Origin: Verrucomicrobiales bacterium
GTDB taxonomy: Bacteria > Verrucomicrobiota > Verrucomicrobiia > Limisphaerales > UBA9464
Assembly (NCBI GenBank): GCA_027490985.1
Contig: JAIXXC010000321.1
Span: forward strand, 1-46,057
DNA: 46,057 nt
Reading direction: 5' to 3'
Part shown: positions 1 through 46,057 of the stretch, piece after piece
Numbering within the stretch: the stretch's first letter is position 1
How the letters are laid out: the number at the start of each line of letters is the position of its first letter
The notes under the pieces: model-generated
The model's database searches: none
What the model was told of the DNA's origin: nothing
The model's input: the letters and a program-made list of their open reading frames with translations, nothing else
Program-made: the position numbers and the translations under genes

Positions 1-107
1 TCCGTGGCGGTGTTGAAGTTGACCACGTTGGTGGCGGCAAAGGCCGAGCTGCAGACCAGCCCGGCTGCCGTCATCCAGCGCAGCAGGTTTGTTTGTTTAT
101 GACTCAT
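1..107 (-). CDS. Partial secreted protein, N-terminus only
   Basis: This minus-strand reading frame starts at an ATG at base 107 and leaves the window after 35 codons. The visible peptide begins MSHKQTNLLRWMTAAG, followed by a hydrophobic stretch and a likely signal-peptidase site at SSAFA-ATN. That is a classic Sec signal peptide, so the product is probably exported. The mature part seen (ATNVVNFNTAT) is too short to classify; in this setting it could be another PEP-CTERM or surface protein. The ORF track omits it because it is truncated. A perfect 9-bp inverted repeat lies about 40 bp upstream of its start codon. Confidence 0.7.
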   Translation of the reverse strand, partial: MSHKQTNLLRWMTAAGLVCSSAFAATNVVNFNTAT

Positions 108-146
108 ATGACTCGTTTTCTCCCGGGCGTACCCGCCGACGGCAAA

Positions 147-175
147 TGTCTCGAAACCTTTGCAAGTTCGAGACA
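147..175. promoter_or_regulatory. Perfect inverted repeat, possible operator or 5'UTR hairpin
   Basis: TGTCTCGAA (147-155) and TTCGAGACA (167-175) are exact reverse complements separated by 11 bp. The dyad ends about 40 bp upstream of the start codon of the truncated minus-strand secreted gene. Its half-site spacing of about two helical turns is compatible with a dimeric regulator, but it could equally be an RNA hairpin. No function is established. Confidence 0.4.
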
Positions 176-272
176 CTGGCCCACGGCGTAGCACTTCCAG
201 GTTTGGGTGACAAGCCGACCGATACACCCCCCCCGTCGACCTCGCAACCCCTTTTTTACCTGATCCCTCGCC

Positions 273-722
273 GAGCTTACCTGAGTGCGCAGCGCCCGGT
301 CCCGCGGAGCCCCCCAAAAACCGCAGCGGAGCGGGGTCGGGCCGGAGTAAGCACTGGAAGCGATCACCTTCTTCCCCCTCGCGCACCGCGCGAAAGCCCT
401 TCCTCCCCTGAGCTTACCTGCGTGCGCAGCGCCCGGTCCCGCGGAGCCCACCCAAAAACCGCAGCGGAGCGGGGTCGGGCCGGAGCACGCACTGGAAGCG
501 ATCACCCCCTTCCCCTTCGCGCACAGCGCGAAAGCCTTTCCTTCCCCGAGCTTACCTGTGTGCGCAGCGCCTGATCCCGCGGAGCCACCCAAAAACCGCA
601 GCGGAGCGGGGTCGGGCCGGAGTACGCACTGGAAGCGATCACCTTCTTCCCCCTCGCGCACCGCGCGAAAGCCCTTCCTCCCCTGAGCTTACCTGCGTGC
701 GCAGCGCCGGATCCCGCGGAGC
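273..722. repeat. Tandem array of about 137-bp repeats, 3.3 copies
   Basis: Units start at 273, 410, 548 and 685, each opening with GAGCTTACCTG, giving periods of 137, 138 and 137 bp. The last copy is cut off after about 38 bp. Each unit holds GCCCGGTCCCGC and, about 25 bp on, GCGGGGTCGGGC, which can pair as a hairpin with few mismatches, plus a conserved core AAGCACTGGAAGCGATCACC. Related copies lie at 11,241-11,351 and 13,142-13,385. The array fills most of the 660-bp gap before the PEP-CTERM gene and ends 46 bp before its start codon. Open frames through it do not persist, because the period is not a constant multiple of three. Confidence 0.9.
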
Positions 723-767
723 CAGTTTGAAAGATTCGACCGACACGCTGCGAAGACTGGGCAACGG

Positions 768-1508
768 ATGAACTCACACTCGCTTCGTCGCCTCGTGCAA
801 CCCACGCCTCTCAGCCTGGTGGCCGCGCTTCTGCTGGCCCCGGTCGCCCAAGGACAACTGCTCCTGACCCGATGGGACTTCAACTCCGGCTCAATCCGTC
901 CTCAGACCGGTTCAGGCGAGGCCCGATTGGTCGGCGGAACCTCGGCCACCTTCGCCGCAGGGTACGAGGGTGAAGCCTCGGGAGCCTGGAATCTGAAGGC
1001 CTTCCCGGCTCAGGGAACCCTCCCGGGAACGGCCGGCGCCGAATTCAGCCTGTCCACCACCGACGCCGCCTCGGTGACCGTGTCGTTCCAGATCCGACAC
1101 AGCAACACGTCGGCGAACACCGAGCGGGTGCTCTGGTCGACCGATGGGCTGGTCTTCACCGAGGCCACCCGGTTCACCGTGCCCCCCGCGAGCAGCGGAT
1201 CGGGCGAAACCTGGTATCAGCGCCGCGTGGAACTGCCCTCCGGAGCGGCCCACCAAGCCCAACTGGCCGTACGCATCGTCTCGGACTTCGACTGGGGAGC
1301 CGACGGCCGGTACGCGGCGTCACGACTGGGCTCCAGCTACTCGACTTCGGGCACTTGGCGGTTCGATAACGTTACATTTTCAGCAGTACCCGAACCCGAA
1401 GAGTATGCCGCGATCAGCGCGCTGGCCTTGGTGGGGTGGGGTTTATGGCGGCGGCGGCGACACCATTCCTACCCCTTGCCCCCCACCTATCACCACAAGA
1501 ACGACTGA
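768..1508 (+). CDS. PEP-CTERM sorting-domain exported protein
   Basis: This 246-aa protein has an N-terminal signal peptide (hydrophobic LSLVAALLLAPVAQGQ) and a C-terminal PEP-CTERM module: VPEPEEYAAISALALVG, a short transmembrane stretch and a basic WRRRR cluster. Proteins of this class are exported and processed at the PEP motif by an exosortase, then displayed on or released from the surface. The middle (about residues 30-205) is Ser/Thr/Gly-rich and looks beta-rich, like other PEP-CTERM passengers; no enzyme motif was seen. The tail continues 16 residues past the arginine cluster, which is unusual because these proteins normally end there. The last 19 bp overlap the convergent gene at 1490-1930. 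No exosortase gene is in the window. Confidence 0.88.
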   Translation: MNSHSLRRLVQPTPLSLVAALLLAPVAQGQLLLTRWDFNSGSIRPQTGSGEARLVGGTSATFAAGYEGEASGAWNLKAFPAQGTLPGTAGAEFSLSTTDAASVTVSFQIRHSNTSANTERVLWSTDGLVFTEATRFTVPPASSGSGETWYQRRVELPSGAAHQAQLAVRIVSDFDWGADGRYAASRLGSSYSTSGTWRFDNVTFSAVPEPEEYAAISALALVGWGLWRRRRHHSYPLPPTYHHKND

Positions 1509-1930
1509 TTTTCAGCAACCACTTGCTGATTATCAAGCAATGTCGCCTTCCACGCGGTCACGGTGCCCACCCGGGCAAACTGCTGGGGATCCAGTACGAG
1601 GCGTGACCAGCGGCGGCCGAAGAACCCTCGCTTCACCTCCAGCTCCACGATTTCGGAAGGTCCCGGATTGGATCCGCGCAACTCCATCCGGAGACGGAGC
1701 GGTCCCGAAACCCGAGACGACACCTTCCAGAGGACCTCGAACTGGAGTCCTGCGCGTTTTTCGGGGTGGTTTCGGAGCAATTCCTGATAGGCGTCCCGCT
1801 CATAGAGGCTGGGGGAGAGCGTATGTCGTCCCTGGAAATCCACCCAGTGCGGCAACACCTTGATGACCTTGCCTTCGGCACCCAACAGCACCCCGGCCCA
1901 CAGGCTCAGGGCAAACAGCATCGATTTCAT
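1490..1930 (-). CDS. Secreted hypothetical protein, 146 aa
   Basis: I do not recognise this family. The protein opens with a signal peptide (MKSMLFALSLWAGVLLGAEG) and the mature part of about 128 residues looks like a compact mixed or beta-rich domain, with segments such as LRLRMELRGSNPG and KRGFFGRRWSRLVL. It has no cysteines and no transmembrane segment after the signal. Its ATG at 1930 directly abuts the stop codon of the upstream secreted gene (TGA-ATG), so the two are almost certainly co-transcribed and translationally coupled. Its 3' end overlaps the convergent PEP-CTERM gene by 19 bp. Confidence 0.75.
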   Translation of the reverse strand: MKSMLFALSLWAGVLLGAEGKVIKVLPHWVDFQGRHTLSPSLYERDAYQELLRNHPEKRAGLQFEVLWKVSSRVSGPLRLRMELRGSNPGPSEIVELEVKRGFFGRRWSRLVLDPQQFARVGTVTAWKATLLDNQQVVAENQSFLW

Positions 1931-3079
1931 TCAGAATGGACCGCGTTGCGGAAAAGAGAGAACGGCCGGCCTCGGAGTGAAACCGGGTGACGAGCGGATC
2001 GATGATGACGCATCCGAGGAAGGCGCGGAGAACATCGAGCGCACCGAACCTTCGAATCCTCGGGCAGCGGCTCCGCCCCCCCCGAACGCCCCGAATCCGC
2101 CGTCCGACGAAGCCGCGGCGGCAGCACCTCCGGACTTGGGGAAGAATCCGGCATCCGGAGACGAAAAGGCCGATCCCGGGGCCACGGTCGGATCGAAGCG
2201 CCGACCCGGATCGCCGTCGAACCCGGCTGATGGAGCCACCGGATTGATCACCGCGTCAGCAACCCCCGGGTTCACCAACACCGAACCGGACCCGGACCCG
2301 TTGCCAGGGCCTGTGGATCCGGCAAACCCATCCGTGCCCGATCCCGCCGACTGGGATTTGAACGAGAAGGTACCTCCGGAGGATTCTGTCCGGGAACCGT
2401 TGAACCAGGTCCGATGGTCGGCCTGCGGAGTGAGGATCTCCGAAATGGACTTGGTGGACACGGCTTCCGCGGAAGCGTTGTCCCGGCGGACGGATTCCTG
2501 TCCTTCAGAACGGACCGCGCGCGGTTCGTTCGTGGTCTCTTCAACCGCCAAGCGCCTGCCCTTCCGGGTCTTGGAGGGACCCTCGGAACCCGCCTCTTCG
2601 AAATCATCCTTCCGATCCGAATCGTTCCGGGAGCGGCGGGCACGACCCCGCTCACGACTGAAATTGGGGATCTCTTCATCGGAACCCCGCTTGCCGTCGG
2701 CCTCGATGTCGTCGGATTTCTGCACTTCACGAGGTTTCACCGCACCGGGTTCCACCAACCAGTTCTTCTTGCGGTCGTACTCATCCATCAGCCGCTGCTG
2801 GGCCTTCGGATCGAGACTGGGAATGGTGGCCGCGGACGGATTGGGCAAGGGCACATCGATGGCCCCTCCCAGAGAATTGCCGGCCCGAAACACATCGAAC
2901 TGACGGTTGCGGAGCAACTTGTTCATGGCTCCCACCCGTTCGGCCTCGGACTGGAGACGCGACCCCGAAATCTCGTCGGTCCGCAAGGCCCCGGAGGTTT
3001 GCGCTTTGTCGCCCCCCAAGGCCGGCAACAGGGCCAGGCCTGCGACGACGAGCATGGAAGAGACTCTGCCGCGGTTCAT
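1931..3079 (-). CDS. Secreted low-complexity hypothetical protein, 382 aa
   Basis: The family is not recognised. A signal peptide (VSSMLVVAGLALLPALGG) is followed by a short region with possible helices (about 35-100). Next comes a highly charged Arg/Glu/Asp/Lys-rich segment (about 115-200, e.g. SRERGRARRSRNDSD) and a Gly/Ser/Ala/Pro-rich tail (about 220-382) with poly-Gly and poly-Ala runs. The composition suggests a largely disordered envelope protein rather than an enzyme. It directly precedes and abuts the 146-aa secreted protein gene, forming a two-gene unit. The unbroken frame with a signal peptide supports it as real, although antisense frames are also open here because of the high GC content. 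Confidence 0.7.
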   Translation of the reverse strand: MNRGRVSSMLVVAGLALLPALGGDKAQTSGALRTDEISGSRLQSEAERVGAMNKLLRNRQFDVFRAGNSLGGAIDVPLPNPSAATIPSLDPKAQQRLMDEYDRKKNWLVEPGAVKPREVQKSDDIEADGKRGSDEEIPNFSRERGRARRSRNDSDRKDDFEEAGSEGPSKTRKGRRLAVEETTNEPRAVRSEGQESVRRDNASAEAVSTKSISEILTPQADHRTWFNGSRTESSGGTFSFKSQSAGSGTDGFAGSTGPGNGSGSGSVLVNPGVADAVINPVAPSAGFDGDPGRRFDPTVAPGSAFSSPDAGFFPKSGGAAAAASSDGGFGAFGGGGAAARGFEGSVRSMFSAPSSDASSSIRSSPGFTPRPAVLSFPQRGPF

Positions 3080-3187
3080 GCCCGATAGTTAAGGCCGGGA
3101 GCGGACCGTCGTCAAAGGCCTTTGCGAAGCATCCCCGCTCCGCCTCTCCAACGACGGACCCAGAGTCTCCTCAAGACCCTCAGACCC

Positions 3188-3832
3188 TCAGGACTTTGGA
3201 CTCCCAAACGATTCGCAAAAGCGGGAAGCCCGCTGACGGAACCAATCCCAGTTCCCAGCGGCCACCTGACGCGGATCGAACAGGGGGCTCCCGACCCCGA
3301 AGGCATCGGCCCCGGCGTCGCGGAAGGCCGGCAATGTCTCGACCGTCACCCCGCCCGTCGGCATCAACCGGATCTCCGGGAAGGGGGCCTTCACCGCGCG
3401 CAGATGGCCGGGCCCCAGTTGATCGGCTGGAAACACCTTCACCAGAGAGGCACCGAGGTTCCAGGCCGTGAAGATCTCGGTCGGTGTCATGGCTCCCGGC
3501 ATGACCGGCACACCGCGGTCGACACAGGCGCGGATGACCTCGGGCAGGACGACCGGAGTGACGATGAAACTCGCCCCGGCCTCCAGGGCCAGATCGAGGC
3601 CCTGCATCGAGGTGACCGTGCCGGCGCCCACATTGCCGCGAGGGCCGAGCAGATCCCGGGTCAGGCGGATGAGATCGGCGGCACCTGGGCTGTTCAGCGT
3701 CACCTCCAGATTGACCAGTCCTCCCTCCACCACCGCAGGCACCAGATGCTCGACCTGATCCCGGGGAAAGAAGCGGAGGATGCCGACGATCGGCATCGAG
3801 CGGAACAGCGTGTCGTTGAAAGGCGTGATCAT
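3188..3832 (-). CDS. eda: KDPG/KDPGal aldolase family protein
   Basis: This 214-aa class I aldolase belongs to the family that cleaves 2-keto-3-deoxy-6-phospho-gluconate or -galactonate to pyruvate and glyceraldehyde-3-phosphate in the cytoplasm. The conserved Glu lies in LEVTLNSP (E43), the GAGTV phosphate-region motif at 69-73, and the Schiff-base lysine in SLVKVFPA (K132), followed by MPTGGV. Length fits the family (about 205-215). It lies 33 bp downstream of the keto-deoxy sugar-acid kinase gene on the same strand. That pairing favours a KDPGal (DgoA-like) role, but sequence alone does not separate it from Eda. The start ATG gives a normal N-terminus (MITPFNDTLFRSMPIVGIL). Confidence 0.9.
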   Translation of the reverse strand: MITPFNDTLFRSMPIVGILRFFPRDQVEHLVPAVVEGGLVNLEVTLNSPGAADLIRLTRDLLGPRGNVGAGTVTSMQGLDLALEAGASFIVTPVVLPEVIRACVDRGVPVMPGAMTPTEIFTAWNLGASLVKVFPADQLGPGHLRAVKAPFPEIRLMPTGGVTVETLPAFRDAGADAFGVGSPLFDPRQVAAGNWDWFRQRASRFCESFGSPKS

Positions 3833-3865
3833 CGGACAACTCGGAAGACTCTTCAGGCCATGGGA

Positions 3866-4768
3866 TCAACCGCCCGAGACCGGGAACAGTCGTTTCCAGA
3901 GCCGACGCTGCCCCAATTCGGCCAGTCCGTCGACCTCGATGGCACTCCAACGGGCGGCCAGGCCGCAGTCGACGGCGGCCCGGGTGTAGGCCTCCCTGAG
4001 CACCTCGCCCGCCGCCACGACGATCAGCCCGGTTCCGGTGGCCAGCGGGCGCAGTTCGGAGCCGATCAGCACGCCACTGAGGAACGACCGATTCGAAGCG
4101 GCGGTGCAGGCCGACAACACCTGACGAGCTCTGACCTGGAACAGGGCTGCGGTGGGTCCGAGCCGGGCCGACGCGGCGACGCCGTCCCGGAAGGCGTCGG
4201 GATCGGTCGGTGCCGCAGGCCCGACCGAGTGGCGCAACACGCTGTGCTGGGCGAGCACCTCGAAGAGTTCGCCGGTCATGAAGGTGGTGATGGCCTTGAG
4301 CAGTCCCGACTCCAGACGCAGATGCTTGGAGTGGGTTCCCGGCAGGATCAGGGTGACCGCGGCGTGCGCCCCCGGACCCTGTTGCTCGGCCCAGCCGAGG
4401 AGCTGGGTTTCTTCGCCTCGCATCATGTCCTCGTCACCCCGGACCCCCGAGATCAGATACACCCCCGGCTCCACCCAGTCTCCCACCACGCCGGAGCCGT
4501 CGAGCGCGAAGGGCATCGAGGCATAGGGCAACTCCCGCCAACCGAGGCTCGAACTGGCCATGCCCGAGACCATGACGGGCAGTCCGCAGGGAGCCCCCAA
4601 CCGCTGCAACGCCCCTTGAAGCGCCTGACGAAAGATCGAAGCCCGATCACCGCCCCGGGCCGCCAGGCTCGCCACCCCCTCCTCGGAAGCCGTTTCCCGA
4701 AGCCCCTCGGGCCCACGCCATCGGAGACGCAGGCGCGAGGTTCCCCAGTCGCAGGCGATGAAGTTCAT
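3866..4768 (-). CDS. dgoK: 2-keto-3-deoxy-galactonokinase (DgoK family)
   Basis: The protein begins MNFIACDWGTSRLRLRW, where the DWGTS phosphate-binding signature is typical of DgoK. This family phosphorylates 2-keto-3-deoxy-galactonate with ATP to give the aldolase substrate. Further family-like segments are VMVSGMASSSLGW, LPGTHSKHL (about residue 160) and FLSGVLIGSEL. I chose the internal ATG at 4768, giving 300 aa, instead of the ORF-track start at 4864. This places the motif at the N-terminus and makes an ATGA overlap with the upstream lactonase gene, showing translational coupling. It is followed after 33 bp by the aldolase gene. Confidence 0.88.
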   Translation of the reverse strand: MNFIACDWGTSRLRLRWRGPEGLRETASEEGVASLAARGGDRASIFRQALQGALQRLGAPCGLPVMVSGMASSSLGWRELPYASMPFALDGSGVVGDWVEPGVYLISGVRGDEDMMRGEETQLLGWAEQQGPGAHAAVTLILPGTHSKHLRLESGLLKAITTFMTGELFEVLAQHSVLRHSVGPAAPTDPDAFRDGVAASARLGPTAALFQVRARQVLSACTAASNRSFLSGVLIGSELRPLATGTGLIVVAAGEVLREAYTRAAVDCGLAARWSAIEVDGLAELGQRRLWKRLFPVSGG

Positions 4769-5667
4769 CGGGCGGCCTTCCAGCGCGCCCATTCGAGACC
4801 CGGCCGATCGACACGGAAACTCACCAGGCGCTTCGCATGGGCCTCGGTGACCACCACGGTGCATCCGTCATCGCCCCCGAAACACAGGTTGGTCGGATTC
4901 GGACCCAGCACGTCGATCTCGCGAATCACCTCACCGGCGGGGGAGATCTTGACCACGGTCCCCTTGCCATGGCGGGTCGCATACAGGTTGCCGTCGATGT
5001 CGCAGCGCATGCCGTCGAAGCCATGATCCGGGAACTCCTTGAAGAGGCGGCGGCGGCCCAATCGACCGTCGGCCTCGAGGTCGAAGACCCAGATGCGTCG
5101 CTGGACGCTTTCGTTGACGTACAGCCTCCGGCCATCGGGGCTCACCTCGATGCCATTGGTCGTGCCCATGGCTTCGGCCTCGCGATGAGCCCTGCCCTGC
5201 GTGTCGATCCGCCAGATCTGGCCGGTGCCGTCTTTCCAGTTCGGGTCGCTGGCATACAGGGTGCCATCGGCGGCGATGGCCAGGTCGTTGGGCTGATTCA
5301 TCCGTGGTTCGTGCACGACCGTCACCCGTTCCCGCGTCACCGGATCGATCCGGTGGACCTTGTGCCCGGTGTAGTCCGCGACGTACATCCGGCCGGCCCG
5401 GTCGAATCGGATTCCGTTGCCCGCGCTCCCCTCGGGCAGCGCGACAAAGCGTTCGGCCCATCCGTCGGGCGTCACGCGGGCGATGTTCCGGGGATCACCG
5501 AACCCCACGCAGTACACCACCCCGGCGCGGTCGCAGGCGGGCCCTTCGATGCCCCCGGTGAAGCCCTCCGACGCGAAGATCTTGGCCGACCACAATGTCT
5601 GGGACCAAGCAGGAAGGGCCAACGTGAAGACCATAACGCCGATCGCGCGGAACCCGGTGGGAATCAT
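4765..5667 (-). CDS. SMP-30/gluconolactonase-family protein, exported
   Basis: This 300-aa six-bladed beta-propeller protein resembles SMP-30/gluconolactonase/LRE enzymes, which hydrolyse sugar lactones using one divalent metal. A signal peptide (VMVFTLALPAWSQ) predicts a periplasmic location. Candidate metal ligands are E41 in GGIEGP, the Asn in NQPNDLAI, the Asn in TTNGIEVSPDG and the Asp in HGFDGMRCDIDGNLY, all in the expected order. It is the first gene of a coupled lactonase-kinase-aldolase unit, overlapping dgoK by 4 bp. A plausible role is opening a sugar-acid lactone before uptake; the true substrate cannot be read from the sequence. Confidence 0.85.
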   Translation of the reverse strand: MIPTGFRAIGVMVFTLALPAWSQTLWSAKIFASEGFTGGIEGPACDRAGVVYCVGFGDPRNIARVTPDGWAERFVALPEGSAGNGIRFDRAGRMYVADYTGHKVHRIDPVTRERVTVVHEPRMNQPNDLAIAADGTLYASDPNWKDGTGQIWRIDTQGRAHREAEAMGTTNGIEVSPDGRRLYVNESVQRRIWVFDLEADGRLGRRRLFKEFPDHGFDGMRCDIDGNLYATRHGKGTVVKISPAGEVIREIDVLGPNPTNLCFGGDDGCTVVVTEAHAKRLVSFRVDRPGLEWARWKAAR

Positions 5668-5763
5668 GGATCCACGATGCCGTGACGGACTCCAGAGCGC
5701 CAGCCGCCAGAGGTCTGTGGGCCATGCCTGGCATCCGGAAACTCTCCCTTCAGCGAAACGGCG

Positions 5764-8700
5764 CTAGCGGGAGTTCCTGCGGCCCACCCGCTTCATGATC
5801 TCGACATAGAACACCGGCGTGAGGAACAGACCGAAGACGGTGACTCCGATCATGCCGGCGAACACGGCAACCCCCATGGCCTGACGCATCTCGGCACCGG
5901 CGCCCGTGGAAACCACCAACGGATAGACGCCGGCGATGAAGGCGATGGAGGTCATGAGAATCGGTCGGAGGCGCAGCCTGCAGGCCTCCAGGGCCGCCGA
6001 CACCGGATCGGCGCCTTCGCGCTGCCTCTCCCGGGCGAACTCCACGATGAGGATGGCGTTCTTGCAGGCCAACCCCACCAGAACGATCAACCCGATCTGG
6101 GTGAAGATGTTGTTGTCGGACCCCTTGAGCAGCACGCCGACCATGGCGCTGAGCAGGGTCATCGGCACGATCAGGATGATCACCAGCGGCAGACTCAGGC
6201 TCTCGTACTGCGCCGCCAGCACCAGGAACACCAGAAGGAGGCACAGGGGGAAGATGTACACGGCCGTGTTGCCGGCGATCCGCTGCTGGTAGGTCAACTC
6301 GGTCCACTCGTAAGCCATACCCGGAGGCAGCGTCTGTTTGACCAACCCTTCGATGAAGGCCTCGGCCTGCCCGGAGCTGTACCCCGGGGCCGGCGCCCCG
6401 TTGATCTCGGCCGCCGGATACCCGTTGTAGCGCATCACGCGATCGGGACCGAAGGCCTCCCGCACCGAGACCAGGGTGCCGATGGGCACCATCTGGCCCC
6501 GCTCGTTGCGGACCTTGAGGCGTCGGATGTCGTCGGCCCCGTCACGGAATCGCGAATCGGCCTGGGCCATCACCTGATAGGTGCGACCGAACTGGTTGAA
6601 GTCGTTCACGTAGAGCGAGCCCAGGTAGATCTGGAGCGTCTCGAAAAGCCCGCTCAACGACACTCCCATGGACTTGGCCTTCACCCGGTCCACGTCGAGG
6701 TCGATCTGGGGCACGTTGATCTGGTAGGTCGAGTAGACGCCCTGCAGCACATTGGTGGCGTAGGCCGCACCGATGGTTCCCCAGGTGGCTCCGTACAGCG
6801 CTTCGGGCCCGAGATTGGCCCGGTCTTCGATGTACATCTTGAAGCCGCCTCCGGTGCTCAGACCATTCACCGCCGGCGCATTGATCACGATCATCCGGGC
6901 CTCCTGGATCTCTCCGAACGCCTGGTACAAGCGGCCGATGATGGCGTTGGCCGAGAGATCCGGACTCCGGCGCTTCTCGAAGTCGTCGAGGGTGATGAAG
7001 GCGATGCCCGAGTTGGGGCTGGCGGTGAAGCCGTTCGGAGACAGACCGGGGAAGGCCACCGACGCCGCGACGCCCGGGACCTTGAGGGCCAGATCGCTCA
7101 TGCGGCGGATGACCGCGTCGGTCCGGTCGAGGGAGGCCGCGTCGGGCAACTGGGCCACACAAATGAGGAACTGCTTGTCTTGCGACGGGATGAATCCCGC
7201 GGGCACCGCCTGGAAGAGCCGTCCCGTGAGGAAGATCAACCCGACATAGACCGCCAGAGCCACCGCGCTCACGCGGATCACCCGGGCGACCGCGGTGGAA
7301 TACCGCTTCGAAGCCCAGTCGAAGAAGCGGTTGAAGGGGTTGAAAAACCAACCCAGCAACCGGTCGAGGACCCGCGTGAGCCCATCCTTGGGCGCGTGAT
7401 GTCCCCGCAACAGCAGGGCCGACAACGCCGGGGAGAGGGTCAGGGAATTGAAGGCCGAGATCACCGTCGAGATGGCGATGGTGATGGCGAACTGCTTGTA
7501 GAACATCCCGCTCAGGCCGCTGATGAAGGCCGTGGGGATGAACACCGCGCACAGGACCAGCGCGGTGGCGACAATCGGCCCGGTCACTTCGTCCATCGCC
7601 CGGCGCGTGGCCTCGATCGGCGACAGGCCCAGGGCGATGTTCCGCTCCACGTTCTCCACCACCACGATGGCGTCGTCGACCACGATGCCGATGGCCAGCA
7701 CCAGACCGAACAGGGAAAGCGCGTTGATGGAGAACCCCAGCGCCGACATGACGGCGAAGGTGCCCACCAGCGACACGGGCACGGCGGCCAGCGGGATGAT
7801 CGAAGCCCGCCAGGTCTGGAGGAAGACCAGCACCACCAGCACCACCAGGAGGATGGCCTCGAAGAGCGTGTGGATGACCGCATCGATGGACTTCTTGACG
7901 AAGACCGTGGGGTCGTAGGCCACCGCGTAGTCGAGGCCCCGGGGAAAATTCTTCTTCAACGTCTCCATCGTGGCCCGCACTTCCTGCGACAGGCGCAACG
8001 CGTTGGATCCCGGCTGCTGGAAGATCGGAATGGCCACCGCGGAGCGGTTGTTGAGCAGCGACCGCAGGGCGAATTCCCCGGCCCCCAACTCCACGCGGGC
8101 CACATCCTTCAACAGCAGGGTTTCACCGTGCGCACCGCGCTTCACCACGATGTTGCCGAACTCCTCGACCGAGACGAGTCGACCGCGCGTGTTGATCTGA
8201 AGCTCGAAGGCCACCGGACTCTGGACCGGCTGCTGGCCCACCGCTCCGGCCGCCACCTGCATGTTCTGCTCACGGATGGCATTGACCACGTCGCCCGGAG
8301 CCATGCCCCGGGTGGCCAACCGCTCCGGATCGAGCCACACCCGCATGGCGTAGTCGCCCGAGCCGAAGAGCTGCACCTGCCCGACCCCGTCGATGCGGGC
8401 CAGCACATCCTTGACCTGCAGGGTGGCGTAGTTGCGCACGAAGATGTCGTCGTAGGTGTCATCCGGGGAATAGAGATGCACCACCATCGTGAGATCCGGC
8501 GTGGACTTGAGGGTCAGCACCCCCAGTCGGCGCACCTCTTCGGGCAGTTTGGGCAGGGCCTGCGACACGCGGTTCTGGACGAGCTGCTGGGCCTGGTCGA
8601 TGTCGGTGCCCAGTTTGAAGGTCACCGTGAGGGTCATGACCCCGTCGCTGGTGGCCTGGGAGAACGTGTAGAGCGAATTCTCCACTCCGTTGAGCTGCTG

Positions 8701-8904
8701 TTCCAGCGGCACCGACACCGTCTCGGAGATGGTCTTCGGGTTGGCCCCCGGATACACCGCACGCACGACGACCTGGGGCGGCACGACCTCGGGGTACTCG
8801 CTGATGGGCAGCCGGTACATCGAGACCAGGCCGACCAGGAAGATGAGCACCGAGAGCACTCCGGCGAAGATCGGACGCTGGATGAAAAAGTGGGAGAATC
8901 TCAT
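5764..8904 (-). CDS. RND efflux pump inner-membrane transporter (HAE1/AcrB type)
   Basis: This 1,046-aa protein matches AcrB/MexB-type proton-driven multidrug transporters in length and layout. It has an N-terminal membrane helix (FIQRPIFAGVLSVLIFLVG), a periplasmic porter domain, a central TM bundle with proton-relay aspartates in GIVVDDAIVVVENVER, a second periplasmic domain, and a C-terminal bundle with the relay lysine in GLACKNAILIVEFARE. It forms a trimer with a periplasmic adaptor and an outer-membrane channel. The adaptor gene lies 55 bp upstream on the same strand; no TolC-like gene is in the window, so an outer channel must be encoded elsewhere. The start fits the usual MxxxFFIxRP N-terminus (MRFSHFFIQRP). 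Confidence 0.96.
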   Translation of the reverse strand: MRFSHFFIQRPIFAGVLSVLIFLVGLVSMYRLPISEYPEVVPPQVVVRAVYPGANPKTISETVSVPLEQQLNGVENSLYTFSQATSDGVMTLTVTFKLGTDIDQAQQLVQNRVSQALPKLPEEVRRLGVLTLKSTPDLTMVVHLYSPDDTYDDIFVRNYATLQVKDVLARIDGVGQVQLFGSGDYAMRVWLDPERLATRGMAPGDVVNAIREQNMQVAAGAVGQQPVQSPVAFELQINTRGRLVSVEEFGNIVVKRGAHGETLLLKDVARVELGAGEFALRSLLNNRSAVAIPIFQQPGSNALRLSQEVRATMETLKKNFPRGLDYAVAYDPTVFVKKSIDAVIHTLFEAILLVVLVVLVFLQTWRASIIPLAAVPVSLVGTFAVMSALGFSINALSLFGLVLAIGIVVDDAIVVVENVERNIALGLSPIEATRRAMDEVTGPIVATALVLCAVFIPTAFISGLSGMFYKQFAITIAISTVISAFNSLTLSPALSALLLRGHHAPKDGLTRVLDRLLGWFFNPFNRFFDWASKRYSTAVARVIRVSAVALAVYVGLIFLTGRLFQAVPAGFIPSQDKQFLICVAQLPDAASLDRTDAVIRRMSDLALKVPGVAASVAFPGLSPNGFTASPNSGIAFITLDDFEKRRSPDLSANAIIGRLYQAFGEIQEARMIVINAPAVNGLSTGGGFKMYIEDRANLGPEALYGATWGTIGAAYATNVLQGVYSTYQINVPQIDLDVDRVKAKSMGVSLSGLFETLQIYLGSLYVNDFNQFGRTYQVMAQADSRFRDGADDIRRLKVRNERGQMVPIGTLVSVREAFGPDRVMRYNGYPAAEINGAPAPGYSSGQAEAFIEGLVKQTLPPGMAYEWTELTYQQRIAGNTAVYIFPLCLLLVFLVLAAQYESLSLPLVIILIVPMTLLSAMVGVLLKGSDNNIFTQIGLIVLVGLACKNAILIVEFARERQREGADPVSAALEACRLRLRPILMTSIAFIAGVYPLVVSTGAGAEMRQAMGVAVFAGMIGVTVFGLFLTPVFYVEIMKRVGRRNSR

Positions 8905-8959
8905 GGGACCCGGTTCAGAGCGGAAGTTCGGAGGAACGGGGAGCGAGAAGCGACGAACC

Positions 8960-10144
8960 TCACCGGGCGGCCCCCTGGGGCGGGACCCCCGCGGCTTCTT
9001 GAGGCTGGACCGGCTGCCCCGGGAACAGCACGCGGAGGGTGCCGTTGACCACCACCCGATCGGTCGACTGCAACCCGGATTGGATCACCCGCTTGCCCTG
9101 GACCAGCGGCCCCGGCACCACGAATCGCTTCTCCACCGTGTTCGACGACGACACCGTGTAGGCGAACTTCAGGCTCTGCTCGGTGCCGATCACCGAATCG
9201 GGCACCACCAGCGCCGAACCGGCGGGACCGGCCGGAACACTGAGTCGGACGAAGAGTCCGGGCACGAAGCGTTCCTCGGGATTGGCCAGCAGCACACGGA
9301 ACATCAGGCTGCCCGTGTCGCGGTCCAACCGGGTGTCGAACGAGTCCACCACGCCCTCGTGGGGAAAGCCTTCTTCATCGGCCAGGCCCATCCGCACCCG
9401 GATGCGCCCCTGCTCATCGGTCGGCAGCCGCTTTTCGGCCCGGAACCGGTTGATCCGCAACAGAACCGCTTCATCCAGATCGGCGTAGACGTACACCGGG
9501 TCGATGGACACCACGGTCGTCAGCAGGGTGTTCATGCCGTCCATGCCCGACACATTGTTGCCCAGCGTCATCAGAGCCCGACCGACGCGGCCGTCGATCG
9601 GCGATCGGATCTGGGTGTAGTCGAGATTGAGTCGGGCCGTCTCGAGATTGGCCATGGCCGCGGCCAAGGCGGCCTTGGATTCGCCCTGTCGGGTGACCCG
9701 CTGGTCGGCTCCCTCGACCGAAATCGCCTGGGTCTTGAGCATCTGCTCGGCGCGACCCGCCTCGCGATCCGCCGACGCCAGGCGGACCCGGGCCGCCTCG
9801 ACCTCGGCCTCGGCCCGTTGCACCGCAGCGGCGAACGGACGGGGGTCGATCACGAAGAGCACCTGACCCTTGCGGACGGTCTGGCCGGCCTGGAACCGCA
9901 CTTCCGTCAGGTACCCGGAAACCCGGGGGCGGATCTCGACCGATTCCACGGCATCGATGCGCCCGCTCAGGGTCTCCGTCGGAGTGAACGGGATGGACTC
10001 GGGCCGGGCCACCGTCACCACCACCGGCGCCGCGGCCGTGGCCGCGGGTGTCTGGGAATTGCCCGGGGAGCATCCGGTGACCCAGCGGGCCACGAGCAGG
10101 ATGACAACCCAGGGAGCAAGGGAAGAACGCGGGAACGGATTCAT
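8960..10144 (-). CDS. RND periplasmic adaptor (membrane-fusion) lipoprotein
   Basis: This is an AcrA/MexA-type adaptor linking the RND transporter to an outer-membrane channel. After a hydrophobic leader comes a likely lipobox ending WVTGC, predicting a lipid-anchored periplasmic protein. The biotinyl-lipoyl-like half motif VEIRPRVSGYLTEVRFQAGQTVRKGQVLF is followed by an alpha-helical hairpin (AEAEVEAARVRLASADREAGRAEQ), the second lipoyl half (YTQIRSPIDGRVG) and beta-barrel domains. I prefer the ATG at 10144 (MNPFPRSS, 394 aa) over the GTG at 10159 in the ORF track; neither has a clear Shine-Dalgarno. It lies 55 bp before the transporter gene, in one operon. Confidence 0.94.
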   Translation of the reverse strand: MNPFPRSSLAPWVVILLVARWVTGCSPGNSQTPAATAAAPVVVTVARPESIPFTPTETLSGRIDAVESVEIRPRVSGYLTEVRFQAGQTVRKGQVLFVIDPRPFAAAVQRAEAEVEAARVRLASADREAGRAEQMLKTQAISVEGADQRVTRQGESKAALAAAMANLETARLNLDYTQIRSPIDGRVGRALMTLGNNVSGMDGMNTLLTTVVSIDPVYVYADLDEAVLLRINRFRAEKRLPTDEQGRIRVRMGLADEEGFPHEGVVDSFDTRLDRDTGSLMFRVLLANPEERFVPGLFVRLSVPAGPAGSALVVPDSVIGTEQSLKFAYTVSSSNTVEKRFVVPGPLVQGKRVIQSGLQSTDRVVVNGTLRVLFPGQPVQPQEAAGVPPQGAAR

Positions 10145-10302
10145 GGAAAATCGGACCACCGGAGGAGACGAAAGGCTGGAGAGCTCGACGGCGGACCTTT
10201 GCCGCCGGGGGAATCAACCGTGCCTGGGCTGCCACGCAAGTCAAACAACACCCGTTCAACCCGTCCGTGGAACGGAACACGGGGCTTGGGCATCGCTCGG
10301 GG

Positions 10303-11112
10303 TCATCGGGGTTTCACCGTGTCCAGCCATGCCTTGAGTTCGGCCGGGTGATCGGTCTGGACCCCATCGACGCCCAGACCCAGGAAGCGCTCCCAATATC
10401 CGGGCCGCTCGTCCGGACGCTGGATATCGGGCCAGACTCGGATGCCCAGATCCCGACACCAGTCGACAAACTGACGGGACGGAGCCTGATCCACCACCTC
10501 CGGTCGGTATTGGGACACGAACTGACGGAGCGCCTCCTCATCCCGGACCGCCTCGGCCGGCGGACTCAGAATCAACCGCACCCCGGGCAACGCCTTGCGC
10601 CACCGCACCGCACCGCCCGGGTGGTCATAGACCCATACCCGGGATTCCATGCCCACCTGCTTGAGGATGCGCACCACATCGGCCGGGTCGCCCGCCTTGA
10701 AATCCAGATACACCTGAATGCGCCCCCGACAGGTCTCCAGCGCCTCTTGCAGGCGTGGGATGCGCGATGGCACCGCGTTCGTTCGCGCTTTGTCGGCCAC
10801 CTTCAGTGCCGACAACTCCGACCAGGTCTTCTCCGAAACCCGCCCCTTCCCGTCGGTCATCCGATCGACCGTCGCATCGTGCATGAGCAAGTACTGCCCA
10901 TCACGGGAGCGACGCACATCCATCTCCACCAAGTCTGCGCCCGCCCGAATCGCGCCTTCGATGGCCTCCAGAGTGTTCTCGTGATTTCGGACATGTTCCC
11001 CGCGATGGGCCACCACCATCCAGCGCAAGGCACCGGGCAACGAATTGACCGGCCGATCCGCCGCCCAAGCCACTGCCATCAATACAAGCCCTACCATCAC
11101 TGCCCGAGTCAT
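10303..11112 (-). CDS. Exported glycerophosphodiester phosphodiesterase
   Basis: This 269-aa protein has a signal peptide (MVGLVLMAVAWAA) and a GDPD TIM-barrel. Catalytic signatures are VVAHRGEHVRNHENT (H36, with Glu and Asn downstream), the metal-binding VEMDVRRSRDG and LLMHDATVDRMTDGKG with the second catalytic His. The family hydrolyses deacylated phospholipids (glycerophosphodiesters) to glycerol-3-phosphate and an alcohol; the leader implies action in the periplasm or outside. It lies upstream of the efflux genes on the same strand, but a 158-bp gap suggests an independent unit. Related phosphodiester or sugar-phosphate substrates cannot be excluded. Confidence 0.9.
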   Translation of the reverse strand: MTRAVMVGLVLMAVAWAADRPVNSLPGALRWMVVAHRGEHVRNHENTLEAIEGAIRAGADLVEMDVRRSRDGQYLLMHDATVDRMTDGKGRVSEKTWSELSALKVADKARTNAVPSRIPRLQEALETCRGRIQVYLDFKAGDPADVVRILKQVGMESRVWVYDHPGGAVRWRKALPGVRLILSPPAEAVRDEEALRQFVSQYRPEVVDQAPSRQFVDWCRDLGIRVWPDIQRPDERPGYWERFLGLGVDGVQTDHPAELKAWLDTVKPR

Positions 11113-11240
11113 CGTAAAAGCCTGACCGATCCCCGCCTCCGAGCCCAGCCCAGAGCCCAGTCACCCCCGCTCACAGAGATCTGGCAGGGATCGACTCTCA
11201 GACAGCCACCCATCCCCAACCATTGCACAGAATGGTGGTA

Positions 11241-11351
11241 GCGGGAATGGGCCGGAGCAAGCATTGGAAGCGATCACCTCAATCCCTCGTGCACAGCGCG
11301 AAAGCCCCATCCTCCCCCGAAGCTTCCCTGCGAGCGCAGGACCGATCCTGC
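11241..11351. repeat. Single 111-bp copy of the dispersed hairpin repeat
   Basis: This copy starts GCGGGAATGGGCC and ends GGACCGATCCTGC; these ends are imperfect inverted repeats of each other. Inside is GCATTGGAAGCGATCACCTC and the GTGCACAGCGCGAAAGCCC block shared with the other loci. It lies in the 387-bp divergent gap between the phosphodiesterase and DUF4832 genes, and nothing else was recognised in that gap. Confidence 0.8.
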
Positions 11352-11499
11352 GGAGCCCACCCCAGAGCCTCGCCCCCGGGTATCGTCCGCAGCACTGATT
11401 CCCGAAGAATCTGCTCTGCACTGCAGATCAATGAATGACCAGGCCCTTGATTTACTTCTTGGGCCAACTGATGAACTGCCAAATAACAGACCCCACCGG

Positions 11500-12963
11500 A
11501 TGCATCCTGTTTTCAACCGATTGCTCGTTCACTTGTTTCTGTTCAGCACTGCAATCAGTGCCCTCTGGATGCTGTTTCCCTGTGTAACGGCACAAGCCGA
11601 GATCGTCGTGATTCGCCCGATTCCGACGCCTGGACCCGTCGACAATCCGCTCAAAGGATTCGTGCCTTATGCCCGAAAAGGTTCCGAATTTCCCCATTCC
11701 CTAGAATTCGAATACTTGTCGCTTTCGACCCTCATGGTCGGACCGAACCAGTTCGACTGGCGCCCACTCGACACATTGCTGGACAGCGTCGCCTCACGGG
11801 GTTGTCAGACGGTTTTTCGTGTTTGGGTGGAGTATCCCGGCAAACCCAGCGGAGTACCCGCATGGTTGGTGTCTGACGGCCTCAGAATCCGCACCTGGAC
11901 CAACATCAACAAAAACACGCTGGCCGGCTCAAAACAGGTGCCACCCGAAGTCCATCACACCCCAGATTACGAAGACGGGCGGTTGCGGGAGGCCATCAAG
12001 CGATTCATTGCGGCCCTGGGGCGACGCTACGACGGAGACACGCGCATCGGCTTCATCACGGCGGGATTGCTGGGAGCGTGGGGAGAATGGCACACCCATC
12101 CGCACGCCGAATGGTTTGCGTCCAAGGCAGTTCAATCAGAGGTGATGGACGCCTACGAGACAGCCTTCCGTCAGACGCAGGTTCTGCTGCGATATCCAGC
12201 GGGCCAAAACCACAAGACGCACGCCTCCAATATCGGTCGGCGCTTTGGCTACCACGATGATTCGTTCGCTTGGGCTACACTGGGGACCGGACCCGGTAAA
12301 CCAGACTGGGTCTTTAGGGCACGTTTGCAAAGCATGGGCGCCGACGGCTTGAACCGATGGAAAACGGCACCGATCGGCGGTGAGATCCGACCTGAACTCT
12401 GGCCCTGCCTATGGAGAGACTCAGGTTGTAGCACAGGACAGGACTTTGCTCAGTGTGTCGCCGAGACTCACGCATCTTGGTTGATGGATTCCAGCACCTC
12501 GCGCCCGATGACGCCTGAGGAGCGCGGAAGGGCAATCACAGCCGCTAGCAGCCTTGGCTATGAATTTGAAGTCGTTGAAGCCGTGCTGGAAACATTCCCT
12601 AAAAAAATCCGCGCTCGAATCACGCTGCGCAACCGCGGTGTTGCCCCGTTTTACGCCGATTGGCCCATTTGGCTTCAGATAGTACCCACCGAGGGCGCCA
12701 CGGTGGAGTCTATCCTTCCGCTGTCACTGGCCTCCTTGATGCCCGGAGAAACCCAATCGGAAGAGGCAACGCTCCCGTTGGATTCCAGGTCCCAAGGAAA
12801 CCACACACTCCGCTTGAGAGTTCCCAATCCCATGAAGAATGGCCGCCCGCTCCGCTTCGCCAATCAATGGACTCCTGTGGATCCAGATGGATGGATGACA
12901 CTGACCACTATTGGGAGACCATCAAAGATTCCTGACACCTCAGGCTCCAAGCCCGGACGATGA
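11500..12963 (+). CDS. DUF4832/DUF4874-like secreted protein
   Basis: The protein resembles the DUF4832 family, glycoside-hydrolase-like (beta/alpha)-barrel proteins common in Bacteroidota and PVC bacteria. Shared features are the N-terminal NPLKGFVPYA segment, the tract VFRVWVEYPGKPSGVPAWL, and GFITAGLLGAWGEWHTHP, where the Glu occupies a place typical of an acid/base residue in clan-A hydrolases. The C-terminal 110 residues look like a beta-sandwich. No activity is established for the family. I chose the ATG at 11500 (487 aa) because it puts a normal signal peptide (LLVHLFLFSTAISALWMLF) at the N-terminus; the ORF-track start at 11431 adds 23 residues before it. GC content is lower than in its neighbours. 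Confidence 0.75.
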   Translation: MHPVFNRLLVHLFLFSTAISALWMLFPCVTAQAEIVVIRPIPTPGPVDNPLKGFVPYARKGSEFPHSLEFEYLSLSTLMVGPNQFDWRPLDTLLDSVASRGCQTVFRVWVEYPGKPSGVPAWLVSDGLRIRTWTNINKNTLAGSKQVPPEVHHTPDYEDGRLREAIKRFIAALGRRYDGDTRIGFITAGLLGAWGEWHTHPHAEWFASKAVQSEVMDAYETAFRQTQVLLRYPAGQNHKTHASNIGRRFGYHDDSFAWATLGTGPGKPDWVFRARLQSMGADGLNRWKTAPIGGEIRPELWPCLWRDSGCSTGQDFAQCVAETHASWLMDSSTSRPMTPEERGRAITAASSLGYEFEVVEAVLETFPKKIRARITLRNRGVAPFYADWPIWLQIVPTEGATVESILPLSLASLMPGETQSEEATLPLDSRSQGNHTLRLRVPNPMKNGRPLRFANQWTPVDPDGWMTLTTIGRPSKIPDTSGSKPGR

Positions 12964-13141
12964 TTTGCGGGGCTCAAAACCAGTAACTCCAATGGAATTC
13001 GGGCAACCCCTCCTCTCTCAATCGGGCGATTCAGAAACAACCCATGTCCCACCGGGATCGGTCAGTCGCCGACCACCGCATCCAAAAAGCCGCGCACCAA
13101 CAGGTCTTACGCTGGTAGACCTCCCACAAGCATCGACACCG

Positions 13142-13385
13142 CCAAGCGGCAGCGGGATCGGGCCGGAGCGAGCATTGGAAGCGATCAAACCCCTCCCTCG
13201 CGCACAGCGCGAAAGCCCTTCCTCACCCGAGCTTCCTCAGCGAGCGCCCACACAATCACGCCAAGCGGAGCGGGATCGGGCCGGAGCGAGCATTGGAAGC
13301 GATCAAACCCCTCCCTCGCGCACAGCGCGAAAGCCCTTCCTCCCCCGAGCTTCCTCAGCGAGCGCAGGACCGATCCCGCGGAGCG
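13142..13385. repeat. Two tandem copies of the dispersed hairpin repeat
   Basis: Two units of about 119 bp start at 13142 and 13261. Each contains GCGGGATCGGGCCGGAGCG, AGCATTGGAAGCGATCAAAC and GCACAGCGCGAAAGCCCTTC. The array begins with GCGGGATCGGGCC and closes with GGACCGATCCCGC, nearly exact reverse complements. It occupies the second half of the 483-bp gap between the DUF4832 gene and the planctomycete-cytochrome gene, ending about 60 bp before the latter's ATG. No gene or RNA was recognised in the first half of the gap (12,964-13,141). Confidence 0.88.
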
Positions 13386-13446
13386 CCCCCATTTGACGGG
13401 ACGCTTTCTTATTCCAGCCTGCATCCGTAGCCTGTCCCTCATCACC

Positions 13447-15615
13447 ATGAAGCTCGGTTTAGCCCATTGTCTTGGTTGGCTGTTGGCCTTCGCGGCCATG
13501 GCTACAGGCATGGCTGGCGAACCCGAGACCCGGTATCTTCAGGAAGTCAAACCGCTGCTGACCCGAGCCTGCGTCTCCTGTCATGGCCCCGATCACCCAA
13601 AGGCTGAACTCCGCCTCGACACCGCAGCGGGCGCCCTGAAAGGCGGAGAATCCGGACCTGCCATCGTCCCCGGAAAAACCTCTGAGAGCCTGCTGATACA
13701 AGTCCTAGACGGAACCCATCCAGAGATCGAACGGATGCCCTACCACAGGCCTCCGCTTCAAACTCCTGAAATCGAAACCCTCCGCCGTTGGATCGCAGAC
13801 GGAGCCCTCGCTCCCGCCCAAGAAGTCCCAGGCGTGTTCGTCCACTGGTCCTTCATCCCACCCCAACGTCCACCAACGCCCCGAACCGCCGACCCACATC
13901 ATCCGATCGACGCCTTCATCGGCGACACCTTGCAACGCCTCCGCATTCGACCCTCAGCCCCAGCCGACTCCGCCACCTGGTTGCGCCGGGTCCATCTCGA
14001 TCTCATCGGCCTGCCCCCCGAACCCGAGGTCGCCGCCCGATTCGTTACCGCCGACAGCCCGACCGAACGCGACCGCATCATCGAACATCTGCTCGCTTCA
14101 CCCCACCACGGAGAACGCTGGGGCCGCTGGTGGCTCGACGTCGCCCGGTATGCCGACTCCAACGGCTACAGCGTCGATGCCCCTCGGTCCATGTGGCCCT
14201 ACCGCGATGGCGTCGTTGCGGCCTTCAACGCCGATCAACCCTTCGATCAATTCCTCATCGAGCAGCTCGCCGGAGACCTCCTGTCCCAGGCCACCGTGGC
14301 TCAGCGCGTGGCCACCGGATTCCACCGCAACACCCAGATCAACCAAGAGGGCGGCATTGATCCCGAACAATTCCGCATTGAATCGGTGTTCGACCGCGTG
14401 GCCACCACCGGATCGGCCTTGCTCGGCCTGAGCGTCGGATGCGCCCAGTGCCACGACCACAAGTTCGACCCCATTTCCCACCGCGACTACTACGGCCTAT
14501 TCGCCATTTTTAACGATCAGGACGAACCCACCCTGACGATCGAAGGGCTCCCCTCTGGCATCAATGAACCCAAAGCAAAGTCTCCGGAATGGGCTACCAC
14601 GTTGGTCTTGAGCGAGCGCCCTCAACCGCGCGAAACCCGGCGCTTCATCCAGGGAGATTTCACACGCCCCGCCGAACCGGTGCCGCCGGCGACGCCCCGG
14701 GTGCTGCCCCCGCTGCCTCCCAAAAACGGCCGGTACACACGCCTCGACCTGGCCCGATGGCTGGTCGCCGACGAACACCCCCTCACGGCCCGAGTGATCG
14801 TCAATCGCGTGTGGCAGCAGTATTTCGGACGCGGCCTCGTGGAGACCGAGAACGACTTCGGCACCCAAGGCACCCCGCCCACCCACCCGGAACTGCTCGA
14901 TTGGCTGGCGGTCGAATTCCGGGACTCCGGATGGAGCCTCAAGCACTTGCATCGATGCATCGTGAAGTCGGCCACCTACGGGCAATCTTCCGTCGCACGG
15001 CCCGACCTGAACGACCTCGACCCGCTCAATCGGTGGCTGGCCCGGCAGAACCGCCTCCGCCTCGATGCCGAACTCATCCGCGACGTCGCTCTGGCCGCGT
15101 CCGGCCAGCTCGACTCCGCGCTGGGTGGCCCCCCGGTTCAACCCCCGCAGCCCGCCGGCCTCGGTGCCTTCACGCAGGCCAACCGGGACTGGGTGCCGAG
15201 CGGCGGCGGGCAGCGTGTCCGACGCGCACTCTACACCCGGATCCAAAGGGCCACGCTGCATCCGGCACTCGCCGTCTTTGACGCCCCAGACACCTTCACG
15301 ACTTGCACCCGCCGCCTGCGGAGCAACACCCCGTTGCAGGCGCTGACGTTGCTCAATGACACCCAGTTCCATGAACTGGCCCTGCACATCGCCCGCCAAA
15401 TGGCCTCCGCACAGGGAGCGGATGCCGATCGGATCGCCGCCGGATTCCTCCGATGCACCGCACGGCGTCCGGCACCCGAGGAATCACAGCGCCTCCTGCG
15501 CCTGCTCCGCGAAGAGCGGTCGTCCGGTGGACCCGACCGAGCCCCAACCGAGGCCGGATGGCTCGCCGTGGCCCGCGTGCTGCTCAACCTCGACGAAACC
15601 ATCACTCGGGAGTGA
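13447..15615 (+). CDS. Planctomycete-type cytochrome c / DUF1549 / DUF1553 secreted protein
   Basis: The protein has a signal peptide (LGWLLAFAAMATGMAG), then a planctomycete-type cytochrome domain with a heme c motif CVSCH (C42, C45, H46), a DUF1549 region (LRRVHLDLIGLPP, then HGERWGRWWLDVARYADSNGY and CAQCHDHKFDPI), and a C-terminal DUF1553 region (DEHPLTARVIVNRVWQQYFGRGLV, SLKHLHRCIVKSATY). These modules occur together in PVC bacteria, often with DUF1501 proteins. They are thought to act as periplasmic redox proteins linked to polymer breakdown, though no reaction is proven. The ATG at 13447 (722 aa) is chosen over the TTG at 13393 because it starts the leader correctly. It is probably co-transcribed with the next gene. 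Confidence 0.93.
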   Translation: MKLGLAHCLGWLLAFAAMATGMAGEPETRYLQEVKPLLTRACVSCHGPDHPKAELRLDTAAGALKGGESGPAIVPGKTSESLLIQVLDGTHPEIERMPYHRPPLQTPEIETLRRWIADGALAPAQEVPGVFVHWSFIPPQRPPTPRTADPHHPIDAFIGDTLQRLRIRPSAPADSATWLRRVHLDLIGLPPEPEVAARFVTADSPTERDRIIEHLLASPHHGERWGRWWLDVARYADSNGYSVDAPRSMWPYRDGVVAAFNADQPFDQFLIEQLAGDLLSQATVAQRVATGFHRNTQINQEGGIDPEQFRIESVFDRVATTGSALLGLSVGCAQCHDHKFDPISHRDYYGLFAIFNDQDEPTLTIEGLPSGINEPKAKSPEWATTLVLSERPQPRETRRFIQGDFTRPAEPVPPATPRVLPPLPPKNGRYTRLDLARWLVADEHPLTARVIVNRVWQQYFGRGLVETENDFGTQGTPPTHPELLDWLAVEFRDSGWSLKHLHRCIVKSATYGQSSVARPDLNDLDPLNRWLARQNRLRLDAELIRDVALAASGQLDSALGGPPVQPPQPAGLGAFTQANRDWVPSGGGQRVRRALYTRIQRATLHPALAVFDAPDTFTTCTRRLRSNTPLQALTLLNDTQFHELALHIARQMASAQGADADRIAAGFLRCTARRPAPEESQRLLRLLREERSSGGPDRAPTEAGWLAVARVLLNLDETITRE

Positions 15616-15632
15616 CCCAACCCGCCGCCGCC

Positions 15633-17111
15633 ATGGAAAACCACCCCCTCCCTCAATCGCTGCAAGACCTGACCCGAAGGCACTTCTTCGGCCGCTGCGC
15701 CCTGGGATTGGGCAACTTGGCACTGGCCTCGATGCTGACCGACGGACAGGCGGCCCCCGTGCCGGCCGGCGTTCCGCCCACCGTTCCAAAGGCCGACGAA
15801 CCGCTGAAGCCCCGGAGCACCCATCATCCGGCCCGGGCCAAAAGCATCATCTACCTGTTCATGGCCGGCGGCCCGAGCCAACTCGAACTCTTCGACGCCA
15901 AGCCGAGGCTCAACCAACTCAGCGGCCACCCCATTCCCGACTCGTTCCTCGAGGGCAAGCGCTTCGCCTTCATGGACTCGTCCTTCAAGAACAAGTCCAC
16001 CCTCTTGGGCACCAAGCGCACCTTCCGCCAATACGGCCAATCCGGGGCCACCGTCAGCGACCTGCTGCCCTACACCGCGGGCATCGTCGACGACATCGCC
16101 CTGGTGAAGACCTGCGCGACCAACCTGTTCAATCACGCCCCGGCCAAGCTCTTCATGAACACCGGCAGCGGGCAGTTCGGACGGCCGAGCATGGGCTCGT
16201 GGGTGACTTACGGCATCGGCAGCCAGTCGCGCGACCTGCCGGGGTTCGTGGTGCTCCAGAGCGGACCTCGCGGGCCTCGGGGCGGAGCCGTCAACTGGTC
16301 GAGCGGATTTCTGCCGACCAGCCACCAGGGGGTTCCGTTGCGGGGCTCCGGCGATCCGATCCTGAACCTGGGCCGGCCCGGGGGCATCAGTGCCGCATCG
16401 CAGCGCCGCACCCTCGACGCGCTCGGCGAGCTCAACCTGCGGCGGGCGGCCGAGACCGGCGACCCCGAGATCGCCACGCGCATCGCCAGCTACGAGATGG
16501 CCTACCGGATGCAGTCGAGCGCCCCGGAACTCACCGATTTGCGCGGCGAAACCGACGCCACGCTGGCGCTCTACGGCTGCACCCGCGACACCCCGAGCTT
16601 CGCCCGCAACTGCCTGCTGGCCCGGCGACTGGTGGAACGCGGCGTCCGCTTCGTGCAACTCTACCACACCAACTGGGACTCCCACGGAGGCCCCGGCGAG
16701 ACCCTCGAGAACGACCTCGAGAAGGTGGCCCATCAGGTGGATCAGGGGTGCGCGGCCTTGATCAAGGACCTCAAGTCCCGCGGACTGCTCGACGACGTGC
16801 TGGTGGTCTGGGGCGGCGAATTCGGGCGCACCCCCATGGGCGAAACCCGCGAGAAGACCGGCCGCAACCACCACATCGACGCCTTCACCATGTGGTTTGC
16901 CGGCGCAGGCATTCGGACCGGCCAGGTGCTGGGCGAGACCGACGAACTCGGCTTCAACCCGGTCTCCGACCGCGCCCATGTGCATGACATCCATGCCACC
17001 CTGCTCCACCTGCTGGGCCTCGACCACCAGCGCCTGACCTTCCGTTTCCAGGGCCGCGACTTCCGACTCACCGACATCCATGGCAAGTTGCTGCACAAGC
17101 TCATGACCTGA
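15633..17111 (+). CDS. DUF1501 (sulfatase-fold) Tat-exported protein
   Basis: This 492-aa protein starts with a twin-arginine-like leader (TRRHFFGRCALGLGNLALASML) and then shows DUF1501 landmarks: IIYLFMAGGPSQLELFDAKP at the N-terminus, RGVRFVQLYHTNWDSHGG in the middle, and VVWGGEFGRTPMGE followed by GRNHHIDAFTMWFAGAGI. DUF1501 proteins have an alkaline-phosphatase/sulfatase-like fold and nearly always sit beside DUF1549/DUF1553 genes in PVC genomes, as here (17 bp gap). A role in folded-state export and surface polymer metabolism is inferred. The ATG at 15633 replaces the ORF-track start at 15453, which would read through the end of the upstream gene. Confidence 0.93.
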   Translation: MENHPLPQSLQDLTRRHFFGRCALGLGNLALASMLTDGQAAPVPAGVPPTVPKADEPLKPRSTHHPARAKSIIYLFMAGGPSQLELFDAKPRLNQLSGHPIPDSFLEGKRFAFMDSSFKNKSTLLGTKRTFRQYGQSGATVSDLLPYTAGIVDDIALVKTCATNLFNHAPAKLFMNTGSGQFGRPSMGSWVTYGIGSQSRDLPGFVVLQSGPRGPRGGAVNWSSGFLPTSHQGVPLRGSGDPILNLGRPGGISAASQRRTLDALGELNLRRAAETGDPEIATRIASYEMAYRMQSSAPELTDLRGETDATLALYGCTRDTPSFARNCLLARRLVERGVRFVQLYHTNWDSHGGPGETLENDLEKVAHQVDQGCAALIKDLKSRGLLDDVLVVWGGEFGRTPMGETREKTGRNHHIDAFTMWFAGAGIRTGQVLGETDELGFNPVSDRAHVHDIHATLLHLLGLDHQRLTFRFQGRDFRLTDIHGKLLHKLMT

Positions 17112-17208
17112 TCCGAAAGCCTTCAGTTCCGGGTCCATCATCGACCCACGCCAAAGTTTTGTTTTCCATCTCCGCATCGATCGACTAGCACCCCAATTTC
17201 ACCACTGC

Positions 17209-20200
17209 ATGAACCCCCTCCGTAAACTGCTGCCCTTCATGGTCGCCGCCGCCCCGTTGGCCGCGGCCATTGAAGAACTGCGTCCGAAAAGCGGCCTCGA
17301 TCCGTTGCCTCATCAGCAAACGCCGCATCCGATGCCCAACTACCTGGCCGGTCAGCGCTGGGGCACCGAGGGCGAGAAGATCACCCGGATGCAGGAACCG
17401 CTGCCGCCCGCCAAATCGGCCGAACGCATCGTCCTGCGGCAGGGATTCCAGGCCGACCTCTGGGCGGCCGACCCCCAGATCCTCAAGCCGATCAGCATGA
17501 CCTTCGACGAGCGGGGACGGCTCTGGATCGCCGAGACGGTCGACTACCCGAACGAACTCCAGAAAGCCGGCGAGGGGCGTGACCGGATCAAGATCTGCGA
17601 AGACACCAACGGCGATGGCAAGGCCGACAAGTTCACGGTCTTCGCCGACAAGCTCTCCATCCCCACGGGCCTGTGCCGGGCCAACGGGGGCCTGATTGTG
17701 ATCGAGGGCGGTCAGACCCTGTTCCTGCGCGATACCGACGGCGATGACCGCGCCGACGAACGCAAGGTGCTCTTCAAGGGCTGGAACATGGGCGACACCC
17801 ATGCCACGGCGAGCAACATCCGCCTCGGCCACGACAACTGGGTCTGGGGCGTGGTGGGCTACAGCGGTTTCGACGGTGAGGTCGGCGGCAAGCGCGTGAA
17901 ATTCGGCATGGGCGTCTTCCGCTTCAAACCCGACGGCTCGGCCCTCGAGTTCGTCCGTTCGAGCAACAACAACACCTGGGGCCTCGGCCTGTCCGAAGAC
18001 GGGCTCGTCTTCGGTTCCACGGCCAACGGCAATGCCGCGTGGTACATGCCCATCCCCAATCGGTACTACGAGGCGGTCTCGGGATGGTCGGCCGCGCGCA
18101 TGGAGTCCATCGCCGACAACCAGCTGTATCACCCCATCGCCCAGAACGTCCGGCAGGTGGACTGGCACGGCAAGTACACCGCGGGCGCCGGATCGGCCCT
18201 CTACACCGCCCGGAGCTTCCCCAAGGACTACTGGAACCGGGTCTCCTTCGTGACCGAGCCCACCGGTCACCTCATCGGTCAGTTCCGCTTCGAGGGTTCC
18301 GGGGCCGACTTCAAGGCCACCAACGAGAAGAACTTCCTGGCCAGCGACGATGAATGGTTCTCCCCCATCATGGCCGAGGTGGGCCCCGACGGCGCCCTGT
18401 GGGTGCTCGACTGGTACAACTTCATCATCCAGCACAACCCGGTGCCCAACGGATTCCAGAACGGCAAGGGCAACGCCTACGAGACCCCCTTGCGCGACAA
18501 GACCCACGGGCGCATCTACCGGGTCACCCACCGCGAAGGCCGGCCCGCGCCCAAGGTCGACCTGTCGGGCAACGACAAGGGTCGATGGTTGGAAGCGCTG
18601 GCATCGCCGGTCATGGACGTGCGACTTCAGGCTCAACGCCGACTGGTCGAGGCTCAGGACCGCACGGTGGTGCCGGACCTGGTCCGCTTGGCGACCGACG
18701 CCTCCGCTGACGAGCTGAACCTCAACCCGCGGGCACTGCATGCCCTGTGGACCCTGCACGGCCTCGGGGCCTCCGAAGCCGCGCCGAAATCGGCCCTGCG
18801 CCACGCCTCGGCGGCGGTGCGCCGCGCCGCGGTGATGACCCTGCCCGCCGAGGGCTGGACCACCGACGACTGGCGGCAGTTGCTGGTGACCGACGCCGAC
18901 GCCCAGGTCCGCTTGGCCGCCCTGCTGGCCATCGCCGATCGGGGCAACCCCGCCTCGATCCTCCCGCTGGTCGAAGCCTTCCAGAACCCGCGGAACACCA
19001 GCGACCCCTGGTTGAAGGACGGCTTCATCGCGGCGGCCGCCCATCATGATCACGCCTTCCTGACCTCCTGCCTGTCCACGGCGCCGTCATCGCCCGGGGC
19101 CATCGAGGTGATGCGCGCCGTCGCCCGTCATCATGCGGCCCACGAGGCGAACGCCTTGAAATTGACCCTGGCCGCCGCCGGAGCGCCGCCCGCGGTCGCC
19201 AGCGCGATCCTTGAAGGAATGACCGCCGGATGGCCCGCCCAACGCGTCCCCGCCTTCACGCCGGACACGGTGGCCCGGTTCCAGGCCGCGATCACGAAGG
19301 CGCCGGACGCCGGAAAGGTGGCCCTGGTCCAACTCGCCACGCAGTGGGGACGGAACGACCTCGTGGCGGGCCAGATCCCGATCATCGCGCAGCGCTTGAT
19401 CGAAGCGGTGTCTTCGGCCACCGCCACCGATTCCGACCGGATCGACTCGGCCCGCCGCCTGATCGCCGTCCAGGATTCACCGGCCTCCGTCGCCGCGATC
19501 CTGGGACAGATCCGCATCCTGACCACCCCGAGCCTCGCCAATGGCCTGATCGGCACCCTCGGCGCCTCGCGGATCCCGGAGACCGCCACGGCGGTCGTGG
19601 GCCGTTGGGCGGAGTTCTCGCCGGCCATGCGCCGCAGCGCCTCCGCCCTGTTGCTGCGCCGCAAGGACTGGGCCCTGGCACTCCTGGGCGCGGTCGAGTC
19701 GGGCACTCTGGTGGCCGGGGATCTCAGCCGCGACCACTGGAGCCAGCTGACCGGCCACTCCGACGGGTCGGTGTCGGCCAAGGCCCGTTCGCTGCAGAAA
19801 TCCAGCGCGCCCAAGTCCTCGGCCGCCATGCAGGCCCTGATCACCCAACTGCAACCGGTGGCCCAGAAGACCGGGAAGGCCGACCACGGCCGGGAGGTGT
19901 TCGAGAAGAATTGCGGCGCCTGCCACGCGATGGAGGGCAAGGGCGGCCGCATCGGGCCTGAATTGACCGGCATCGGAGCCCGCCCGAAAGCGGAGATCCT
20001 GACCGAGATCCTCGACCCGAACCGTTCGGTCGAGGCCAACTACAAGCTGTGGACGGTCACGCAGAAGGATGGCGAGAGCCTCTCCGGGCGCCTCGACGCC
20101 GAGACGGCCACCTCGGTGGAGATCCTGGACACCACCGGCACCAAGCATGTGATCCAGCGCAGCACCATCGCCAAGCTGGAGTCGTCGGGACAGTCCATCA

Positions 20201-20283
20201 TGCCGGGCGGATTCGAGCAGTTGCCGGCCCAGGACCTGACCGACCTGCTGGAGTACCTGGCCGCGACCGGCGCGAAGCATTGA
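17209..20283 (+). CDS. PVC-type beta-propeller/HEAT/heme-c protein
   Basis: This 1,024-aa secreted protein has the PVC 'putative membrane-bound dehydrogenase' architecture. A signal peptide is followed by a propeller (about 75-460: GFQADLWAADPQILKP, DERGRLWIAETVDYPNE, DTNGDGKADKFTVF, GPDGALWVLDWYNFIIQHNP). HEAT-like alpha repeats follow (about 480-870). A C-terminal c-type cytochrome domain carries CGACH (C902, C905, H906) and LTGIGARPKAEILTEILDPNRSVE. The family is inferred to oxidise sugars or alcohols in the periplasm, but its substrates are unknown. It lies 97 bp downstream of the DUF1501 gene on the same strand. The long minus-strand frame over its first half (17185-19053) is an antisense shadow. 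Confidence 0.93.
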   Translation: MNPLRKLLPFMVAAAPLAAAIEELRPKSGLDPLPHQQTPHPMPNYLAGQRWGTEGEKITRMQEPLPPAKSAERIVLRQGFQADLWAADPQILKPISMTFDERGRLWIAETVDYPNELQKAGEGRDRIKICEDTNGDGKADKFTVFADKLSIPTGLCRANGGLIVIEGGQTLFLRDTDGDDRADERKVLFKGWNMGDTHATASNIRLGHDNWVWGVVGYSGFDGEVGGKRVKFGMGVFRFKPDGSALEFVRSSNNNTWGLGLSEDGLVFGSTANGNAAWYMPIPNRYYEAVSGWSAARMESIADNQLYHPIAQNVRQVDWHGKYTAGAGSALYTARSFPKDYWNRVSFVTEPTGHLIGQFRFEGSGADFKATNEKNFLASDDEWFSPIMAEVGPDGALWVLDWYNFIIQHNPVPNGFQNGKGNAYETPLRDKTHGRIYRVTHREGRPAPKVDLSGNDKGRWLEALASPVMDVRLQAQRRLVEAQDRTVVPDLVRLATDASADELNLNPRALHALWTLHGLGASEAAPKSALRHASAAVRRAAVMTLPAEGWTTDDWRQLLVTDADAQVRLAALLAIADRGNPASILPLVEAFQNPRNTSDPWLKDGFIAAAAHHDHAFLTSCLSTAPSSPGAIEVMRAVARHHAAHEANALKLTLAAAGAPPAVASAILEGMTAGWPAQRVPAFTPDTVARFQAAITKAPDAGKVALVQLATQWGRNDLVAGQIPIIAQRLIEAVSSATATDSDRIDSARRLIAVQDSPASVAAILGQIRILTTPSLANGLIGTLGASRIPETATAVVGRWAEFSPAMRRSASALLLRRKDWALALLGAVESGTLVAGDLSRDHWSQLTGHSDGSVSAKARSLQKSSAPKSSAAMQALITQLQPVAQKTGKADHGREVFEKNCGACHAMEGKGGRIGPELTGIGARPKAEILTEILDPNRSVEANYKLWTVTQKDGESLSGRLDAETATSVEILDTTGTKHVIQRSTIAKLESSGQSIMPGGFEQLPAQDLTDLLEYLAATGAKH

Positions 20284-20400
20284 TCGACCGGCCGGGGTGG
20301 CGGTCCGGGTTTTCCTCCCGACCGCCGCCCTGAGCAGCCGCCCCAAGCCGCCCCAAGCCGCCGACACCCTGAAACCCTCTCGGCGGAGCAGGCTTCGATA

Positions 20401-20444
20401 AAAACAACAACGGCTCCCGGGTTGCGGGAGCCGTTGTTCGTTTT
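20401..20444. terminator. Strong bidirectional rho-independent terminator
   Basis: AACAACGGCTCCCG (20406-20419) and CGGGAGCCGTTGTT (20425-20438) form a perfect 14-bp stem with a 5-nt loop. CGTTTT follows on the plus strand and GTTTTTATC on the minus strand. It lies between convergent genes and can end both the plus-strand heme-protein transcript and the minus-strand rpmB transcript. Confidence 0.93.
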
Positions 20445-20537
20445 GGGCCCAAATTCAGACCCAAAGGGGCTTGGGACCGACGGTCACCTGAAGTCGCTGG
20501 GGTTCCTCGGGTCGGAACGACCCCGGAACTCCAAACC

Positions 20538-20807
20538 TCACTTCGCGGCGGCTTCGGGCTTCTTCCAGGTGCGACGCGGGGCCTTGGTCACCAGACCGGC
20601 CTTCAGCGCCTTCACCGAGACGCGCAGATAGCGCACCTCTCCGGAGGGCATGATCGCCTTCACGCGCTGCAGGTTCGGGTAGAACTTGCGCTTGGTGATC
20701 GCGGTGACGTGCGTACCGATACCACCCTTTTTCTTGGCCTTACCCGAGCGCCAGATGTGATTGCCTTTCACCGGGCGGCGACCCGTCAGCGGACAAATGC
20801 GTGCCAT
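20538..20807 (-). CDS. rpmB: 50S ribosomal protein L28
   Basis: This 89-aa basic protein matches L28, a large-subunit protein. Signatures are MARICPLTGRRPVKGNHIW at the N-terminus, KRKFYPNLQRVK in the middle and RVSVKALKAGLVTK at the C-terminus. Compared with short L28 forms it carries an extra SGKAKKKGGIGTH stretch before the RKFYPNLQ motif. It is a single-gene unit, divergent from the S41-like gene across a 204-bp gap and followed by the strong terminator at 20401-20444. Confidence 0.97.
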   Translation of the reverse strand: MARICPLTGRRPVKGNHIWRSGKAKKKGGIGTHVTAITKRKFYPNLQRVKAIMPSGEVRYLRVSVKALKAGLVTKAPRRTWKKPEAAAK

Positions 20808-21011
20808 AATCGAAGCTTTCTTAAGTTAAAGGAACGGATGACCTACCAGCCCGGGGAGCCTCGGTGCAAGCAGCATTTTCGGATACCGGACCTTCGAGCC
20901 TCCGTCACCTCTCCGATTCAACCCACTTCCGAGCCCGAATGACGGGGTCGCAAACGCAGTCCGGGCCAACTTGCAAGCGACAGATCGGGCCTCGAAGTCT
21001 ACGATCCCAGC

Positions 21012-22037
21012 ATGCGGATCACCCTGCGGTTCATCGGAGTTCTCGGCCTGGCGCTGGGGTCGGGACTCAGAGGCGACGCACCGGCTTCATCGCCGCCGCT
21101 TCCGGAATTGATCGGCATCCTGCGCACGAACCTCGATCTGGGATCGGTGGAGTTCGAGACCCGGGCTTCCGAGGCCCTGATCGAGCGGTTCGGAGTCCGC
21201 AGGATCGCGGGAACCCCCTCACCTGCGACCCCCGCCTCCCCCGCGACGGATCTCATCGCCCGCCGGGAACGCCTCGACGGCGGCATTCTCTATCTGCGCC
21301 CGGGTCGGGTGGACGCCGGTCTGCCTGCGGCACTGCGGAGTGCGCTGACCGACAGCGCCTGGACCACCCACGCCTCGGGACTGATCCTCGACCTGCGCTT
21401 CGCCCCGGGAGACTCCCTGCCGGCCGCCGGCGACTCGGCGGCCCTCTTTTCAGAGCGCACCGAATCGATCCTCCAGTGGGGCAGCGGCTCGGCCTCGGGC
21501 TCGGGTTCCCAGCGCCTGTGGCGTCTGCCCGTGGCCGTCCTGATCAATGGTCGCACGTCGGGGGCGGCGGAGGCGCTGGCGGCCGCCCTGCGCCAGGAGA
21601 CCGGAAGCGCCCTGGTCGGCCAACCGACCGCAGGAACGCATGGGGTGTTTCGCGATATCGCCCTGAACGACGGCACCCGCCTTCAGATCCCCGTGGGGCG
21701 CATCCGCCTGGGCGATGGTTCCGTGCTGGCCGAAGGACCCGTGACTCCCGACATCCGGATCCCGGTCGCGGAAACGAGTGAACGGGGGTTCGTGGAGAAC
21801 CCCACCGCCACCCTCAAGCCCCCCGGCGTCGGTGGCACCCTCGGCAGCCCGACCGCGCCGCGGCGCAAATTGACCGAGGCCGACTTGGTCCGGGCCCAGC
21901 GGAATGAACCGACCGACGCGGACAGCGAAACCAACGCGCCACCCAAGAACCGGGTGACCGTCCGGCTGGCAGACCCGGTCTTGGCCCGCGCCGCCGATCT
22001 GGTGCGGGGTTTGGCCGCCTTCCAGAAAGCGCACTGA
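21012..22037 (+). CDS. S41 peptidase-like secreted protein
   Basis: This 341-aa protein has a signal peptide (IGVLGLALGSGLRG) and the core of the S41 (C-terminal processing/tricorn-type) fold: GLILDLRFAPGD, AVLINGRTSGAAEALAAAL (Ser at about residue 183 in the nucleophile position), LVGQPTAGT and VTPDIRIPV. The lysine that forms the Ser-Lys dyad in CtpA/Tsp-type proteases would fall in the GxxTxGK motif, and here that position is Thr (PTAGTHG). It could use a tricorn/IRBP-like arrangement or be inactive. No PDZ domain is apparent. It starts a single-gene unit and converges on the PaaK-like gene with only 12 bp between stop codons. Confidence 0.8.
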   Translation: MRITLRFIGVLGLALGSGLRGDAPASSPPLPELIGILRTNLDLGSVEFETRASEALIERFGVRRIAGTPSPATPASPATDLIARRERLDGGILYLRPGRVDAGLPAALRSALTDSAWTTHASGLILDLRFAPGDSLPAAGDSAALFSERTESILQWGSGSASGSGSQRLWRLPVAVLINGRTSGAAEALAAALRQETGSALVGQPTAGTHGVFRDIALNDGTRLQIPVGRIRLGDGSVLAEGPVTPDIRIPVAETSERGFVENPTATLKPPGVGGTLGSPTAPRRKLTEADLVRAQRNEPTDADSETNAPPKNRVTVRLADPVLARAADLVRGLAAFQKAH

Positions 22038-22049
22038 AACCGGCCGCCC

Positions 22050-23312
22050 TCAGGATCGGGCCGGCAGGAAACGCCAGCGTCGGGCCTTCAGCTCGAATCG
22101 AGGCAGGGAACCGGCCGGCACCGCGGTGACGTCGATGCGCAACGACAGCGCCTCGTGCAGACGCTCGGCCAGATCGCGGCAGGTCGCCTCCGCGGCTTCG
22201 GCCTCGAGGGACACCGCGGCCAGGTCACCCGTCTGATCCACGGTCACCCGGTATTCTCCCACCGCGTCGATCGACCGGACCACCGCTTCGACCGCCGCGG
22301 GATAAAGATTCACCCCACGGACGACCACCATGTCGTCGACCCGGCCCAGAATCCCGCCCTCGAAGACCCTCTGACCCCGCCATCGCCGCGGGCAGACCCA
22401 GTCGCCGGTGCGGTAGCGGATGAGCGGTGAACCCACCCGCTGGAGCGTGGTGAGCACCAATTCGCCGCGTGTGCCTTCGGGGACCGGCTCCAGCGTCCGG
22501 GGATCCACGATCTCGGCCAGGAATTGCGACTCGAGCAGCACCAGGCTTCCCGGCAATTCCGCCGATTCGTAGGTGACCGGACCGGTTTCGGTCATGCCGT
22601 GATGATCGAAGACGCGGGCCCCGGGCCAGGCGGCCTCAATGCGCGCCCGGACCGTCGGCTGACTGCCCCCGGGCTCACCGGCCACGATGATCCGCCGCAC
22701 CCGGGAACGCCGCAGATCCACGCCTTCGACCCGGGCCGTCTCGGCCAGATGCAACGCGTAGGTCGGTGTGCAACACAGGACCGTGAACCCCTGCTCCAGC
22801 AACACGCGGAGGCGGAGAACCGAACTCATCCCACCGCCCGAAACGGAGAGCACTCCCAGTCGCTGAGCCGCCTCGAAGGCCAGCCAGAAACCGAGAAACG
22901 GCCCGAAACTGAAGGGGAAAAAAGCCCGATCTCCCGGACCCACCCCCGCCTGCCTCAGCACCTCGGCCCACCCCTCGGTCATGGCCGACCAACTCTCCGG
23001 GGTGTCCAACCACCGCATCGGTGCCCCGTGGGTGCCACTGGTCTGATGACAGCGCGTGTAGGCGCCCACCGGGAAGGTCAGATTGGAACCGTAAGGCGGA
23101 AAGGCGGCCTGATCGGCCACCAACTCGGCCTTGGTGGTCAGCGGAAACCGCGTGCGAAAGTCGTCGAGCGACGACGGCAACGAAGAACAGCCCACCGAGG
23201 CGTACTTGCGGGCGTAAAAGGCGTTGGTGGGCAGGACCCGTTCCAACAGGGCACGGACCGCATCCAGCGCCCGCGGCGCCGAGCCCTCTGCCTGCTGTCC
23301 GGTATCGCTCAC
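22050..23312 (-). CDS. Phenylacetate-CoA ligase-like adenylating enzyme
   Basis: This 420-aa ANL-superfamily protein resembles PaaK-type ligases, which activate a carboxylate with ATP and transfer it to CoA. Visible motifs are the phosphate-binding RCHQTSGTHGAPMRW, the FDHHGMTETGPVTYE segment, the late motif PLIRYRTGDWV, and a C-terminal region (GRVDDMVVVRGVNLYPAAVE) typical of the PaaK lid. No other phenylacetate genes are nearby, so the acid used is unknown; an aryl or lipid acid is equally possible. It follows the small membrane-protein gene by 29 bp on the same strand and is probably co-transcribed with it. Confidence 0.88.
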   Translation of the reverse strand: MSDTGQQAEGSAPRALDAVRALLERVLPTNAFYARKYASVGCSSLPSSLDDFRTRFPLTTKAELVADQAAFPPYGSNLTFPVGAYTRCHQTSGTHGAPMRWLDTPESWSAMTEGWAEVLRQAGVGPGDRAFFPFSFGPFLGFWLAFEAAQRLGVLSVSGGGMSSVLRLRVLLEQGFTVLCCTPTYALHLAETARVEGVDLRRSRVRRIIVAGEPGGSQPTVRARIEAAWPGARVFDHHGMTETGPVTYESAELPGSLVLLESQFLAEIVDPRTLEPVPEGTRGELVLTTLQRVGSPLIRYRTGDWVCPRRWRGQRVFEGGILGRVDDMVVVRGVNLYPAAVEAVVRSIDAVGEYRVTVDQTGDLAAVSLEAEAAEATCRDLAERLHEALSLRIDVTAVPAGSLPRFELKARRWRFLPARS

Positions 23313-23341
23313 ACGCGGGAGTTCTCAGGCACGAGGACCCC

Positions 23342-23944
23342 TCAGTGGGCGTTGGTGCCGCCGGCCGCGGGAGCCACCGGAGCCACCACGCCCGCCGCCG
23401 GCTTGGCCGGGCCGCCCGTGTTCGACGGGGCGTACTTGGCGACCATGAAGGCGCCCGTCGCCGCCAGCACGCAGCCGAGGAGGAACGGCAGCGGCAGCGC
23501 CTTGAGACCGCCCTGCGGCGGGTGCAGGAGCATCGCCACCAGGGTGTTGATGACCGGGGCACCGCCGAAGACGATGGGCATCACCGCGGCGGCGGCCGCA
23601 CCCTTGTAGATCGGCGAGGCGGCCCCCAGAGCCAGCACCAGCGTGAACGCCCCCACGGCCCCCGCGGCCCCGGCGATCAGACTCCACTGGATGCCCATCG
23701 GCGTGAGGCTCCAGTCGGAGCCGCGCACCTTCAGGAGGATCGCCGACGCCACACCGATGATGGCATAGGCGATGCAGACGAAGAGGAAGGCCTTCAGCCC
23801 GGCGTGCGGGGTCTCCGGCCCCATGGGCATGTAACCGCGGCCCTTGTGGAGGATCACCCCGTACACCCCCCAGGACAGCACTGTCAAGAGAGCGAAGATC
23901 AACCATGTGTTGCCGGGACCAGCCGCCGCAGGAGCAGGATTCAT
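23342..23944 (-). CDS. Small multi-pass membrane protein (DMT/EamA-like)
   Basis: This protein of about 200 aa has four or five hydrophobic segments (NTWLIFALLTVLSWGVYGVIL, AFLFVCIAYAIIGVASAILL, WSLIAGAAGAVGAFTLVLALG, FLLGCVLAATGAFMVAKY) and an Ala/Pro-rich C-terminal tail. Size and pattern fit half of a drug/metabolite transporter-like bundle, but no diagnostic motif was seen. It could instead be a PVC-specific membrane protein. The ATG at 23944 (MNPAPAAAG) is preferred over the GTG at 23953. It is divergent from argB across about 96 bp and upstream of the PaaK-like gene. Confidence 0.7.
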   Translation of the reverse strand: MNPAPAAAGPGNTWLIFALLTVLSWGVYGVILHKGRGYMPMGPETPHAGLKAFLFVCIAYAIIGVASAILLKVRGSDWSLTPMGIQWSLIAGAAGAVGAFTLVLALGAASPIYKGAAAAAVMPIVFGGAPVINTLVAMLLHPPQGGLKALPLPFLLGCVLAATGAFMVAKYAPSNTGGPAKPAAGVVAPVAPAAGGTNAH

Positions 23945-24040
23945 TGTGGGCACAGGCTACGGTCGGCCGCATCAAACAGCAACAGGGGAGGCATCCGACA
24001 GGTGACACGGAGCCACTTCTCCGACCACCATCGCGGCCCG

Positions 24041-24919
24041 ATGCAAGAATTGATCTCCAAGGCGGCGGCCTTGTTGGAAGCCCTGCCCTACATCCAACGG
24101 TTCTCCGGCCAGACCTTCGTCGTGAAGTACGGTGGCAGTTTCATGGACTCGCCCGACCCGGCCGTCCGCAATGGCGTCGCCCGCGACATCGTGTTCCTGG
24201 AGGCGGTGGAGATCAACCCGGTGGTGGTCCACGGAGGCGGCAAGGCCATCACCCGGGCCATGGAATCCGCGGGCTTGAAGGCCCAGTTCATCCAGGGGCA
24301 ACGGGTCACCGACGCGGCGACGGTCGGCGTGGTGGACCAGGTCTTGTCCCGCGAAATCAACCCCGAGGTGGTGAAGACCATCCAATCGCTCGGGGGTGTC
24401 GCCCGCGGGTTTGCCGGCACCGACATCTTCACCTGCAAGAAACTCTGGCTTCAGGATGCCGCCGGCAACCCGGTCGACATCGGCTACGTGGGCGAGGTGA
24501 CGGCCGTGAACACCGAGCCCTTGATGGACTGCATTCGTCAGGGAATCACCCCGGTCATCAGCCCCACGGCCCGAGGCGAAGACGGGCACGTGTACAACTG
24601 CAATGCCGATGTGGCCGCGGCCATGGCGGCCATCGCGCTGAAGGCCCGGCGTCTGGTCTTCATGTCCGACGTCCCCGGCCTGATGCGCGACCCGAAGGAT
24701 CCCGCGACCGTCATCTCGCACCTGTCGGTGTCGGAGGTGCCGGGTCTCAAGGCCACCGGCGTGGTGGACAAGGGCATGATCCCCAAGGTGGACAGTGCCG
24801 TCTCGGCGCTGAAATCCGGCGTCGACAAGGTCTCCTTCGTGGACGGCCGTGTACCCCATTCGGTGCTGCTGGAGATCTTCACCGACGACGGCGTGGGCAC
24901 CGAAGTGGTGCTTCAGTGA
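24041..24919 (+). CDS. argB: Acetylglutamate kinase
   Basis: This 292-aa amino-acid-kinase-family enzyme phosphorylates N-acetylglutamate, the second step of arginine synthesis. Motifs are FVVKYGGSFMD (substrate/ATP site), NPVVVHGGGKAI, GQRVTDAATVGVV, YNCNADVAAAMAAIAL, VFMSDVPGLMRDP and GMIPKVDSAVSAL. The ATG at 24041 gives the normal N-terminus (MQELISKAAALLEALPYI, an N-terminal helix of the type seen in arginine-regulated forms). The ORF-track start at 23021 reads through two antisense genes. No other arg genes are in the window. It converges on the ATP-grasp-like gene with an 18-bp gap. Confidence 0.97.
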   Translation: MQELISKAAALLEALPYIQRFSGQTFVVKYGGSFMDSPDPAVRNGVARDIVFLEAVEINPVVVHGGGKAITRAMESAGLKAQFIQGQRVTDAATVGVVDQVLSREINPEVVKTIQSLGGVARGFAGTDIFTCKKLWLQDAAGNPVDIGYVGEVTAVNTEPLMDCIRQGITPVISPTARGEDGHVYNCNADVAAAMAAIALKARRLVFMSDVPGLMRDPKDPATVISHLSVSEVPGLKATGVVDKGMIPKVDSAVSALKSGVDKVSFVDGRVPHSVLLEIFTDDGVGTEVVLQ

Positions 24920-24937
24920 CGGGCCGCCCCGGCCTCG

Positions 24938-26245
24938 TCAGACACTGCACGGAGCCAGAATGGCATCGCTCATGCCGTGGATGATCTTTTTGTCGGCCGG
25001 ATTGAGCGTGGCCAAAATGCCTCCCAGCTTCGGGCGCGCCTGATCGCCATCGCCCGACACGAAGTAGTAAGGGCATAGCCGCGCTCGAACCGACTGACGG
25101 GTGACGCTCCCTGTGTCCAAGTCCATGGCCTCGGCCTCCAGCAATCGGGGCTTGTGGTATTGTTGCAGCAGGTAGGGCGATCCGGGCCATGAGCCGAGGG
25201 CCCGATCCACCGCCGCCCCCCATTCGCCCGCGCTCAGATCCGATCCGAGATGGACGCCCCGTGAGCCCCAGGCCTCGGGGCTGAATCCCGAGATCTTCAG
25301 CACCAAGGCCCGTTCCCGCTGGGACAATCCCTTGAGCTGCGACCACTCGGTGATCTCCAGCCCGGGATAGGCGCCATGGGGCGGCAACGGCGTGGGATCC
25401 AGCAACCAACTGCGCGGCACGATCTTCAACAGTCGGAGGTAGAACCCTTCTCCCAGCTCCTGGCGCCAGAACTCCCGCAAGTTGCGGTTCCACAGCAGGG
25501 CGAAGAGCAGCTTCTCCTCAAAAATGGGCCTCGGCGGTGGCGTCAGGCGGATGCGCTTTTCGAGGGCCTTCTGGAACAGCGCGGCCGACCCGCGCACCTG
25601 AGGCAGGTCGAACAACTCGAAGAAGCGGTACACGGCCTCGCCATCGGCCGGGGAGTCGAATTCGCCTCCATGGACTTCGAAGCGATCGGCGCCCAGCCGC
25701 GAGGCCAGCCACGCCATCTCCGGCCGATAGGAACCCGCCTCGTCGGACACCACGATGTGCACTTTCGACGCCGACCCGAAGATCGAGGCGAATCCCTCCT
25801 GCATGCCGGAGGCCCCGCCCACGACGGCGTCCCCCAGAGCCGCGTAGGTCTGGTTGAGCCACTGGGTCAACCCGATGCCGCCCGGCACCGAATCCAACTC
25901 GGAGATGATGAACCCGTCGTCCGTCAACAGCAGGTCGGGACGGATGACCCGGGGCAATTCATTCTTCAAGGCCGCCGCCCGTTGGATCGCCACCAACTCC
26001 GGGGGTTTCCCCTGATCGAGCACCTCGGCCACCCAGGCCGGGGCACGCCCTTCGGCGCTCCAGCGGTACAACTGATTCACCGCCTTGTAGAACTGGTGGA
26101 ATACCCGCCCCAGCGACTCGATCTCCGCGGCCAGCGCCTCCCCCAGCGCCAGCGGCCGCGCCGCCGACTTCCAGCTCATGCCCCCGAAGAGCCCTCCCTC
26201 CGGCATGGCTTGGCGCAACGACTGGGCCCGATCAACAGCGGTCAT
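24938..26245 (-). CDS. Orphan protein with ATP-grasp-like features
   Basis: No named family is recognised with certainty. The 435-aa protein has no signal peptide or membrane segment. Two stretches suggest an ATP-grasp or glutathionylspermidine-synthase-like ligase: RPDLLLTDDGFIISELDSVPGG (about 100-122), like a pre-ATP-grasp substrate region, and VLKISGFSPEAWGSRGVHLG (about 310-330), like the nucleotide-binding Lys and Gly-rich loop. The region around PYLLQQYHKPRLLEAE resembles later ATP-grasp strands. If correct, it would form an amide or peptide-like bond. No substrate or partner genes are adjacent: argB converges from the left and a repeat-containing gap lies upstream. Confidence 0.6.
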   Translation of the reverse strand: MTAVDRAQSLRQAMPEGGLFGGMSWKSAARPLALGEALAAEIESLGRVFHQFYKAVNQLYRWSAEGRAPAWVAEVLDQGKPPELVAIQRAAALKNELPRVIRPDLLLTDDGFIISELDSVPGGIGLTQWLNQTYAALGDAVVGGASGMQEGFASIFGSASKVHIVVSDEAGSYRPEMAWLASRLGADRFEVHGGEFDSPADGEAVYRFFELFDLPQVRGSAALFQKALEKRIRLTPPPRPIFEEKLLFALLWNRNLREFWRQELGEGFYLRLLKIVPRSWLLDPTPLPPHGAYPGLEITEWSQLKGLSQRERALVLKISGFSPEAWGSRGVHLGSDLSAGEWGAAVDRALGSWPGSPYLLQQYHKPRLLEAEAMDLDTGSVTRQSVRARLCPYYFVSGDGDQARPKLGGILATLNPADKKIIHGMSDAILAPCSV

Positions 26246-26384
26246 GGGCGCCCACCTTACGAACCCACCGCATCGGCCTCAATCTCATCCACGCTCCAAG
26301 GGAAACCGCGCCTGCTCCCCGGCGCCCCAAACCCGGTCAGCGATCCCGGCCCGGGCTGCTCGTACAGACCCTGCGCCGTCTGAA

Positions 26385-26450
26385 GAGCCTGTCCCTCGAG
26401 GCCCATGCCGAAAGGGACAGGCTCGTTCAGGTGTCGGAAGGGACAGGCTC
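26385..26450. repeat. REP-like inverted and direct repeats (AGGGACAGGCTC)
   Basis: GAGCCTGTCCCT (26385-26396) is the exact reverse complement of AGGGACAGGCTC at 26413-26424, which could form a 12-bp hairpin, and a second direct copy lies at 26439-26450. The cluster sits in the 312-bp gap between the ATP-grasp-like gene and the 65-aa gene. It resembles short extragenic palindromes; no terminator T-run follows. Nothing else was identified in the gap. Confidence 0.75.
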
Positions 26451-26557
26451 ATTCCGGAGGGGATCCGACGGCGGCGGACGATTGTTTGCAAAAAGAGGCC
26501 TTGGGCCGGCGAACCCTTGGACAGCCATTGTCTCAACCCAACCCACACACTCATCGC

Positions 26558-26755
26558 ATGAACAGTTCCCGCAACGACCGGAATCAATCCAACACCGCTA
26601 CGGCCGCTTGGCTGCCGCTGGACATGCCGTCGAACTCGGTCCGTCGATCGCCCCGACGCGTCCGCGCATTCCGCCCCTGTGGTCGTGAACGGGCGGCCTG
26701 GTGGTTCGACCAGATGCGTCGGATCGTGGAAACCGGCGCCGACTTCCGGGCCTGA
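26558..26755 (+). CDS. Small basic protein with WWFDQMRRIVE motif, 65 aa
   Basis: The protein starts MNSSRNDRNQSNTATAAWLP. Its first half is polar and probably disordered, and the end is an amphipathic helix-like ERAAWWFDQMRRIVETGADF. I do not know a characterised family. The tryptophan/arginine-rich terminal helix looks conserved in style, and the ATG at 26558 leaves this region intact. The longer ORF-track start (26405) would translate the palindromic repeats, which is unlikely. It lies 105 bp upstream of tRNA-Ala on the same strand. Confidence 0.5.
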   Translation: MNSSRNDRNQSNTATAAWLPLDMPSNSVRRSPRRVRAFRPCGRERAAWWFDQMRRIVETGADFRA

Positions 26756-26860
26756 GGCGCCGCGTCGCGCCGGTTCGGAATACCGGAGAAGAAAACCCGA
26801 AGGAAAACCCGTTCTTGCCACGCCGCCTTCAAATCGGCAGTTTCACCGCCGCTTGGGAAC

Positions 26861-26936
26861 GGGGTCGTAGCTCAGTTGGTAGAGCGTCTCGTTCGCAATG
26901 AGAAGGTCAGGGGTTCGAATCCCCTCGGCTCCACCA
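26861..26936 (+). tRNA. tRNA-Ala (anticodon CGC)
   Basis: The cloverleaf reads GGGGTCG acceptor, D-arm GCTCAGTTGGTAGAGC, anticodon arm TCTCG-TTCGCAA-TGAGA, T-arm GGGGTTCGAATCCCC and CGGCTCC acceptor with A73. The loop TTCGCAA places CGC at the anticodon, reading the GCG alanine codon. The acceptor has the G3-U70 wobble pair that defines alanine identity. CCA is encoded at 26934-26936. Confidence 0.97.
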
Positions 26937-27151
26937 CCTCCCAAGTCATGCGTCGCGGTTTTCGAGTCACCGCATCCCCTTCCCCGCACCCGGTTCACGC
27001 CGCACCGTTCCCAGGTCCCCAGGTCCCCGTTCCAGGGTCCTTGGGCCCCATCGCTCCTGACCCGCCCCGAGTCGGTTCCGAGTCCCCGGTTTCGATGCGC
27101 ACTTCCATGCCCGGAGGACTCGCCGATCCAGCCTCCAAGGCCGATCTCAAT

Positions 27152-27186
27152 GAAAACCCCGGCATCCACCAAGGAATGCCGGGGTT
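27152..27186 (-). terminator. Rho-independent terminator of aspS
   Basis: AACCCCGGCAT (27155-27165) pairs perfectly with ATGCCGGGGTT (27176-27186) around a 10-nt loop. On the minus strand the stem is followed by TTTTCATTG. It starts about 35 bp past the aspS stop codon. Confidence 0.9.
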
Positions 27187-27221
27187 GAACTCCCTGATGC
27201 CAGGGGCGAGAAGGTTGGGTA

Positions 27222-29024
27222 TCAGGCCTCTTTCTTGGCCGCCTTGACCTCGATGTGCAGGTCGCGCAATTGACGCCCGGTCACCGCGCTCGGGCTGCTG
27301 GTCATGATGCAGGTGCCCTTGGCGGTCTTGGGGAAGGCGATGACATCGCGGATGCTCGTCGTGCCACACAGGATCGCGCACAGACGGTCGAAGCCCAAAG
27401 CGATGCCGCCATGCGGCGGGGCCCCGTATTTGAAGGCTTCGAGCATGTATCCGAAGCGCAACTGGGTCTCTTCGGCGGGGATCTGCAGCAGTTCCTCGAA
27501 GATGGTCTTCTGCACATCGGCCTGATGGATCCGGATCGAGCCGCCGCCCAACTCCACGCCATTGACCACGATGTCGTAGTGCTGACCGCGGACCTTCTTC
27601 GGGTCGGTCTTGAGCAGCGGAATGTCTTCGGCCACGGGCGCGGTGAACGGATGATGGCTGGAGTACCAGCGGTTCATTTCGCGATCAAAACCCAGCAGCG
27701 GGAACTCGACGACCCACAGGAAGTCGAACCGGGCCGGATCGATCACCAACTTGCCCTGGGCCTTGAGGACCTCGGCGCAATACAGGCGGATCTTGCCGAG
27801 GATCTCGCAGGCATTGAGCCATTGATCGGCAGCGAAGAGGATCAAGTCACCCTGCTCGATGCCCAACTTCTCGGTGAGGGCCGCCTTCTCGGCGTCGTTG
27901 AAGAACTTCACGATCGGCGACTTCCACTCGCCGTTCTCCACCTTGATGAAGGCCAACCCCTTGGCACCGAAGCTCTTGGCGTATTCGGTCATGGTCTCGA
28001 GCTGACCCTGGGTCGCGCCGGCCAGACCCTTGGCGTTCATCGCCTTGATCACGCCGCCGCCGGCCACGCAGTTGCCGAACACCCCGAACTTCGAGCCGCG
28101 GAACTCCTCGGTGAAGTCCACCAACTCCATACCGAAGCGCGTGTCGGGCTTGTCGATGCCCCAGCGGTTGAGCGCCTCTTCGAAGGAGATCCGCTTGAAC
28201 GGCGTGGGGATGTCCATGTTGAGGGCCGTCTTCCAGACCCGCTTGAGCAACCCCTCGATCAACGCGTAGATGTCCTCCCGCTCGATGAACGACATCTCGA
28301 TGTCCACCTGGGTGAACTCGGGCTGACGATCGGCACGGAGATCTTCGTCGCGATAGCAGCGGGCCAACTGGAAATACCGTTCCACGCCGCTGACCATGAG
28401 GATCTGCTTGAACTGCTGCGGCGACTGCGGCAGCGCGTAGAAGGTTCCCGGCTCACGGCGATTGGGCACCAGGAACTCGCGGGCGCCCTCGGGGGTCGAC
28501 TTGAAGAGCGTGGGCGTTTCGACCTCCAGGAACCCCTGGTCGTCCATGTAGCTGCGCGTGGCGATGGCCACCTTCGAGCGCAGGCGCAGGTTGCGCATCA
28601 TCTCGGGGCGACGCAGGTCGAGGTAGCGGTACTGGAGCCGCAGCTCTTCGTTCACCTTGTTGGCCACCTCGGGGTCATCCACCTGGAAGGGCAGGATCGC
28701 CGAGGGGTTCAACACCGTCATGGATTGCACCTGCACCTCGACCTCACCGGTGAGGATCTTGGCGTTGCGGGTGCCCTCGGGACGGTTGCGGACTTTGCCC
28801 TCGATCTCGATGACCGACTCGGCGTGCAGCTTGGAGGCCGCATCGAAGACGGCCGGCGGCAGGTCCGACGGATCGAACACGGTCTGCGTCCGGCCCTCAC
28901 GATCGCGGAGGTCGATAAAGAGGACCCCGCCCAGGTCGCGTCGGGAGTGGACCCAGCCGGTCAGGATGACCGCGCGGCCGGCATCCGAGGCGCGGAGTTC
29001 ATTGCAATGGTGCGTGCGCTTCAT
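27222..29024 (-). CDS. aspS: Aspartyl-tRNA synthetase
   Basis: This 600-aa class II synthetase attaches aspartate to tRNA. The N-terminal OB-fold anticodon domain (VILTGWVHSRRDLGGVLFIDLRDREG) is followed by the catalytic core with YRYLDLRRPEM, the motif 2 region FQLARCYRDEDLRADRQPEFTQ and motif 3 GIALGFDRLCAIL. A bacterial GAD insertion is expected between motifs 2 and 3, and the length fits. Whether it also charges tRNA-Asn cannot be judged here. It is divergent from fliD (134 bp gap) and ends at the hairpin terminator at 27152-27186. Confidence 0.97.
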   Translation of the reverse strand: MKRTHHCNELRASDAGRAVILTGWVHSRRDLGGVLFIDLRDREGRTQTVFDPSDLPPAVFDAASKLHAESVIEIEGKVRNRPEGTRNAKILTGEVEVQVQSMTVLNPSAILPFQVDDPEVANKVNEELRLQYRYLDLRRPEMMRNLRLRSKVAIATRSYMDDQGFLEVETPTLFKSTPEGAREFLVPNRREPGTFYALPQSPQQFKQILMVSGVERYFQLARCYRDEDLRADRQPEFTQVDIEMSFIEREDIYALIEGLLKRVWKTALNMDIPTPFKRISFEEALNRWGIDKPDTRFGMELVDFTEEFRGSKFGVFGNCVAGGGVIKAMNAKGLAGATQGQLETMTEYAKSFGAKGLAFIKVENGEWKSPIVKFFNDAEKAALTEKLGIEQGDLILFAADQWLNACEILGKIRLYCAEVLKAQGKLVIDPARFDFLWVVEFPLLGFDREMNRWYSSHHPFTAPVAEDIPLLKTDPKKVRGQHYDIVVNGVELGGGSIRIHQADVQKTIFEELLQIPAEETQLRFGYMLEAFKYGAPPHGGIALGFDRLCAILCGTTSIRDVIAFPKTAKGTCIMTSSPSAVTGRQLRDLHIEVKAAKKEA

Positions 29025-29158
29025 GCGAAAATCGATCCAGAGAGTGTCGATCCGGAGACGGATTTCAAAGGGGGAAGTTGGGCGGCGGTGCCGATCGCCC
29101 CCCGGCCGGCGTCTCCGAGACTCAAGGAAATCACCGAATCGGCCGATGAACCCATGTC

Positions 29159-30886
29159 ATGGAACTAGGGCTCTCAGGACTGGCCTCCGGCTTCGACTGG
29201 AGAACGCTCGTCAACCAGTTGGCCGATGTGGAACGGACTCCGCAGAAGCGGCTCCGGGCCGAACAGTCCACGCTCCAGAATCGGAACAACGCCTACAGCA
29301 GCATCAAGACGCAGCTGAGCGTGTTGCAAAACCGCCTGAGCGCCCTGTCCTCCACCGAGGTCCTGCAGGCCCGCAAGGCCACGGTGAGCGACTCCTCGGT
29401 GCTCACCGCCACGGCATCGGCGGGAGTCGCTTCCGGCACCTACGAGTTCAGTATCTCCCAATTGGCCACCGCCTCCAAGACGGTCGGGGCGTCCGGCATC
29501 GGGGCGAATCTCTACCCCAGCAACAACGTCAACTCCGGCACCCTCGAGTCCAAGGGCTTCAATCCGCCCATCACGGCGGGCACCATCACGGTCGACGGCC
29601 ACCAGATCACCATCGATCCCGCGGTGGATACCTTGGCCGACATCTTCAGCCGGATCGATACGGCCTCGAGCAACAAGATCCAGGGCACCTACAGCGCCAG
29701 CGCCGACACGATCACCCTAAGACGGGTCGGCGGTGGCGGTGCGACCCTGGTCGTGGGCAGCGCCACCGACACCTCCAATTTCCTCTCGGTGGCCCGCCTG
29801 TCCAACAATGGGACCAACGAGATCATCAGCTCGTCGAGCCTCGGCAGCATCGTGCCCGCCAATACGCTGAGCGGGGCCAATTTCCAGACCGCGATCAGCG
29901 ACGGGGGAAGTGGGGCGGGCGAATTCAAGATCAACGGAGTGTCGATCAATTTCAACGCCTCCAGCGACTCGGTGCAGAACCTGATGGATCGGATCAACGC
30001 TTCGGCGGCAGGCGTCAACATCGGCTACGACCGGATCAACGATCAGTTCACCCTCACCAACAAGGTCACCGGCAATCTGGGTGTCGCCTTGGAAGACGTG
30101 ACCGGCAACTTTCTGGAGGCGGCAGGCCTCAAGACCGGGTCGACTTTCCTGGCGGGCAACGACCTGCTGTACACCCTCAATGGCGGGTCGGTGCTGAGCA
30201 GCCATTCCAACACCCTGAACGAGGACAACACCGGCATCGACGGGTTGTCCATCGCCGCCCTCAAGGTGGGCACCTCGACCATCACGGTCGCCTCCGACAC
30301 CAGCACCATCAAGGGAGCCGTCAAGAGCTTCATCGACGACTACAACCGCGCCCAATCGACGATCGATTCGCTCACGGCCAGTTCCACCGATTCGACGGGC
30401 AAAGTCACCCGATCCACCTTGGCCGGAGACAGCGACGCCAACGACATCGCCTCCAAGCTCCGCGCGATCGCCTTCAATCAGGCCACCGGACTCACCGGCA
30501 CCCTCAATTCGCTGGCCAAGATCGGCATCGACACCACGGGCGACAACGACCGGCTCACCCTCAAGGACGAAACCGCCCTCGACGACGCCATCGCCAACAA
30601 CCTCGCCGGCCTCAAGCTGCTCTTCAACGATCCCGACAAAGGCATCGCCGCGAAGCTCAATGCCTATCTGGGCAAGACCATCGGCGAAGACGGCTCACTC
30701 ATCACCCGGCAAGATGCGTTGACCAAGCAATCGAGCGAAATCGACATCCAGGTCACCGACCTCGAAAAGCGGGTCCAATCCAACCGCCAGCGTCTCATCG
30801 ACAGCTTCGTGCAGATGGAAACCGCCCAGCAGTCGATCAACCAGCAGCTCAAGTTCCTGCAGCAGCGCTTTGGCGGGACGAATTGA
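29159..30886 (+). CDS. fliD: Flagellar filament cap protein FliD (hook-associated protein 2)
   Basis: This 575-aa protein has a FliD N-terminal signature (LGLSGLASGFDWRTLVNQLADVERTP) followed by coiled-coil-like LQNRNNAYSSIKTQLSVLQNRL. A variable Ser/Thr/Asn-rich middle lies at about 100-350. The C-terminal FliD domain includes VKSFIDDYNRAQSTIDSLT, LAKIGIDTTGDNDRLTL and a terminal coiled coil (SIDIQ-like segment EIDIQVTDLEKRVQSNRQRLIDSF). FliD caps the filament and helps flagellin subunits assemble. No signal peptide is present, as expected for export through the flagellar system. The ATG at 29159 lacks an obvious Shine-Dalgarno. It is the only flagellar structural gene in the window and is followed on the same strand by the pseudaminic-acid genes. 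Confidence 0.93.
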   Translation: MELGLSGLASGFDWRTLVNQLADVERTPQKRLRAEQSTLQNRNNAYSSIKTQLSVLQNRLSALSSTEVLQARKATVSDSSVLTATASAGVASGTYEFSISQLATASKTVGASGIGANLYPSNNVNSGTLESKGFNPPITAGTITVDGHQITIDPAVDTLADIFSRIDTASSNKIQGTYSASADTITLRRVGGGGATLVVGSATDTSNFLSVARLSNNGTNEIISSSSLGSIVPANTLSGANFQTAISDGGSGAGEFKINGVSINFNASSDSVQNLMDRINASAAGVNIGYDRINDQFTLTNKVTGNLGVALEDVTGNFLEAAGLKTGSTFLAGNDLLYTLNGGSVLSSHSNTLNEDNTGIDGLSIAALKVGTSTITVASDTSTIKGAVKSFIDDYNRAQSTIDSLTASSTDSTGKVTRSTLAGDSDANDIASKLRAIAFNQATGLTGTLNSLAKIGIDTTGDNDRLTLKDETALDDAIANNLAGLKLLFNDPDKGIAAKLNAYLGKTIGEDGSLITRQDALTKQSSEIDIQVTDLEKRVQSNRQRLIDSFVQMETAQQSINQQLKFLQQRFGGTN

Positions 30887-31316
30887 GGGGGCAGCAGACG
30901 CATCATCACCCGACCTGTTCCGCAACTTCCGGCTCTCCTCAATCGCCCTCCTGCAGTCCCGTATCTCGGTCCGAGATTGGCGATCCATTGGATGATAGGG
31001 GGATGGCTGAGCAAATCGGCTCCATCTTGCCCGATCATTGGGCCGGTTGAACTGCTTCGACGGGCACTCCGCGTTGCATAAAGCGGGCATTTCTTGCCTG
31101 CCCAATTCCCAACCCTCACCGGCAATCTATTCCCAGAAAACCGTGATCCTCATGGTTTCGGCGGTTTTTCCCCGAACGGGAATGCTTCAGCACCTGTTTC
31201 AGAGCGGCAGACCATTTGGCACACCGATGGCTTTGGTGACGGGCGATCCCGGCTCAGAGCCGCCGATCTCATCCTGACGGGAAACCGATGAAGGTTCGGT
31301 CACCTCAGGATCCGGA
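30887..31316. other. 430-bp gap between fliD and pseB
   Basis: No convincing gene was found; the 79-aa and 65-aa frames lack recognisable features. Two adjacent palindromes lie at 30963-30977 (ATCTCGG-T-CCGAGAT) and 30983-30993 (ATCCA-T-TGGAT). A sigma-54-like promoter lies at 31217-31232 and an AGGA Shine-Dalgarno at 31307-31310, before the pseB ATG. A fliD terminator was not clearly seen. Confidence 0.6.
31217..31232 (+). promoter_or_regulatory. Probable sigma-54 (-24/-12) promoter of pseB
   Basis: TGGCACACCGATGGCT matches the consensus TGGCAC-N5-TTGCW at all but one position (TGGCT for TTGCT), keeping the essential GG at -24 and GC at -12 with correct spacing. Transcription would start about 31,244, roughly 70 bp before the pseB ATG. 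Confidence 0.5.
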
Positions 31317-32378
31317 ATGATTGCGGCAGACCATCTCTCCATGATTCCACCAAGTCAGATAAAGGACAGTCCCAAGCGGATCCTGATTACCGGAGGCACC
31401 GGTTCATTCGGAAAGCAGTTCGTGGCCTCGTTATTCGAGAGACACCCGTCGGTCGAGAGGGTCGTCGTGTTTTCCAGGGATGAGCTCAAGCAGTTCCAGA
31501 TGAGCCAGGGCTACCCCGACAAGAAGTTCCCCGCGATTCGGTTCTTCATCGGCGACATCCGGGATCCGAACCGGATCCGCCGGGCATTGGAGGGCATCGA
31601 TACGGTCATCCACGCCGCCGCCCTCAAGCACGTTCCCATCGCCGAGTACAACCCGTTCGAATGCATCAAGACGAATGTGATCGGTGCCCAGAACCTCATC
31701 GAAGCCTGCCTAGACTCCCAGGTGCGCCGCGTCATCGCCCTGTCCACCGACAAGGCCGCCGCCCCGGTCAACCTGTACGGTGCGACCAAGTTGTGCTCCG
31801 ACAAGCTCTTCATCGCCGCGAACAACATCAAGGGCACCCGGGATCTGAGATTCTCGGTGGTGCGCTACGGGAATGTCATGGCCAGCCGGGGCTCGGTGAT
31901 CCCGTTCTTCCTAGAGAAGAAGCGCGAAGGAGTGCTGCCGATCACTGATCCGAGCATGACCCGATTCAACATACGACTCTCCGAGGCGGTGGACATGGTC
32001 TTCTGGTGTCTCCAACACGCCCGGGGCGGAGAGATCTTTGTCCCCAAAATCCCCTCCTACCGAATCCTGGATCTGGCCGAGGCCGTCTGTCCGGCCTGCA
32101 CCAAACCGGTGGTCGGAATGAGACCCGGGGAAAAACTCCATGAAGAGATGATCACCAGCAGCGACAGTCCCAACACGATCGATCTCGGACCCTACTACGC
32201 CATCCTGCCCCCCGATTATGCCTGCAGCCTTCCCGAATACTGCCAGCAGACCGGCGCTACGCCGGTCCCGGCCGGTTTCAGCTACAACAGCGGCAGCAAC
32301 AACCACTTCCTTACCGTCGACCAACTCCGCACCCTCATCGCCTCGGAGTCGGCTCTCAAGATCGCCTCGCACGGTTAA
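31317..32378 (+). CDS. pseB: UDP-GlcNAc 4,6-dehydratase (inverting)
   Basis: PseB converts UDP-GlcNAc to the UDP-4-keto-6-deoxy-L-AltNAc-type intermediate, the first step of pseudaminic acid synthesis. The 353-aa SDR protein shows the Rossmann motif RILITGGTGSFGKQFV, the HAAALKHVPIAEYNPFE segment and STDKAAAPVNLYGATK with the lysine of the SDR active site, all typical of PseB/FlaA1. The C-terminal GMRPGEKLHEEMI motif is also characteristic. The ATG at 31317 has AGGA 6 nt upstream. It is coupled to pseC by a 4-bp gap. Confidence 0.95.
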   Translation: MIAADHLSMIPPSQIKDSPKRILITGGTGSFGKQFVASLFERHPSVERVVVFSRDELKQFQMSQGYPDKKFPAIRFFIGDIRDPNRIRRALEGIDTVIHAAALKHVPIAEYNPFECIKTNVIGAQNLIEACLDSQVRRVIALSTDKAAAPVNLYGATKLCSDKLFIAANNIKGTRDLRFSVVRYGNVMASRGSVIPFFLEKKREGVLPITDPSMTRFNIRLSEAVDMVFWCLQHARGGEIFVPKIPSYRILDLAEAVCPACTKPVVGMRPGEKLHEEMITSSDSPNTIDLGPYYAILPPDYACSLPEYCQQTGATPVPAGFSYNSGSNNHFLTVDQLRTLIASESALKIASHG

Positions 32379-32382
32379 TTCC

Positions 32383-33546
32383 ATGATCCCCTACGGCCGA
32401 CACGACGTCTCGCAGGCCGACATCGATGCCGTGGTCGAGGTGTTGCGTTCGAACTGGCTCACCCAGGGGCCGATGGTGCCCCGTTTCGAGCGTGGGGTGG
32501 CCGATTTCGCGGGCGCTGCCCACGCGGTCGCCTCCAACAGCGCGACGAGTTCCCTCCACGTCGCATGCCTCGCCCTGGGCGTCGGTCCCGGAGACCGGGT
32601 GTGGACCTCCCCGAACACCTTCGTCGCCAGCGCGAATTGCGCCCTCTACTGCGGGGCGGAGGTCGATTTTGTCGACATCGACCCATGCTCCTACAACCTG
32701 AGCGTCGAGCGGTTGTCCGAAAAACTGGCAACGGCAAAGATCAACGGAACCTTGCCGAAGGTTGTGATCCCGGTTCATTTCGCCGGTCAACCGTGCGACA
32801 TGCCTGGCATCCACGCCTTGGGTCGAGAGTACGGTTTCAGGATCATCGAAGACGCCTCCCATGCGATTGGTGCCTCGTACCTGGGAACCAAGGTCGGCTC
32901 ATGCCAACACAGCGACATCACCGTCTTCAGCTTCCATCCGGTGAAGATCATCACCACCGCCGAGGGTGGCATGGCGACCACCAATGATCCCGACCTGGCA
33001 GAACGCATGGTCCGTCACCGCTCCCACGGCATCACCAGCATGCCTGACCGGATGCGACCCCGACCTGCGGATGAGGTCTGGAATTACCAACAGATCGATC
33101 TCGGGTTCAACTACCGCATGACCGACCTCCAGGCTGCGCTCGGCCTGAGCCAGCTGGGGCGCCTTGAGCAATTCGTCAAGATCCGCCGGGAGATCGCCCG
33201 CAGTTACGATGAGGCACTGGCGGACTTGCCCGTCATCCTGCCCTGGCAGGCTCCCTCGACACTGTCGAGCTATCACCTGTATCCGATCCGGATCCGCGAG
33301 AGCCTGTGCGGGAAAACCCAACGCCAAGTCTACGACGCCCTCACTGCCGCCGGGATCGCGGTCAATCTGCACTACATCCCGGTGTATCGACACCCCTTCT
33401 ACGAGGCCAAGGGATTCAAGGTCGGCCACTGCCCGGAGGCTGAAAAACACTACAGAGAGGCCATAACCATCCCAATTCATCCAACTCTTTCAATTAGCGA
33501 ACAAGAATTGGTTATCGAGTCGCTGGAAATGATTGTTAAATTATAG
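32383..33546 (+). CDS. pseC: UDP-4-amino-4,6-dideoxy-L-AltNAc transaminase
   Basis: PseC is a PLP-dependent DegT/AHBA-fold aminotransferase that aminates the PseB product using glutamate. The 387-aa protein starts MIPYGRHDVSQADIDAVVEVL, with NSATSSLHVACLALGV, the aspartate motif RIIEDASHAIGASY and the PLP lysine in FSFHPVKIITTAEGG. NYRMTDLQAALGLSQL and NLHYIPVYRHPFY follow, as in PseC. The start at 32383 is chosen because the ORF-track start at 32218 lies inside pseB. An AT-rich gap follows before the next pse gene. Confidence 0.94.
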   Translation: MIPYGRHDVSQADIDAVVEVLRSNWLTQGPMVPRFERGVADFAGAAHAVASNSATSSLHVACLALGVGPGDRVWTSPNTFVASANCALYCGAEVDFVDIDPCSYNLSVERLSEKLATAKINGTLPKVVIPVHFAGQPCDMPGIHALGREYGFRIIEDASHAIGASYLGTKVGSCQHSDITVFSFHPVKIITTAEGGMATTNDPDLAERMVRHRSHGITSMPDRMRPRPADEVWNYQQIDLGFNYRMTDLQAALGLSQLGRLEQFVKIRREIARSYDEALADLPVILPWQAPSTLSSYHLYPIRIRESLCGKTQRQVYDALTAAGIAVNLHYIPVYRHPFYEAKGFKVGHCPEAEKHYREAITIPIHPTLSISEQELVIESLEMIVKL

Positions 33547-33801
33547 CCACAACATTTACAAAATAAACACATAACACCCACACCCAATCACCCGAATAGT
33601 ATACTAAACAACCAAGTTTTAAAGTCGACCCCCGTTTTATATACCCGCAGTTTTATTGCCATTTTTAAAAATCTTAAACCGAGATATCACACCTTAATCG
33701 TTAAATCCCCACCCCAAGTGATATTTCTCTGTTGAGATTTCACAAGGGTTGACAGATTGGGTATTCATAGGCTTTATTTGTTAGATTTAGTAATCAGCAA
33801 G
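33547..33801. other. AT-rich gap between pseC and pseF
   Basis: This gap is visibly rich in A and T (tracts such as TTTTTAAAAATCTTAAA) compared with its GC-rich surroundings. A loose inverted repeat, GATATCAC (33683-33690) and GTGATATT (33718-33725), lies here, and a sigma-70-like promoter near the end. No gene was recognised. It may mark the join between the pseBC unit and the downstream block. Confidence 0.65.
33749..33778 (+). promoter_or_regulatory. Possible sigma-70-type promoter before pseF
   Basis: TTGACA (33749-33754) is a perfect -35 box. TTTATT (33773-33778) is a four-of-six -10 match after an 18-bp spacer. The pseF ATG follows about 24 bp later, so the leader would be short. Confidence 0.45.
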
Positions 33802-34512
33802 ATGTCATTATTGGCAATCATCCCCGCAAGAGGAGGAAGTAAAAGAATCCCTCGCAAAAACGTGCGGCTGTTCCACGGCCAACCGATGTTGTCTTGGCCG
33901 TTGGGTGTGGCTAGATCCAGCGGCTTGTTCGATGCCATCGTTGTATCAACAGATGATGATGAAATCGCTTCGATTGCTGTCCAGCACGGTGCTCAGGTAC
34001 CATTTCGACGTCCGATAGAACTTTCAGACGACCACGCTGGGACAGAGGCAGTCGTGCAGCACGCGCTCCGGTGGTGGGAGGCAAACCGCGGGCCAGTAAA
34101 ACTACTATGTTGCCTCTACCCAACCGCGCCGTTTCTGAGGGCAGACGATTTAAGGGAGGCCCGCGACAGACTCCTCGCTGATCCTTCATTTGAATTCGCC
34201 ATCAGCGTCACTACGTTCCCATTCCCAATCTTCCGCGCCCTGCGGCGCGATCCAGCCGGACGCCTTGGTCTTCTATGGCCAGAGAACGAGAACGTTCGCT
34301 CGCAGGACTTGCCTGAAACATGGCACGATGCGGCGCAATTCTATTGGGGCCGTCCCGCAGCATGGCACGCTGGCATCAGTCTTTTCTCATCGCGCTCGTT
34401 AGGTGTGCCTCTGCCACGCCACCGGGTTCAGGACATTGACACACCTGAGGATTGGGAACGAGCTGAAGTGCTAGCGCCGACGCTGCTGGGTCCAATGAGA
34501 CGCCCCCTCTAA
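33802..34512 (+). CDS. pseF: Pseudaminic acid cytidylyltransferase
   Basis: PseF activates pseudaminic acid with CTP to CMP-Pse, the donor used by glycosyltransferases. The 236-aa protein begins MSLLAIIPARGGSKRIPRKNVR, the CMP-sugar synthetase P-loop-like signature, with VVSTDDDEIASIA, LCCLYPTAPFLRADDL and the C-terminal VQDIDTPEDWERAE seen in PseF/NeuA. The ATG at 33802 replaces the TTG start of the ORF track, which falls inside the promoter. The stop overlaps the pseG start codon (TAATG). Confidence 0.93.
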   Translation: MSLLAIIPARGGSKRIPRKNVRLFHGQPMLSWPLGVARSSGLFDAIVVSTDDDEIASIAVQHGAQVPFRRPIELSDDHAGTEAVVQHALRWWEANRGPVKLLCCLYPTAPFLRADDLREARDRLLADPSFEFAISVTTFPFPIFRALRRDPAGRLGLLWPENENVRSQDLPETWHDAAQFYWGRPAAWHAGISLFSSRSLGVPLPRHRVQDIDTPEDWERAEVLAPTLLGPMRRPL

Positions 34513-35573
34513 TGAACACCGTCTTGTTTCGTGCCGATGCCTCTGACGCTCTGGGCGGCGGCCACTGGGCGCGCTGCGGCGCTCTTGCAACCGCGCTACG
34601 GCACCGCGGTTTTCGGACCCTCCTTGCTGCACGCCCCCCGACCAACGGCCTAACACCATCGCCGCCCTGCGGCATGGAGATTCATTGGCTGAAATCTTCC
34701 GAACGCAATCCGTTGGCTGATGCGGAAGAGTGCGTCGCACTCGTCGAGACCACAGGTGCCGGCCATATCGTCGTCGACCACTACGGACTAGATTGCATGT
34801 GGGAGAGTTGGGTGCGACGCGCTTGCCCTGATGCGAGAATGATTGCTCTTGAGGACCTGCCAAATCGCCACCACAACGCGCACCTGTTGCTGGCACCAGC
34901 CGGCAGCGAAGTCGGGGAAGAGTTTCGACCCTGGCTTGCACCGGATACCTGTTACCTTGGCGGCCCCACATTCGCCCTTTTACGGCCCGAATTTGCTTTG
35001 GTCCGGCCCGAGGCGTTGATTCGACGCACCTCTGCGCCGATGAAGACCAAAGCGTTGACGGTGTTGATCGCCATGGGCGCGACCGACCCGGACGGGCTCT
35101 CGCTAGACGCCCTCGCCGGCGCCAGAGCCTCCGGAGTTGCCGGATCCATCACAGTGGTACTTGGCTCCGCCTCACCCGTCATCAATCGCGTGCACTCCGC
35201 CGTGACCGCAGACCCTGAGGCCCGCCTTATTGTTGACGAGATGGAAATGGCTGCCCTCATGACTCTTTGCGATCTTGGAATCGGCGCCGCAGGCGGCACG
35301 AGCTGGGAACGCTGTGCCGTCGGTCTGCCTGCCCTCGCTGTCTGTGTCTCGACAAACCAGGCCGAGGTAGCCGCGAGACTCGACAAGACCTCTGCCGCGC
35401 TGGTCGTCCAAGGACCACGTCCATCTGTCCAAGAGTATGCCGACGGTTTGCGCGCACTCGCCGAACCGTCCACCCGTCTAGGTATCTCCCGCAACGCGGC
35501 GGCATTGTGCGACGGAGCAGGCGCCCAGCGCGTCGCGGAACATCTGCTTACCACTTTGGCCAATCCTAAATGA
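34512..35573 (+). CDS. pseG: UDP-2,4-diacetamido-2,4,6-trideoxy-altropyranose hydrolase
   Basis: PseG releases UDP from the nucleotide sugar before condensation with phosphoenolpyruvate. This 353-aa GT-B-fold hydrolase starts MNTVLFRADASDALGGGHWARC, the G-rich loop with the conserved His typical of PseG. VVDHYGLDCMWE, the conserved aspartates in LEDLPNRHHNAHLLL, LIAMGATDPDGL and AAGGTSWERCAVGLPAL follow, as in family members. It overlaps pseF by 1 bp and pseI by 4 bp, so the genes are translationally coupled. Confidence 0.93.
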   Translation: MNTVLFRADASDALGGGHWARCGALATALRHRGFRTLLAARPPTNGLTPSPPCGMEIHWLKSSERNPLADAEECVALVETTGAGHIVVDHYGLDCMWESWVRRACPDARMIALEDLPNRHHNAHLLLAPAGSEVGEEFRPWLAPDTCYLGGPTFALLRPEFALVRPEALIRRTSAPMKTKALTVLIAMGATDPDGLSLDALAGARASGVAGSITVVLGSASPVINRVHSAVTADPEARLIVDEMEMAALMTLCDLGIGAAGGTSWERCAVGLPALAVCVSTNQAEVAARLDKTSAALVVQGPRPSVQEYADGLRALAEPSTRLGISRNAAALCDGAGAQRVAEHLLTTLANPK

Positions 35574-36610
35574 AACTCAACGACCACACTCTAGGAGCCG
35601 GGAATCCAGCATTCCTCATCGCCGAGATCGGTATCAACCACAACGGGGACCTCGATCTCGCCCGTGCGACAATCGACGCTGCGATCCAAGCCGGCGCCGA
35701 TGCGGTCAAGTTCCAGAACTACGAGACGCAAGACTTCATCAGCGACCGTAACCTGACGTTCACCTATCGCAGTCAGGGGCGGGAAGTCATCGAAAGCCAG
35801 TACGAGATGTTCAAGCGCTTCGAGCTGAATGAAAAAATGCTTGAGGCCATCGCTGCCTACTGTGCCGCCCGAGGCACCGTGTTCCTCAGCACACCTACAG
35901 GGGAACGTGGCGTCGCAGCACTCCAGCGCGCAGGCTGCCCTGCCCTGAAGAACGGCTCCGATTTTATAGGCCATCTGCCTCTCATCGCCGCGATGGCTCG
36001 AACAGGACTTCCCACACTGATTTCAACCGGCATGGCGACCGAGGACGAAATATCCGAGGCTGTCGCCGCATTCCGCTCGGCCGGTGGCGTAGATCTGGTT
36101 CTTCTGCACTGCATCTCGGCCTATCCGGCGCCTGCCGACTCGGTCAACCTCCGAAAACTTGCCACAATCAAGGAACGCTTCGGCTGCCTTGTGGGGTTCA
36201 GCGACCATACCGAGGGACATGAAGCCGCCGCACTGGCTGTCGCATGCGGCGCGTGCGTCGTCGAGAAGCACTTCACACTCGATCATGACCTGCCGGGACC
36301 AGACCACTGGTTCTCAAGCACTCCAAGCGAGTTTGCAGCACTGGTGAGGTCTGTGCGTCGCACGGAATTGATGCTCGGCTCTGCCGCGCTGGAACCTGCC
36401 GGTGTTGAGGCGACGAGCAGAAAGGATTACCGACTATCATGCGTCGCCGCCACCGACCTTGCGGCTGGCTCTTTGATCTCGCCCGCCACGCTGGCGTTTC
36501 AACGCCCCGGGCATGGCGTGGCTCCGCGCGATGCCGCGCAACTGCATGGGCGCCGGCTTCGGATCGGCATCCGACAGGGCGAAGTCATACAGATGGAACA
36601 TCTTGCATGA
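35570..36610 (+). CDS. pseI: Pseudaminic/sialic acid synthase (NeuB family)
   Basis: This 346-aa TIM-barrel synthase condenses the deacetylated hexose with phosphoenolpyruvate to make a nonulosonic acid. Motifs are FLIAEIGINHNGDLDLA, ADAVKFQNYETQDF, LSTPTGERGV, LKNGSDFIGHLPLI, VGFSDHTEGHEAA and VVEKHFTLDHDLPGPDHWFS. A C-terminal SAF/antifreeze-like domain (about 285-346) includes SLISPATLAFQRPGHGVAP. The pathway context (pseF, pseG, pseH around it) makes pseudaminic acid the likely product. The barrel motifs also resemble NeuB and legionaminate synthases, so the exact sugar is inferred. ATGA overlaps occur at both ends. Confidence 0.85.
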   Translation: MKLNDHTLGAGNPAFLIAEIGINHNGDLDLARATIDAAIQAGADAVKFQNYETQDFISDRNLTFTYRSQGREVIESQYEMFKRFELNEKMLEAIAAYCAARGTVFLSTPTGERGVAALQRAGCPALKNGSDFIGHLPLIAAMARTGLPTLISTGMATEDEISEAVAAFRSAGGVDLVLLHCISAYPAPADSVNLRKLATIKERFGCLVGFSDHTEGHEAAALAVACGACVVEKHFTLDHDLPGPDHWFSSTPSEFAALVRSVRRTELMLGSAALEPAGVEATSRKDYRLSCVAATDLAAGSLISPATLAFQRPGHGVAPRDAAQLHGRRLRIGIRQGEVIQMEHLA

Positions 36611-37158
36611 ACACTAGTCCTCATTTGCAACTCCGACCCGCCGTAGCGGCTGATGAGGCTAGGCTACTGACGTGGCGCAATGACCCTTGGATCCTCGCCC
36701 TCGGCTCACTCAACCGGAATGTGACTGCCGACGAGCACCATGTTTGGTTTGCCAAACGCATCACCAACGCGAGACACCCGATCTGGGTCATCGAAATCGC
36801 GGGCGAGCCGGCAGGCATGGTTCGCCTAGATCCCTGCTCGGACCCCACCGTGGCAAAGGTATCACTCTACCTGATCAGAGCCCACTGCGGACAGGGTCAC
36901 GGCAGGAAGGTGCTCGCACTCACGGCGGAAGCCGCAACCAACCTAGGCTATCGGGAACTCCACGCATCGGTGCGTCAGGACAACGTACGGTCGCAGCGAG
37001 CGTTTCTGAGTGCTGGCTATCTGATGGAGGCTCTGGGTGAACCCGAATTGACTATGCGACTGTCGCTTGATGACGCGACCGCTGCCAGACCGGTGTCCAT
37101 CAACAAACCAAACCCATCCGCCCATGACGATGCACCGCCAGTCTCATGTGCCGCATAA
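36607..37158 (+). CDS. pseH: GNAT acetyltransferase, likely PseH
   Basis: This 183-aa GNAT-fold protein begins MNTSPHLQLRPAVAADEARLLTWRND and shows a V/IGxAG-type core (IEIAGEPAGMVRLDP) and the acetyl-CoA-binding segment RAHCGQGHGRKVLAL. PseH acetylates the 4-amino group of the UDP-sugar between PseC and PseG, and this gene fills that position in an otherwise complete pathway. The start at 36607 gives the usual ATGA overlap with pseI. The last 20 or so residues (RPVSINKPNPSAHDDAPP) look disordered. The downstream aminotransferase overlaps its 3' end by about 35 bp. Confidence 0.83.
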   Translation: MNTSPHLQLRPAVAADEARLLTWRNDPWILALGSLNRNVTADEHHVWFAKRITNARHPIWVIEIAGEPAGMVRLDPCSDPTVAKVSLYLIRAHCGQGHGRKVLALTAEAATNLGYRELHASVRQDNVRSQRAFLSAGYLMEALGEPELTMRLSLDDATAARPVSINKPNPSAHDDAPPVSCAA

Positions 37159-38191
37159 CCGTCTCACCCATTCGGTAGAGGAGGAGCAGGCCGTGTTGCG
37201 AGTGGTCCGCTCTGGCCGATGGTCTCAGGGAGAGGAAGTCCTTGCGCTTGAGACCGAGATCGCCAGGGTGGCAGGAGTGTCCAACGCAGTTGGCGTGGGT
37301 TCCGGCCTTGGCGCACTGCGCCTAGCGCTCTCGGCACTCGGCACGGCCCCTGGAAGCCGAATAGGTGTGCCGGCGTACTCATGCGTCGCCCTCGCCAACG
37401 CCGTTCTCGCGCTCGGCGCGGTCCCCGTGCCACTCGAAGTAGAGCCTGAGACGTGGGTGCTCTCCAAGGCATCTGTCGCAGCCGAGATTGCCTCCGGTCG
37501 AGGGCTACACGCGGCGCTTGCCGTTCATACCTTCGGTTGCCCCGCACCGGTGGCCGAGATCGAAACGCTTGGCATACCCGTGATTGAGGACTGCTCCCAC
37601 GGGTTCGGTCTTGAGCCCCTCGGGCGGCTAGGCCGCATGGCTATCCTTTCGCTCCACGCCACCAAACTGCTCGGTGCAGGGGAAGGCGGTATCGTGCTCA
37701 CCAACGATGACTCGCTCGCGGATCGGGTCCGATCCGCGCGCGATTACGCAGACAAGGTTCCTGCCTCATGGCGGCTCAACGACCGTATGACCGACTTGAC
37801 CGCGGCTCTTGCGCGCTGCCAACTGGCCCGGCTGCCCAAGACAATCGTCCGGCGCGCAGAACTCGCTGCACGCTATCACATGCTGCTTTCCGGTGCCGGT
37901 TGCATGCTACCGGCTCTGGTGGACGGCAGAGTCTGGTATCGTTACGCGGTCTCCTCCGCCGACGCCGAACCGCTAATGACGCAATTGGCAAATAGTGGAA
38001 TCGCCACCGCGCGCCCGGTCGAGGACTGGTGCGGTGCGAACTCAGCCGAACCCTTGGTCAGGACACCTGTCGCCGCTCGAGCCTACAAACGCCTGCTTTC
38101 ACTACCACTCTACCCGACACTCACAGAATCCGAGCAGGACCTCGTGGGCACCCACCTGGTTCAACTGCTCGCAAAAGGTTTCCCCCAATGA
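37124..38191 (+). CDS. Second DegT/DnrJ/EryC1/StrS aminotransferase
   Basis: This 355-aa protein is a sugar-aminotransferase paralogue of PseC. It has GVGSGLGALRLALSALG, the aspartate region PVIEDCSHGFGLEP, the PLP lysine in SLHATKLLGAGEGG and RLNDRMTDLTAALARCQL. The pathway already has PseC, so this enzyme probably aminates a different keto-sugar intermediate or works on an added branch. The ATG at 37124 overlaps pseH by 35 bp; a GTG 24 bp further on would reduce the overlap. Its stop overlaps the next start codon as ATGA. Confidence 0.88.
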   Translation: MTMHRQSHVPHNRLTHSVEEEQAVLRVVRSGRWSQGEEVLALETEIARVAGVSNAVGVGSGLGALRLALSALGTAPGSRIGVPAYSCVALANAVLALGAVPVPLEVEPETWVLSKASVAAEIASGRGLHAALAVHTFGCPAPVAEIETLGIPVIEDCSHGFGLEPLGRLGRMAILSLHATKLLGAGEGGIVLTNDDSLADRVRSARDYADKVPASWRLNDRMTDLTAALARCQLARLPKTIVRRAELAARYHMLLSGAGCMLPALVDGRVWYRYAVSSADAEPLMTQLANSGIATARPVEDWCGANSAEPLVRTPVAARAYKRLLSLPLYPTLTESEQDLVGTHLVQLLAKGFPQ

Positions 38192-38811
38192 GCACCAACG
38201 CTCCATTCGACGCGATCGCGAACTTCTACAATCGTCGTGTCGCCGAATATGGCCACCATCCCAGAGCATGCGACTACGGACATGCCGAATCCCAAAAGTG
38301 CAAGTTCCACACCCTCTCATCCGCCCTCGATTATACTGATCGATCCGTGCTCGACGTGGGCTGCGGTTTCGCAGACTACGCAGACCATCTCACAGAATCC
38401 TTCCGCGGGATCACCTACAGTGGTTTGGACCTTTCGCCCGCAATGATCGCACACGCGCGAGCCACCCACCCTGACCTTGATCTGCGGGTGGGAAATATTC
38501 TGGACGAGGATGCAACTTGTTGCCCAAGCCACGACATCGTCTCTGCCAACGGCATCTTCTATCTCCTCGGTACCGAAGCGCATGCTCTGATGCGCCAACT
38601 GGTGGCAACGATGTTCGCCCGGTGCCGCGAGGCCGTCATCTTCAATTCCCTCAGCACCTGGGCCGACCTTCGTGAACCGGGCGAGTTCTATGCAGACCCG
38701 CTCAACACCGTCGAGTGGTGCCGCAAGCTGACGCCATGGGTCACCCTACATCACGATTATCTCCCCCATGATTTCACCGTCGTGCTGCGCCGCGAGAGGA
38801 ATGGCCCATGA
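38188..38811 (+). CDS. Class I SAM-dependent methyltransferase
   Basis: This 207-aa protein has motif I SVLDVGCGFADYADHL, YSGLDLSPAMIAHARATHPD (motif II acidic residue region) and DIVSANGIFYLLG. These mark the Rossmann methyltransferase fold. Its substrate is unknown; its place between the second aminotransferase and the WbqC gene suggests methylation of the sugar amine or another sugar group. ATGA overlaps on both sides show tight coupling. Confidence 0.9.
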   Translation: MSTNAPFDAIANFYNRRVAEYGHHPRACDYGHAESQKCKFHTLSSALDYTDRSVLDVGCGFADYADHLTESFRGITYSGLDLSPAMIAHARATHPDLDLRVGNILDEDATCCPSHDIVSANGIFYLLGTEAHALMRQLVATMFARCREAVIFNSLSTWADLREPGEFYADPLNTVEWCRKLTPWVTLHHDYLPHDFTVVLRRERNGP

Positions 38812-39518
38812 CCGTCTCGATCAACCAACCCGCCTACCTGCCGTGGCTCGGATACTTCAACCGGATCGCCTTATCCGACCTGCACATCGTTCTCGATCAC
38901 GTGCAGTTCGAGAAGAACAGCTTCGTCAACCGCAACAAAGCGCGGACCAGGCAGGGTTGGACTTGGCTCACAGTGCCCCTGGCCACAAAAGGCCGGTTTG
39001 GTCACCTTTCGATTAACAGCCTGAGCATCGCACCGAACGACCCTTGGGCCCGAAAACACTGGACGACAATCCGCACGAGCTACGCCCGCGCACCTTTTTT
39101 CAAAGATCTCGCCCCTGCATACGAAGCCCTATACACAAAACCTTGGATGGACTTCCTACCGATGGCCCGCGATTTTATGAGACAACATTTAGCCGACTTA
39201 GCCATCGACACTCCGGTGCTGTCCAGTTCGACCATGGGAGTTCAAGGGACTAAGAGCGATCTCGTGCTCAACCTCTGCCGAGCCGTGGGTGCCGACATCT
39301 ACCTCTCCGGCCCACTTGGGCGGGACTACCTCGATGAGGAAGCTTTCGCCTCCGCCGGAATCGACATCAAGTATCAGGACTTCGAACACCCAATCTACAA
39401 GCAATGCCAGCCGGGCCCATTCGAGCCAGCGATGGGGGTGCTCGACCTTCTGTTCAACCTGGGGCCATCCAGTCGCGCCCTGGTTCTTAAAGGATCCAGC
39501 CGACCACAGGCAGCATGA
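38808..39518 (+). CDS. WbqC-like family protein
   Basis: This 236-aa protein opens MTVSINQPAYLPWLGYFNRIALSD, followed by DHVQFEKNSFVNRNK, the hallmark of the WbqC-like family found in O-antigen and surface-glycan loci. Later segments such as DIYLSGPLGRDYLDE and DFEHPIYKQCQPGPFEP also fit. The family's reaction is not established; roles in sugar acylation or amide formation have been considered. Here it lies in a coupled block of sugar-tailoring genes, overlapping the methyltransferase by 4 bp and followed after 31 bp by a PIG-L-like deacetylase. Confidence 0.92.
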   Translation: MTVSINQPAYLPWLGYFNRIALSDLHIVLDHVQFEKNSFVNRNKARTRQGWTWLTVPLATKGRFGHLSINSLSIAPNDPWARKHWTTIRTSYARAPFFKDLAPAYEALYTKPWMDFLPMARDFMRQHLADLAIDTPVLSSSTMGVQGTKSDLVLNLCRAVGADIYLSGPLGRDYLDEEAFASAGIDIKYQDFEHPIYKQCQPGPFEPAMGVLDLLFNLGPSSRALVLKGSSRPQAA

Positions 39519-39549
39519 ACTCAGGCGCCACCGTTCCACAACTCATCGC

Positions 39550-40242
39550 ATGAACAGAAGCATACTTGTCGTCGCAGCGCATCCTGATGATGAAACACTG
39601 GGTCTTGGCGGCACGATAGCGTGCCATACAGCCGCCGGAGACCGTGTCGCCGTGCTGTTTCTGACCGATGGCGTACGATCCCGGGGCACCATCGCAGACT
39701 CCAATCTCGATTCAGCCGCTGATCGCCGCCGCAGGGCCAGCCTTGCCGCCCTTGCTGAACTTGGCGCAACTCCTCATGCCTTCGGCAACTTCCCCGACAA
39801 CGCTCTCGACTCGGTGCCGATGCTGGAAATCGTGCGATTCATCGAGGCTGCCAAGAATGCGCTTCGACCGAGCGTCATCTACACACACCATGTCGGTGAC
39901 CTAAACATCGACCACCGACGCGCAGCTCAGGCTGTTTGGACAGCATTCCGCCCCCAACCGAACGAGGCCTGGGAAAGTATCTACGCATTTGAGGTCCCCA
40001 GCAGCACAGAGTGGGGCGGCGACATCGGATGTGGGTTCGCACCAGATACGTTTGTCGACATCACTCCCTGGTGGTCTCAGAAGGCCTCGGCCCTTCGTTG
40101 CTATGAGGAGGAGATGCGCCCAGCTCCGCACGCCCGAAGCCATGCCGGCGTGGAAGCACTCTCGCGTTGGCGGGGGGCAAGCGTAGGCTTCCAACATGCC
40201 GAGGCTCTCGTCACCCACCGACGTCGTCTCACCCAATGCTGA
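39550..40242 (+). CDS. PIG-L/LmbE-family deacetylase
   Basis: This 230-aa protein begins MNRSILVVAAHPDDETLGLGGT, the zinc-binding AHPDDE motif of the PIG-L/LmbE family, with the second His-rich signature in YTHHVGDLNIDHRRA. These enzymes remove N-acetyl groups from GlcNAc-type sugars. In this setting it may deacetylate a sugar amine so that another group can be added. The ATG at 39550 is chosen because the ORF-track start (39289) overlaps the WbqC gene for over 200 bp. It lies 42 bp before the Pse-associated methylase gene. Confidence 0.92.
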   Translation: MNRSILVVAAHPDDETLGLGGTIACHTAAGDRVAVLFLTDGVRSRGTIADSNLDSAADRRRRASLAALAELGATPHAFGNFPDNALDSVPMLEIVRFIEAAKNALRPSVIYTHHVGDLNIDHRRAAQAVWTAFRPQPNEAWESIYAFEVPSSTEWGGDIGCGFAPDTFVDITPWWSQKASALRCYEEEMRPAPHARSHAGVEALSRWRGASVGFQHAEALVTHRRRLTQC

Positions 40243-40284
40243 ACCGCTTCGCCTTATCGATCGCAATCCATCCGACCGCCCCAA

Positions 40285-40917
40285 ATGCCCAACCAACTCA
40301 CCACCGACCAAGAGCACTTCTGGCAAGGCTCTTTCGGAGACTCCTACAGCGACCGTAACCGCGGTCCTGATCTCGTAGCTGCTAACGCAGCCTTCTTCGG
40401 CCGCATCCTTTCACGTGCTCCCGGAATCCAGAGCATCCTCGAACTCGGAGCCAACATCGGTCTCAACCTCCAAGCCCTCCGGCAACTCCTTCCATCCGCA
40501 CGACTATCGGCAGTCGAAATCAACACTCGCGCAGCCACGGAACTATCCCGAATACAGCCTGATGTGGCCCTGACCATCGGATCGATCCTAGACTACAAAC
40601 CCATTGCCACTTCCGATCTAGTCTTCACCAAAGGTGTGCTCATCCACCTGAACCCTGAATGCCTACCCAGAGCCTATGATCTGATGTATCACGCCTCGGC
40701 GCGATTTCTGCTTGTTGCGGAATACTACAACCCTGAACCGATCGAGATCACCTATCGCGGCCACACAGCGCGACTCTTCAAGCGCGACTTCGCAGGAGAT
40801 TTAGTGAATCGGTTTCCTGATTTAGCCATTATCGACTACGGTTTCATTTACCACCGCGATCCCGTTTTCCCGCAGGATGACATAACTTGGTTTCTCCTCG
40901 AGAAGCGTCCAACTTGA
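40285..40917 (+). CDS. Pseudaminic acid biosynthesis-associated methylase
   Basis: This 210-aa SAM methyltransferase-like protein resembles the family named for its association with pseudaminic acid loci (TIGR03587). It starts PNQLTTDQEHFWQGSFGDSYSDRNRG, followed by SILELGANIGLNLQAL (SAM motif I) and LVFTKGVLIHLNPECLPRAY. The C-terminal VAEYYNPEPIEITYRGHTARLFKRDFAGD is typical. The substrate is unknown, but its presence supports assignment of the locus to Pse or a derivative. It ends the run of closely spaced genes; a 461-bp gap follows. Confidence 0.9.
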   Translation: MPNQLTTDQEHFWQGSFGDSYSDRNRGPDLVAANAAFFGRILSRAPGIQSILELGANIGLNLQALRQLLPSARLSAVEINTRAATELSRIQPDVALTIGSILDYKPIATSDLVFTKGVLIHLNPECLPRAYDLMYHASARFLLVAEYYNPEPIEITYRGHTARLFKRDFAGDLVNRFPDLAIIDYGFIYHRDPVFPQDDITWFLLEKRPT

Positions 40918-41378
40918 AATCTTAACGACTGAATAGTCAGATCCAGGCCAAGTTACACTACGAGGCCATCAAAATGTGTCGGGATGCTAACTCTCGATGA
41001 GAGCCAACGGGATTCGCAGTCTATCAACATCCTCATCTAAATGTTTCACTCGTTGACGATACAATAAACCGACTCATCAATCAGCGATCGCTGTCGCTCG
41101 GATCGAGGCTTGCCTTTCTCGATCAGACCTTATCGAATCCGGGGCCGCATCCAATTCTCTCAGGCAGATTTTTCCTTTTCCAGCCACTCTCGGGCTTTGA
41201 ACTCCTATTTTTTGGGGCGACTAGGCAAAATGCACCACCATTTCGTTGCTTACCATTGGCACTTTTTTTGCTTCCAGTGGACCAAGCTCGATTATTAAAT
41301 GAAACATGGCCGAGCAATTGACCGTCGGCTTTACGAAATGCCATCCATTTGCTGCTTATTGTGTTGAATGCTCCCCTC
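40918..41378. other. 461-bp AT-richer gap before the large glycosyltransferase
   Basis: No gene is supported; the 62-aa plus-strand frame (41110-41298) and its 85-aa antisense frame show no recognisable feature. The region is richer in A and T than most of the window. It contains a perfect sigma-54-type promoter match at 41257-41272. No clear terminator for the upstream pse-block transcript was seen. Confidence 0.6.
41257..41272 (+). promoter_or_regulatory. Sigma-54 (-24/-12) promoter of the large glycosyltransferase
   Basis: TGGCACTTTTTTTGCT matches TGGCAC-N5-TTGCW exactly, with GG and GC in the required phase. Predicted start of transcription is about 41,284, giving a leader of about 95 nt before the ATG at 41379. 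Confidence 0.7.
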
Positions 41379-44300
41379 ATGAACAGTCATCACCCTTTGA
41401 AGATCATTAGTTTTTCACCATTTACCTTCTGGCGTCTTCATGCGTTGTATGAAATAGCGGTTTTTCATAACCTCAAATGGAGAGGACACAGGGTATCATA
41501 CATTACCTGCGATGGATTATTCAGCGACTGTGATATGTTCTGGGAATCGACTTGCGGCCCCAGACCTGAAAGCGCTTGCAAAATCTGCCAATCACACGTC
41601 CAAAACACGCTAACCGAGTTTGGTGTCCAACCAACCCCACTGGGTTCCTACAAGATCAACGATGTCAAATCCATCGCGAATGGATTTGTCACTGATCTAC
41701 CTGACGAACACCTTTTGGACGCGACCTACGAGGGTCTCCCGATTTCAAAATTGATTATTTCCTCAGTTCATTCACACTTGAGGATCAACTCGATCGACCT
41801 AAAGCACCCGAAGCATGTCGCTACAATCAGAAGTTACCTGTTCAGCGGAATTGTCGCTCTCATCCTGACTCGGAGGATGTTGGAGGTTGAGAAACCTGCA
41901 ATCGTCCTTTTATTCAACGGCCGGTTAGCAGTCACCAGAATCGCTTTGGAACTTTGCAAACGATCGGGGGTAAGAACCATTTGCCATGAACGCGGCGCTC
42001 TCTCCCAGTCTATATTGCTCTGGGAGAACGAATCCTGCATCTCTTTACGGCCGTTCGAATTACTGTCTCAGCGATGGCGTGATGTTCCTCTGTCTTCGTT
42101 TGAGTTCTCCAAGGCAACCGGTTGGTTGGAAGATCGGAGAAAAGGGAAGAATCTTGGGTGGAAGCCTTTTTCAGTGGACGGCACTTTAGGCATCGTTGAA
42201 GACTTCATTCAGAAACAGTCAGGAAAATCGATTATTGGTTTATTCACGAGCAGCACCGACGAATTCATAGCCGAAGACGAATTTAAATCTGCTTTTGAGA
42301 CTCAACAGAATTGGATTCGCCAGACGATAGATATTGCGAGAAACAATTCTCAGATTGCTTTGATCATTCGCGTACACCCGAATGCTGGCAGCAAGTCATC
42401 CACCGGCACAAACCATGATGAAATCAACTTCTTCCATCAGTTGGCAGAAGATCTACCGATTAATGTATTCCTCATCAGACCCGACGACCCGGTCAGTAGC
42501 TATTCGCTGTTGAAGCATTTGACGGTGGGACTCGCCTATTGCAGCACCATAGCGCTCGAGATGGCCTGTTTGGGTATCCCGGTGGCCTGCGCTGCTACCG
42601 GTCCTTGGACTTTTTGTGATTCAATAGAATTGATCAAGAATCCATCGGACTACCGTAGACTTCTGGACAATCTAATTTCCCTGCATGGTTCGAGCGAGAC
42701 TCGGTTGTCTAGGATCCGTTCAGCCATGCGGTTTGTTTATGCGTACATCTACCGCTGGAACATATCGTTCCCATTGGTCCGCATGCCTGACGTTCACAAT
42801 GGCATCCTGGATTGCCAATCGTCTGAGGACCTGAAACCTGGAAAACATCACTGCCTCGATTTTTGTGTGGATGTTCTTCTAGGGATCCGGGATTCAGTAC
42901 CTTCCCCAACCGTTCCGGTGCGACATGACGCAGAAAAGGAAGAGACCAACGCATTGATAAAATACATTGAAAATCTAGATCGTTCCACAGGAGCCTCCAG
43001 TTCGCCTTTAGTCAGCGTCATCATTCCATGCTATAACTACGCAGCATACGTAAGAGAGTGCATTCTCAGCGTGGTGAATCAAACCTTTTCTGATCTTGAA
43101 ATCATAGTAGTCAATGACGGTAGCACTGACAATTCCAAGAAGGTCATCGAGTCCTGCATACAAGAGTTCGGTAACACCAAGATAACCCTAGTTGATCAAC
43201 CCAATTCCGGTCAACCGGCGATATCAAGAAATAACGGGATCAAGGTCGCTAAAGGCAGATTTATATTACCGCTCGATGCCGATGATGTTTTGGGTTCAAT
43301 GATGATTGCCGAATGCTTAGATACGTTTAATCGCAACCCTGAGTCTTCAGTTGTTTATACAGATTTCATCAATCAGTCACCGGACAAGTCCCAGCATATT
43401 CAGGCCACCGGCGAGTTTCGATCCGAGCTCTTGCGAGTGAACAATCAACTCGCGTACTGTTCGATGTATCGAAGAGAGGTCTGGGAAACACTTGGAGGAT
43501 ACCATACCAATATTCGAGGGTATGAGGATTGGGATTTCTGGTTAGGGGCTTCCCTAGCCGGATTCATAGGCAAACGGATTCCCAAGGCCCATTTCATCTA
43601 CCGAGCCAAAGACTCTGGCGTTTTCTCCCAGGCAGTCGTGAAAGACAGGTTTCTCAAGGCGCAACTGCGACTGAACAATCCTCAGGCCTATTCTTCCGAA
43701 GAGATCTCTGAAGCAATTTGTATCACGGGTTCAGCGACTGAAGGTAGGCCCGGGCAGAGTCGAAACCCGGACTCGGGGTCGGAGATGGCCCCAGCTTGTC
43801 AGGATCGGACGGTCGACCCGCTCACGCAGGACCCCGCCTCGCCTGCTCAGACCTCAAATGACCCACTTGCGCAGGCCGAATCCATGGCCCGCCAAGCGTT
43901 GGCCCTGGATCCGAGAGGCCCGGATGCGATGGCGCTGCTGGCCCATGTCCTCTTCAAGCAGAAACGCTGGTTGGATTGTGCCAGGACTTGCCAGGAACTG
44001 CTTTCGGTCCAGCCCAGGAACACTGACGCAATGGTGATCCTAGGCGAGTGCCTCGTGAACCTTGGGGATCTATCGACGGCCATTGAAGTGCTCCGGAGCG
44101 CAGTCACAATCTCCCCTGCAGACCAGGAAGTGGCAGACCGCATCGCCCAGCTCGAGAAACGCTGCGCCCAGACCGTGACACTGACGGCCGAACAAGAAAG
44201 GGAGATCGAGATGGGATTGCAGGTCCTCGAGCGCGACGAGATCCCAAAAGCCCTGGAGCATTACCGGCGCGCACAGAGCCTTGGACCTGCACATCCGGAT

Positions 44301-46057
44301 CTCGACGTGATCGTCCAAGAACTAGAGACCCGGCTTGCTTCGACGCCTGCCGCGGGGGATGGAAGACCTGTGGCGCCCGGCACCCCGACTGTACCGACAG
44401 TCCCGATTTCCCCGACACTCCGGGAAGAGACCCGACATCGGGAATCAGGCTGGTCGTTCCTGATCATCACCAACGGAAAGCGCCCCGATAAACTGCGCCG
44501 GGAAATCGAATCCATCCGGGCGCTGGGCATTCCCCACCATGAGATCCTTGTGGGTGGAGAACCTCCGTCGGATCTGCCCGAGGGCGTGGGCTCCGTCCTG
44601 GCCGTCGATGCGGCCCGCAATGGCCGCCTTGGCGAGATGCGCAATGCCCTCACGGCCGCGGCCAGATATGATCATCTGGTCGTTGTCGACGACGACTTCC
44701 TGTTCCACGACGACTTCTACCAAGGTCTCCAACGGTTTGGCGACGATTGGGAAGCGCTGTCCGTTCGTATCCTCAACCCGGACGGATCGCGATTCTGGGA
44801 TTGGGCGACCCATGGTGGCCCCCGGGGGCATGTGCTGTTGGACTACGACGAGAACGACGACCATGTCTACATCACCGGGGGGCTCATTCTGCTGAAGGCC
44901 GAGGTGACCGACCGGGTGCAGTGGGACGACGGGCGCGGATTCTATCAGGGCGAGGACTTGGATTTCTCCAGACGCCTTCGCAAGGCGGGGATACGCCCCC
45001 TGTTCAACCGCCATAGCACCACCACACACGACGACGGCCGATACACCCTCGATTTGAATCCGGCGGGCCGCCGAATCGCACGGCGCTCTATCGAGCTCGG
45101 GCTACCGGTTCGCTGGGCGGCGCCCATTTTCAATCCCAGCGGTTATGCGAGCGAGGCGATCAACTTCGTCCTGCCATTGGAGAAGCGCTGCGATTTGGGG
45201 ATATTCCATCAAACGACCGTCTATTCCGAGAGCTTCACCCGCGGTTTGGCCACCGAAGATCGGGAGGCCCTGTTCCGGATGCGCGACCGGTTCAAAGGAT
45301 TGAGTGGCGGTATCGTCGTTTCACACAATCCCGCAGGCGGATTCATCCGCCTCCCTGACGCTGCCTACAGCATCGGCCGCACAATGTTCGAGACCGACCG
45401 TATCGCGCCCGAGTGGGTCGCGGCCTGCAATCGGATGGATGAGGTTTGGGTACCGTCGCAATACAATGTCGAGACCTTCGCAGCCAGCGGGGTAGAACGA
45501 CCAAAATTGGTGGTGATCCCGGGGGCGGTGGATTCGGAGTTTTTCGATCCAGCCCGGCACTCCGCCTATCCGCTGCCTGGCAAGGCCCGGTTCAACTTCC
45601 TGTCGATCTTCGAGTGGTCGTCGCGCAAGGGCTGGGATGTGCTCATCGCCGCGTATCTCCGCGAGTTCTCGGCCCAGGACGACGTCTGCCTCTGGCTGCG
45701 CACCTACCTCTTCTCGAAACCCGATGGCGATCCCGCCCAGGAGATCCGTCGACGGATCGACGCCTTCACCGCATCGCTGGGGTTGGAAGGCAAGGACCTG
45801 CCCCGCATCGAACTCATTGCCGAACAGGTGCCGAGCGACCAATTGCCGGGCCTGTACCTCGCCTGCGATTGCTACGTGGCCCCGAGCCGAGGAGAAGGCT
45901 GGGGACGCCCGCAGCACGAGGCGATGCTCATGGAACGCCCGGTCATCGCCACGAACTGGAGTGCGAACACGGAGTTCATGACCGAGGAGACCAGCTACCT
46001 CATCGATTATGAAATGGTGGAAGCCCGCGGGCTCGAGCCTGAGCTGTGGCACTACAA
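41379..46057 (+). CDS. Very large multi-domain glycosyltransferase, 3' end outside window
   Basis: My own translation reads 1,559 codons from ATG 41379 to the window edge without a stop; the ORF track misses it because no stop is reached. Domains in order: a capsule-synthesis-like GT-B-type region (1 to about 500; five cysteines between 44 and 70, ICHERGALSQ around 203); a GT2 domain (VSVIIPCYNYAAYVRE from 545, DADD at 633-636, GYEDWDFWL at 714); a low-complexity linker (about 785-825); TPR-like repeats (about 828-928); a second GT2-like domain (GWSFLIITNGKRPDKL from 1024, DDD at 1104-1106, GEDLDFSRRL at 1191); and a GT4-like domain (SRGEGWGRPQHEAM from 1503). Base composition rises sharply near 43,735. 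The likely role is building a Pse-containing glycan on a protein or surface polymer; the acceptor is unknown. Confidence 0.9.
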   Translation, partial: MNSHHPLKIISFSPFTFWRLHALYEIAVFHNLKWRGHRVSYITCDGLFSDCDMFWESTCGPRPESACKICQSHVQNTLTEFGVQPTPLGSYKINDVKSIANGFVTDLPDEHLLDATYEGLPISKLIISSVHSHLRINSIDLKHPKHVATIRSYLFSGIVALILTRRMLEVEKPAIVLLFNGRLAVTRIALELCKRSGVRTICHERGALSQSILLWENESCISLRPFELLSQRWRDVPLSSFEFSKATGWLEDRRKGKNLGWKPFSVDGTLGIVEDFIQKQSGKSIIGLFTSSTDEFIAEDEFKSAFETQQNWIRQTIDIARNNSQIALIIRVHPNAGSKSSTGTNHDEINFFHQLAEDLPINVFLIRPDDPVSSYSLLKHLTVGLAYCSTIALEMACLGIPVACAATGPWTFCDSIELIKNPSDYRRLLDNLISLHGSSETRLSRIRSAMRFVYAYIYRWNISFPLVRMPDVHNGILDCQSSEDLKPGKHHCLDFCVDVLLGIRDSVPSPTVPVRHDAEKEETNALIKYIENLDRSTGASSSPLVSVIIPCYNYAAYVRECILSVVNQTFSDLEIIVVNDGSTDNSKKVIESCIQEFGNTKITLVDQPNSGQPAISRNNGIKVAKGRFILPLDADDVLGSMMIAECLDTFNRNPESSVVYTDFINQSPDKSQHIQATGEFRSELLRVNNQLAYCSMYRREVWETLGGYHTNIRGYEDWDFWLGASLAGFIGKRIPKAHFIYRAKDSGVFSQAVVKDRFLKAQLRLNNPQAYSSEEISEAICITGSATEGRPGQSRNPDSGSEMAPACQDRTVDPLTQDPASPAQTSNDPLAQAESMARQALALDPRGPDAMALLAHVLFKQKRWLDCARTCQELLSVQPRNTDAMVILGECLVNLGDLSTAIEVLRSAVTISPADQEVADRIAQLEKRCAQTVTLTAEQEREIEMGLQVLERDEIPKALEHYRRAQSLGPAHPDLDVIVQELETRLASTPAAGDGRPVAPGTPTVPTVPISPTLREETRHRESGWSFLIITNGKRPDKLRREIESIRALGIPHHEILVGGEPPSDLPEGVGSVLAVDAARNGRLGEMRNALTAAARYDHLVVVDDDFLFHDDFYQGLQRFGDDWEALSVRILNPDGSRFWDWATHGGPRGHVLLDYDENDDHVYITGGLILLKAEVTDRVQWDDGRGFYQGEDLDFSRRLRKAGIRPLFNRHSTTTHDDGRYTLDLNPAGRRIARRSIELGLPVRWAAPIFNPSGYASEAINFVLPLEKRCDLGIFHQTTVYSESFTRGLATEDREALFRMRDRFKGLSGGIVVSHNPAGGFIRLPDAAYSIGRTMFETDRIAPEWVAACNRMDEVWVPSQYNVETFAASGVERPKLVVIPGAVDSEFFDPARHSAYPLPGKARFNFLSIFEWSSRKGWDVLIAAYLREFSAQDDVCLWLRTYLFSKPDGDPAQEIRRRIDAFTASLGLEGKDLPRIELIAEQVPSDQLPGLYLACDCYVAPSRGEGWGRPQHEAMLMERPVIATNWSANTEFMTEETSYLIDYEMVEARGLEPELWHY

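Follow-up and report, generated by a model that had tools for sequence, protein, structure and literature searches.

A WbqC- and PIG-L-containing gene module recurs at nonulosonic acid loci and may tailor a pseudaminate-type sugar in a Verrucomicrobiales bacterium

Among described systems, the classical CMP-pseudaminic acid (CMP-Pse) pathway is one of those closest to the locus analyzed here, which lies on a 46,057-nucleotide stretch of DNA (the whole of which we term the window) and in which PseB, PseC, PseF, and PseG share one operon with a synthase of the NeuB fold and with a GNAT acetyltransferase. It differs from that pathway in that the synthase and the GNAT score under the PseI and PseH cutoffs, the synthase falling into another clade, and in that five more coupled genes are present. 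In mycothiol and bacillithiol synthesis, a PIG-L deacetylase (MshB and BshB, respectively) frees a sugar amine, to which a partner enzyme (MshC and BshC) then ligates an acid; unlike these partners, the WbqC-like protein of the window does not detectably resemble a known ligase, and the substrate and product differ. By sequence, this protein is a member of the WbqC-like family (PF08889), which is associated with O-antigen and exopolysaccharide (EPS) clusters, but its clade is tied to nonulosonic acid (NulO) synthases and not to O-antigen or EPS loci.

Two sets of flagellar systems also come close. The group I flagellin glycosylation islands of Aeromonas likewise hold pse genes at a flagellar locus together with deacetylase, methyltransferase, and aminotransferase genes (PMC7874193); WbqC is not mentioned in the available part of that report, which treats the deacetylase as a modification gene without an assigned function. 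In Campylobacter and Clostridium, flagellar NulOs are subject to N-acyl replacement and N-methylation, and sugars that are both N-substituted and N-methylated, Leg5GluNMe7Ac and Leg5AmNMe7Ac, are known, according to the available excerpt of PMC13317340. The genes described there (PseA, PtmG, and PtmH) are amidotransferase-like and PtmH-type, and that excerpt does not report a WbqC/PIG-L pair.

In the window, positions 31317 to 40917 hold a run of 11 genes with fliD alongside, of which the last five (37124 to 40917) are the putative tailoring genes:

29159 to 30886, plus strand: fliD, encoding the flagellar cap protein, immediately 5' of the run (best family, by NCBIfam FliD/HAP2 models at 2e-33, although below cutoff)
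31317 to 32378, plus strand: PseB, UDP-GlcNAc 4,6-dehydratase (inverting) (TIGR03589, 493.5 bits versus a cutoff of 407.75)
32383 to 33546, plus strand: PseC, C4 aminotransferase (TIGR03588, 528 bits versus a cutoff of 423.5)
33802 to 34512, plus strand: PseF, CMP-NulO cytidylyltransferase (TIGR03584, 285 bits versus a cutoff of 205.7)
34512 to 35573, plus strand: PseG, UDP-sugar hydrolase (TIGR03590, 189.8 bits versus a cutoff of 153.55)
35570 to 36610, plus strand: NulO synthase of the WbqC-module clade, not classical PseI (NeuB fold and SAF domain)
36607 to 37158, plus strand: PseH-like N-acetyltransferase of the GNAT type, occupying the acyltransferase slot (PF13302, 5.6e-13)
37124 to 38191, plus strand: DegT2, a second DegT/DnrJ/EryC1/StrS aminotransferase, optional member (PF01041, 3.1e-61)
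38188 to 38811, plus strand: class I SAM methyltransferase, module core (PF08242 [Methyltransf_12], 1.2e-9)
38808 to 39518, plus strand: WbqC-like protein, module core (PF08889, 9.4e-70)
39550 to 40242, plus strand: predicted PIG-L/LmbE N-deacetylase, module core (PF02585, 1.4e-24)
40285 to 40917, plus strand: Pse biosynthesis-associated methylase, optional (TIGR03587, 286 bits versus a cutoff of 112; pse context)

The five tailoring genes are intact, and their gene calls and coordinates, as well as their linkage by overlaps and short gaps, hold as given in the initial annotation. DegT2 shares 35 nt with the PseH-like gene, overlaps of 4 nt each join DegT2 to the methyltransferase and the methyltransferase to WbqC, and gaps of 31 nt and 42 nt separate WbqC from PIG-L and PIG-L from the methylase, respectively.

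The six genes before them had been taken for the complete set of standard Pse enzymes. PseB, PseC, PseF, and PseG score above their cutoffs, but the synthase and the acetyltransferase do not. The synthase remains below both relevant models (NeuB_NnaB, 328 bits versus 399.65; PseI TIGR03586, 259.5 bits versus 340.25) and groups in a 30-row clade of WbqC-associated synthases (support, 100) apart from classical PseI, the latter represented by four reference sequences of 428 to 499 bits. Since the synthase thus belongs to a different clade from classical PseI, the idea that Pse synthesis is completed by six standard enzymes is unsupported. No second NeuB or NulO synthase was found elsewhere in the genome (assembly ∼90% complete). 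Annotation by PseB, PseC, PseF, and PseG alone may mislabel such loci as "pseudaminic acid." The GNAT scores 41.7 bits against PseH TIGR03585 (cutoff, 93.1), and GNATs from other WbqC modules, with which it clusters, score 33 to 52 bits against the same model. Its chemistry is likely similar to that of PseH, and it may simply be a divergent PseH; the product could in that case still be close to Pse.

To survey other genomes, WbqC relatives were retrieved by sequence alone in a species-level genome scan, and the 80 loci considered are the best of 517. Conservation of the scanned WbqC stretch is by construction, since the scan required the peptide Q[PS][AHQ][YF][IL]PW[LK]G. Among these best 80 of 517 relatives, a PIG-L gene adjoins WbqC in 70 and a NulO synthase in 53, so that the pairing of PIG-L and WbqC beside NulO genes, first noticed in the window, is recurrent. 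The background density of PIG-L genes in relatives is 0.85 per Mb, or ∼1.7% per 20 kb, and the WbqC/PIG-L coupling is thus far beyond chance. The window's WbqC falls into a clade of 64 rows from about 15 phyla (SH-aLRT, 98%). NulO loci account for 55 of these rows, an incomplete set of pse genes accompanies 3, and no pse gene was detected at 6; these 6 are mostly short or truncated loci, most of which keep PIG-L, the methyltransferase, or DegT2. NulO context follows the WbqC tree, with 11 label changes versus 33 in shuffles. The assignment of the genes to NulO biosynthesis and not to some unrelated process, as the proposal of a tailored NulO had assumed, is supported.

The conserved unit consists of the methyltransferase, WbqC, and PIG-L genes plus a module-clade synthase, usually with one acyltransferase (GNAT, formyltransferase, or hexapeptide transferase), and the window carries it. 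This WbqC-NulO module recurs at NulO loci in many phyla, and cultured strains that carry it emerged from the scan, among them Oceanospirillum linum ATCC 11336, Pseudoalteromonas denitrificans DSM 6059, Insolitispirillum peregrinum DSM 11589, and Oleisolibacter albus. All five tailoring genes had been proposed as the unit; because DegT2 and the methylase are optional and the exact set occurs in 0 of the 62 other clade loci, we rejected that proposal. Directly 5' of WbqC, the methyltransferase is found in 32 of the 62 loci, nearly half of the clade loci having no detected methyltransferase, and PIG-L lies directly 3' of WbqC in 31. The acyltransferase swaps among three types at these modules (GNAT at 18 loci, formyltransferase at 13, and hexapeptide transferase at 9, with one overlap; undetected at 23 of 62). 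The Pse-associated methylase is present at 20 loci and DegT2 at only 15. DegT2 homologues 41 to 50% identical to that of the window adjoin WbqC at loci L059, L061, L062, L065, L069, L071, and L072. DegT2 of the window has its PLP lysine, in HATKLLGAGEGG, and this enzyme has no clear place in the modified-NulO scheme set out below.

The PIG-L protein carries the AHPDDE and NIDHR motifs, with H11, D13, D14, D121, and H122 invariant; its score against BshB1 TIGR04001 is its best, at 66 bits, under the cutoff of 182.5. Both methyltransferases contain SAM motif I. The AlphaFold2 model of the coupled methyltransferase (38188 to 38811; pLDDT, 92.7) matched the SAM methyltransferase fold in the PDB, these matches being generic and compatible with either N- or O-methylation.

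We favor, with moderate confidence, the reading that 31317 to 40917 is a single NulO operon whose product is a modified pseudaminate-type sugar and not plain Pse. Because over a dozen phyla carry the set of methyltransferase, WbqC, and PIG-L genes at such loci, the operon probably makes an undescribed form of sialic-acid-like sugar. Judging from family and gene order, PseB, PseC, the GNAT, PseG, the module-type synthase, and PseF would yield an activated nine-carbon sugar. PIG-L would take the N-acetyl group off a sugar intermediate, leaving a free amine, and WbqC would then add a different substituent to that amine, by N-acylation or by ligation of an acid. Methyl groups would come from two enzymes, the Pse-associated methylase and the coupled methyltransferase, and DegT2, where present, would provide a further or alternative amine. 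We infer both this deacetylate-and-reacylate chemistry and its step order; PIG-L could also act on some other intermediate. For WbqC as the putative amine-modifying enzyme, the argument comes from its gene neighbors, because it has no relative of known function by sequence or fold. Flagellin is the presumed acceptor, with fliD next door as the single pointer to it. Consistent with the suggestion that a PIG-L/WbqC route is undescribed, no paper in the open-access literature combines WbqC with pseudaminic acid, WbqC with PIG-L, or PIG-L with pseudaminic acid. The tie of this WbqC branch to the NulO synthase clade, PIG-L, and the methyltransferase points to an as yet unreported kind of surface sugar in many phyla.

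An unlikely alternative places WbqC in the assembly of the glycan, as a transferase (the NulO transferase, for instance) or in another step, with PIG-L editing the finished glycan; the NulO would then be ordinary Pse, made by PseI and PseH enzymes that have diverged. WbqC is generally treated as an O-antigen protein (PMC5532660), and no Maf-type flagellin glycosyltransferase (PF01973) was detected in the genome (assembly ∼90% complete), both of which would suit such a role. However, multi-domain glycosyltransferases adjoin the operon (41349 to 46055), WbqC accompanies PIG-L, DegT, and methyltransferase genes even in phages and at loci with their own glycosyltransferases, and classical PseI and the module synthase coexist at several loci (L062 and L087).

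We regard it as rather improbable that the genes build another amino sugar, distinct from the NulO (such as a modified 4-amino-4,6-dideoxyhexose), with both sugars linked in the same flagellin glycan, comparable to viosamine-type sugars elsewhere. The extra DegT in the window would fit this explanation, as would DegT-WbqC-(GNAT)-methyltransferase sets at loci without NulO genes and the methyltransferase, WbqC, DegT, and methyltransferase genes between fliA and fliC of Dickeya zeae WH1 (PMC9650423). Against it, the window's WbqC clade is constantly partnered with a NulO synthase that forms its own clade, DegT2 is found at only a minority of the clade loci, and the operon holds no separate dehydratase or nucleotidyltransferase. 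The pse/WbqC block was probably acquired, since same-genus genomes lack the synthase and WbqC genes and its G+C content is lower than that of the remainder of the window; that horizontal transfer merely brought ordinary surface-sugar genes beside pse genes, with no common pathway, is nevertheless very improbable, given the same gene order in unrelated phyla, the translational overlaps, and the tracking of NulO context by the WbqC clade.

WbqC covers positions 1 to 216 of the 218 of the PF08889 profile (235 bits), and its AlphaFold2 model (pLDDT, 92.6) had no fold match in the PDB; PDB sequence searches with the protein (P0009) and its alignment likewise gave no relevant match. Its residues Q7, R42, H84, Y92, C157, Y174, Q199, and D213 are nearly invariant. 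The motif QPxxxPWxG and weak Foldseek matches (TyrRS 1u7d, probability 0.23; viral TagD-type CTase, probability 0.30) prompted the speculation that WbqC has a HIGH-superfamily fold (class I nucleotidyltransferase/aminoacyl-tRNA synthetase). Comparison with TyrRS and CTP-transferase profiles by hhalign gave <1%, the same as negative controls. WbqC represents a Pfam family without an assigned function, and its tie to the synthase clade, PIG-L, and the methyltransferase gives it a first testable role. Only tentatively do we suggest that WbqC is a new class of amide-forming (amine-modifying) enzyme whose fold the PDB does not yet contain. Together with a methyltransferase and either PIG-L or a DegT aminotransferase, it would rewrite N-acyl groups of amino sugars in bacteria, on an archaeon's plasmid, and in phages, and its NulO branch would lead to N-substituted and methylated sugars of the pseudaminate type that form a so far unreported class.

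A universal link of WbqC to NulOs was rejected, as other branches occur in EPS loci or as DegT-WbqC pairs. The question of whether the genes lie mostly away from pse loci thus has two answers: the window's WbqC clade does not, but other WbqC branches do, at EPS and DegT-type loci. The EPS loci are those of Omnitrophota and similar lineages (PHP-domain protein, WbqC, PIG-L, and WecA). Further settings in which WbqC adjoins an amine-producing enzyme (DegT or PIG-L), in line with the amine-modifying role proposed for it, are DegT-WbqC pairs in Verrucomicrobiota, DegT-WbqC in Rhizobium, Tateyamaria, and Streptomyces, GNAT-WbqC-PIG-L in Mycobacterium branderi, and PIG-L-WbqC-methyltransferase in a Vibrio phage. 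When plasmids were searched with the methyltransferase alone, WbqC was found ≤6 kb away in five of nine records.

In the source genome, a 3.49-Mb draft, eleven genes on the same strand directly follow fliD in the window and are separated, from pseF onward, by overlaps of 1 to 35 nt or gaps of 31 to 42 nt:

31317-40917, one strand: in order, pseB, pseC, pseF, pseG, a NeuB-fold synthase, a GNAT, a second DegT aminotransferase (DegT2), a methyltransferase, wbqC, a PIG-L deacetylase and the Pse-associated methylase

The initial annotation described the last five genes correctly; they are all intact by family score and motif and lie within this run. Its statement that pseudaminic acid (Pse) synthesis is already complete without them was only partly borne out. 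PseB, PseC, PseF, and PseG passed curated cut-offs, but the synthase stayed below those of the PseI (259.5 bits; cut-off, 340.25) and NeuB (328 bits; cut-off, 399.65) models, as did the GNAT with the PseH model (41.7 bits; cut-off, 93.1). Classical PseI proteins from four of the WbqC-bearing loci gathered for comparison (L062, L063, L087, and L131) scored 428 to 499 bits. A tree of 67 synthases places the window's protein in a 30-member clade (support, 100) whose members come from WbqC loci, apart from the classical PseI clade; several loci carry both kinds together, and no second NeuB-family gene was found in the window's genome. The simplest reading is that the operon makes one nonulosonic acid (NulO) via a dedicated synthase, not plain Pse with extras. 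A further NeuB-family type, matching the window's synthase at 28 to 35% and far below the PseI and NeuB models alike, is placed after PseC at L068, L074, L075, L077, L078, L079, L085, and L091.

WbqC relatives were gathered by sequence alone from species-representative genomes, and the best 80 of 517 relatives were analysed. A PIG-L homologue was present at 70 of these 80 loci (in 20 relatives, 80.3 Mb contained 68 copies, a background of 1.7% per 20-kb stretch), a NulO synthase at 53, PseC at 39, PseG at 37, a homologue of the window's methyltransferase at 35, PseB at 28, PseF at 25, and the Pse methylase at 16. In a tree of 101 WbqC sequences, the window's protein belongs to a clade of 64 (SH-aLRT, 98%) from about 15 phyla; 55 of its members lie at NulO loci, another 3 are accompanied by partial pse genes, and for 6 no pse gene was detected, these last being mostly at short or cut-off loci that mostly retain module genes. 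The NulO label changes 11 times on this tree, versus 33 times in shuffles.

Of the 62 loci in the clade, 32 have the methyltransferase as the immediate upstream neighbour of WbqC and 31 have PIG-L as its immediate downstream neighbour; an acyltransferase slot is filled by a GNAT (18 loci), a formyltransferase (13), or a hexapeptide transferase (9), one locus having two kinds. The methyltransferase, WbqC, and PIG-L recur at NulO loci, but the exact five-gene set singled out initially was found at no other locus. Since DegT2, methyltransferase, and PIG-L co-occur at six other loci and the full five at none, the unit is methyltransferase-WbqC-PIG-L together with a synthase of its own; DegT2 and the Pse-associated methylase are optional members.

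In the most parsimonious mechanism proposed here, PIG-L, whose active-site residues are invariant, would remove an N-acetyl group, WbqC would place another group on the exposed amine, and the coupled methyltransferase would methylate. MshB-MshC and BshB-BshC pairs follow a similar logic. Editing might take place on the UDP-hexose, the free hexose, or the CMP-NulO; the existence of a separate synthase clade would be consistent with editing ahead of condensation. The WbqC model is confident (pLDDT, 92.6), with near-invariant residues across the 101 sequences including Q7, R42, H84, Y92, C157, Y174, Y197, Q199, and D213. A PDB fold search with it returned no match at E values up to 0.001, a sequence search likewise returned none, and the WbqC profile resembled none of the tested families. 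The predicted model faintly resembles class I nucleotidyltransferases and aminoacyl-tRNA synthetases in structure, which is no more than a hint.

NulOs with N-substitution and N-methylation exist (PMC13317340), and WbqC has been termed functionally uncharacterised (PMC5532660); the pathway is of a known type, here with such an enzyme at its centre. The pse gene listing of an Aeromonas study includes a "deacetylase" without a function (PMC7874193), and a WbqC-DegT-methyltransferase insert is reported, also without a function, at a flagellar locus of Dickeya zeae WH1 (PMC9650423). We found no open-access paper linking pseudaminic acid with either WbqC or PIG-L.

The operon was probably acquired. 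None of the 18 same-genus genomes searched has its synthase gene, and WbqC turned up in no searched genome of the genus or the family; G+C at 32 to 41 kb (51 to 62% in 2-kb windows) is lower than in most of the window. With fliD adjacent, flagellin is a candidate acceptor; seven flagellin matches lie on other contigs, and no Maf protein was found in the genome. G+C drops to 47 to 50% at 41 to 44 kb. Other flanking features are as follows:

26861-26936: tRNA-Ala (CGC) gene, upstream of the AspRS-like gene and fliD
27222-29024, minus strand: AspRS-like gene
41349-46055: very long reading frame, continuing past the window end, that encodes GT2, TPR, and GT4 domains

Outside the window's clade, exopolysaccharide-type loci in Omnitrophota and similar lineages have WbqC ahead of PIG-L and a WecA-type gene, and Verrucomicrobiota have DegT-WbqC pairs (within 150 bp at 9 of 20 loci). 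The former arrangement is conserved at L089, L095, L098, L104, L114-L118, L120, L121, L123, L125, L126, and L130, mostly preceded by a PHP-domain protein. Annotated plasmids carry GNAT-WbqC-PIG-L (Mycobacterium branderi), DegT-WbqC (Rhizobium leguminosarum, Tateyamaria, and Streptomyces), and pseB-pseC-pseF-PIG-L-pseG-NeuB-formyltransferase-WbqC (Mariluticola); when the methyltransferase was the sole query against plasmids, 9 records matched, and 5 of these have WbqC within 6 kb as well. Two Vibrio phage genomes encode PIG-L, WbqC, an unknown gene, a methyltransferase, a second WbqC, and a glycosyltransferase consecutively, without NulO genes, possibly for modification of phage DNA or host-surface sugars:

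5324-10577: PIG-L/WbqC set of Vibrio phage V-YDF132 (L202)
5324-10588: PIG-L/WbqC set of Vibrio phage VH2_2019 (L214)

Across settings, WbqC is usually accompanied by DegT or PIG-L, enzymes that generate a free amine on a sugar, together with an acyltransferase and a methyltransferase. At L034/L112 (Kiritimatiellia, about 670-11000), the module adjoins an ATP-grasp gene, a class I aminotransferase, an RraA-like gene, an amidohydrolase, and an aldolase-like gene, all candidates for building the acyl group.
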